Source of the DNA: a virus
DNA: 31,218 nt
Strand: one strand, 5' to 3'
Virus record (IMG/VR): IMGVR_UViG_3300005470_000014
Coordinates: 1 to 31,218 of that record
Part shown: piece after piece, positions 1 to 31,218 of the stretch
Layout of the letters: each line of letters starts with the position of its first letter
How positions within the stretch are numbered: the stretch's first letter is position 1
The notes under the pieces: model-generated
The model's input: only the letters and a program-made list of their open reading frames with translations
Database searches by the model: none
Told to the model about the DNA's origin: nothing
Program-made: the position numbers and the translations under genes

Positions 1-480
1 ATCCTCTACGTCCGTGGCTGTTATGATGCCTCCAGCATCAGCTATGTCTACATTGGCGGCATCTACGCCCGTGAAGTTAGCACCGTCAAAGGTGGGTGAG
101 CTTCCAGAGGTCACATCCTGGTCGATGAAAGTGTGGTCTGAACCGTCAGAACCTCTATGTGTAGTATTGAGGTCGATTGCAGTTCTGTTCTCCTGTAAGG
201 CATCCTCTACGTCCGTGGCTGTTATGATGCCTCCAGCATCAGCTATGTCTACATTGGCGGCATCTACGCCCGTGAAGTTAGCACCGTCAAAGGTGGGTGA
301 GCTTCCAGAGGTCACATCCTGGTCAATGAAAGTGTGGTCTGAACCGTCACTGGATGCGTGGGTGGTGTTCAGGTCAATGGCTGTCCGGTTCTCCTGTAGA
401 GCTCCCTCAACGTCTGTGGCCGTAATTATTCCGCCTGCGTCAGCGATAGGGACCTCTGCAGCCGTGACAGATGCGTCTAT
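1..480. repeat. Tandem 201-bp in-frame coding repeats (left end)
   Basis: Bases 1-201 and 202-402 are near-identical copies of a 201-bp (67-codon) unit. A third, more diverged copy starts at about 403. The same unit ends the window at 31138-31218. The near-identity of DNA, not only protein, points to recent duplication or conversion. Confidence 0.9.
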
Positions 481-813
481 TTTCTGCCATATTGTGCCGT
501 TATATATCACAATATCGTCTGCTGTATAATCCACTGAACCACTGCCTAGATCCTGAGTTCCGCCTGTGGATACTCGATAATAATCTCCGGCGTCGCCAGT
601 ACCATCTGCAAGTGTTGGGCTGTTTGTGTTGGCGTTCCATGTCCCGAGATAATTATCTGCTCCGACCCAGTCGCTGGCGGTGATCTTGTCAGCGGTCAGC
701 TCGTCGACGGTCACATTATGCTTGGTCTTGTAATGGGAGCTTGCCATCGCCATCAGGGCCATCTTGACTACTACAAGCATGAGGACTATGATAATAAGAA
801 TGGGTGATATCAT
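1..813 (-). CDS. Repeat-containing fibre-like structural protein, N-terminal part (cut by window end)
   Basis: The frame opens at an ATG (811-813) behind a GGGGGTGA ribosome-binding site and runs without a stop to base 1, giving 271 residues. Residues 2-25 are strongly hydrophobic (ISPILIIIVLMLVVV), a likely membrane anchor or unusual signal. Residues 26-130 are a non-repeated domain. From there a 67-residue unit repeats, with the core motifs ADAGGIITATDVE, ALQENRTAIDLN and DHTFIDQDVTSGSSPTFDG. The ALQE-type repeat resembles phage tail or head fibre repeats. The gene lies between capsid and connector genes, so head fibre, whisker or tail fibre are all possible. Its C-terminal part is at 30403-31218. 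Confidence 0.75.
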   Translation of the reverse strand, partial: MISPILIIIVLMLVVVKMALMAMASSHYKTKHNVTVDELTADKITASDWVGADNYLGTWNANTNSPTLADGTGDAGDYYRVSTGGTQDLGSGSVDYTADDIVIYNGTIWQKIDASVTAAEVPIADAGGIITATDVEGALQENRTAIDLNTTHASSDGSDHTFIDQDVTSGSSPTFDGANFTGVDAANVDIADAGGIITATDVEDALQENRTAIDLNTTHRGSDGSDHTFIDQDVTSGSSPTFDGANFTGVDAANVDIADAGGIITATDVED

Positions 814-826
814 TTTAGTCACCCCC

Positions 827-1195
827 TTATGGTCTCCTCTGTTGGCCTTTTACGACGACTTTCACATCTCCCGTGGTCGGGGCTGTTGCTGCTTGAACGC
901 TCACTCTGATGAAATCCCATTGTGCATCTGTCTGGATGGATGCGACCTGAGTGGTGACGCTGCCGATGGGTATTTCATCGGTTCCGCTCAGCTCGGTGTC
1001 TATCGAGGGGTTGCTCATTGTTGAATCGTTGAACAGCGCCCCATATAGCTTGACATCAATGGCCTTATCGAGTGTGTTCACGATTGTGACGAGTATCTGC
1101 TCCACGTTCCTCAGGGGAATGACGGGGAATTTATACTCTGTGTCCACCCTGAGCTCGTAAGCTTCATTGTTCTGGTTGTTTCTATTTATTGGCAT
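827..1195 (-). CDS. Small structural protein, possibly capsid decoration or head accessory
   Basis: A 122-residue protein starting at ATG 1195 behind a good GGAGG site. It has no Cys, no membrane segment and no recognised motif. Alternating hydrophobic stretches such as VEQILVTIVNTLDKAIDVKLYGALF and a C-terminal VKVVVKG strand suggest a beta-sandwich. The gene sits 2 bp after the upstream gene and 13 bp before the fibre-like gene, in the capsid cluster, which suggests a virion role such as decoration or fibre attachment. The function is inferred only from position and predicted fold. Confidence 0.6.
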   Translation of the reverse strand: MPINRNNQNNEAYELRVDTEYKFPVIPLRNVEQILVTIVNTLDKAIDVKLYGALFNDSTMSNPSIDTELSGTDEIPIGSVTTQVASIQTDAQWDFIRVSVQAATAPTTGDVKVVVKGQQRRP

Positions 1196-1197
1196 TT

Positions 1198-1617
1198 TTA
1201 AGCCTCCTGATCATTTTTTAATTTCAATGCGGTCCACTCTCGGACCTCTTTCCACAGTCCGACATTTAACCCTCTGATGCGGGTCGGGTTCCTTTTGGCA
1301 TCGGACACACCCCTGGGATCCGGGAACTCTTTAGCGATAGCTTTCGCCGTGAGTGCTCCTATCCCTCTGATCTCTGTCAGACCTCCGGGCCACCAGTCCG
1401 CCTCTGTGGGCTCCTCCTCCACCTTGGGCTCCGGGTCGGGTCGGTCTCTTTTTCGGCGGTGTCCGGCCTGCTCGAAGAGTTTGAGCGTCGTCTCGTCAGT
1501 GGTATCGGGGACTTGAAACTCTCCCCTGCCATTGACGTGGACGATGGTTTTCTCCACTCCGAGCTTGATGGGCCACCCGACGGCCCTCGAACCTCGCTTA
1601 TGTTTGAACGTGATCAT
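1198..1617 (-). CDS. Capsid-cluster protein with C-terminal helix-hairpin-helix motif
   Basis: I chose ATG 1617 (GAGGTC upstream, 16 bp after the capsid gene), giving 139 residues; longer starts would overlap the capsid gene. Residues 1-60 look like a beta-rich domain, including GRGEFQVPDTTDETTLKLFEQAG. A charged Pro/Glu linker follows. Residues about 95-125 (LTEIRGIGALTAKAIAKEF) match a helix-hairpin-helix, a fold that usually binds DNA or mediates protein contacts. Small proteins of this kind are often found next to major capsid genes, and the exact role is unknown. Confidence 0.6.
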   Translation of the reverse strand: MITFKHKRGSRAVGWPIKLGVEKTIVHVNGRGEFQVPDTTDETTLKLFEQAGHRRKRDRPDPEPKVEEEPTEADWWPGGLTEIRGIGALTAKAIAKEFPDPRGVSDAKRNPTRIRGLNVGLWKEVREWTALKLKNDQEA

Positions 1618-1633
1618 TGACCTCGCCCCCTGC

Positions 1634-2773
1634 TTAGATGTTGTAAGCCTGGAGGTATCGGCCAAAGTAGCCGTATGCTCGGTCTATGTATGTGCTGAAC
1701 TGGAACAGAGCCACATTTTCGCTCAATCCATCTCTGGCGAGGGGGATCATGGACAGGGGGGCGAGGAGCTTCATCTTGCTGGCCCTCTTGTTGATGATGA
1801 ACACATCACCATCGTCGCCGACATCGGTGGAGTTGAATGTGTGGGTTCTTATGTTCTTTCCCGGGAATACGGGAACGCCTCTGATGGATATCCCTTTTCC
1901 ACCGTAGTTGATCTTATCATCGTTGATCATCCAGCGACCATAGAAAGCTGCATCTTCCTCAAGAGCATCGTACATGGTCTCGCTGCAGAGAATGATGAGG
2001 TCATTCGGGTTGACTGCATAACCTGACTGCAGCAGGGCGGCTATATAGCCCTTGATATCTCCGAGGAAATCACTGGCTACATCAGACCTATCCACGTTGG
2101 TCCCGGCGGTGGTGAAGGTCTTGGCCATTCCCTGAAAAGCATTTGTATCGTAGGGTGAGCCGTCGCTCCCGGCCTGGGAGGGGTCGCCGTATAACATACA
2201 CTGCTCAAGATACTGCAGACCTGCGGCTATCCTCTCGCCGAGTGTGGTATCCCTCAGATTGAGGAAGTGCTCAGAGCCCATCTGACCGAAATCAGATATC
2301 TGGGCCTTGTCGACAAATATTTTCATATCTGCGGACCTGACTGCGAAGGTCACATCCTTGGCAGTGGATAAGGTCAACACATCGGCCTCAGCCTGGAATC
2401 CCACAGGGTCGTCCCTGGCGCTGATGTTGTCCACCCTCACGGTGTATCCCTGGTATCCTTCATGGTCTATTAGGTCCAGAAAAGGAGTCTCTGACTGCAA
2501 CAGTGAGATGACCTCAGGGTCGAATATGATCGGAATAGCTGCGCTGACTCCGCTCATGGTCATGGCCTTCGTCTTCATGCTGGCTATTGCCTTGCTGATG
2601 TGCCCCTCATACTGTTTTTGCCAGTCGGGGGTATTTCTCAGGATGTCTTTGACTGTTGCCGTTCCCAGCCCGCCTTTTTGCTGCCTCATAAATCGATTGG
2701 AGACTGCCTTACCCCAGGTATTGTCAAAAAGTTCCTTTTCGGTGTAGTCCATTAGTTGCTCTCTTAGTGACAT
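1634..2773 (-). CDS. Major capsid protein, HK97-like fold
   Basis: A 379-residue protein from ATG 2773; a GTG at 2782 is an alternative that adds three residues. It follows the prohead protease, as in HK97-like viruses. Features consistent with the fold are a helical N-terminal arm (about residues 1-75), a segment resembling an E-loop/P-domain (GFQAEADVLTLSTAKDVTF), a long spine helix near LRDTTLGERIAAGLQYLEQCML, and a C-terminal stretch GISIRGVPVFPGK followed by DVFIINKRASKMKLLAP, which is typical of this family. It forms the icosahedral shell. Identification rests on gene order and overall pattern. Confidence 0.85.
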   Translation of the reverse strand: MSLREQLMDYTEKELFDNTWGKAVSNRFMRQQKGGLGTATVKDILRNTPDWQKQYEGHISKAIASMKTKAMTMSGVSAAIPIIFDPEVISLLQSETPFLDLIDHEGYQGYTVRVDNISARDDPVGFQAEADVLTLSTAKDVTFAVRSADMKIFVDKAQISDFGQMGSEHFLNLRDTTLGERIAAGLQYLEQCMLYGDPSQAGSDGSPYDTNAFQGMAKTFTTAGTNVDRSDVASDFLGDIKGYIAALLQSGYAVNPNDLIILCSETMYDALEEDAAFYGRWMINDDKINYGGKGISIRGVPVFPGKNIRTHTFNSTDVGDDGDVFIINKRASKMKLLAPLSMIPLARDGLSENVALFQFSTYIDRAYGYFGRYLQAYNI

Positions 2774-2814
2774 TTTTTTCACCTTCTTGTTTCAAATAAT
2801 TATAATTTCTGCTC

Positions 2815-3822
2815 TTAATACTCGAATTTCTTGAGGGCTCCTTCTCCCTCGCTCTGTTCCGGCGTATCTTCCGGCTTCGGTCCTCGCCCCTTGGGTGTCG
2901 CCTTGGGTTTTTCCTCAGGCTCCTGATCTGCTTGCTTTTTCTTGGGAGGTGGTGGGAGTTCCTTCTTACCCTTCAGTGCTTCGGCTATCATATCCTTTAC
3001 CTCTGCTCTGGTGAGTGCCTTTTCCTCCTCGTCCTCATCCTCATCAGGCTCCTCCTCATCAGGCTCCTCCTCATCCTCGCCCTTTTCCTCGTCGGATTCT
3101 TCCTGGTCCTCTTCTTCGTCTGGTTCTTCTTCCTCTTTGACGGCCTCTGATATCAATGATACCACGGCCTCGGGAGCGTTCTCCTGGAGCCAATTAAGTG
3201 CATCCTCCAGGGTCTCAATTTCTTTCTGTTCCTCAGTCATATTCTTCGCCTCGGTGTTATAAGTGTCAAATACATGCTTGTAAAGTGCTTTTTGATATGA
3301 GGACACTGCGTCGGGGTTGGCTGGCAGACCTACCGCAGATATTTCCACCAGGTCGCCTTCCTTATAATCATACCCGTCCTTATCGTTATCTGCCCACTTA
3401 TGAGCGACGACAGCGATGGACCAGGTTACAGGAGTATTAGACCCTATCAGGTCCTGGAGCTTTTCAACCTTATCCTGGACCGCCTTGGCATCAGAAAAGA
3501 CTGGCTTGGCATATAATAGGCCATCCTGGACCTCGGCCTCTGACCAATAACCCAGCTTGGAGAATACCGAATAAATTCCATTCTCATCCCAGCCATGATC
3601 TGCATAGAGAGCAACGTGGCCGGTGTTGATCTGTTCGGCCATACTTACCATAAATTGCTCGGTCATCCGGTCATTATCTCGGTCAAAATTAGAGCTGGAA
3701 ACCGGGACCTTTCCGTCGTCTCGCTTGGCTTTGAGGGTCTTGATATTCAAAGTATGAAAAAGTTTAAAATTTAAATTATGCGCCTCATTATCCATATAGC
3801 AATAATAATTATAACGTGTCAC
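2815..3822 (-). CDS. Prohead protease with acidic scaffold-like C-terminal half
   Basis: 335 residues from GTG 3822; an ATG 27 bases downstream is a possible start. Residues 25-175 resemble herpesvirus/HK97-type capsid maturation serine proteases: SSSNFDRDND (43-52), His76 in YADHGW, Ser135 in VTWSIAV and EISAVGLPANPDA (160-172). His76 and Ser135 are the probable catalytic residues. The C-terminal half contains a long run of Glu/Asp (about 230-275, PDEEE repeats), then Lys/Pro-rich sequence, which looks like a fused scaffolding region that would be cleaved during maturation. It lies directly upstream of the major capsid gene. Confidence 0.85.
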   Translation of the reverse strand: MTRYNYYCYMDNEAHNLNFKLFHTLNIKTLKAKRDDGKVPVSSSNFDRDNDRMTEQFMVSMAEQINTGHVALYADHGWDENGIYSVFSKLGYWSEAEVQDGLLYAKPVFSDAKAVQDKVEKLQDLIGSNTPVTWSIAVVAHKWADNDKDGYDYKEGDLVEISAVGLPANPDAVSSYQKALYKHVFDTYNTEAKNMTEEQKEIETLEDALNWLQENAPEAVVSLISEAVKEEEEPDEEEDQEESDEEKGEDEEEPDEEEPDEDEDEEEKALTRAEVKDMIAEALKGKKELPPPPKKKQADQEPEEKPKATPKGRGPKPEDTPEQSEGEGALKKFEY

Positions 3823-3837
3823 TGATAAAGGTTTTCC

Positions 3838-4191
3838 TTATTTTTTCAATGTCCCGTTAAAGTCGTATTTCTTGAAAATACGGTATATCTTCCGACGGTT
3901 AAAACCTAACTGGCGAGCCATCTCGGCCCGTGAATCACAGCGTTTATCCATCCGTTTCAAGAAATCCCGCATCGCTGCAGGGTCGCCCTTCAATGAGTTA
4001 TAGATCCGAAGAGGGTGATATATCTCCATTAACTCCCTCCAGCGTTTCTCAGTTATACAGAGCATACGGGCAATAAGCTGTTTATCTCGGTTCTGGTTAT
4101 CTAACCGGAGGAGCATGTCCTCGAACGATTCGCCTCGCCTCCTCAACATCGTAAATAATCCGTCACTAATTGGTATTTCCTCTTTTTGCAC
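3838..4191 (-). CDS. Small helix-turn-helix protein
   Basis: 117 residues from GTG 4191, with GAGGGA six bases upstream; 2 bp separate it from the preceding gene. The C-terminal part (about residues 85-110, SRAEMARQLGFNRRKIYRIFKKYDF) is a clear helix-turn-helix of Fis/resolvase type. The N-terminal part is charged and helical. It sits inside the capsid cluster, so it may regulate late genes or bind DNA during packaging. No closer family is recognised. Confidence 0.65.
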   Translation of the reverse strand: MQKEEIPISDGLFTMLRRRGESFEDMLLRLDNQNRDKQLIARMLCITEKRWRELMEIYHPLRIYNSLKGDPAAMRDFLKRMDKRCDSRAEMARQLGFNRRKIYRIFKKYDFNGTLKK

Positions 4192-4193
4192 TA

Positions 4194-4397
4194 TTATCCC
4201 TCTTTTTTAAATCGCTTTTTGGCTCGGTCAATTACAGCCTGAGCCACGGCTTTCTCAACGTCTGGACCTTCCATGTAATAATGGCATTCATCAGGCATCA
4301 ATGAGATGTTCTTTTTATCCTGGTCGGTCAGCTCAATCGTGATATAGTCGCCCTTTTTAGGGTCAAAAATCTTACTATCGTTTACTATCACACGCAT
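4194..4397 (-). CDS. Small hypothetical protein
   Basis: 67 residues from ATG 4397 behind GAGGGA. It begins with a beta-rich segment (MRVIVNDSKIF, YITIELTDQD) and ends in a basic helix (VIDRAKKRFKKEG). No known domain was recognised. It is the first gene after a pair of TAATATATTA palindromes, which may form a promoter, and it is followed 2 bp later by the HTH gene, so the two are probably co-transcribed. Confidence 0.55.
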   Translation of the reverse strand: MRVIVNDSKIFDPKKGDYITIELTDQDKKNISLMPDECHYYMEGPDVEKAVAQAVIDRAKKRFKKEG

Positions 4398-4419
4398 TTT
4401 ATCCCTCTTTGGTGGACCC

Positions 4420-4448
4420 TAATATATTAGGAATCCGGTAATATATTA
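4420..4448 (-). promoter_or_regulatory. Paired TAATATATTA palindromes, probable TATA promoter
   Basis: The 10-bp palindrome TAATATATTA occurs at 4420-4429 and 4439-4448, 19 bp apart, in the only gap between the portal and the next gene. The second copy overlaps the portal stop codon. Either could act as an archaeal TATA box for the 4397 gene and the protease/capsid genes downstream, or bind a regulator. Confidence 0.4.
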
Positions 4449-6821
4449 AATTCGTTTTAGCCTGATGTTGTCATATCTCGCAGCCAACTCCACTGCTGAG
4501 CTAGGCATATCCTCAGCCAATACATGACGCTGGTCGCATCTGCAGTTATATGGCTGGTCGCCTCCCACCACATACGTCTCCCGAGGGTAGTCTTTCGGCT
4601 GTCCCTTGAACCCTCCCGGTACTGTAAACTTGTCATACTTCCCCACGATCACGCCGTCCATCGCCTTATGCCATGCCCTGGTCCTATTCCCTGGAGTTGA
4701 ATCCCATTGTTTCCCTGCAATGAGGTTGGTAGACTCTGCGACCAGCTGAACGCTCTCACGCTTCGCCCCCATTACCTCGGTCCTTGCGATTAATCGGCTC
4801 TTGGCCTGGCTGATCTCGTCCACTCTCTCATCCAGCTCCTCGGTCAGCTCCTGGATGGTCATGTTCTCCTCTGCTGCCTGGGTCAATACTGTCCCTATCT
4901 GCTCCCTGACGGACTGCTCCACTGACATCGCCCTGACTTCGGCGGCCTCTAGCATCAGCCTGAGAGATGTTGACCTTTCGTTTATTGGAGGTGGTAAGAA
5001 CTCCACACGCTCCCCGGTCGCCTCCTCTATGCGGTCCTCTATCTCCTCGGCCTGACGAATGAACTCCAGCCGATATACCTCTCTGTTGCCCTCTACTATC
5101 CGGTTATAGATGCCTTCAGCGAGTCCAATGCCCCGGAGTATCTCCGCTATGGGTATGACGGCGGTAGCTCCCTTCTTGAACGACTTGGGCCAAATATCCC
5201 TGATCTCGGCCTCCGTCCCCTTCAGCTCGTCCCGGATAAACTTCTCGATATCCTTGGCCATGTCCTGACCGATATCAAACAGCTCCTTGTCATCGTTGAA
5301 CTGTTCCTCGTCCAGCCCTTCCATGTCCTCGCTCTTGGTCATCGGATAAGGAAAATGTTTTTTTTCACCCTCTGCTGGAAGTCGTTGCAATCCAAACAAA
5401 CCACCGCCTCCGGTATTGGGAGGAGGGGCTTCGGGCTTATTATCCATCGTGATAAACTCGTCATAGAACCACTCGGGATGTCGGTCTATCATGGTCTGAT
5501 AAAGTTTATGAGGCATATCACCCCAGGGGACTGGTTCCTCTCCCCTCTCTACCAGGACCTGGTTGAGTGTTACCAGCCCCTTGTCCAGGTCCACGTCCTG
5601 CCTGGCCCTCATCTGGTCATCAGCGTCTGGGTGGGTGATCTTGAACTTGAATACTAGTCCGCCCTTCATCCTCTGGTAAGGTTCAAGATAAGGCATTATC
5701 TGGCGGTTGATATCGTGCTCGATCTTGGAGAGTAGGGGCATGGTGGTCTTACGCCATACATCAACGCTGAACTGTTTCGTTCCCCCTGGTCGAGTTACCT
5801 CGGCGATATCACCTACCTCGTTGGCATTTAGCCCGAACATCATCCAGACCATCTTGACATACCACTGCTGGCTCTCAAGATATTGTAATTCTTTCATGGA
5901 CCCACGGAAAGGCGTATAATTGACGCCATCCATACCGCCTATTATCGGTAACTTGTGGGACTTGCCTTTTACCTCGGCCCTCCAGTAATCTATGACCTTG
6001 CTGACCTCGTCCTGTCCCGCTCCCATTATCGCCAGTATTCCCTCGGGTACCTCGTCATCCCTGAATGATTTTCTATTCACCAGGAGAGCGTTGAGGGATA
6101 TCTCCGCTAAGATTGCAGCATCAGATACCAGACCTCTGCTGTATGCGTCATAACTCCGGGGAGACAGGTCGGTCCACATGATATCCTTTCGATTGAACTC
6201 TACGGGCTTTAGTTGCGAAATACGGTATCGGTACGTGTTCTCTGCGACTCCATACTCAACTAGATACTGGCTGTCAGTATCACGCTGCAGAACTCCAGAC
6301 ATAACTCCACCGCCCCATTGATAATAAGCCGGATCCTTGCTGTCCGACGATGGGAGCTGTCCAAACTCGTCGATATTCTTCGTGAAGAGACCGGAATCCC
6401 TTACGAATAACTGGCCGATGGTGTTCTCTTTCCCATCATACCATACCTTTTCCATGCACCCGTTGCCAATGCTCAGCATATCCCCAGCATACTTGCATAA
6501 CAAAGACCCGAACGCCTCACCGTTCACATTGAACCGTCCATCAAAGAAATCGGCGATCTCATTGGCTGCCTTCTTATAGGCCTCGTCATCCTTGAACTCT
6601 TCCTCTGGCCGGACCTCCCAGAGCGTCTCGGCAAGCTGAGTCTTAATGATATTCATCGGCAGGGTTATCGCTGGAGATGTCTCTAGCTGGCGTATGCGGA
6701 CAATGTCCTCTTTTCTGGCGACTCCCTTGCCGAGGGTGTTAAAAAAATATCTCGGTTCCTGGGCTTTGGGGTCTCCCCCCACATTAATATTTTTCCTCGA
6801 GTATGGCGTGAATACTGGCAT
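4446..6821 (-). CDS. Portal protein fused to MuF-type minor head protein
   Basis: 791 residues from ATG 6821 behind AGGAGG. Residues 1 to about 470 match a phage portal: the ring through which DNA is packaged (PAITLPMNIIKTQLAETLWEV, a DDEVPEGILAIMG turn, and FGLNANEVGDIAEVTRPGG, typical of phage portals). A Gly/Pro linker (about 465-480) leads to a helical region and a C-terminal MuF-like domain: RTEVMGAKRES, KQWDSTPGNRTRAWH and the conserved NCRC at 759-762. MuF proteins are usually encoded separately next to the portal, so this is a fusion. It overlaps no neighbour and ends at the promoter-like repeats. Confidence 0.9.
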   Translation of the reverse strand: MPVFTPYSRKNINVGGDPKAQEPRYFFNTLGKGVARKEDIVRIRQLETSPAITLPMNIIKTQLAETLWEVRPEEEFKDDEAYKKAANEIADFFDGRFNVNGEAFGSLLCKYAGDMLSIGNGCMEKVWYDGKENTIGQLFVRDSGLFTKNIDEFGQLPSSDSKDPAYYQWGGGVMSGVLQRDTDSQYLVEYGVAENTYRYRISQLKPVEFNRKDIMWTDLSPRSYDAYSRGLVSDAAILAEISLNALLVNRKSFRDDEVPEGILAIMGAGQDEVSKVIDYWRAEVKGKSHKLPIIGGMDGVNYTPFRGSMKELQYLESQQWYVKMVWMMFGLNANEVGDIAEVTRPGGTKQFSVDVWRKTTMPLLSKIEHDINRQIMPYLEPYQRMKGGLVFKFKITHPDADDQMRARQDVDLDKGLVTLNQVLVERGEEPVPWGDMPHKLYQTMIDRHPEWFYDEFITMDNKPEAPPPNTGGGGLFGLQRLPAEGEKKHFPYPMTKSEDMEGLDEEQFNDDKELFDIGQDMAKDIEKFIRDELKGTEAEIRDIWPKSFKKGATAVIPIAEILRGIGLAEGIYNRIVEGNREVYRLEFIRQAEEIEDRIEEATGERVEFLPPPINERSTSLRLMLEAAEVRAMSVEQSVREQIGTVLTQAAEENMTIQELTEELDERVDEISQAKSRLIARTEVMGAKRESVQLVAESTNLIAGKQWDSTPGNRTRAWHKAMDGVIVGKYDKFTVPGGFKGQPKDYPRETYVVGGDQPYNCRCDQRHVLAEDMPSSAVELAARYDNIRLKRI

Positions 6822-6822
6822 T

Positions 6823-7173
6823 TTAATCCTCCTTATGGACTCCTATCTTTTGAGCTTGGTCTGAGAAGCACATCTCACCCATCACACGGAGCTCGTCAGG
6901 GTTCAGCTTCCTGACCTCTTTAAACTCCTCGGATACAAATACGAAATTGGCCTTTAAACTGATGCGCCGGCGTTTGGCCAGCTCGGACCAGTTCTGACTA
7001 TAGGCTATTGGGTCAATACCTCGTTTCAGAACAAATACATACATGTGACCCTTTGTATTTTTCATGGTGTGGATGACATTGATGGGTGAATACTGGCGGT
7101 ATAATGTATATCGTGGGAGCCTGAACAGCCTACATAAAAAATCGATTATCTTCTCCCTGAACGTCATGGTCAT
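6823..7173 (-). CDS. Hypothetical protein between terminase and portal
   Basis: 116 residues from ATG 7173; a second in-frame ATG at 7167 is possible, and an AGGA lies just upstream. The stop lies immediately before the portal start. The N-terminal segment is amphipathic and basic (FREKIIDFLCRLFRLPRY), and the middle is beta-rich (GHMYVFVLKR, LKANFVFVSEEF). No motif was recognised. Position suggests a head-assembly or packaging accessory. Confidence 0.5.
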   Translation of the reverse strand: MTMTFREKIIDFLCRLFRLPRYTLYRQYSPINVIHTMKNTKGHMYVFVLKRGIDPIAYSQNWSELAKRRRISLKANFVFVSEEFKEVRKLNPDELRVMGEMCFSDQAQKIGVHKED

Positions 7174-7244
7174 GCTTCCTATAATGGAATGGCGAGTTTT
7201 TGTTTATCCTGAGAACTCTAACTCAGTTAAATATTGTTGGAATG

Positions 7245-7313
7245 GGATGACGGGCCCGGCAGGTTGTGAATCTGCATGCGGAGGTTCAACCCTCCTGTCA
7301 TCTGGTGCGCCAG
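7245..7313 (+). ncRNA. tRNA-His-like RNA without a D-arm (tRNA pseudogene or tRNA-like element)
   Basis: A 7-bp acceptor-like stem joins GATGACG (7246-7252) to TGTCATC (7296-7302). An anticodon arm has stem 7259-7263/7271-7275 and loop TTGTGAA, with His anticodon GTG at 7266-7268. A 4-base variable region leads to a perfect 5-bp T-stem (7280-7284/7291-7295) with a 6-base loop TTCAAC. The D-arm is replaced by six bases (7253-7258). A hairpin CTGG-TGCG-CCAG follows at 7302-7313. It lies on the opposite strand to the flanking genes, in the only large gap of the packaging cluster. It could be a degenerate tRNA, an attachment-site relic or a functional tRNA mimic. Confidence 0.45.
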
Positions 7314-7353
7314 TGATTAATACCTACGTTTAGACCACGAGCCCATATGATTT

Positions 7354-8847
7354 TTACCCGAATAAACTAAATTTTGATCTCATATTATATTGTTTTGTGT
7401 ATTTATTTTTTTTATTTGGATTTTCCCCTTGATTTGATAGTTGCCCTATGGCTACCCCTTCGTATGGTGTGACGTCTGCTACAGATAGCATCAGCGAATC
7501 AGCGAAATCTGGACTCCCGTCCGGAGGGTCAATAATTTTTATTTTTCCTGCTGTTGTTATTTGCCAACGCATGTCTGCTAGTTGTTGCTTTAATTTTTCA
7601 TCGTTTGGTATGGATATTAAATTCTCCTCAAATAATTCTCGTAAATGCCAGTAATGTTGAGCCTTTTGATTTAAAAACCTATCTCTCGGAATGTCTTTTC
7701 CTCTTTTTTTTGCTAATTTATCTTTAATATTTTTAAATGGGGCCCTTGATACTCTTACCCCTATACTATTATATTCCAACTCCTTAAGCCTGGAATGAAC
7801 GCCAGACCCTACGCCAATGCTATCCACTCTCAACGGGTCAGCCCTACTGATTAAGGGGCATACTAATTTAACTATTTGCATGGGTTCATTACAATCTAAG
7901 ACTCGTTGCCATTTCGCTATTCTGCGAATTCCGTCCCAATATGACTTAGTCAATACAGTAAGGTCCGTCCCACTATCTGCAGGGTCTAATCCCCATATTA
8001 TATTACCATCAATGGACCAGTCGTTATTAGATGCACGTATGATATGATCCCAAGGTATAAGTGCATCTTCCGCTGAGTCTGGAAATTCGGAATCATACAA
8101 AATCTTAAACTCTGTGGGGCTCAAATTATCTCGCTGATCGTCTATTTTTTCCTGTGATATCCTGCCTTCCATTACTCCTTGTTCCCAAGAAATATGAATA
8201 TTCCTATATTTAGAGTCTTTCCATGCGGCATAGAACTGGTTTGATTTATCCCAGGGGTTTCCTATCTGCACTATTTTAGTCTCGCCAATCCCAGAATCCT
8301 CCTCCATCCGGCTAACCTTCGTCCTGAATACCTCATAAGACAAGAGGCATGACTCATCTATGATTATCAACTGCCCGCCATGACCCATTAACCTGTCCCC
8401 TGTACCATAGCCTGATAATATACGTATATGGCAACCGTTTTTCATGGTTATATGAGTTTTGCTAACTTCTGTTTTTAACCGTTCCACGCTGCTGGCCCTG
8501 GTATCCACCAATCTCCTTAATTCTGGACTTACTATAATATTCTCAGCCACATACTCCATAAGCTTGCTTGACTGAGCACGCTGTGGGCTAATCACATCAA
8601 TCTCATGGCCTTCATTGATATAGGCCCATAATAGAATAGCAATCGCCACGGCCCACGTTTTCCCGTAACGAGTGTGTGCTGTGATGCAAATCCTTCTATC
8701 TGGTTTGAATACTATAACCTTAATTATTTCTTCCTCACCCGGTGTTATCTCTTGCTGAAACAATATCTTACATAGTGTATATACGTCCTGATCATTGACG
8801 GCTTGGTCAATGGCACAATGCCTGAAAAACTCCACCGCTATGGTCAT
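7354..8847 (-). CDS. terL: Terminase large subunit (DNA-packaging ATPase/nuclease)
   Basis: 497 residues from ATG 8847 behind GAGGAGG. The N-terminal ATPase has a Walker A-like AHTRYGKT (57-64) and Walker B LIIIDES (160-166, Asp164, Glu165). The C-terminal RNase H-like nuclease has probable metal-binding aspartates at Asp288 (WGLDPADSG), Asp342 (VDSIGVGSGV) and in FADSLML near residue 450. It drives genome packaging into the prohead and cuts concatemers. It directly follows the small subunit. Codon third positions are visibly more A/T-rich than in neighbouring genes, suggesting a different origin or recent exchange. Confidence 0.92.
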   Translation of the reverse strand: MTIAVEFFRHCAIDQAVNDQDVYTLCKILFQQEITPGEEEIIKVIVFKPDRRICITAHTRYGKTWAVAIAILLWAYINEGHEIDVISPQRAQSSKLMEYVAENIIVSPELRRLVDTRASSVERLKTEVSKTHITMKNGCHIRILSGYGTGDRLMGHGGQLIIIDESCLLSYEVFRTKVSRMEEDSGIGETKIVQIGNPWDKSNQFYAAWKDSKYRNIHISWEQGVMEGRISQEKIDDQRDNLSPTEFKILYDSEFPDSAEDALIPWDHIIRASNNDWSIDGNIIWGLDPADSGTDLTVLTKSYWDGIRRIAKWQRVLDCNEPMQIVKLVCPLISRADPLRVDSIGVGSGVHSRLKELEYNSIGVRVSRAPFKNIKDKLAKKRGKDIPRDRFLNQKAQHYWHLRELFEENLISIPNDEKLKQQLADMRWQITTAGKIKIIDPPDGSPDFADSLMLSVADVTPYEGVAIGQLSNQGENPNKKNKYTKQYNMRSKFSLFG

Positions 8848-9426
8848 TTAATCCTCCTCGATCTTGATAACTCGGCCCAGCTTATACGGGCAGCTAGGGC
8901 AGACCTCCGCACGGAACTGGTTAAAAAAATGCTCCTTGTCCTCCTCGGTCCATTCCTGCATCTGCTGGATAATGTTCACCTGGCGGTTATCAATGTAATC
9001 GCCAGCTATCACCACGTTGATCCGCTTGATGTCGGCCTCGGTCTTGATGGCTGTCACCATGTCCCTGAGTATCCGCCTCTTATCCTCCAGCTCTCCATAC
9101 TGCATGGCCTCAATCCAGAGCTGTTCATATCGGTCATATATCTGTGCAATCTTATTGGTTTTATCGACTGCTTCGTTAATAATTCTGGCCTTTTTTCTTG
9201 CTACTGGCTTCCTTTTGTCGAGGTACTGTTTAAACTGTTTGACATACCGTTCATCCTTCAAATAAGCGTAAAACGTCCCCCTTGATATGTCAAGCCTCCG
9301 GGCCATTTCTGACTTGGAAAATTTACATCCTGTATCTGCCATTTCTAGTATAAGTTTCCCATATTCCCGGGCGAACTCTTCAGGGGTCAGAGCACAAAAA
9401 CCAGATTGGTGTCCGTTCTTACTCAT
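8848..9426 (-). CDS. terS: Probable terminase small subunit
   Basis: 192 residues from ATG 9426, overlapping the upstream gene by 4 bp and abutting terL. Residues 35-60 (FSKSEMARRLDISRGTFYAYLK) are a helix-turn-helix that would recognise the packaging site. The middle is a long, probably coiled-coil helix (KARIINEAVDKTNKIAQIYDRYEQLW), which fits small-subunit oligomerisation. The end carries CPSC. The identification rests on the HTH plus coiled-coil arrangement and the position before terL. Confidence 0.75.
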   Translation of the reverse strand: MSKNGHQSGFCALTPEEFAREYGKLILEMADTGCKFSKSEMARRLDISRGTFYAYLKDERYVKQFKQYLDKRKPVARKKARIINEAVDKTNKIAQIYDRYEQLWIEAMQYGELEDKRRILRDMVTAIKTEADIKRINVVIAGDYIDNRQVNIIQQMQEWTEEDKEHFFNQFRAEVCPSCPYKLGRVIKIEED

Positions 9427-9656
9427 TCCTCTCGCCTGGTCCTCGGGAATACGTTATCATGCCACTCAATGCTCAGGCCATACGTGAATATTGGGCTTTG
9501 TTCGGTGAGCTCGGTGATGATGCCGTCGGTCACATCCGCCTCGATGATCTTCACATCTTCGACGGGCTTATAAGTGGCGATACCGTCGCCTGTGAACAGC
9601 GCTGGGGTTACTGTGTGCTTATTCTTTTGTTGTTGGAATCCATGATTGTAGAACAT
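9423..9656 (-). CDS. Small hypothetical protein upstream of terminase
   Basis: I chose ATG 9656 (GGAGG eight bases upstream), giving 77 residues; a TTG at 9662 would add two. It overlaps the next gene by 4 bp and starts just before the stop of the previous small gene, so the three are translationally linked. The sequence is acidic in the middle (VKIIEADVTDGIITEL) and basic at the end. No domain was recognised. Confidence 0.55.
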   Translation of the reverse strand: MFYNHGFQQQKNKHTVTPALFTGDGIATYKPVEDVKIIEADVTDGIITELTEQSPIFTYGLSIEWHDNVFPRTRREE

Positions 9657-9658
9657 TG

Positions 9659-9814
9659 TCAAGAGCCTCCAGGGTGGCTTTTGGTAAGTATTCCGTTAAT
9701 AAATAGGGTGACTGGCTTATTGTAGGCTGCAGGTAGGTTGGCGTTCTTGGTGTCGTTCACGTAAGAATTGAAAAGAGCGTCTATGATGTGTTGGTCGCTG
9801 TCGCCGTCGGCCAT
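9659..9814 (-). CDS. Small hypothetical protein, first gene of the virion operon
   Basis: From ATG 9814 it encodes 51 residues (MADGDSDQHIIDALFNSYV, then KPVTLFINGILTKSHPGGS). No ribosome-binding site precedes this ATG. The frame continues upstream without a stop, and a GGAGGT at 9854-9859 is correctly spaced for initiation at ATT 9847, which would add KFKIRIGRTI. It resembles a small beta-alpha protein of unknown function. The coding frame is supported by overlap with the next gene's start. Confidence 0.5.
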   Translation of the reverse strand: MADGDSDQHIIDALFNSYVNDTKNANLPAAYNKPVTLFINGILTKSHPGGS

Positions 9815-9853
9815 AATGGTCCTGCCTATTCGGATCTTGAACTTAATACGGAT

Positions 9854-9890
9854 ACCTCCATTAACAGATAAGAAGATGAGTTTATTTAAG
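9854..9890 (-). promoter_or_regulatory. Probable promoter and Shine-Dalgarno site of the virion operon
   Basis: On the minus strand CTTAAATAAA (9881-9890) resembles an archaeal TATA box. About 25 bp downstream lies GGAGGT (9854-9859), followed six bases later by ATT 9847. This is the only evident promoter before the terminase genes and diverges from the early promoter at about 10.55 kb. Confidence 0.4.
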
Positions 9891-9918
9891 CCTATCGGTA
9901 ATGATAAAGAAAAATAAG

Positions 9919-10110
9919 AAGCGAGGGGGCGGTGATCGAGGCCGGGGAGGGGTTTGAGCGACCGCCCACCTCTGAGGTGTATCTCCTCCTAGTCAATAGG
10001 TGACTTCATGGCTGTTGCGGAAAAGCGTGCGAGGTTTGACTCACTCCCAAAAAAAGAGCGTGAACTTGGAGGTTTCCGCATCATTTGAGTGGGATAGAGT
10101 GACCTCGCTG
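9919..10110. ncRNA. GC-rich structured region, candidate non-coding RNA or origin element
   Basis: Perfect inverted repeats cluster here: GGGCGGT/ACCGCCC (9927-9933/9961-9967), CACCTC/GAGGTG (9967-9972/9974-9979), GCGGAAA/TTTCCGC (10017-10023/10073-10079) and GCGAGGT/ACCTCGC (10029-10035/10102-10108). The last two pairs interlock, so they are either a pseudoknot or alternative folds. The stretch is much more GC-rich than the adjoining AT-rich DNA and has no convincing gene; a 26-codon frame at 10008-10088 has no ribosome-binding site. Strand and function are unknown. Confidence 0.35.
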
Positions 10111-10173
10111 TACTAGGTTATGTCAAGACTTCTATAAAAAGTTTTCTCTTAGCTATATTTAACCCCTTGTTAA

Positions 10174-10292
10174 TTATAATATATTTAACTCCCCTGCCCC
10201 CCTTGTACTAAAATTACCATACTACTTTATATACTATAATATAAAACTATTAAATAAGTTATAAGGGGGTAGGGGGAGTAAATATAATATAA
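10174..10292. other. Candidate replication origin: long imperfect inverted repeat around AT-rich DNA
   Basis: The left arm (about 10174-10204) and right arm (about 10259-10292) are near reverse complements over about 31 bp. Each combines an AT part (TTATAATATATTTA versus TAAATATAATATAA) with a C-run or G-run (CCCCTGCCCCCC versus GGGGGTAGGGGG). The roughly 55 bp between them is almost entirely A/T. G-run inverted repeats beside a duplex-unwinding stretch are the layout of many archaeal origins, and this lies at the divergence point of the two transcription blocks near the helicase operon. Confidence 0.45.
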
Positions 10293-10421
10293 GAAATTGA
10301 AGGTTAATTATATTTTACCATGATTTTAACTATAGCCAGTTCACCATCTTACTCTCCTAAATCTTACAACTCCTTAACATTGCCAAATATATTTAACTTG
10401 CAGAACGGATGAAAAGATGAG

Positions 10422-10443
10422 GTCCTCTGTCTTTTTCGAGGAC
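10422..10443. repeat. Inverted repeat GTCCTC/GAGGAC
   Basis: A perfect 6-bp stem (10422-10427/10438-10443) with a 10-base loop lies in the gene-free control region. No T-run follows on the plus strand, so it is not an obvious terminator. Confidence 0.3.
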
Positions 10444-10461
10444 AAAAGCGGGCTACTCAAT

Positions 10462-10492
10462 GTTATTAACTTTTCAGCCAAATGTTAATAAC
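10462..10492. promoter_or_regulatory. Paired near-palindromes, possible operator
   Basis: GTTATTAAC (10462-10470) and its reverse complement GTTAATAAC (10484-10492) are centred 22 bp apart, close to two helical turns. Both are embedded in similar flanks (AATG before, TTT after). They lie about 60 bp upstream of the early TATA box, which suits a dimeric regulator. Confidence 0.35.
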
Positions 10493-10547
10493 TTTACAGG
10501 CACTATATTTAACGAGGGTCTAAATATATGCAATTTGAAGGGTAAAC

Positions 10548-10604
10548 TATATATAAAATATATTTGAATGATGGTTATTGAACTTGGAGGTTCTTGAACA
10601 TGAC
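10548..10604 (+). promoter_or_regulatory. Early promoter 1 with shared leader
   Basis: A TATA box (TATATATAAAATATA, 10548-10562) lies about 45 bp before ATG 10600. The leader TATTGAACTTGGAGGTTCTT (10576-10595) carries a strong GGAGGT site and is nearly identical to that at 16902-16921 in front of the second early operon. Confidence 0.65.
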
Positions 10605-10950
10605 CGATAAAAAACCATCAACCGAGGAGCCTATCCTCGCAGTTTTAAAACGGCTGATAGAAGAGATAGATCAAGACTTGGACGACTGCAATGATATTTC
10701 ATATCAGCGACATCTGAACAGTAAAAAAAAGGGCTATTTATCCGCTCAGAAAATTGTATCTGATCGAGCTACGGGATTGGTATTGTTAATTAGCCGTTGC
10801 CGAGCGGGTGATACTTGCACTCTGGCTTGTCATCATAAACATTGGCATCTCCCTGTTGATAGCTGTGTTGATCAATGCTCAGCTCATCCGAGGGGCAAAT
10901 GTGAAAATTTTACAGCTGGAGTATTTTTAAAAAGGAGGCTGGAGCAGTGA
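10600..10950 (+). CDS. Cys/His-rich hypothetical protein, first early gene
   Basis: 116 residues from ATG 10600, the ATG served by GGAGGT; an upstream TTG is less likely. The N-terminal half is a charged helix (PILAVLKRLIEEIDQDLDD). The C-terminal half is rich in Cys and His (SRCRAGDTCTLACHHKH, then CVDQC and GKC), giving at least six cysteines that probably bind metal. It is the first gene after early promoter 1, so an early host-takeover or regulatory role is plausible, though no family is recognised. Confidence 0.65.
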   Translation: MTDKKPSTEEPILAVLKRLIEEIDQDLDDCNDISYQRHLNSKKKGYLSAQKIVSDRATGLVLLISRCRAGDTCTLACHHKHWHLPVDSCVDQCSAHPRGKCENFTAGVFLKRRLEQ

Positions 10951-11018
10951 GACTCTGGTCGATACATCCCTTATATTATATTACAGAGGGCGACAAAGAA
11001 CTATGGGGGAGAGGATAA
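10947..11018 (+). pseudogene. 23-residue remnant resembling the N-terminus of a pyrimidine dimer DNA glycosylase
   Basis: A GTG frame (GGAGG eight bases upstream, overlapping the previous stop by 3 bases) encodes MRLWSIHPLYY followed by GDKELWGRG and a stop. As I recall the bacterial/archaeal pyrimidine-dimer glycosylase family, these proteins begin MRLWSIHPKY with a Gly and an LW pair at the same spacing. Only the first 23 residues remain, with no continuation in another frame. It is either a truncated relic or a tiny translated peptide whose stop is 1 bp before the next ATG. Confidence 0.4.
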
Positions 11019-11019
11019 T

Positions 11020-11370
11020 ATGAATTATGGACAAGAGGATGAGTATAAAAAAGTATGTCAAAAGTGTAATACGCCTGGGTTAGCCTGGACCCAGGTGTCA
11101 GGACAATGGCGACTAGTGGACCGGGCTGGAGTGCTGCACGTATGCCCTCAGAACCAACAGACTGGCGGACAGCAGACCCCCAAGCCTCAGCAGAATGCAA
11201 AGAAACCTTATACGCCCAAGGCAGGCCCGGACGCTGAGAAGGTCAACACAGTGGCCATGATGGCCTGTGAGCTGTATATTGGGGCACGAGCCAACTCACC
11301 GAGCGAGGCTGTGCTCATGGCGATAGGGATATATAATCAAACGGTGGACCAGATCAAAGGAGCGAGATAA
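11020..11370 (+). CDS. Zinc-ribbon-like hypothetical protein
   Basis: 116 residues from ATG 11020, with GAGAGG upstream. Residues 13-42 (CQKC, then GQWRLVDRAGVLHVC) form a CxxC...HxC pattern common in small phage zinc proteins. A Gln/Pro/Lys-rich linker (43-70) leads to a helical C-terminal part (VAMMACELYIGAR, AVLMAIGIYNQTV). Metal binding is likely, a DNA or RNA role is inferred, and the specific function is unknown. Confidence 0.65.
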   Translation: MNYGQEDEYKKVCQKCNTPGLAWTQVSGQWRLVDRAGVLHVCPQNQQTGGQQTPKPQQNAKKPYTPKAGPDAEKVNTVAMMACELYIGARANSPSEAVLMAIGIYNQTVDQIKGAR

Positions 11371-11371
11371 A

Positions 11372-11599
11372 ATGGAACATACAAAAAATGAGTTTGAGGA
11401 ATGGAAAGAAAGGCCAGTAATGACCAAGGGATACCCAGGGAGCCCCCACAACTTTGAAGTGTCTAGGGAAATTGAAACCGATTATATGACGGGTCTTAAA
11501 AGAACTACCATTACAATGTCCTGGGTTGGAGAACTTGACAAGGATATCGCTGAAAAGTTTTCAATATTGAATGAGGCCATAATAAAAAAGATGGAGTGA
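11372..11599 (+). CDS. Small hypothetical protein
   Basis: 75 residues from ATG 11372, one base after the preceding stop, so it is almost certainly translated from the same message. It has a beta-rich middle (NFEVSREIETDY, RTTITMSWVG) and a C-terminal helix (AEKFSILNEAIIKKME). No motif was recognised. Confidence 0.6.
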   Translation: MEHTKNEFEEWKERPVMTKGYPGSPHNFEVSREIETDYMTGLKRTTITMSWVGELDKDIAEKFSILNEAIIKKME

Positions 11600-11604
11600 G
11601 ATAA

Positions 11605-11787
11605 ATGAGTAAAAAAGCGGAGTGCTGGGTTCCCACCTGCAAACGAAAAGAGTTCAAAGGGCACATGAAGGTCGAGAAGTTCAGGAACCCCGTGACAGGT
11701 AGGACCACCCGGGTCTATACCTGCAGCCGATGCCGTGATGACAACAAGGGCGATGATGTTAATGGAATATCAAAATTATTTAGATAA
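11605..11787 (+). CDS. Small four-cysteine zinc protein
   Basis: 60 residues from ATG 11605, with GGAGTGAG upstream in the end of the previous gene. Two Cys pairs (CWVPTC at 7-12 and CSRC near 40-43) are separated by about 27 mostly basic residues, the layout of a zinc ribbon. The tail is acidic then basic. It is one of several tiny metal-binding proteins in this early operon, possibly a nucleic-acid or protein-binding adaptor. Confidence 0.6.
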   Translation: MSKKAECWVPTCKRKEFKGHMKVEKFRNPVTGRTTRVYTCSRCRDDNKGDDVNGISKLFR

Positions 11788-11801
11788 ATGAGGACGATTA
11801 A

Positions 11802-12311
11802 ATGGGTAAAAAGGATTTTTATTGTGAGGTCCACGAAACCAGTGATTATATGGCTGTTGATGAGTGGGGTGTCCCTTACTGCCGATGGTGCAAAAAAGCC
11901 GAATGGAGAAACAAAATAAAAGAGGATGTGAACATGGGAAGAAAAAAGAAGCGAGGTCGACCGCCAAAGAAAAAAACAATACACAGGGCGACTAATGAAC
12001 TACCTATAAGAAAAAAGCCGCCTATACAGCCCTACAAACCGAACCCTAATGAGGCGAGGGTGTGCAAAACGTGCGGAGGGAGGGCGTCAGCTATTACCAT
12101 CAAAGTAGGTACTAGGACCCGCAGCATAAACCGATTTTTCTGCGAGGGTTGCGATGATATAACCGAGATCGAGATAATTCAATTAAAACCGATGAAAGTG
12201 ATCATAACTGAAGAATGCTACAATATCATTGCTGCGGTGGCTGAAGAGTACGACATACCGATGAGCAGAGCGGTAGAACGATTATTAACTAGAAAAGAGG
12301 GAGAACAATGA
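11802..12311 (+). CDS. Zinc-binding, AT-hook-like DNA-binding protein
   Basis: 169 residues from ATG 11802. Segments in order: a Cys/His cluster (YCEVHE, then YCRWCKK at about 26-32), an AT-hook-like basic stretch (KKKRGRPPKKK, about 47-57), a second zinc ribbon (CKTCGG and CEGC, about 87-113), and a C-terminal segment resembling a ribbon-helix-helix (MKVIITEECYNIIAAVAEEY). An internal ATG at 11935, just before the AT-hook, could give a shorter form. The combination strongly suggests a viral DNA-binding or transcription regulator. The stop overlaps the next start by 4 bp. Confidence 0.65.
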   Translation: MGKKDFYCEVHETSDYMAVDEWGVPYCRWCKKAEWRNKIKEDVNMGRKKKRGRPPKKKTIHRATNELPIRKKPPIQPYKPNPNEARVCKTCGGRASAITIKVGTRTRSINRFFCEGCDDITEIEIIQLKPMKVIITEECYNIIAAVAEEYDIPMSRAVERLLTRKEGEQ

Positions 12312-12664
12312 CCAATAAAAAAACGAGAGATGTGGAAATAACACCAAACCAGAACTATTCCATCCTGACCAATTTCAACGAGGAGCAGGCTGAGAGAGTG
12401 GAGAGAGTAAAGAATGCCTCAGGACTGCCCTGGACCGATTACATCGATGAGGCCAGTATAATGAGGGAGAACGGGCAATATGACGCTATGGAGCATGTTA
12501 TCAATAACGTCATAGAGCTGGCCGAGCAGATGACGCCAGGCTCGGGAAAATTATTGAAAATATTTAAACCGTATCTAAAAAGCCCCCCTCAGGATGGATT
12601 TATGGACCGTCTGGAGGAACACATACAGTACATTTTCACGGGGCGGAAAAATGATACCGAATGA
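12308..12664 (+). CDS. Hypothetical protein preceding the MCM helicase
   Basis: 118 residues from ATG 12308, overlapping the previous gene by 4 bp and the MCM gene by 14 bp. The sequence is mainly helical and acidic (NEEQAERVERVKNAS, DAMEHVINNVIELAEQM). No domain was recognised. Tight coupling to the helicase gene suggests a partner role such as loader or regulator, but this is inference from position only. Confidence 0.6.
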   Translation: MTNKKTRDVEITPNQNYSILTNFNEEQAERVERVKNASGLPWTDYIDEASIMRENGQYDAMEHVINNVIELAEQMTPGSGKLLKIFKPYLKSPPQDGFMDRLEEHIQYIFTGRKNDTE

Positions 12665-14753
12665 GGCCCCTGACTGGTGGGAGGACCTTTTTGAGTCCTT
12701 GCCTGATCTGGAGGAAGAGGGCCAGCCCAGGAACTACAGGGCGGCCATCAGCGAGGCCATTACTGACTGTGGTAAAATACCTTATGCGGCCGTGGATGTG
12801 TATCTGTCAGATTTGGAGAAGATACACCAGGACCTCAGACCTGAGACCACCCGGGACCCTGTGGCCATGCTCACCAAGGGCGACGAGATATTAAACAAGG
12901 TAGGCCGGCGAGTAATGAAAGAGATGGATCCCGATGACCTTACCATCCAGCTCCTGCCTCAATTAAATATCAATCTCATCGGCGGGGATGCTGCGACCAA
13001 TAGACCTATTGGGTCCGTGAGGTATGCTGAGACTGGGACGCTGATATCATTCATAGGCATGATACAACGGACCTCAAGGCCCCAGTATAGAGCTTTGAAA
13101 GAAGGATATCAATGCGCCAGATGTAAGGTTCCCCAGGTGATCACCCAAAAATATTATATGGAGCATTTGGCCCCGTATGTATGTCCCAAAGACCTCGGAG
13201 GCTGCGGCAGAGCTACCAGCTCAACCTCGTTTAAACGGATACCTAAATTTGATATTTCCACCAGAACGCAGACCATAGTGGTCCAAGAGCCCTGGGAGGA
13301 GATAGGAGGAGCGAGTAATCGGGAAAAATTAGAATGTCATATCGATGGCGGGATGGTTGGACGGTTCCGGGTAGGGGAGCGGGTGAAGATCCACGGGGTG
13401 CTTGATATCCTGACCAACCAGCGGAGCAAGAAACCAGTATATCACATGTATCTCAGGGTCTTGGGCATTGAAAAGATAAAGGACCTATCCCTGGACATCT
13501 CACTCACCAAGGACATGGAGGCCATCAGGAAGATAGCCGCCTCAGAAAGTCCGATAAACCGGCTTACTCTGAAATTTGCCCCCTCGATAAAGGGGCTCAC
13601 TCATATCAAACGCTCGATATTATTGCAGATGTTCGGCTGTGACAGACAGATACATCAGCATACCAAAGAGGTAATGAGGGGAGACCTTCACGTCCTGATG
13701 GTGGGGGACCCTGCTACGGGTAAGACCGCTTTGCAGAAATTCACGGCCAACGTTACGCCCAGGGGGCGGTTCATTAACTGCTACAGGGCCACGGCTGCAG
13801 GGCTGACAGCTGCGGTCACAGAGGAAGGCGGTGAGTATGTACTGGACGCCGGGGCGATGGTCCTCGCTTCGGGAGGTATAGCCTGCCTCGAAGAGTTCGG
13901 GCGGTTAAAGGACGAGGTCAAGCCCGACCTATTGGACGCCATGAGCATCCAGGAGATAACAGTCAACAAGGCCAAGATACACGAGTCACTATCCACCATC
14001 ACGCCTGTATTGGCCGGATGTAACCCCAAGCATGGGAAATTTGCCGACGACAAGGATATCAGGCCCCAGATAGATATTGACGACCCTGTGCTGTCCCGGT
14101 TCGACCTGGTGTATATTATCAAGGATATCCCCAATGAGCTGCAGGATACCGTGGAATGTTCCCACATACTTAATTTTTGGTGCGGCGGCCAGTATGAGGA
14201 CTTTGATATCTCCATATTGCCTACGTATATACAGGAGGCCAAGAAGATAGACCCCTCCATGTATGACCCTGGTGACGGGGGATTATTTAATCGGCTCATG
14301 GAGAAAATAAAAACCAGTTATGTAATGATGCGCCAGCAGTATGATGCTTTTTCCGTGGTCCCCATTGACAAGCGTCATTTATTTACATTGATCAGGCTGG
14401 CCAAGGCCCACGCCCGGAGCCGTCTGTCCTCTGTGGTTAGCGAGGGCGACGTGGACGTGGCTGTGAGCATATTGATGGATTGTATAGCCGCTGCAGCTGA
14501 GGAGGGCGTGAGCGCTTCCCCTGAGGTCATAGATGAGGACCTACGGCAGGTCATAGATATGATAGAGGCTAATATGCTAAAGTTAATGAATATGAACGAC
14601 CGGTTTAAAATAGCCGTGCCTGGTCGGGCAATAGTTGAGTCAGTGAACGCCCACGGGTTCCAGGAAAAGACGGTTTGGAAGGGGATAAATATGCTGCTCA
14701 AGGATAATCGAATATGGAAGGTAGGGGACCAGGGGTATCACATATCGAGGTGA
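12651..14753 (+). CDS. mcm: MCM replicative helicase
   Basis: 700 residues from ATG 12651; an ATG at 12594 would add 19 residues that overlap the upstream gene. The N-terminal domain has a zinc site (CARC near 153, CPKDLGGC near 178) and OB-fold strands. The AAA+ core has Walker A GDPATGKT (about 353), a Walker B GGIACLEEF with Glu-Glu in place of the usual Asp-Glu, sensor-1 Asn in LAGCNPKHG, and the arginine finger SRFD (about 482). The C-terminus looks like a winged helix. MCM unwinds DNA as a hexamer in archaea, so it is the main evidence for an archaeal host and a self-encoded replication start. Confidence 0.93.
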   Translation: MIPNEAPDWWEDLFESLPDLEEEGQPRNYRAAISEAITDCGKIPYAAVDVYLSDLEKIHQDLRPETTRDPVAMLTKGDEILNKVGRRVMKEMDPDDLTIQLLPQLNINLIGGDAATNRPIGSVRYAETGTLISFIGMIQRTSRPQYRALKEGYQCARCKVPQVITQKYYMEHLAPYVCPKDLGGCGRATSSTSFKRIPKFDISTRTQTIVVQEPWEEIGGASNREKLECHIDGGMVGRFRVGERVKIHGVLDILTNQRSKKPVYHMYLRVLGIEKIKDLSLDISLTKDMEAIRKIAASESPINRLTLKFAPSIKGLTHIKRSILLQMFGCDRQIHQHTKEVMRGDLHVLMVGDPATGKTALQKFTANVTPRGRFINCYRATAAGLTAAVTEEGGEYVLDAGAMVLASGGIACLEEFGRLKDEVKPDLLDAMSIQEITVNKAKIHESLSTITPVLAGCNPKHGKFADDKDIRPQIDIDDPVLSRFDLVYIIKDIPNELQDTVECSHILNFWCGGQYEDFDISILPTYIQEAKKIDPSMYDPGDGGLFNRLMEKIKTSYVMMRQQYDAFSVVPIDKRHLFTLIRLAKAHARSRLSSVVSEGDVDVAVSILMDCIAAAAEEGVSASPEVIDEDLRQVIDMIEANMLKLMNMNDRFKIAVPGRAIVESVNAHGFQEKTVWKGINMLLKDNRIWKVGDQGYHISR

Positions 14754-14757
14754 ATAA

Positions 14758-15873
14758 ATGCTGACGGTGGGTTCATTGTTTTCAGGAATAGGAGGGATTG
14801 ATCTGGGGCTGGAAAGGGCGGGTATGAAAGTATTATGGCAGGTGGAAATAGATGAATATTGCAGAAGAGTGCTCGAAAAACACTGGCCGAAAGTGCCAAG
14901 ATACGGAGACATCACAGAACTCAGAGGGCGGGAGCTGCCTCCAGTTGACGTTATCGCCGGAGGTTTCCCCTGTCAGGACATCAGTGTCGCTGGTAAAGGA
15001 AAAGGTCTTGAGGGCGATAGGTCGGGGTTATTCTTTGAGATGGCCAGAGTTATTGAGGAAGCCAGGCCACGATACATTATCATTGAGAATGTCCCCAACC
15101 TTGTCAGACTTGGCATGGACCGAGTTGGTGAAGAGCTACGGCGCATTGGTTATAAACCGCTGCGACCTATACTTATTCAAGCTTCCTCGGTTGGAGCATT
15201 GCATAAAAGAGAAAGAATTTTCATTATTGCCCACCGCATCAGCATGGGACGGCAGAAGAGGACCGGCGAGGGAATACGACCCGAAGAGCAAGAGCCAAAA
15301 GGACAGGAACTTGAACACATTCGCCAGATGTTACCTGAGGGCTCAAACGTGGCCGACGCCAAGAGCCCAGGAGAAAGGGGATTATTGTTACAGCAAAGGA
15401 GACCATCAAAAGAAGGTTCTCACTCTATCAGGAAAAGTAAAGCTGTATCCCACTCCGGTGGCATCGGACGGAAAACGACAAAGCGAAACATACATGGGAG
15501 GGAACAAGACACTACCAGGAGCGGTGAAAACATACCCAACACCAATTGCCAGGGATTATCGGGCTCCTCATGGAAAAAACAGCGAAGCTTTCCAAAAAAG
15601 AATGGAACACCCCCGAGGGGTCAACTTAGTGGAAGAAATACAGCGAAGAAACTTGGGAGTTGGTGGTCAGCTGAGTGCCGACTGGGTCGAGCTCCTGATG
15701 GGGTTTCCTGTGGGTTGGACAGTTGTGGAGGATGGGAATGCGGAATAGATAGGGTAGCGGTGAAACAAAAGGATAGAGTCAATCGATTGAAGGGATTAGG
15801 TAACGCTGTGGTCCCACAAGTGGCCGAGATAGTAGGCAGGATATTAATAGACTTCGACGAGGTGAATGGATGA
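14758..15873 (+). CDS. DNA (cytosine-5) methyltransferase
   Basis: 371 residues from ATG 14758, 4 bp after the helicase. Motif I FSGIGGIDLGL (8-18), motif IV GGFPCQDIS with catalytic Cys72, motif VI ENV (110-112), motif VIII HKRERIFIIAHR (149-160) and a C-terminal motif X-like RLKGLGNAVVPQVAE are all present. The target-recognition region (about 165-325) contains NVADAKSPGERG and IPNTNCQG segments usual in phage enzymes. It methylates cytosines, probably to evade host restriction. A second, conserved-looking frame overlaps the recognition region (see 14852-15748). The gene is solitary; no restriction nuclease is nearby. Confidence 0.9.
   Translation: MLTVGSLFSGIGGIDLGLERAGMKVLWQVEIDEYCRRVLEKHWPKVPRYGDITELRGRELPPVDVIAGGFPCQDISVAGKGKGLEGDRSGLFFEMARVIEEARPRYIIIENVPNLVRLGMDRVGEELRRIGYKPLRPILIQASSVGALHKRERIFIIAHRISMGRQKRTGEGIRPEEQEPKGQELEHIRQMLPEGSNVADAKSPGERGLLLQQRRPSKEGSHSIRKSKAVSHSGGIGRKTTKRNIHGREQDTTRSGENIPNTNCQGLSGSSWKKQRSFPKKNGTPPRGQLSGRNTAKKLGSWWSAECRLGRAPDGVSCGLDSCGGWECGIDRVAVKQKDRVNRLKGLGNAVVPQVAEIVGRILIDFDEVNG
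14852..15748 (+). CDS. Overlapping +1 frame encoding an alternative methyltransferase target-recognition domain
   Basis: This frame is open for 298 codons inside the methyltransferase gene. From about 15224 it reads like the C-terminus of another common group of phage C5 methyltransferases: LLPTASAWDGRRG, WPTPRAQEKGDY, YPTPVASDGKR, YPTPIARDYRAPHG, then GGQLSADWVELLMGFPVGWT near the end. The first 120 codons do not look protein-like, so expression would need a +1 (or -2) frameshift from the main frame around motif VIII (about 15200-15230) or internal initiation. No ribosome-binding site is evident. It may instead be an evolutionary relic of an ancient frame change. Confidence 0.35.
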   Translation: MNIAEECSKNTGRKCQDTETSQNSEGGSCLQLTLSPEVSPVRTSVSLVKEKVLRAIGRGYSLRWPELLRKPGHDTLSLRMSPTLSDLAWTELVKSYGALVINRCDLYLFKLPRLEHCIKEKEFSLLPTASAWDGRRGPAREYDPKSKSQKDRNLNTFARCYLRAQTWPTPRAQEKGDYCYSKGDHQKKVLTLSGKVKLYPTPVASDGKRQSETYMGGNKTLPGAVKTYPTPIARDYRAPHGKNSEAFQKRMEHPRGVNLVEEIQRRNLGVGGQLSADWVELLMGFPVGWTVVEDGNAE

Positions 15874-16016
15874 CAACAGGTTACGAGATGCGGCGAGCCA
15901 AGGGCGGGCTGGTGATAGGTGTCAGCCGTGAACACTTTGATTATATTGATGACGATTATATGATATTTGATAATCGAGTACCTGAAAAGAAAAAAACCTG
16001 GGAGACATTGATGTGA
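15870..16016 (+). CDS. Small hypothetical protein
   Basis: 48 residues from ATG 15870, overlapping the methyltransferase stop as ATGA, which implies translational coupling. The sequence MTTGYEMRRAKGGLVIGVSR is followed by an acidic stretch (DYIDDDYMIFD) and a Lys-rich end. No motif was recognised. The ATGA junction and lack of gaps are the main support. Confidence 0.5.
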   Translation: MTTGYEMRRAKGGLVIGVSREHFDYIDDDYMIFDNRVPEKKKTWETLM

Positions 16017-16058
16017 AAAAACCTATCATTATAACCCCCGAAATATGAGGATGAAAAT

Positions 16059-16607
16059 ATGATAATAATAGGAATAGACCTCGGGTTCAGCGCCACCGGA
16101 ATAGTGGCCCTAGATACCGACACGGATCAAATAATCATGGGGCAGACGGTCAGGACCAAGCCCGAGAAAGGAAAAAGGCATTACGTGGCTGATGACGATC
16201 TCAGGAGATGCAGAGAACTCGCCCAGGGCATTGTGGGAGCGGTGAATGATTGTTATCTTAAAGGGTCCCCGTTCATATTGGCCGTAGAGGTTCCGCACGG
16301 AGGTGCTCAGGGAGCTCGTAGCAATAGATGTATGGGTATGGTCACCGGAGTCCTCGGGGCTCTCGTAGAGACGAATCTATGGCCCGTGGAGTATTATCAG
16401 CCTCAGGAGTGCAAGAAGGCCGCCACGGGCAGGATGTCAGCCTCCAAGATTGAGGTAGAGCAGAGGGTTAGGAAGAGATGGCCTGGACATACGTGGCCCA
16501 AGACCAAGGCCGTGAGAGAGCACCAGATAGACGCAGCAGCCGCCATAATGTGCGCTCTGGATAACAGCAACCTGGTCCGGTTCGGATTTCATCAGAGGAG
16601 AGAATAA
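16059..16607 (+). CDS. RuvC-like Holliday junction resolvase
   Basis: 182 residues from ATG 16059 (GAGGATG upstream). It shows the RNase H-fold resolvase pattern: GIDLGFSATG with Asp7, AVEVP with Glu77, and a C-terminal HQIDAAAA with His155 and Asp158. The size matches RuvC-type enzymes. It would resolve branched replication or recombination intermediates before packaging. It lies downstream of helicase and methyltransferase in the early operon. Confidence 0.85.
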   Translation: MIIIGIDLGFSATGIVALDTDTDQIIMGQTVRTKPEKGKRHYVADDDLRRCRELAQGIVGAVNDCYLKGSPFILAVEVPHGGAQGARSNRCMGMVTGVLGALVETNLWPVEYYQPQECKKAATGRMSASKIEVEQRVRKRWPGHTWPKTKAVREHQIDAAAAIMCALDNSNLVRFGFHQRRE

Positions 16608-16608
16608 A

Positions 16609-16830
16609 ATGTCACTGAAGAACAATTTCAATATCACAATAACGGCCTCCAATAATGAGGTCAGACGGATCATTTTCGAGAAAATATATAATTTCCTCTC
16701 GAATGAAAAAGACATCGGACTGGTCAGTCATGGGGTCAGTTCACACAGGCGAGAGGCTCACATCTCAGCCGATTATGACGGGGAAATAAAAAACAAAGGC
16801 GGGGCGTGGGACAGAGGGAAATGGGGATGA
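16609..16830 (+). CDS. Small hypothetical protein
   Basis: 73 residues from ATG 16609, one base after the resolvase stop, with AGGAGAG upstream. The first half reads as strand-helix (NNFNITITASNNEVRRIIFEKIYNFL), the second is His/Arg and Gly rich (SSHRREAHISADYDG). No domain was recognised. It is the last gene before a new promoter, so it ends the first early operon. Confidence 0.55.
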   Translation: MSLKNNFNITITASNNEVRRIIFEKIYNFLSNEKDIGLVSHGVSSHRREAHISADYDGEIKNKGGAWDRGKWG

Positions 16831-16842
16831 TAAATATATTTT

Positions 16843-16925
16843 AACTATCATTAAATATATTTCAAGGAATAACATATATATAGTAGGGTGTCATTCATTA
16901 CTATTGAACTTGGAGGTTCTTAAGC
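16843..16925 (+). promoter_or_regulatory. Early promoter 2 with shared leader
   Basis: A TATA box (ACATATATATAG, 16871-16882) lies about 45 bp before ATG 16926. The leader TATTGAACTTGGAGGTTCTT (16902-16921) is the same 20 bases as at promoter 1. Upstream, TTAAATATATTT-like sequence occurs twice (about 16830-16862). Confidence 0.65.
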
Positions 16926-17048
16926 ATGACAGATATTTTTTATAAATGTGGATGCGGTGGCGTAGAGACCTACGTCCCCGACCCTGATGACCCTGATGTG
17001 TGCCTGAATTGTGGATGTGAGATAATCGTCGCTGGGAGGCTGGACTGA
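16926..17048 (+). CDS. 40-residue zinc-ribbon protein
   Basis: From ATG 16926, the ATG served by GGAGGT of promoter 2. Two Cys pairs (CGC at 8-10 and CLNCGC at 26-31) flank an acidic loop (DPDDPD), the pattern of a minimal zinc ribbon. It is the first gene of the second early operon. Such proteins often bind nucleic acids or polymerase, and this role is inferred only. Confidence 0.6.
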   Translation: MTDIFYKCGCGGVETYVPDPDDPDVCLNCGCEIIVAGRLD

Positions 17049-17129
17049 ATGAAAGACTCCTGGGTTTATGACGAGTGGACTGATAAATATTTTCCTTGGC
17101 CCCCTGTGGAGGTGGTCAGCCATGTGTGA
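17049..17129 (+). CDS. 26-residue aromatic-rich small protein
   Basis: From ATG 17049, immediately after the previous stop, ending where the next gene's ATG overlaps. The sequence is rich in Trp, Tyr and Phe (SWVYDEWTDKYFPWPPVEVV). Support is only the gap-free arrangement; it may be a linker frame or leader rather than a functional protein. Confidence 0.3.
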   Translation: MKDSWVYDEWTDKYFPWPPVEVVSHV

Positions 17130-17298
17130 AGAAAAATGTCCCTTCTGCGGTCAGGTTTGCGACGTGGAAGATAAAGGCCATAGAGAATTTAATAAAAGGT
17201 GGGGTGTTCCGCTTGGTGAGACAAGGGCCGCTCATTCTCATAGTAATTTACCTTACGATCTTAAAAGTCATAACTGGAGCACAAAAAAAGAGGGATGA
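17122..17298 (+). CDS. Small zinc-binding protein
   Basis: 58 residues from ATG 17122; GGAGGTGG lies upstream, so an in-frame start at 17068 is less likely. The N-terminus has CEEKCPFCGQVC (residues 2-13), four Cys in a knuckle arrangement, and His-rich sequence follows (AAHSHSN, KSHNW). It probably binds zinc. The stop overlaps the next ATG by 4 bp. Confidence 0.6.
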   Translation: MCEEKCPFCGQVCDVEDKGHREFNKRWGVPLGETRAAHSHSNLPYDLKSHNWSTKKEG

Positions 17299-18209
17299 AC
17301 ATGTTCAAGAAAAATATAGAGCTGGGAACCATAGAAAACCTGGAGGACTATGAGGCTGCCGTGGCCCTTAAAGAGCGGATAGAGGATATGATAGACGAGT
17401 ATGGAACCAACAATATCGCTCAAGTCGATATGTTCTGGGAGCATCAGGACCTGGTCAAGAAATATAATGAACTGCAGAAACAGATGGACCACCGAAAGAC
17501 CAACGTCGAACGCCTCCCACAGTTGGGCCTCGACCTTGGAATGAAGTGCGACGATTTCCGAGACCGATGGGCTGAGATAAGGCAGGCTGTATATACTTTC
17601 GAAGAACTGCGAAAGGAAGAAAAGGTGGAGATGTTGGTCAATTCAGATGTAGCATTGACGACGGCAGAAATGACTCAGGGCCAGGCGAATAAACAGGCTG
17701 AGGAAAAGCTGGAGGAAATAAAAGAGGAGGAGCCAGACATCACCGCTGATATGATGGACAGGGTCCGAGAGATATACGCCGAGTCGGAGAATGATCAAAA
17801 GGCATGGCGTCAAGTGATGAGGGCGTTCGGATCTCTGAAAGGTAAGATACTCAAGGATAATTATCTGGCAGAGCGAGAGCACGCCGAGGAGATGGCGAAG
17901 AATGAGCAGAAAGAAGAGAGAATAGAACCGGATAATGTGGAAGTGGCGACAGCTGAGAAAAAGGTGGAGAAAAAGAAAGCCAAGGCGGAACCCAAGACCA
18001 TGACCGACGCAGAGATGGTCAAGATGGCCATAGACGAGGTTCTGCCGAAGATAGGACCTAAGGACAGCGTAAGGCCCAAGATAATACAGGCGCTGGAAAG
18101 TAAACGCATTATGTTCGAGCTGACACAGGTGACCAAGGTCCTGGAGATGTTGATGGATGAGGCTGTGATATATCAACCTGTCCTCAATGGTGATTTTTTC
18201 AAAGTGTGA
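17295..18209 (+). CDS. Large coiled-coil early protein
   Basis: 304 residues from ATG 17295; ATG 17301 is an alternative. Long charged helices (residues 15-75 and 105-225, including KLEEIKEEEPD and AEKKVEKKKAKAEPK) predict extended coiled coil. The last 75 residues (MTDAEMVKMAIDEVL to VYQPVLNGDFFKV-like end) resemble a small helical or winged domain. No family was recognised; recombination or single-strand-binding accessory roles are possible. Confidence 0.65.
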   Translation: MNMFKKNIELGTIENLEDYEAAVALKERIEDMIDEYGTNNIAQVDMFWEHQDLVKKYNELQKQMDHRKTNVERLPQLGLDLGMKCDDFRDRWAEIRQAVYTFEELRKEEKVEMLVNSDVALTTAEMTQGQANKQAEEKLEEIKEEEPDITADMMDRVREIYAESENDQKAWRQVMRAFGSLKGKILKDNYLAEREHAEEMAKNEQKEERIEPDNVEVATAEKKVEKKKAKAEPKTMTDAEMVKMAIDEVLPKIGPKDSVRPKIIQALESKRIMFELTQVTKVLEMLMDEAVIYQPVLNGDFFKV

Positions 18210-18258
18210 CCCGGTAGGTTAAAGGCCACCCTGGGAGGTTCAAGGGCCTCCCTCCGGG
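18210..18258 (+). promoter_or_regulatory. Stem-loop structure before the next gene
   Basis: Nested perfect stems start at the previous stop codon: outer CCCGG/CCGGG (18210-18214/18254-18258) and inner GGGAGG/CCTCCC (18233-18238/18247-18252) with an 8-base loop. The downstream ATG 18263 has no other ribosome-binding site, so the GGGAGG in the hairpin may matter for control of translation. Termination is less likely, as no T-run follows. Confidence 0.4.
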
Positions 18259-18262
18259 CTTG

Positions 18263-18451
18263 ATGATAGAAGTGGGCGACAAGGTAAGGTTAGCAGATAG
18301 TTATATCCTGCGAGTACTAGGTCATAATAGGCTCCGTCTACCCAGGGACGAGGGGGTCGTCAGGAGAGTGGAGAACGGGAGGGCTGACGTGGAGATAAAA
18401 GGCCGGATGTATAGATGTATTGAATTAGAGAACATAATAACAGACAGGTGA
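18263..18451 (+). CDS. Small SH3/KOW-like protein
   Basis: 62 residues from ATG 18263; a TTG at 18260 adds one. The sequence IEVGDKVRLADSYILRV, EGVVRRVENGRADVEIKG and MYRCIELENI has the strand pattern and Gly placement of a small SH3-like or KOW beta-barrel. Such domains bind nucleic acid or proteins. It lacks a standard Shine-Dalgarno sequence and follows a strong hairpin. Confidence 0.55.
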   Translation: MIEVGDKVRLADSYILRVLGHNRLRLPRDEGVVRRVENGRADVEIKGRMYRCIELENIITDR

Positions 18452-18455
18452 AATA

Positions 18456-18557
18456 ATGATATATTGCGGAAAACATGGGACCCATTACGAGACCGGATAC
18501 TGCCCGGACTGCGTAGCCGAATGGGAGGAAGGCAGTAAAATAGATGTGATTGATTAG
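18456..18557 (+). CDS. 33-residue Cys/His protein
   Basis: From ATG 18456, five bases after the previous stop, with AGGTGA upstream. Residues MIYCGKHGTHYETGYCPDC contain C-H-H-C-C in zinc-finger spacing, followed by an acidic tail. It ends with TAG, which is rare as a stop in this window. It is one of the small metal-binding proteins of the early region. Confidence 0.5.
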   Translation: MIYCGKHGTHYETGYCPDCVAEWEEGSKIDVID

Positions 18558-18568
18558 AGGTGTATTGA

Positions 18569-18970
18569 ATGGAAAAGACCAAAGAGGAAATAGCGAAAGA
18601 GGAAGAGGACCGGGCGTTTTATGATGTCATGGAACTGTATTATAACGAGTACTATGAGCTGAAGGCCAAGGCTGACGCCGTAGCCAGACGCCAGAAGATA
18701 CTCAAAGAGAAGATAGAAGGAATGATGATATCTAAGGGCTTGAAGCAATACAATAACGCTCAGATGTCAGAGCGCCGGACCATCAAGGCCAAGGCTGTGG
18801 ATCTACACGAAAAGTATCAGGGTGAGATCACCAGGGTCGTCCCGGCTCAGATCAAGTTTTTGAGCTTGACCCAAATTGATAAGATACTCAAGGACCACGA
18901 GCCAGAGGTGGCGGAACAGATAACCGCCGACCTGAAAATACAGACCGCCAATATTTTGTCCATGAGGTGA
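18569..18970 (+). CDS. Helical protein, possible phage DNA-metabolism accessory
   Basis: 133 residues from ATG 18569 (AGAGGTG upstream). Residues 1-60 form a charged coiled coil (KTKEEIAKEEEDRAF, KADAVARRQKILKEKIE). A basic segment follows (SERRTIKAKAVDL), then a helical end. The layout, a helix pair then a beta segment, reminds me of phage proteins linked to recombination, but no specific family can be asserted. Its stop is just before the next start. Confidence 0.55.
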   Translation: MEKTKEEIAKEEEDRAFYDVMELYYNEYYELKAKADAVARRQKILKEKIEGMMISKGLKQYNNAQMSERRTIKAKAVDLHEKYQGEITRVVPAQIKFLSLTQIDKILKDHEPEVAEQITADLKIQTANILSMR

Positions 18971-18975
18971 ATATT

Positions 18976-19689
18976 ATGGTTGAGATAGTAGAGATAACAA
19001 TGAGCAGTGGGCGGAAGATAAGCCAAGCTCCCCACCTGCGTCAATACGAGAGTGAGGACGTGTTCACATCTATCAAAGCGGAGATAGGCAGAGGAGAGGA
19101 CCCTATCAAGGTAATGGATAACATGAGGAAGTTCTTGACAGCCCGGTCCTCCGTGGATGTCGTAGCGGTCAGAGCCGGACACCCTGACCTCCCAAAAGAA
19201 AAGATAGACGAATACATGGAGGGGCTCCTTAATTTCAGCAATACACCGCCGGGGGTCGCTCAGGTATTCATGGACGGGGCGATGGTGCAGGTTCCCATCA
19301 GTGACATACAGACGGCTCTCTCACTCAAAGACAAGCTACAGGTGGCCGAGGATAAGGAGGGAGGAGCAAAGCCTCTGGAAACAGCGCCTACGGAGCCCGT
19401 ACAGGTAAAAGAGGAAACAATGAGCCCCGGGGCTGAGAAAAATATCCGTATCCGTTATGATCCCAAGAGGAAATTAAGCCAAGGTGAAATATCTAATACC
19501 CGCACCCGATACACTAACAAGATCAAGGAGGGAAATAATGATAAGGTTCCGTTCTTCGTGGATGCTTATCAAAGATACGGGTATGAGGGGATTAACCAGA
19601 TACCTCCTGAGTTCTTCGAGGATATCTGGGGGGAGGCTGTAAAGCTCAGTAACAAACCAGTACCGGGCCACATGCCCAAGGAGAAATAA
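18976..19689 (+). CDS. Hypothetical protein, last early gene
   Basis: 237 residues from ATG 18976, with GAGGTGAA upstream; a GTG at 18967 is an alternative. Two parts are joined by a Pro/Glu linker (about residues 130-150): an N-terminal alpha/beta part with VFMDGAMVQVPISDIQTALSLKDKL, and a basic C-terminal domain (DPKRKLSQGEISNTRTRYTNKIK, then YQRYGYEGINQIP). No family was recognised. It is followed within 10 bp by the tRNA gene and the convergent virion block. Confidence 0.6.
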   Translation: MVEIVEITMSSGRKISQAPHLRQYESEDVFTSIKAEIGRGEDPIKVMDNMRKFLTARSSVDVVAVRAGHPDLPKEKIDEYMEGLLNFSNTPPGVAQVFMDGAMVQVPISDIQTALSLKDKLQVAEDKEGGAKPLETAPTEPVQVKEETMSPGAEKNIRIRYDPKRKLSQGEISNTRTRYTNKIKEGNNDKVPFFVDAYQRYGYEGINQIPPEFFEDIWGEAVKLSNKPVPGHMPKEK

Positions 19690-19699
19690 AGAACGTGTC

Positions 19700-19770
19700 A
19701 GGGCCGTGGTGTAACGAGAGCACGCTTGACTTTGAATCAGGCGGAGAGGGTTTGACTCCCTCCGGCCCTA
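19700..19770 (+). tRNA. tRNA-Gln (anticodon TTG)
   Basis: The 7-bp acceptor AGGGCCG/CGGCCCT is perfect with discriminator A at 19770. The anticodon arm CTTGA/TCAGG has loop CTTTGAA, with anticodon TTG. The T-arm GAGGG/CCCTC is perfect, with loop TTTGACT. The D-arm (GTGT/GCAC) is short, its 7-base loop AACGAGA lacks the usual GG, and T-loop position 56 is T instead of C, so the usual D-loop/T-loop contact is altered. No CCA is encoded. It lies between convergent operons. Confidence 0.85.
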
Positions 19771-19780
19771 CTTTTATTTA
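19771..19780 (+). terminator. T-rich stretch after the tRNA
   Basis: CTTTTATTTA directly follows the tRNA and could end early transcription, since archaeal RNA polymerase terminates at T-runs. It lies in the gap between convergent transcription units. Confidence 0.35.
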
Positions 19781-20428
19781 TTAATGGAGGTCCTTCGTTA
19801 TCCGGTATTCTATATTACAATTACCGCCCACCGCATCCTGGCGGACAAAAGAGACCTTCATGTCATCAGCGCCAGTATTGATCGATTCTATCTGGACTAT
19901 GATCTGGTAGCCGTTCACCGCTGAATTAGTTTTAAACGCCACGACGAAAGGATGAGCTGAGGTTATTGTCACATCCAACTGACCGCCTGCGGGAGCGATG
20001 CCTGAACCCTCTGATATTATCCCTGACTCCTTGACCACTCGACAGTCGAATACATCATTAGCGGTCAGGGCTGCCACACCGTTCTCTATCCTAACAACCG
20101 CCACGAGTATCCTGTCTGCTGGCAGGTCAGGGGCCACTTTGTTGGTGGTTCCCTTCACGATGGAAGCGGTGGCCGTATTGTCCAATACTATTAGGTCATA
20201 TCTGACATCCAGGACCGCTTCAGTATCATGGCTTAATCCCTGGATAGCGCCAGCCGTAACCAGCCCATAATCATAAAATATTTTTCCAGTCGCCACCTCT
20301 GTGTCCATGCCTGTGTCCCAGCTGGGAGCCATGTCGTCCTCTATCCACATCCGGGTCTCTGGTATTGCTTCGGTCAAGTTCATCCATTCAGCAGCCCATA
20401 TATAATCGCCGTCCTGTACTGTTCTCAT
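19781..20428 (-). CDS. Tail-tip or baseplate-associated structural protein
   Basis: 215 residues from ATG 20428, overlapping the previous stop by 4 bp as ATGA. Beta-rich throughout, with LIVLDNTATASIVKGTTNKVAP, RILVAVVRIENGVAALTANDVFD and LDVTITSAHPFVVAFKTNS typical of phage tail-tip or receptor-binding accessory proteins. Several phage proteins with a similar DRI-LAVV segment are found at tail ends. It is the last gene of the virion operon, where adhesion proteins often lie. Confidence 0.6.
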   Translation of the reverse strand: MRTVQDGDYIWAAEWMNLTEAIPETRMWIEDDMAPSWDTGMDTEVATGKIFYDYGLVTAGAIQGLSHDTEAVLDVRYDLIVLDNTATASIVKGTTNKVAPDLPADRILVAVVRIENGVAALTANDVFDCRVVKESGIISEGSGIAPAGGQLDVTITSAHPFVVAFKTNSAVNGYQIIVQIESINTGADDMKVSFVRQDAVGGNCNIEYRITKDLH

Positions 20429-20760
20429 TCGCTCACCTCATACGTAATATCAACTAGTAACTCCACGCCGGCATTTTTATCGACGACAGCGTGAACTATC
20501 CTGTCCATCATATCCCCTGCCAAGTCATCGAAGGCTCCGACCTCCGTGAGATCCGCTTCTAAAACATTATCAAAGCGAGTCCTAACGGTCGCCACGCCTG
20601 TCCCGCCGTAAGTGATTGCCTCTATAGCCTCACGGTCCTCCTCCGTCTCCAGAGCCGTGTCTGTAACTGAGGCAGCTGTGTCGCCGCTACCTACCGCCAC
20701 ATGAGTGATATCATCGCTTATTAATTGCCGTCTCTTATTCAATCCCAGATTAGTCTGCAT
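20425..20760 (-). CDS. Small tail-tip protein
   Basis: 111 residues from ATG 20760, which has GAGGG six bases upstream; ATG 20766 adds two residues. Beta-strands alternate with Thr/Asp-rich turns (DDITHVAVGSGDTAASVTDTAL, TYGGTGVATVRTRFDN, VELLVDITYEV). The HVAVGSGDTAA segment resembles small phage proteins encoded next to tail fibres. It is positioned between the hub and the last tail gene. Confidence 0.6.
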   Translation of the reverse strand: MQTNLGLNKRRQLISDDITHVAVGSGDTAASVTDTALETEEDREAIEAITYGGTGVATVRTRFDNVLEADLTEVGAFDDLAGDMMDRIVHAVVDKNAGVELLVDITYEVSE

Positions 20761-20771
20761 TTTCATCCCTC

Positions 20772-23033
20772 TTAATATGTCTCGTCTAGTACTGTAGTAT
20801 ATCCATTAAAAGGACTCCCCACTTTTCCGCCGACATCTTCCACTCCGAAACCCTCACCGAAATCGCCGAACCTGAAAAACCCGTCATCAATATCAGGAAT
20901 ATACATTTTCAACGCTGTAACCTTGATCTTGACTGGTTGTTTTAGTCTGTTGGTCTCCACCGGGGCCACCGCTGCAGAGGAGGTTTTCATATCCACCCTG
21001 GTCTTTTCAGTCTGCAGCATATTCAATATATCTATAACTCCCTCGTAGTTCTCCAGGAGGGTTACCTTGGTCTGGCCCGATGTGTTCCAAATTATTTTTG
21101 TTATGACATATTCCGTGGCCGTGGCGATATGCAGGTCGGAGGAAGTCACCGGTACCACCTGTCCGGGAGATAGGTCAGGGAAATTAATTGTATCGACGTA
21201 TATCACGTTCAAGGGCTCAGCCCGGTTGAGATACGCCTCTCCCTTCTCTATAGCGTCAGCCTCTGCCGTGATCTCAGGGTGGTCATAGCTGGCCGTTCTC
21301 ATAATGGGCCTTACTGTTCCCACCGTGGTCTGATTATCTGCAGCTCTGTCGAACCTGGTCACCGTGACGGCATTGGCCCCGCTATTATAATATATCACCA
21401 CACGGTCCACCGCCTCCGTCTCATCTTCCTCCTCCTCGGCCATCAGGATGTTATTATCTGAGAACGATAAAGGGGCAGCTGTAAGGTCTCGAGGCTTGAA
21501 ATAAAACACCAGGTCGTCAGTAGCTCCAAAAGCCTCATTGCCCGATAGGGTGGCTAACTCCTGGATTATCTGATCTAACCGGGTTCCTCTCCACTCCCGG
21601 GTCACGCTGTTATTGTTCACTACCTGGACATTACTCCCTATTCTGACCTGGTCCACCCGTGGAGTGTCGGACCCATCACCCACCAAATATATTTTAATGC
21701 TGATCTTGTCGCCTGTGGTCCCGGTTAAGGTCCCTGTGAAATCAGCTTCCTGGAGGGCTGTGATGCCGTCGGTTATGATATTGGTCCCATAGGTGGCCAC
21801 CACCACGCCGTCGTTTAATACCTCGATTTTATCAATATAATTATTGACATCACAATTATCGGTTGTAATTGACACTATGGTGAACGGGTCGTCATGGTCG
21901 GCGAAATCGTCACTTTCCCAGTCCCCGCTGGTCTCATATTCTCCGACCGTAAAGTCATCATACCAGACCGTATTCCCCTTGACCACCAGCTGAATGCTCT
22001 CAGTAGACGCTCCAGCGTTTTTGAAATTATAAGGGCCGTAATTAGTGCCGTTCACATCCACAGTGAAAGTGTTGGCTGTGTAATTTGGATAGATGACAAT
22101 ACTATGCCAGGTATCAGTTGAGAACGTGGCTAATATCTGTTTCCAAAGGCCGTCGTTATAATACAGCCCTCCATTCCTGGCCTCGATGTATACCAGAATA
22201 TTGCCTACATTATAGTTTCCCGCTACGTCCTGGAGGATTATCCCTCCGACGTCAGTGGTCAGGGTGTTCTCATCTAAGTATATCTGGCAGGCGATAGGGT
22301 CATCATCCGTGTTATGACTTATATCATGGTGAGCATAGCCAAAGGTTCCCGCCCCCTCCTCGCATTTGAGCGACCTTTTCCGGCCTGTATTAGTGGCTGC
22401 CTGCTCGTCATCAATTTCAATAGTATCCATTGTATTACCAAGCCCCCCATCAGGAACCCAATTATCTGGAACGTCTCCATCCTCTTCATTTAGGAAATTA
22501 TCACGCCAAGCGGACCCATAGGCCAACTGTAGAACTCCAGCAGGGCAGTCTTTACGGCAGTAATGACATTCGGTATCTTCGCTCTGGTCATTCGGGTGCT
22601 GTCCTGCTCCGGTTAAATGCCATTCGTCTGTATCGCTCATCCCATAATCCAACCATTCAAGAGCGCAATAATTTTCTATCAGGTCCTGGAGTATGACGGC
22701 AATATCCTCAGCCGTATAACTGACAAAAATATCGTCTCGTCTCCGTAGCAGGAAATCACCGCTTAAAATTTCCAGCTTGGCCCCTTTCTGCCCCTCGGTC
22801 ACATTCATAACGAAACCTGTCATCTTGAGAACGTCCCCGGATCCGTCATCGTAATAGACCCGGACCGGTGTATGGGTTGGATAATCGTCCTTGATGGTTC
22901 TACCACTGGAGGCCAAGACCTCCACCTGAACGGACCTGGCAAACCTGTCGATAGCATCAGTAACTGACAGGACAATGGCATCCTCGTCCTCGGCCCAGCC
23001 TCCATCGTTCCGGTGTAGCGACCACGTGGTTAT
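20772..23033 (-). CDS. Tail hub / baseplate protein with laminin-G-like insertion
   Basis: The reading frame extends upstream of the first GTG (22925) to a TAG near 23066, with no ATG, GTG or TTG in between. An AGGAG site is well placed for ATA 23033, giving 753 residues beginning TTWSLHRNDGGWAEDEDA. The N- and C-terminal parts (RSVQVEVLASSGRTIKD, EGQKGAKLEILSGDFLLRR; later ITKIIWNTSGQTKVTLLE) fit a gpD/gp27-like tail hub. A middle region (about 165-370) is rich in Tyr, Trp and Asp with a concanavalin/laminin-G-like pattern that could bind sugars. A Cys trio (CHYC, C at 156-163) lies before it. Confidence 0.7.
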   Translation of the reverse strand: MTTWSLHRNDGGWAEDEDAIVLSVTDAIDRFARSVQVEVLASSGRTIKDDYPTHTPVRVYYDDGSGDVLKMTGFVMNVTEGQKGAKLEILSGDFLLRRRDDIFVSYTAEDIAVILQDLIENYCALEWLDYGMSDTDEWHLTGAGQHPNDQSEDTECHYCRKDCPAGVLQLAYGSAWRDNFLNEEDGDVPDNWVPDGGLGNTMDTIEIDDEQAATNTGRKRSLKCEEGAGTFGYAHHDISHNTDDDPIACQIYLDENTLTTDVGGIILQDVAGNYNVGNILVYIEARNGGLYYNDGLWKQILATFSTDTWHSIVIYPNYTANTFTVDVNGTNYGPYNFKNAGASTESIQLVVKGNTVWYDDFTVGEYETSGDWESDDFADHDDPFTIVSITTDNCDVNNYIDKIEVLNDGVVVATYGTNIITDGITALQEADFTGTLTGTTGDKISIKIYLVGDGSDTPRVDQVRIGSNVQVVNNNSVTREWRGTRLDQIIQELATLSGNEAFGATDDLVFYFKPRDLTAAPLSFSDNNILMAEEEEDETEAVDRVVIYYNSGANAVTVTRFDRAADNQTTVGTVRPIMRTASYDHPEITAEADAIEKGEAYLNRAEPLNVIYVDTINFPDLSPGQVVPVTSSDLHIATATEYVITKIIWNTSGQTKVTLLENYEGVIDILNMLQTEKTRVDMKTSSAAVAPVETNRLKQPVKIKVTALKMYIPDIDDGFFRFGDFGEGFGVEDVGGKVGSPFNGYTTVLDETY

Positions 23034-23037
23034 ATTA

Positions 23038-23547
23038 TCAACTCCTGGGGAGGGATGCCTGGGCTATAACGCACCTAAAAGTAAAGTTCAGTATGTCTTT
23101 GTTCCCTTCTCCAATAGCACGATACTCCAGAACGACTACAGGAGGATACTCTCCGGCGCTTATATCCACGCTCCCAGAGGTGAATCCGTACTCATTCCCA
23201 TTATAGAATAATACAAAATTGTTGGTAGTGAGGAGTTTTTCCAGTAAAAAATTATGCTGTTCCTGGGGTGATATTACCGTCGGGGAAGCGATAGACATCA
23301 AGGTTCTGATATCTGTCTCATAATCTGAATCAACATTACCATCTATCGATATGAACTGTCCCTGGATAACTATCTCACCCGTCCAGGTCTTAACATCTAC
23401 AGCTACGCCTCCACCTTTGTTCCAGGGTCGGGGGGCTCTAAATACATCATTCTGCCAGACCTCCTCCACTGTAGAGGTCAAGGGGAAATACATCAATACA
23501 TTGCTGGCGTTATCCTCTAGCTTAAGTTTCTCGTGAACGGTTCCGAT
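23038..23547 (-). CDS. Distal tail protein candidate
   Basis: From ATC 23547, directly behind GGAGG and two bases after the tape-measure stop, it encodes 169 residues (GTVHEKLKLEDNASNVL then MYFPLTSTVEEVW). The first canonical starts, TTG 23496 and ATG 23493, have no ribosome-binding site and would remove the first strand of the domain. The body (GEIVIQGQFISIDG, VSVDISAGEYPPVVVLEYR-like) is beta-rich and lies between tape measure and hub, as distal tail proteins do. The stop overlaps the hub gene's start region by a few bases. Confidence 0.6.
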   Translation of the reverse strand: MGTVHEKLKLEDNASNVLMYFPLTSTVEEVWQNDVFRAPRPWNKGGGVAVDVKTWTGEIVIQGQFISIDGNVDSDYETDIRTLMSIASPTVISPQEQHNFLLEKLLTTNNFVLFYNGNEYGFTSGSVDISAGEYPPVVVLEYRAIGEGNKDILNFTFRCVIAQASLPRS

Positions 23548-23548
23548 A

Positions 23549-24964
23549 TTACCGCCTCCTCAGTTTTTCGATGATGGAATCACCTGCGGCCAAACCCAGG
23601 CGAGACCCTGCGCCCATGCTCCCGGTGTCCCCTGTCAGATTGATGGATCCGATATTGATCACATTCGTTTTAGTGGTGGACGTGCTGGCTGGTGAAGGGG
23701 TGAACGCTGCCGGTCCTAATCCTTGGCCCTTCATCCCGAGACTGCGCTGGGCGTCCTGCATACCCTGGGAGAAATACTTAATCATATCAGCGCCCGACCT
23801 CATTGCCCAGAGATCGTTCTTTCGGAGGTCGAAGGAGAACACATTTTTAATTTTCTTGCCCACGTTCTTAACCGCATCCTTTGCCTTATCCCATCCTGAT
23901 TTAATACCCTTTGCGATATTCTGGACGATATGTTTCCCCCAGTCCAATGCTCCTTTCACCCACTCCATGGCCTTCTCCTTGATAGATGTAAAACCGTTTT
24001 TGATGGCAGCCCATATTTTCGCCCCGATATTCCCAATTCCCTCGATTATCTTATCCACCATCATGCCCCCGATATTGAGTAACCCGTTAAGGATGGCAAC
24101 CCAGAACTCGGCCGTTCCTAACGGTTTAATAGCATTCAATATCTTTGAGCCTAACTCGGAGAAAAAGGAGGCTATAGTATCCCATTTACTTTTTAGCCAG
24201 TCCGTTATATTGCCCCAGTGCTCAACGATATAAATGACTCCCTGAATCGCCTCGACCATCCAACCGATAGGACCCAAGAAAAACATTATTGCATGAGTCC
24301 AAGCTCCGAGCTTTTCTTTTATCTTATCATACTTAATTGTTAAAAACACCACTGCAGCAATGGCGGCCACAATAGCCGCAACTAACAGACCGATAGGGTT
24401 CGCTATCATGGCGGCATTCCAGGCCCATTGTGCAGCGGTTGCGACAGTCGTGGAAACTGCCAAGGCTCCCGTTTTTATTGTCATAAATCCAGTTTGTACC
24501 GTATTAACGATAAATGACGCATTTACGGCATTGGTGGCTATGATGATAGCAATTAATGCAGCTACTAAAAATCCAACAATAGATATAACTTTCTGAACCG
24601 GTTCGGGCAATCCTGTAAAAACATCGTAGAGCTTCCAAGCCGCTTTTTCTATTGCTTTGAAAATAGGTTCTAAATGTGTACCCATCTCCATAAATAATAG
24701 AGAAAATGCTATCCGGGAGGAGGCAAGGGAGGCATTTAATACAGGGGACGATTTAATAATACCATACATTAGAGCGGCCCCTGCTGCGGCTATAGCTGTC
24801 ATGGTGGTCTCGTTACGCTGGAGCCATTGGGAAGTAGAATCAGCGCTTTTCTTGGCGGCTTTGCCCTGCTTCTCCGTGGCCTTGGCTACCTTCTCCTGGT
24901 CCTTGACCATCTTCTCCGCTCCAGTGGAGACGTATCTCGTCGCTATAACTCGTTCATAGGCCAT
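23549..24964 (-). CDS. Tail tape measure protein
   Basis: 471 residues from ATG 24964 behind GGAGG. The N-terminus is a Lys/Ala-rich helix (KDQEKVAKATEKQGKAAKKS). Hydrophobic stretches follow (TAIAAAGAALMYGIIK, VISIVGFLVAALIAIIIA, and NPIGLLVAAIVAAIAAVVFL after the signature WAWNAAMIA), then amphipathic helices with IKNGFTSIKEKAMEWVKG, usual in tape measures. It sets tail length; at this size the tail is short to moderate for a siphovirus. The N-terminal half is more A/T-rich at codon third positions than the rest. Confidence 0.85.
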   Translation of the reverse strand: MAYERVIATRYVSTGAEKMVKDQEKVAKATEKQGKAAKKSADSTSQWLQRNETTMTAIAAAGAALMYGIIKSSPVLNASLASSRIAFSLLFMEMGTHLEPIFKAIEKAAWKLYDVFTGLPEPVQKVISIVGFLVAALIAIIIATNAVNASFIVNTVQTGFMTIKTGALAVSTTVATAAQWAWNAAMIANPIGLLVAAIVAAIAAVVFLTIKYDKIKEKLGAWTHAIMFFLGPIGWMVEAIQGVIYIVEHWGNITDWLKSKWDTIASFFSELGSKILNAIKPLGTAEFWVAILNGLLNIGGMMVDKIIEGIGNIGAKIWAAIKNGFTSIKEKAMEWVKGALDWGKHIVQNIAKGIKSGWDKAKDAVKNVGKKIKNVFSFDLRKNDLWAMRSGADMIKYFSQGMQDAQRSLGMKGQGLGPAAFTPSPASTSTTKTNVINIGSINLTGDTGSMGAGSRLGLAAGDSIIEKLRRR

Positions 24965-25190
24965 ACCTTACTCCTCCCTTTTTATGCTGTGATTTCTTGA
25001 TATCCTGGTTTTCTCTCCATCGTCTACCTGATATTAATAGGATGTGAGCATCATACTCTGGGGCTGGTAATTCTCGCAGGTCAAACCCTGCCCCATACTC
25101 GGACCAGAGCATCGAGTCAAGGAATATCTTATTACACCACGGACCGCAGTCGTCAGGGAACTGGAAACCAGTATCTTCTCTATTGAGCAT
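24954..25190 (-). CDS. Tail assembly chaperone, second frame (gpT-like)
   Basis: 78 residues from ATG 25190, overlapping the gpG-like gene by 11 bp and the tape measure by 11 bp. Small genes in this place usually encode the frameshifted tail of a tail chaperone pair. The upstream frame stays open (KGKAYRL) before the ATG, so it could also be read as an extension of the gpG-like protein by a +1 or -2 shift near 25200. Sequence: FPDDCGPWCNKIFLDSMLW, then HILLISGRRWRENQD. Reinitiation is the alternative. Confidence 0.55.
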   Translation of the reverse strand: MLNREDTGFQFPDDCGPWCNKIFLDSMLWSEYGAGFDLRELPAPEYDAHILLISGRRWRENQDIKKSQHKKGGVRYGL

Positions 25191-25608
25191 CAACCTGTAA
25201 GCTTTCCCTTTCCGGCCCGCTGTCTCGAAAGGAAACCCTCACCTCGTCGGGTAGAGTGGAAAACTCATCGATACAGTTGGCCAGCTCATCACGGACCTCC
25301 ACATCCATCCGCTCTATATGTGCGTTGTTCTTGGCGCTGAACCCTTTCGGACCTGAAACCACGCCGTGCCTGATGACCTCACGATTGAAGTCACCCATAT
25401 TTAACGGCATTTTAGATTTACCCTTTTTCCGTCCAGGGTGCATTGAGAGCTTTGAACGTGCCTGGTCATACTCTCGCTGAGTGAGTTTCTTGATGGTGAA
25501 AGTGATCTTACCATGAGGCAGGTCGAAAGTCACCGTCTTCCTGGATTTCTCCAGAGTATCGAGGGCCTGACTGTACTCGTCCCAGGTCATCTCTTTATTA
25601 TCTGACAT
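25180..25608 (-). CDS. Tail assembly chaperone (gpG-like)
   Basis: 142 residues from ATG 25608 behind GGAGGAG, between the major tail cluster and the tape measure, the usual site for the chaperone that coats the tape measure. It begins with a helix (EMTWDEYSQALDTLEKS), then beta strands (TVTFDLPHGKITFTIKKLTQREYDQA), a pattern common to this family. It ends in TAG. A GGGAAAG heptamer, the lambda G-T slip sequence, lies at 25202-25208, but in a phase where a -1 shift soon meets a stop. Confidence 0.6.
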   Translation of the reverse strand: MSDNKEMTWDEYSQALDTLEKSRKTVTFDLPHGKITFTIKKLTQREYDQARSKLSMHPGRKKGKSKMPLNMGDFNREVIRHGVVSGPKGFSAKNNAHIERMDVEVRDELANCIDEFSTLPDEVRVSFRDSGPERESLQVDAQ

Positions 25609-25990
25609 CCGGCTCCTCCTCCGTCAGCTCTTCCTCGATCAACTCATCCCAGTCCTCAGTATCCTCAAAAGCAGGGACCCCCTCCGCCTCTCTCTTTTTC
25701 CTCTCCTCCTCGGCTCTCTTATTCACCCAAGCCTTGAAATCGTCAAATTTTTTGATATCTCGGAGGTAGGTCTCCATCAGTGCCATTATTTGCATCTTTC
25801 GGTCGAGCATGGTCCTGAGCTGTCGTATCTGGATAACCAAATAATGTATATTGTCCACTATTGGGTCATTTATTCCCAGGATGCTGTTAATGGACTTGAT
25901 CTGTTTCTCCAGCGCTTCTAATCGTTTTTTACTATTGCTTTTTTTCCTGAGCCCCCTCAGATTAGAGGGCAATTCAACTTTTTTATTCAT
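25598..25990 (-). CDS. Coiled-coil protein of the tail cluster
   Basis: 130 residues from ATG 25990 behind GAGGAA. Basic N-terminus, then helices (RLEALEKQIKSINSILG, LVIQIRQLRTMLDRKMQIMALMETYL), then an acidic end (ELIEEELTEEEPD). It overlaps the chaperone gene by 11 bp. Position between the major tail protein and the chaperone suggests tail assembly. No family was recognised. Confidence 0.55.
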   Translation of the reverse strand: MNKKVELPSNLRGLRKKSNSKKRLEALEKQIKSINSILGINDPIVDNIHYLVIQIRQLRTMLDRKMQIMALMETYLRDIKKFDDFKAWVNKRAEEERKKREAEGVPAFEDTEDWDELIEEELTEEEPDVR

Positions 25991-26026
25991 GGTTATTCCT
26001 CTTTGGTATTATTTAAGTCTATAATT

Positions 26027-27385
26027 TTAGACTGATATCTCTGATGCTGTTACTATCCTGACCCTGGTGTCGAGTGGGTGCAGGGTGACCGTTCCCTCGA
26101 AGTGTCCGCCTGCAGGCATCTTTACAGGGACGTTCCCAATGGCACACGAATAGAGCCAGAACTCCACCGTCTCGGTGTCGTCGCCATAGGTCCGCTGGAA
26201 CTTGATATAAAAATCATAGAGTGTGTCGGCATCATAAGCCTCCTGGAACTCCTCCGTCCCGTCGATGGTTATATCGATGCTCATGTCATACCGCCCAGCG
26301 TTCTCGTTCTCTGTTACACAATAACCCTCTCGGGACCATACTCCGCTCCTGGCGTTTCCTCTGGTGTGTACTACCTTGAGGCCATTATCCCAGTTCAGAT
26401 TTATTCCTGTGATGGCCAGGAGGTCCTTGAAGGTTCCACCTCCTACATTGTCCAGCTGGGCATCGCTGACCATCCACCACCTGTAAGGGGTCTGTGAAGG
26501 CAGAGCGCTGGAGGGTTGTTGGAATGCGCTCACGCCGGTAGTAAGAACATGGTGGACTCCAGCTATATCGAAATTCATCTCCATAGCCTCACCAACTGAG
26601 CAGGACACGCCCAGAGAGGACTTACACCCTGCGAAGGTCTGAGTCATTCCGAGCTCCTTGATGGCTCCGTATATGGTCATTGTAGAGAGTTTATTTTCAT
26701 CGTCGAAAATATACTCAAAGCTGGCAGAGGCCACGCCGTCCCGGGCTGCATCGATGGAAGCGGTAACTCCTGAGATGGCTGAAAGGGCCGCTATAAGCCC
26801 GCCGTCGTCCCCTGCTCCGTCTGTCATCGCTATGGAGCTGCTTGCGCCTGTTGTCCCTGACTTGACCACTATAAGGCCGTATTCTCTCACAACGGTCTCT
26901 GACCCGCCTGTGGCCGCTCTAATAGCCACTTGGAGCTTGACGATCATACTGTCCACGTCATCGGCGGCACAGGTTACAGATACATCATTGACCCCGTTAC
27001 CGTCATCGTTCACATTTAAATGGTAAGTTCCATTTGTGATACTTTCGGACCCTGTGAACTCGGCCTCGCTGTTGCTGATGGACTGGTGTCCTATCTGCAT
27101 ATCCCATTTTTTCCTCTGACCGATACAAGTCTCCAGTGGGACTCTTCCGTCTACAGGCTTACAAGGGATTGAGAACTCATAAGCCCGAGGGTCCGGAGAG
27201 GCCACAAAGGGCCGTCTGTCGTGACCTATGGATGGTAGCATCGTCTGCTCGTTCGGGTTCGGCAGCTCCACCTCATCCTCGATAATACCGAAATAATTAT
27301 CGATAGTGGTCTCCGCCGTGTAAGGTGTTGCTTCAGGGGCCCATAATAGGACACTCTGATCTCCGAGGTAATACTCATTTGCCAT
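26027..27385 (-). CDS. Major tail protein with inserted beta domain
   Basis: 452 residues from ATG 27385 behind GGAGAG. The two ends resemble a tail-tube protein (YYLGDQSVLLWAPEATPYTAET at the start; GRYDMSIDITIDGTEEFQEAY and VEFWLYSCAIGNVPVKMPAGGHFEGTV at the end). A stretch at about 113-215 (TYHLNVNDDGNGVND, IVVKSGTTGASSSIAM) looks like an inserted Ig-like or flagellin-like surface domain. It forms the tail tube; the insertion would project from it. It follows the tail terminator gene. Confidence 0.7.
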   Translation of the reverse strand: MANEYYLGDQSVLLWAPEATPYTAETTIDNYFGIIEDEVELPNPNEQTMLPSIGHDRRPFVASPDPRAYEFSIPCKPVDGRVPLETCIGQRKKWDMQIGHQSISNSEAEFTGSESITNGTYHLNVNDDGNGVNDVSVTCAADDVDSMIVKLQVAIRAATGGSETVVREYGLIVVKSGTTGASSSIAMTDGAGDDGGLIAALSAISGVTASIDAARDGVASASFEYIFDDENKLSTMTIYGAIKELGMTQTFAGCKSSLGVSCSVGEAMEMNFDIAGVHHVLTTGVSAFQQPSSALPSQTPYRWWMVSDAQLDNVGGGTFKDLLAITGINLNWDNGLKVVHTRGNARSGVWSREGYCVTENENAGRYDMSIDITIDGTEEFQEAYDADTLYDFYIKFQRTYGDDTETVEFWLYSCAIGNVPVKMPAGGHFEGTVTLHPLDTRVRIVTASEISV

Positions 27386-27397
27386 TTTTTTCTCTCC

Positions 27398-27871
27398 TTA
27401 TGCGGTATACGCTGAATATACTAGACCTTGAACTGTTAATGTCCTGGCATAAATCTTGGTCCCAGGGTCCCATACTATCTGACTGGAGCCCGTCATCTTT
27501 ACATCTGAAAAACCGCTTTCTGATGTAGATAACCAGTTCCGCTCCAATGCCTCATTAATGCCATTGATGATATTATGACAATGGGTTTTAACCTTGGCAC
27601 GGACTAAAAATCTGACTGTTACTTGATATTTAAAAAGTGATTCTCTGATATCCACACGACCGCCAGAGGAGGTCAGGACCTCAATGACAATATAGGGATA
27701 CTTCGCCGGACGGGTAGGATAAGAACATAAAATAAATTGAGAATTGGTGGGTCTGTTGGCTGCTTCGGGGTCAGTCAATGAATAACTCCCGGAGCCTGCT
27801 GCTGCCTTCAATACCGGCTTTATAATGTCCTCGTCTATGCGTAGGACCTCATCAGGTTGTAATGCTCCCAT
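27398..27871 (-). CDS. Tail terminator / tail completion protein
   Basis: 157 residues from ATG 27871 (GAGG nine bases upstream). An alpha-beta fold with YIVIEVLTSSGGRVDIRESLFKYQVTVRFLV and ARTLTVQGLVYSAYTA resembles small tail terminators, which cap the tail tube. It lies immediately before the major tail protein, the standard position. Function is assigned by position and fold pattern. Confidence 0.6.
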   Translation of the reverse strand: MGALQPDEVLRIDEDIIKPVLKAAAGSGSYSLTDPEAANRPTNSQFILCSYPTRPAKYPYIVIEVLTSSGGRVDIRESLFKYQVTVRFLVRAKVKTHCHNIINGINEALERNWLSTSESGFSDVKMTGSSQIVWDPGTKIYARTLTVQGLVYSAYTA

Positions 27872-27884
27872 TTACTGCCTCACT

Positions 27885-27941
27885 TGGCGGTTATATTAAA
27901 AATATCCTTACTTGGATATGACTATAATAATTAATTGTCAC
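27885..27941 (-). promoter_or_regulatory. AT-rich gap with hairpin and TATA-like sequence
   Basis: The 70-bp gap before the tail terminator holds ATATCC/GGATAT (forward strand, about 27901-27918) and, on the minus strand, GTGACA followed by AATTAATTATTATAG. Similar AT-rich sequence beside GTGACA occurs at about 3800 and 29560, so a promoter for the tail genes is possible. Confidence 0.3.
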
Positions 27942-28445
27942 TTATTTATTTTTCTCTATTTCCAGCATTAAACCTAAATTTTCTTCCAGGTCCTCCACGA
28001 GATCAATGACGGCTTTCTCCATCGGGGCAAACGGTTCGAGTCCGTTGTCCTTGATACTCTGCTGGATGGCTCGAACGACGGCGTAATGTTTCGGGTCTTT
28101 TTTCTTTATCCCAAGCTGTTCATGGACCCATTGGCTAATAGGTTCATACGGTGGATAGGTTCCCGGGGCTCTTCCTACCTCGGCTATCAGTACTTGTATC
28201 CTATCACTGAAAATAATGTATTCATCGGACCCGGGAGTCTCAGGATACATCTGGACACTGCCAACGGCCTCGCCTGTGTTCACATAAGGGCGACCATGAG
28301 TCCCGTCAGCCCCCTCTCCTGCCCGGAGGTTGTCCTTCCATAAGTTAACCAGCTTGGCCCCTGCCTTGAAAAACTCGGCCTGTATCTCTTGCTTGCTGGG
28401 AAACTTGGGAGGCGGGTCCATCTCCATCTTCATGGTCTTGACCAC
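27942..28445 (-). CDS. Neck / head-tail joining protein (HK97 gp10-like candidate)
   Basis: 167 residues from GTG 28445, which is six bases after GGAGG; an ATG 12 bases downstream is an alternative. It has a helical N-terminus (EIQAEFFKAGAKLVNLWKDNL), a middle VNTGEAVGSVQMY and FSDRIQVLIAEVGRAPGTYPP, and a C-terminal helix. The VNTGEAV...APGTYPP arrangement is common in neck proteins. It overlaps nothing and precedes the tail terminator. Confidence 0.55.
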   Translation of the reverse strand: MVKTMKMEMDPPPKFPSKQEIQAEFFKAGAKLVNLWKDNLRAGEGADGTHGRPYVNTGEAVGSVQMYPETPGSDEYIIFSDRIQVLIAEVGRAPGTYPPYEPISQWVHEQLGIKKKDPKHYAVVRAIQQSIKDNGLEPFAPMEKAVIDLVEDLEENLGLMLEIEKNK

Positions 28446-28446
28446 C

Positions 28447-29136
28447 CTATGCCTCCTCTATGTTGACGCTGTCATAATATATTTTACCTTCATAAAATCC
28501 GTCGCCCATGTATCTGATCCGCAGCTCATAATCTCCAGAGGCTTGGCTGATAGTGGCCTTATAGGTGGATACGTCATAAGTAAATCCCAAGTCAGTCCAG
28601 GTCCCATCATCAAGAACCTCCACCACGATATCGCTCCCATCGATGTCCTCGCCGTTCTCAGCTGTCAAAGTGAGGTCAATTTCCCCCTCTTGGCCGTTCT
28701 GCAGTGAACTGATAGAATTGACGGTCATCGTGGTTTTAACGTGTTCCCGCTGTCGCAGGTCCAGGGCGATCATGCGGTCATCGGTGAATGGATGCATCTG
28801 GACATTTTTCCGGAGAACGTCATAAATCCCTCTAAAATGTATCTGGTCAGGGAGCCCGTCCTTAACCGCCTCAACGTCCAGCTCGGTACCGGTATCATCT
28901 AACCAGCATAAAATACGGAGGTCTGAGTCGGGGACGTCCCCCTCTTCGACCCTGTGGTGACGGCGTCGGTGGGCGTTGTCAATTATACAGCGAAAACCGA
29001 GGACCTCGTCAGCGTTATAGCTCGCCGGTTCATCATACTCTCCATAAGTTTTAATTGATTTCCTTACTCTCATGGCCGCCTGTCCATATTCGTCTATCAT
29101 GCTCTGGGAGGTCAGTATATCAGCCCCCGAATGCAA
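28447..29136 (-). CDS. Virion structural protein with C-terminal Ig-like domain
   Basis: About 223-229 residues. The frame has TTG 29136 and, just after the upstream stop, ATA 29118; no ATG appears until residue 13 and no good ribosome-binding site is visible, so the start is uncertain. Residues 1-140 include LRILCWLDDTGTELDVEAV and IHFRGIYDVLR. Residues 140-229 (VNSISSLQNGQEGEIDLTLT, DIVVEVLDDGTWTDLG, GDYELRIRYMGDGFYEG) form an Ig-like beta sandwich, often displayed on virions. It lies in the connector-neck region. Confidence 0.55.
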   Translation of the reverse strand: MHSGADILTSQSMIDEYGQAAMRVRKSIKTYGEYDEPASYNADEVLGFRCIIDNAHRRRHHRVEEGDVPDSDLRILCWLDDTGTELDVEAVKDGLPDQIHFRGIYDVLRKNVQMHPFTDDRMIALDLRQREHVKTTMTVNSISSLQNGQEGEIDLTLTAENGEDIDGSDIVVEVLDDGTWTDLGFTYDVSTYKATISQASGDYELRIRYMGDGFYEGKIYYDSVNIEEA

Positions 29137-29539
29137 AATAACCCGCTAGAAAAAGTGTAAAAAATAGAACGACCATCAGATACCGCACTGGTTTAGGCAT
29201 CGCTGAAAGTGTGGATATTAAAAAGGCTGTGAAAATATTACGGGTGGAGGCGTTCAAGTCCTCCTCACTGGGTTGACCTGTCTCCGGTTCTGGTTTGGCT
29301 GGAGGTGTTGAGTTCAATCCCTCATGGATCCGTCGACATCTGTCCTCGTGACGGTTGTGTCTGGCGTCTATCTGGTCCATGCGCTCCTCTTGGCGAACAT
29401 TATCAGAGCAAATTGAGTCAACCTTTCCCTCTATCTTCCCGACTGTGCCTTTTATCGTTCCGATGTCGTCTTTAATACCTACCAGAATGTTTAATATTTC
29501 GCCAGTCAATCCAATAGCCTCCATCCATTTGGGTGTCAT
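29120..29539 (-). CDS. Coiled-coil protein with C-terminal membrane segment
   Basis: 139 residues from ATG 29539 (TTG 29542 possible). It has an amphipathic repeat (IKDDIGTIKGTVGKIEGKVDSI), a charged middle, a Pro/Glu linker, and a hydrophobic end (YLMVVLFFTLFLAGYFAF). No Shine-Dalgarno sequence is visible; a TATA-like sequence lies about 25 bp upstream, so a leaderless transcript is plausible. Topology resembles small membrane-anchored phage proteins or holin-like proteins, but function is unknown. Confidence 0.55.
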   Translation of the reverse strand: MTPKWMEAIGLTGEILNILVGIKDDIGTIKGTVGKIEGKVDSICSDNVRQEERMDQIDARHNRHEDRCRRIHEGLNSTPPAKPEPETGQPSEEDLNASTRNIFTAFLISTLSAMPKPVRYLMVVLFFTLFLAGYFAFGG

Positions 29540-29544
29540 CAATT

Positions 29545-29611
29545 AATTATATTATCTAAGTGTCATATATATTATTTCTAGGACAGTTTTTTAGTTGAGT
29601 ACTCCCTCAAC
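29545..29611 (-). promoter_or_regulatory. Possible promoter and hairpin
   Basis: On the minus strand AATAATATATATGACAC lies just upstream of the 29539 gene and could be a TATA box for a leaderless message. A perfect 6-bp stem GTTGAG/CTCAAC (29594-29599/29606-29611) sits at the end of the connector gene. Confidence 0.35.
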
Positions 29612-30200
29612 CGATTATTATGGACCTGTAAGGCTGTAATTTCCTCAGCTCGGCCTCATATATCTTATCACTGGAGGAGTAGCTGACGCTGTAGCCTCCC
29701 ATGCTCACACTGTCCACGTCGCCCGTCTTTCTCCTCCTCGCCAGCCCTCTCAGTTCATGGATACACAGATTTTCACAGACCCGGACCACTGCAGGCGGAG
29801 GCGTGGAAAATCCCCAGTCATAAGTCAGAGTTATATGTGTGGACCTGGCCCACCAGCTGTTAAACCGTTCGATAGCGTAACCGTTCCGGGTGGTATTCTT
29901 ACCCCTAACGATCTGATAATCGTCGGTATCCACCACCGAGTCATTTATCTCAATGGAATCGATAGAAATAATAGGACCGAATGGAGCGATCAAATAATAA
30001 TCGTTGGTCCCTCTGAGCTTGACCTCGTCCTCTTCATGGAGATCAAAATCACGGTTACAATGTCCGTTAATGGTGCCTGAGATGTCCTCTATAATGGAAT
30101 CTATCAGGGTGTTATATCCTGCATTGTTGACCAGTCCAAAATCGTTATAGGTCAAACCCAATAAATTTTTAATCGTTGTCCGGTCACCGTATGAGCTCAT
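29607..30200 (-). CDS. Head-tail connector protein
   Basis: 197 residues from ATG 30200 behind AAGGAGG. Helix-rich N-terminus (TTIKNLLGLTYNDFG, LIDSIIEDISGTINGHCNRDFD), a beta middle, then ITLTYDWGFSTPPPAVVRVCENLCIHEL, which is characteristic of gp6-like connectors (a Y-x-Y/W-G-x-x-PP segment followed by a helix). It would sit under the portal and join head to tail. The start overlaps the upstream small gene by 17 bp. Confidence 0.75.
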   Translation of the reverse strand: MSSYGDRTTIKNLLGLTYNDFGLVNNAGYNTLIDSIIEDISGTINGHCNRDFDLHEEDEVKLRGTNDYYLIAPFGPIISIDSIEINDSVVDTDDYQIVRGKNTTRNGYAIERFNSWWARSTHITLTYDWGFSTPPPAVVRVCENLCIHELRGLARRRKTGDVDSVSMGGYSVSYSSSDKIYEAELRKLQPYRSIIIG

Positions 30201-30306
30201 CGTCAGCCTCCTTGGTCATTTTCACACCTATAACAGCATGACAGCAGGGACACGAGCATCGCTTCGGGTGCGGTTGTCCATTCTTGAATTTTACCCTATG
30301 AGCCAT
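30184..30306 (-). CDS. 40-residue zinc-ribbon protein
   Basis: From ATG 30306 behind GAGGGG. The core HPKRCSCPCCHAVIG packs four Cys and a His into a small metal site. It ends inside the connector gene, overlapping by 17 bp, so the two are translated together. It is the first gene after the fibre gene terminator. Function unknown. Confidence 0.55.
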   Translation of the reverse strand: MAHRVKFKNGQPHPKRCSCPCCHAVIGVKMTKEADDELIR

Positions 30307-30337
30307 TGGTACCCCTCTTGATATATTCCTCTATAGC

Positions 30338-30350
30338 AAAAAATAAAAAA
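30338..30350 (-). terminator. T-rich terminator after the fibre-like gene
   Basis: Read on the minus strand, TTTTTTATTTTTT lies about 50 bp after the fibre gene stop (30403) and about 30 bp before the next start. Archaeal transcription ends at such T-runs. Confidence 0.5.
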
Positions 30351-30402
30351 CAACGCCGAGAGAGGAAGAGGAATAAGACCCCTCCCAGCGTAAGCATCAG
30401 GA

Positions 30403-31218
30403 TTAGGCTATGGTCTCGTTATACTTGACCTGGATGTCTCGGATCACTATGTCCAGGGCTGCGGTAACATCATTGGCCTCAACGACCTTGATCCTCAAGA
30501 ACCAAGCCTCATCATCGGCGATATATGCCTGGTCCCCTCCAGGAACTGACATAAGCAAGGTGTGTTGTTCCGGGGCTCCAGTCTCGTCGACTCGCTTGGC
30601 TGCTGTATTATGATCTGCATCATAATCAGCATCGGCATCTCCCGCTATTGTGGTGAGTGCCCCAGGGGCGTTGCCGTCTGCGGGTATCGACCGCTTGCAG
30701 AGGTGGAGCTGAATGTCATCGCCAGCATCCGAGGTGTTGCATTCGTAGGCCATCTTCACCGCTGTGATCTCTACTCCCTTTGATGCCGTGCTCTTGGCCT
30801 TCAGAGGTAGAGGCACATGATAATATTCGGTTGTATTATTGTTGCTGGTCCTGATCAATGCTGGCAACCCTGTCGCCCATGCAAAACTCCAAGAACCACT
30901 TTCGATCCATTGGCCTCCGTTCCCTCCTCCATCTTCTGCTCCTGACATGAAATCAGGGGAAAATATCCCGTCAGTATCCTCCGATAATGAGCCAGAGAAC
31001 TCTCCGGTCATATTGCCTACTCCAAAGGTGGGTGTCGCTCCACTGGTCACATCCTGGTCAATGAAAGTGTGGTCTGAACCGTCAGAACCCCTATGTGTAG
31101 TATTGAGGTCAATGGCCGTTCTGTTCTCCTGTAAGGCATCCTCTACGTCTGTGGCTGTTATGATGCCTCCAGCATCAGCTATGTCTACATTGGCAGCATC
31201 TACGCCAGAGAAATTAGC
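30403..31218 (-). CDS. Repeat-containing fibre-like structural protein, C-terminal part (cut by window end)
   Basis: The frame is open from base 31218, with its codon phase starting exactly there, and gives 271 residues before TAA. The first 65 or so residues continue the 67-residue repeat (NVDIADAGGIITATDVEDAL, then DHTFIDQDVTSGATPTF). The rest is a unique C-terminal domain with WSFAWATGLPALIRTSN, YYHVPLPLKAKSTASKGVEI and ALDIVIRDIQVKYNETIA, probably a beta-sandwich tip. Joining this to the part at 1-813 needs 40 missing codons plus any number of whole repeats to keep the unit in register. Confidence 0.75.
   Translation of the reverse strand, partial: ANFSGVDAANVDIADAGGIITATDVEDALQENRTAIDLNTTHRGSDGSDHTFIDQDVTSGATPTFGVGNMTGEFSGSLSEDTDGIFSPDFMSGAEDGGGNGGQWIESGSWSFAWATGLPALIRTSNNNTTEYYHVPLPLKAKSTASKGVEITAVKMAYECNTSDAGDDIQLHLCKRSIPADGNAPGALTTIAGDADADYDADHNTAAKRVDETGAPEQHTLLMSVPGGDQAYIADDEAWFLRIKVVEANDVTAALDIVIRDIQVKYNETIA
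31021..31218. repeat. In-frame coding repeats (right end)
   Basis: Bases 31138-31218 match bases 1-81 with only a few differences, and 31021-31137 match the later part of the preceding unit. The window therefore starts at unit base 1 and stops at unit base 81. Confidence 0.9.

Follow-up and report, generated by a model that had tools for sequence, protein, structure and literature searches.

Archaeal replication origins typically consist of an A/T-rich region flanked by origin recognition boxes (ORBs) and located beside an initiator gene (PMC4010727; PMC5333045). In oriC1 of Haloarcula hispanica, the A/T-rich region lies between inverted ORBs whose G-strings are essential, and a further split G-rich inverted repeat, GGGGAGGGGG/CCCCCTCCCC, acts as an enhancer (PMC3936714). 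A second familiar arrangement is that of the plasmid and phage iteron origins, in which several identical short repeats stand beside an A/T-rich stretch. How replication starts in archaeal tailed viruses that carry their own MCM helicase is poorly known. The DNA described here, a stretch of 31,218 bases referred to as the window, is the complete IMG/VR virus record IMGVR_UViG_3300005470_000014, and its region 10154-10513 is predicted, with a probability of about 0.65, to be the replication origin of such a virus. The features of the region and of its surroundings are collected in Table 1.

Table 1. Coordinates of the features in and around the candidate origin (positions of the window).
Feature	Position	Strand	Remarks
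TerS (terminase small-subunit) gene	8848-9426		
Probable TATA element CTTAAATA, leftward (terminase/structural) operon	9883-9890	-	
Left arm	10154-10206	+	TATATTTAAC at 10154 and 10180; GTTAATTATAATATATTTAAC at 10169-10189; CCCCTGCCCCCC at 10191-10202
A/T-rich core	10205-10258	n/a	45/54 A/T (83%), 9 G/C; presumed unwinding element
Right arm	10259-10312	-	GGGGGTAGGGGGAG at 10265-10278; degenerate half-site AGTAAATATA; GTTAATTATA at 10303-10312
Third exact TATATTTAAC copy	10388-10397	+	Right of the arms
Small palindromic words ATGTTATTAAC and ATGTTAATAAC	10460-10492		22 bp apart; GTTAA/TTAAC core in common
Fourth exact TATATTTAAC copy	10504-10513	+	
Probable TATA element, rightward (MCM) operon	10545-10558	+	Identified by eye
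Ribosome-binding site GGAGG with ATG	ATG at 10600	+	Downstream of the 10545 TATA element; identified by eye
MCM helicase gene	12594-14753	+	Operon neighbouring the candidate origin

The minus strand of the window encodes terminase, portal/head morphogenesis, protease, major capsid and tape-measure proteins, while the plus-strand operon encodes the MCM helicase, a C5 DNA methylase and a weak RuvC-like nuclease. Since the portal is 34% identical to that of Halorubrum tailed virus 28 (HRTV-28) and the MCM shows 24-30% identity to the MCMs of haloarchaeal, Methanocaldococcus and Altiarchaeum viruses, the window most likely comes from an archaeal tailed virus, an uncultured one. HATV-3 and MFTV1 combine, in the same way, a Caudoviricetes gene content with an MCM of their own (28-30% identical to that of the window), but the resemblance of these viruses, and of HRTV-28 through its portal, lies at the distant protein level only. 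Tail-fibre repeats are present at both ends of the window, an arrangement that a circular or permuted genome could produce. Scans of IMG/VR with the single proteins MCM, TerL and portal returned either one near-identical contig (L002, IMGVR 3300005512_001071) or nothing, and no provirus was found in genome-contig scans with the portal and RuvC.

The most conspicuous element of the region is an inverted repeat. By gapped self-alignment, 10154-10206 pairs with 10312-10259 about a dyad near 10233, with a score of 29, whereas dinucleotide shuffles gave a mean of 13.0 and a maximum of 21 (0/500 reached 29); the repeat ranks first in the window at all four radii tried. The original prediction had described arms of 31 bp. 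The repeat was confirmed, and no other in the window is as strong, but its arms extend over about 53 nt and match imperfectly, with 73% complementarity over 48 nt when aligned without gaps. The C-run CCCCTGCCCCCC on the left and the G-run GGGGGTAGGGGGAG on the right both face the core. This core, which had been called almost pure A/T, is in fact 83% A/T, and no other 54-bp stretch of the window is less stable, the stability minima starting at 10209, 10218 and 10133 for lengths of 54, 100 and 200 bp, respectively. Very low stability was also noted at 16829-16885, an A/T-rich spot where two TATATTTA-like sites lie on the minus strand. Rfam matches over the repeat were rejected, as they were sub-threshold, of miRNA-precursor type and expectable from any A/T-rich hairpin.

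The region is also rich in repeated words. Four exact copies of TATATTTAAC, all on the plus strand, start at 10154, 10180, 10388 and 10504, as had been noted originally. Allowing up to one mismatch raises the count in the window to 12 sites, where 1.9 would be expected; none of 100 shuffles reached this number, and 7 of the 12 fall inside 10154-10513. Among 2000 dinucleotide shuffles of 10100-10560, a single one contained any 10-mer at least four times, and the 5-mer GTTAA/TTAAC is found 10 times within 10150-10520, about fivefold the 2.0 of the shuffles, none of which reached 10 in 1000 trials. The half-sites GTTAAWTATA occur in both orientations and in mirror-image order on either side of the core, and two of them form the 21-bp near-palindrome GTTAATTATAATATATTTAAC at 10169-10189. 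This palindromic arrangement had escaped the original prediction, which named the copies iterons. The repetition itself stands, as it exceeds the shuffles; the use of the term in its plasmid sense is questionable for copies so short, so irregularly spaced and found in both orientations. The label thus understates the symmetry and overstates the regularity, and GTTAAWTATA half-sites facing both ways are a better description of the repeats than a regular array.

When compared with H. hispanica oriC1, the window shares an A/T-rich stretch, the presumed unwinding element, between inverted elements, as well as G/C-runs paired on both sides, the split run being GGGGAGGGGG in oriC1 and GGGGGTAGGGGG in the window. 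The differences lie in the words and in the initiator gene. No ORB dyad TTCCAnnnGGAAA was found within 10150-10520 with up to 2 mismatches, and the whole window holds 31 such sites against 36.9 expected. The words flanking the core are the A/T-rich GTTAAWTATA, so that the paired C/G-runs flank these instead of an ORB dyad, and the runs adjoin the core directly, the left one reading C and the right one G. The initiator gene beside an ORB-type origin is cdc6 or whiP; no cdc6 gene adjoins the region, Orc1/Cdc6 giving no match at E 1 in the window record or in a relative discussed below (L007). Because neither the ORB dyad nor a recognised initiator gene was found, the locus was not filed as an ORB origin of the classical type. 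In comparison with iteron origins, the identical repeats beside an A/T-rich stretch are likewise present in the window, but the copies are only 10 bp long, they are spaced at 26, 208 and 116 in place of regular direct repeats, they occur in both orientations at one mismatch, and no Rep protein of a known family was recognised among the plus-strand proteins.

A further comparison is offered by L007 (IMGVR 3300009320_000043), a 41-kb virus that has in common with the window the MCM (34%), RuvC (39%) and two further genes. Scans based on MCM alignments yielded about 50 other MCM viruses, and among these L007 alone has several other replication genes in common with the window. The strongest inverted repeat of L007 lies at its own operon divergence (6476-6817), in an A/T-rich region; it scores 22, the next one 16 over the scanned pieces of the 41-kb record, and shuffles reached 22 in 2/500 cases at radius 80 and in none at radius 100. 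In each virus, 63 nt separate the ungapped arms. However, the L007 repeat carries its core-side GGGGGG on one arm only, plus two flanking copies of TTATGTTTACATAA, a word for which the window has no site with 2 mismatches or fewer. The two viruses have in common a layout and not a sequence; as to conservation of the arms in relatives, which had been put forward as a check, L007 has the layout but neither the words nor the second G-run. The strict order of C-run, A/T core and G-run at the strongest inverted repeat was seen in 0 of some fifty other MCM-virus loci, and HATV-3, MFTV1 and the other fetched loci differ from the window in lacking the paired runs there. Two other genes of L007 were recorded. 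A 563-aa protein with ParB N-terminal and HTH domains is encoded at 7903-9594, two genes upstream of its MCM, and its ParB-like family gave no match among the Pfam-scanned window proteins; an APS-kinase/cytidylyltransferase-like protein is encoded at 17684-18532, at the operon convergence.

Replication of the virus most likely starts in this region, which is well predicted as an element of a familiar kind. An origin fits best the combination of lowest stability, strongest inverted repeat, enriched half-site words, core-facing G-runs, a position between divergent operons and an adjoining MCM operon. The placement at this divergence, already given in the original prediction, agrees with the gene layout. 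The layout found in L007, the one distant relative available, and the analogy with the experimentally studied H. hispanica oriC1 (PMC3936714) point in the same direction. Against an origin stand the absence of the ORB dyad and of Orc1/Cdc6 or another recognised initiator, the words that differ from those of L007, the one-sided G-run of that virus and the lack of the strict run pattern at the other fetched MCM-virus loci, a single syntenic relative making for a thin comparison. GC skew lends no independent support. The cumulative GC skew, which had been suggested as a check, has its minimum near 9.5 kb and its maximum near 19.5 kb, both of which coincide with gene orientation, and no sign change was found at 10.2 kb at fourfold-degenerate sites. 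As the inflection tracks gene orientation and is gone at fourfold sites, GC skew was rejected as origin evidence.

Regarding the mechanism, we infer that a protein would attach to the GTTAAWTATA half-sites, be it the Orc1/Cdc6 of the host or a DNA-binding protein of the virus that escaped recognition, with the G-runs orienting or strengthening this binding. The A/T core would then melt, and the viral MCM could be loaded at the melted core and depart in both directions, so that the forks would run with the transcription of both operons. In agreement with the original prediction, no initiator was recognised: Pfam/NCBIfam scans of the plus-strand proteins of the window returned no Rep or other initiator. 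For the candidate that had been named, the AT-hook protein encoded at 11802, the Pfam match (E 0.046) falls below the cut-off. AlphaFold models for 11802 and for the 17295 product are of low confidence (mean pLDDT 60 and 49, respectively) and were not carried into fold searches. A more speculative and rather unlikely version is an origin of its own type, in which an unrecognised viral initiator acting on GTTAAWTATA would load the viral MCM with no need of host Orc1/Cdc6; in related viruses the word and the initiator would have changed in step under a conserved layout. The window, like L007, holds no recognisable initiator, and a compact, well-delimited candidate origin beside few early genes makes the question of initiation testable by plasmid and binding assays.

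The main alternative, though an unlikely one, is a transcription control region: a regulator from among the small early-operon proteins would switch the two divergent operons, early and late, with the half-sites as its operators, and an extra promoter would lie in the core. A large intergenic A/T-rich region has the look of a regulatory region too, this one lies between two divergent operons, several small early proteins have no assigned function, and the probable early TATA element at 10545 follows the fourth TATATTTAAC copy (10504) at a distance of about 40 bp. The core itself contains a consensus TATA box, TTTATATA, at 10226, and therefore leaves room for an extra promoter, yet no gene of more than 38 codons begins just past it. 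Moreover, operators need neither the lowest stability of the window nor paired G-runs. With TATA-like elements at about 9890 (minus strand) and 10545 (plus strand), the inverted repeat sits between the probable promoters, more than 230 bp away from both, rather than on them, and no long open reading frame covers 10120-10590; this noncoding position favours an origin. Both roles, origin and operator, could coexist in the region.

It is very improbable that the region is a packaging initiation (pac/cos) site. The TerS gene lies about 0.7 kb downstream, and the noncoding stretch in between, at about 9920-10115, is structured and G+C-richer and could itself be such a site, but the inverted repeat is located upstream of the entire late operon, neither in nor beside the TerS gene, and pac/cos sites typically lack an A/T-rich core between mirror-image G-runs. 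The 9920-10115 stretch folds better than its shuffles (z -2.7), and a small RNA or a packaging site is possible there.

The near-clonal contig L002, the only match in a scan with the arm word, bears on the last alternative. From 116 to 10276 it differs from the window by zero substitutions and one 15-bp gap, an indel corresponding to 3038-3052 of the window, in an acidic stretch of the protease gene. Four changes follow within 10277-10294, in the right arm, and from 10337 the contig is an inverted copy of the left flank and stops 14 nt later. Its inverted repeat scores 30 against 29 in the window, so the symmetry is kept despite the changes in the right arm. Recombination at this junction, a variant form of the arm or an artefact of the contig end could each account for the divergence. 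That the region is a recombination or inversion site, its right arm exchanged between variants and L002 being a flipped or recombined form, is the least probable reading of all, since a tyrosine integrase was found in neither the window record nor L007 and the contig, ending so soon after the divergence, may reflect an error of assembly or a template switch at the shared 6-nt word TATAGC; recombination here need not exclude an origin, because origins are also common recombination points.

Two further observations concern the plus strand of the window. The C5 DNA methylase gene (14758-15873) is overlapped by a same-strand open frame of 298 aa at 14852-15748, and a tRNA-Gln gene (anticodon TTG) is found at 19700-19771, exactly where the two converging operons end.

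Follow-up and report, generated by a model that had tools for sequence, protein, structure and literature searches.

The methyltransferase locus in the window (the whole stretch of DNA analysed, 31,218 bases of a tailed-virus type genome) very probably specifies a heterodimeric C5-cytosine methyltransferase made from two overlapping genes. In the arrangement proposed here, the frame 0 product, alpha, would hold AdoMet and carry out catalysis through motifs I-VIII, followed by a disordered spacer and a C-terminal helix carrying motif X. The second product, beta, would be translated in the +1 frame from a separate ribosome-binding site that lies within the alpha gene, shortly 5' of motif IV, and would bring the target-recognition repeats (PTPxAxD) and motif IX. 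In the assembled enzyme, beta would stand in for the small domain that is absent from alpha. The features of the locus and its surroundings are collected in Table 1.

Table 1. Features of the two-frame methyltransferase locus and of the surrounding genome (window positions).
Feature	Position	Strand	Evidence or remark
Portal gene	4446-6821	minus	
Terminase gene	7354-8847	minus	
MCM-like helicase gene	12594-14753		phrog_10371, 2e-92; directly 5' of the methyltransferase gene
Alpha subunit gene, frame 0, 371 aa: C5-methyltransferase motifs I-VIII and X, predicted disordered spacer at the place of the recognition domain	14758-15873	+	PF00145, 9.2e-49; phrog_363, 4.4e-76
Putative Shine-Dalgarno GGGAG, 10 nt 5' of the beta TTG	14930-14934	+	Shine-Dalgarno and start at this place in relatives
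Putative beta subunit gene nested in +1, 267 aa: target-recognition repeats and motif IX	14945-15748	+	phrog_1008, 1.4e-20; start with GGAG 5' of it; +1 constraint over codons ~62-329
Motif IV of alpha (GGFPCQ)	14959-14976	+	Constraint on the +1 reading starts just 5' of motif IV
Motif VIII of alpha (HKRERIFIIA)	15202-15231	+	Final part of the folded catalytic domain
Putative beta target-recognition region, four PTP-type repeats	15227-15562	+	LPTASAWDG 15227, WPTPRAQEKGD 15350, YPTPVASDG 15446, YPTPIARDY 15533
Motif IX in beta, QLSADWVELLMGFPVGWT	15668-15721	+	Invariant or near-invariant columns among 62 beta sequences
Motif X of alpha (KGLGNAVVP), frame 0, 3' of the beta stop	15790-15816	+	Synonymous constraint down to 1.02 here
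Tape-measure-like gene	23549-24964	minus	

The methyltransferase gene begins at 14758, five bases past the helicase stop codon. Just 3' of it, at 16059-16607, lies a RuvC-like resolvase gene (PF02075, 6e-4, just under the cutoff), and the gene order helicase, methyltransferase, RuvC is also found in the Paenibacillus larvae phages Bloom and Redbud (L001, L006). A 717-aa ORF on the minus strand of the tail gene region (20772-22925) is without a Pfam or PHROG match.

The first-pass annotation of this DNA had pointed to two protein-like reading frames in the methyltransferase gene, and both were found. Frame 0 is an intact ORF from 14758 to 15873, and the +1 frame is open from 14852 to its stop at 15748, with the PTP-type motifs and WVELLMGFPVGWT at the places where they had been located. 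The overlap is register-precise, as had been said, with VADAKSPGERG and WPTPRAQEKG read from the same codons; in frame 0 the DNA of the beta recognition region reads VADAK.., VSHSGG.. and IPNTN...

Frame 0 encodes the C5-cytosine methyltransferase catalytic domain, with motifs I, IV (PC), VI (ENV) and VIII present and G69, P71, C72, Q73 and E110 as invariant columns; a spliced query matched M.HhaI at 3e-25 over residues 6-158. In an AlphaFold model of the frame 0 protein, built on a 62-sequence alignment, residues 1-160 had pLDDT values mostly of 94-98, residues from about 166 to 335 were mostly below 66, i.e., disordered, and the C-terminal helix with motif X had values of 80-97. Foldseek aligned this model with M.HhaI over only about 163 columns. 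Given the predicted disorder of residues ~166-335, no recognition domain is visible in frame 0. In the window the recognition domain and motif IX were not found in the same chain as the catalytic domain, motif IX being readable in +1 only. A chimera spliced in silico extended the PF00145 alignment to position 320 of 324 without raising the score (166.8 vs 167 bits), and it was not counted as evidence.

The +1 translation also resembles methyltransferases, as the first-pass annotation had supposed, matching phrog_1008, annotated "DNA methyltransferase", over nearly its full length. TTG 14945 is the most likely start of beta, with ATG 14852 as the alternative. The repeats are of the PTPxAxD type and motif IX reads LSADWVELLMGFPVGWT. 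Among near relatives, 83% of 256 +1 motifs of the form [WYFLM]PTPx[AV] overlie frame-0 [VILMF][AS][DNHY][ASTP], because G-TGG-CCN-ACN-CCN, one base earlier, reads V-A-[DNHY]-[ASTP]. Beta gave no meaningful match in a sequence profile search of the PDB and no match in Pfam, and phmmer with the spliced IX-X peptide of the window gave no match. An AlphaFold model of beta alone had a mean pLDDT of 56, with the motif IX helix alone reaching 81; so weak a model would not be surprising if beta folded only together with its partner, and it speaks neither for nor against the proposal.

To survey relatives, loci were gathered by the +1 query (80), by frame 0 (20), by the beta profile (160, 80 bacterial and 80 viral) and by the catalytic domain only (80), the overlapping recognition region being kept out of the query in this last survey. 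These loci are the best matches listed from pattern-seeded searches, so that percentages given here describe near relatives and not all phage C5-methyltransferases. The +1 query alone and the frame-0 query reached the same place in P. larvae phages. Motif IX in +1, motif X in frame 0, and a frame 0 open through X were found at 292 loci among the matches listed. The catalytic-domain survey gave this arrangement in 62 of 80 loci; five more had IX in +1 with X missed by the pattern, for a total of 67 of 80 with IX in +1 and frame 0 open past IX. Another five were scored as having no IX, a score rejected for three of them (L297, L302, L311), which on reading carry IX in +1 and had been missed by the regular expression. 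Four of the 80 were truncated contigs, three had IX in frame 0 with PTP repeats in +1, and one was frame-broken.

Stops were counted over 24,796 codons of the recognition region in 223 non-redundant relatives: there were none in frame 0 and none in +1, vs 1,259 in +2 and 455-637 in each reverse frame. L019/L321, which have a frame break within the gene, were left out. When synonymous codons were shuffled with the frame-0 protein kept, ~301 stops were expected in +1, and about 62 of the 223 loci were expected to be open in +1 by chance, vs 223 of 223 observed. These results bear out the earlier view that chance is an unlikely source of the two family signatures, and the homologues, rather than having +1 broken by stops at random, turned out to have no +1 stop at all. 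The arrangement recurs in finished phage genomes and in E. coli chromosomes. In sum, the two-frame arrangement is widespread, and hundreds of phage and bacterial relatives keep both frames.

Both frames are protein-coding under selection, with roles divided between alpha and beta, as was shown by measuring constraint frame by frame across homologues, a check that the first-pass annotation had proposed. The conservation of synonymous frame-0 codons was 1.0-1.1 times the expectation over codons 2-61 and 1.2-1.5 times over codons 62-159; it peaked at 2.4 times over motif IX, and was 1.02 right past the beta stop. Substitutions were then scored in 21 independent close pairs, in three gene regions, as rates per opportunity. 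Changes silent in both frames occurred at an equal rate in the three regions (0.31, 0.33 and 0.34), so that they serve as a neutral reference within the data. In codons 1-50 constraint was confined to frame 0, and changes creating +1 stops, at 0.40, were no rarer than other silent changes. Across motifs IV-VIII, the frame-0 protein was strongly constrained (0.039) and +1 moderately (0.15), and changes creating +1 stops were avoided, at 0.022 vs 0.40 in codons 1-50. In the recognition region, changes that altered +1 and were silent in frame 0 were rare (0.048), and changes that altered frame 0 and were silent in +1 were common (0.199, vs the neutral 0.34), giving an omega in these close pairs of about 0.14 for +1 and about 0.58 for frame 0. 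Between the E. coli phages K1ind3 and Golestan, the first, second and third frame-0 codon positions had 0/0/7 substitutions over codons 1-55, as against 19/4/7 over the recognition region. Selection is thus handed over along the gene, with the catalytic motifs IV-VIII selected mainly in frame 0 and the recognition region mainly in +1. The frame-0 spacer is weakly constrained (0.20 vs 0.34), and a minor role for it is possible.

The second coding region, which had been placed at 15224-15748, is present, but it is longer than was described, its start lying within the catalytic domain, near 14945. At 63% of the loci, +1 has a Shine-Dalgarno sequence with a start codon just 5' of motif IV; the synonymous null gives 19%, and frame +2 gives 4%. 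A strong Shine-Dalgarno (6 bases or more) with a start was found at 22%, vs 2% in the null. At the place of the beta start, 37% of the relatives are without a recognisable Shine-Dalgarno and start, and the window's own start is a TTG with a modest Shine-Dalgarno. The enrichment in +1 favours a separately started beta over frameshifting, and we infer that beta would be initiated separately from alpha.

Natural variants of the split lend support to a divided enzyme. In class B (8 loci, 7 of them distinct) frame 0 ends just past motif VIII, and +1 carries all that follows: the recognition region, IX and X. This division is also seen in the Mycobacterium phages Flux and Murai. Beyond that end, the former frame 0 of the 8 loci holds 6-18 stops. 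Two further Mycobacterium phage genes, Tweety gp72 and Filuzino gp68, are read in frame 0 from the catalytic domain through the PTP repeats and a motif IX-like stretch to X, and their +1 frame is interrupted by stops. Loci with the recognition region or motif IX in frame 0 have 1-10 stops in +1. In class C (L298, L300 and L301) the PTP repeats are in +1 and both IX and X are in frame 0; in L298 the PF00145 alignment runs to position 323 of 324, which supports the name motif IX. From the class B, single-chain and class C patterns together, frame 0 stays open over the recognition region only in genes where it is needed to reach a frame-0 X (or IX), and +1 stays open only in those whose recognition region it encodes. 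The idea of an ancient frame change, raised in the first-pass annotation, therefore holds in one respect, the recognition region lying in +1 in most relatives, and in frame 0 in a few single-chain enzymes; the dual state, however, is kept by selection and is no relic.

Two observations on individual variants may be added. In L298, L300, L301, L094 and L095, where +1 holds the PTP repeats and frame 0 holds both IX and X, beta would be a recognition region only. In Filuzino gp68 (L003:1170-2780) the first PTP repeat can still be read in +1, ahead of a stop, and the later repeats are in frame 0, so that the gene has the look of a two-frame gene whose frames were fused in the past. L133 was considered as a single-chain fusion and set aside, since a class B gene with a single indel, whether natural or due to sequencing error, could look the same; the Mycobacterium phage genes were taken as the single-chain examples instead.

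Some other account of the two frames might be given. A programmed frameshift from frame 0 to +1 near motif VIII would yield a fusion of the N-domain with the recognition region, next to the unshifted product. The recognition region does lie in +1 directly past motif VIII, as in the single-chain relatives, but such a shift would not need the +1 frame over motifs IV-VIII, which is already constrained and stop-free there. Nor would the shift account for the start signals enriched 5' of motif IV, and in most loci the shifted product would be without motif X. In class B, frame 0 ends 3-13 codons past VIII in varied sequence, and no slippery site common to these stops was visible. We regard a frameshift as unlikely. 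The first-pass annotation had suggested two alternative recognition domains, giving the enzyme two specificities by a frameshift. Although both frames are open and both resemble methyltransferase families, the frame-0 recognition sequence has the higher omega noted above, is predicted to be disordered, and fills with stops in every case where motif X can be reached without it. Because the frame-0 sequence looks like a disordered, weakly selected spacer and +1 has its own Shine-Dalgarno and start, the frames look like two subunits rather than alternative recognition domains, and the two-specificity reading is highly improbable.

The possibility was also considered that two unrelated proteins share the DNA, alpha being a complete methyltransferase with its recognition region in frame 0 and beta having some other function. 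The want of a Pfam match and of a confident fold for beta would fit, but the same recognition motifs and IX stand in frame with the catalytic domain in single-chain enzymes, and IX does so in class C as well. Further, alpha has neither motif IX nor a folded recognition domain, and class B transfers motif X into beta, so that this explanation is very unlikely. As for a by-product of codon use, or sequencing error, with no second protein, high-GC members of the family do have few stops in any frame, and the shuffle itself leaves some loci open. The stop and substitution tests already refute this account, however, every one of the 223 loci being open and substitutions tracking the +1 codon phase, and the recurrence in finished phage genomes and E. 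coli chromosomes argues against it too; its probability is practically negligible. The preferred reading remains the heterodimer of alpha and beta. Assembly in trans, with beta as the determinant of the target sequence, is suggested by the anatomy of the locus and by the precedents of M.EcoHK31I and M.AquI.

M.EcoHK31I (YGGCCR) is the closest precedent. Its small subunit (176 aa) was reported by Lee, Kam and Shaw in 1995 to be translated from another frame inside the large-subunit gene (309 aa). A small-chain gene that overlaps the large-chain gene in another frame is seen in the window and in the 223 non-redundant relatives. The large chain of M.EcoHK31I has motifs I-VIII and X and the small chain IX, and the predicted recognition domain is in the large chain (PMC3404938). 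The split of motifs into I-VIII with X and IX is shared with the window, on a comparison by published description. The difference lies in the recognition region, which in M.EcoHK31I was predicted in the large subunit; here selection and structure prediction place recognition in the nested small subunit. M.AquI (CYCGRG) is split past VIII within the variable region, its small subunit having IX and X (PMC3404938). An M.AquI-like split is found in the class B relatives L109, L120, L152, L188 and L205 and in Flux gp80/gp79. The window is unlike M.AquI, its motif X being in frame 0 and that frame running through the recognition region without a stop. The catalytic domain, recognition-repeat type and motif IX of the window recur in Tweety gp72 and Filuzino gp68, but in one frame. 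A second protein in another frame of a phage methylase gene has been described in ShiLan, where a domain hides an HNH endonuclease; this is an unrelated case, a homing insertion that is read in the third frame, has no RBS and is patchily distributed (PMC11855218). The window family, unlike ShiLan, has no insertion, uses +1, is nearly universal in its two-frame state, and has a second protein with methyltransferase motifs.

The same +1 nested gene has been annotated, within C5-methyltransferase genes, as Redbud gp51 and Bloom gp57 (an "internal gene") in P. larvae phages and as the "Mte8-like" ORF29 of E. coli phage K1ind3. These are annotated as separate hypothetical or methyltransferase genes, and our searches found no statement of a split enzyme for them; nor, in the open-licence literature, was a description found of overlapping or nested phage methyltransferase genes as a two-frame enzyme. 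In K1ind3 (L346:1002-1931) both alpha, ORF30 (309 aa), and the nested +1 ORF29 (265 aa) are annotated; in its close relative Golestan (L349:1080-2009) only alpha is (gp34). The prophage locus L351:2863-4032 of E. coli ECCTRSRTH03 is given in RefSeq as two partial, incomplete "DNA cytosine methyltransferase" pseudogenes. Frame 0 of L351 is an intact ORF and +1 holds the PTP repeats and motif IX, so the locus probably encodes a two-frame enzyme that was misannotated. Automatic annotation tends to retain one frame, to call the other hypothetical, or to split the gene into partial pseudogenes.

The two-frame arrangement explains how two seemingly different sets of phage methyltransferase signatures come to stand on the same DNA. 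The overlap is long, lies on one strand and is deeply conserved; within it, the two halves of a single enzyme appear to be superimposed. We lean, by a modest degree, towards a broader reading: that the specificity subunit of a large phage and prophage family is a gene hidden in the catalytic gene, that the frame-0 "recognition domain" of database entries is a spacer, that the recognition region of the M.EcoHK31I large subunit was misassigned, and that specificity may be swapped in trans by way of the nested frame. Which subunit reads the target in M.EcoHK31I-type enzymes, and whether specificity would be exchanged by exchanging the nested frame, become testable questions.
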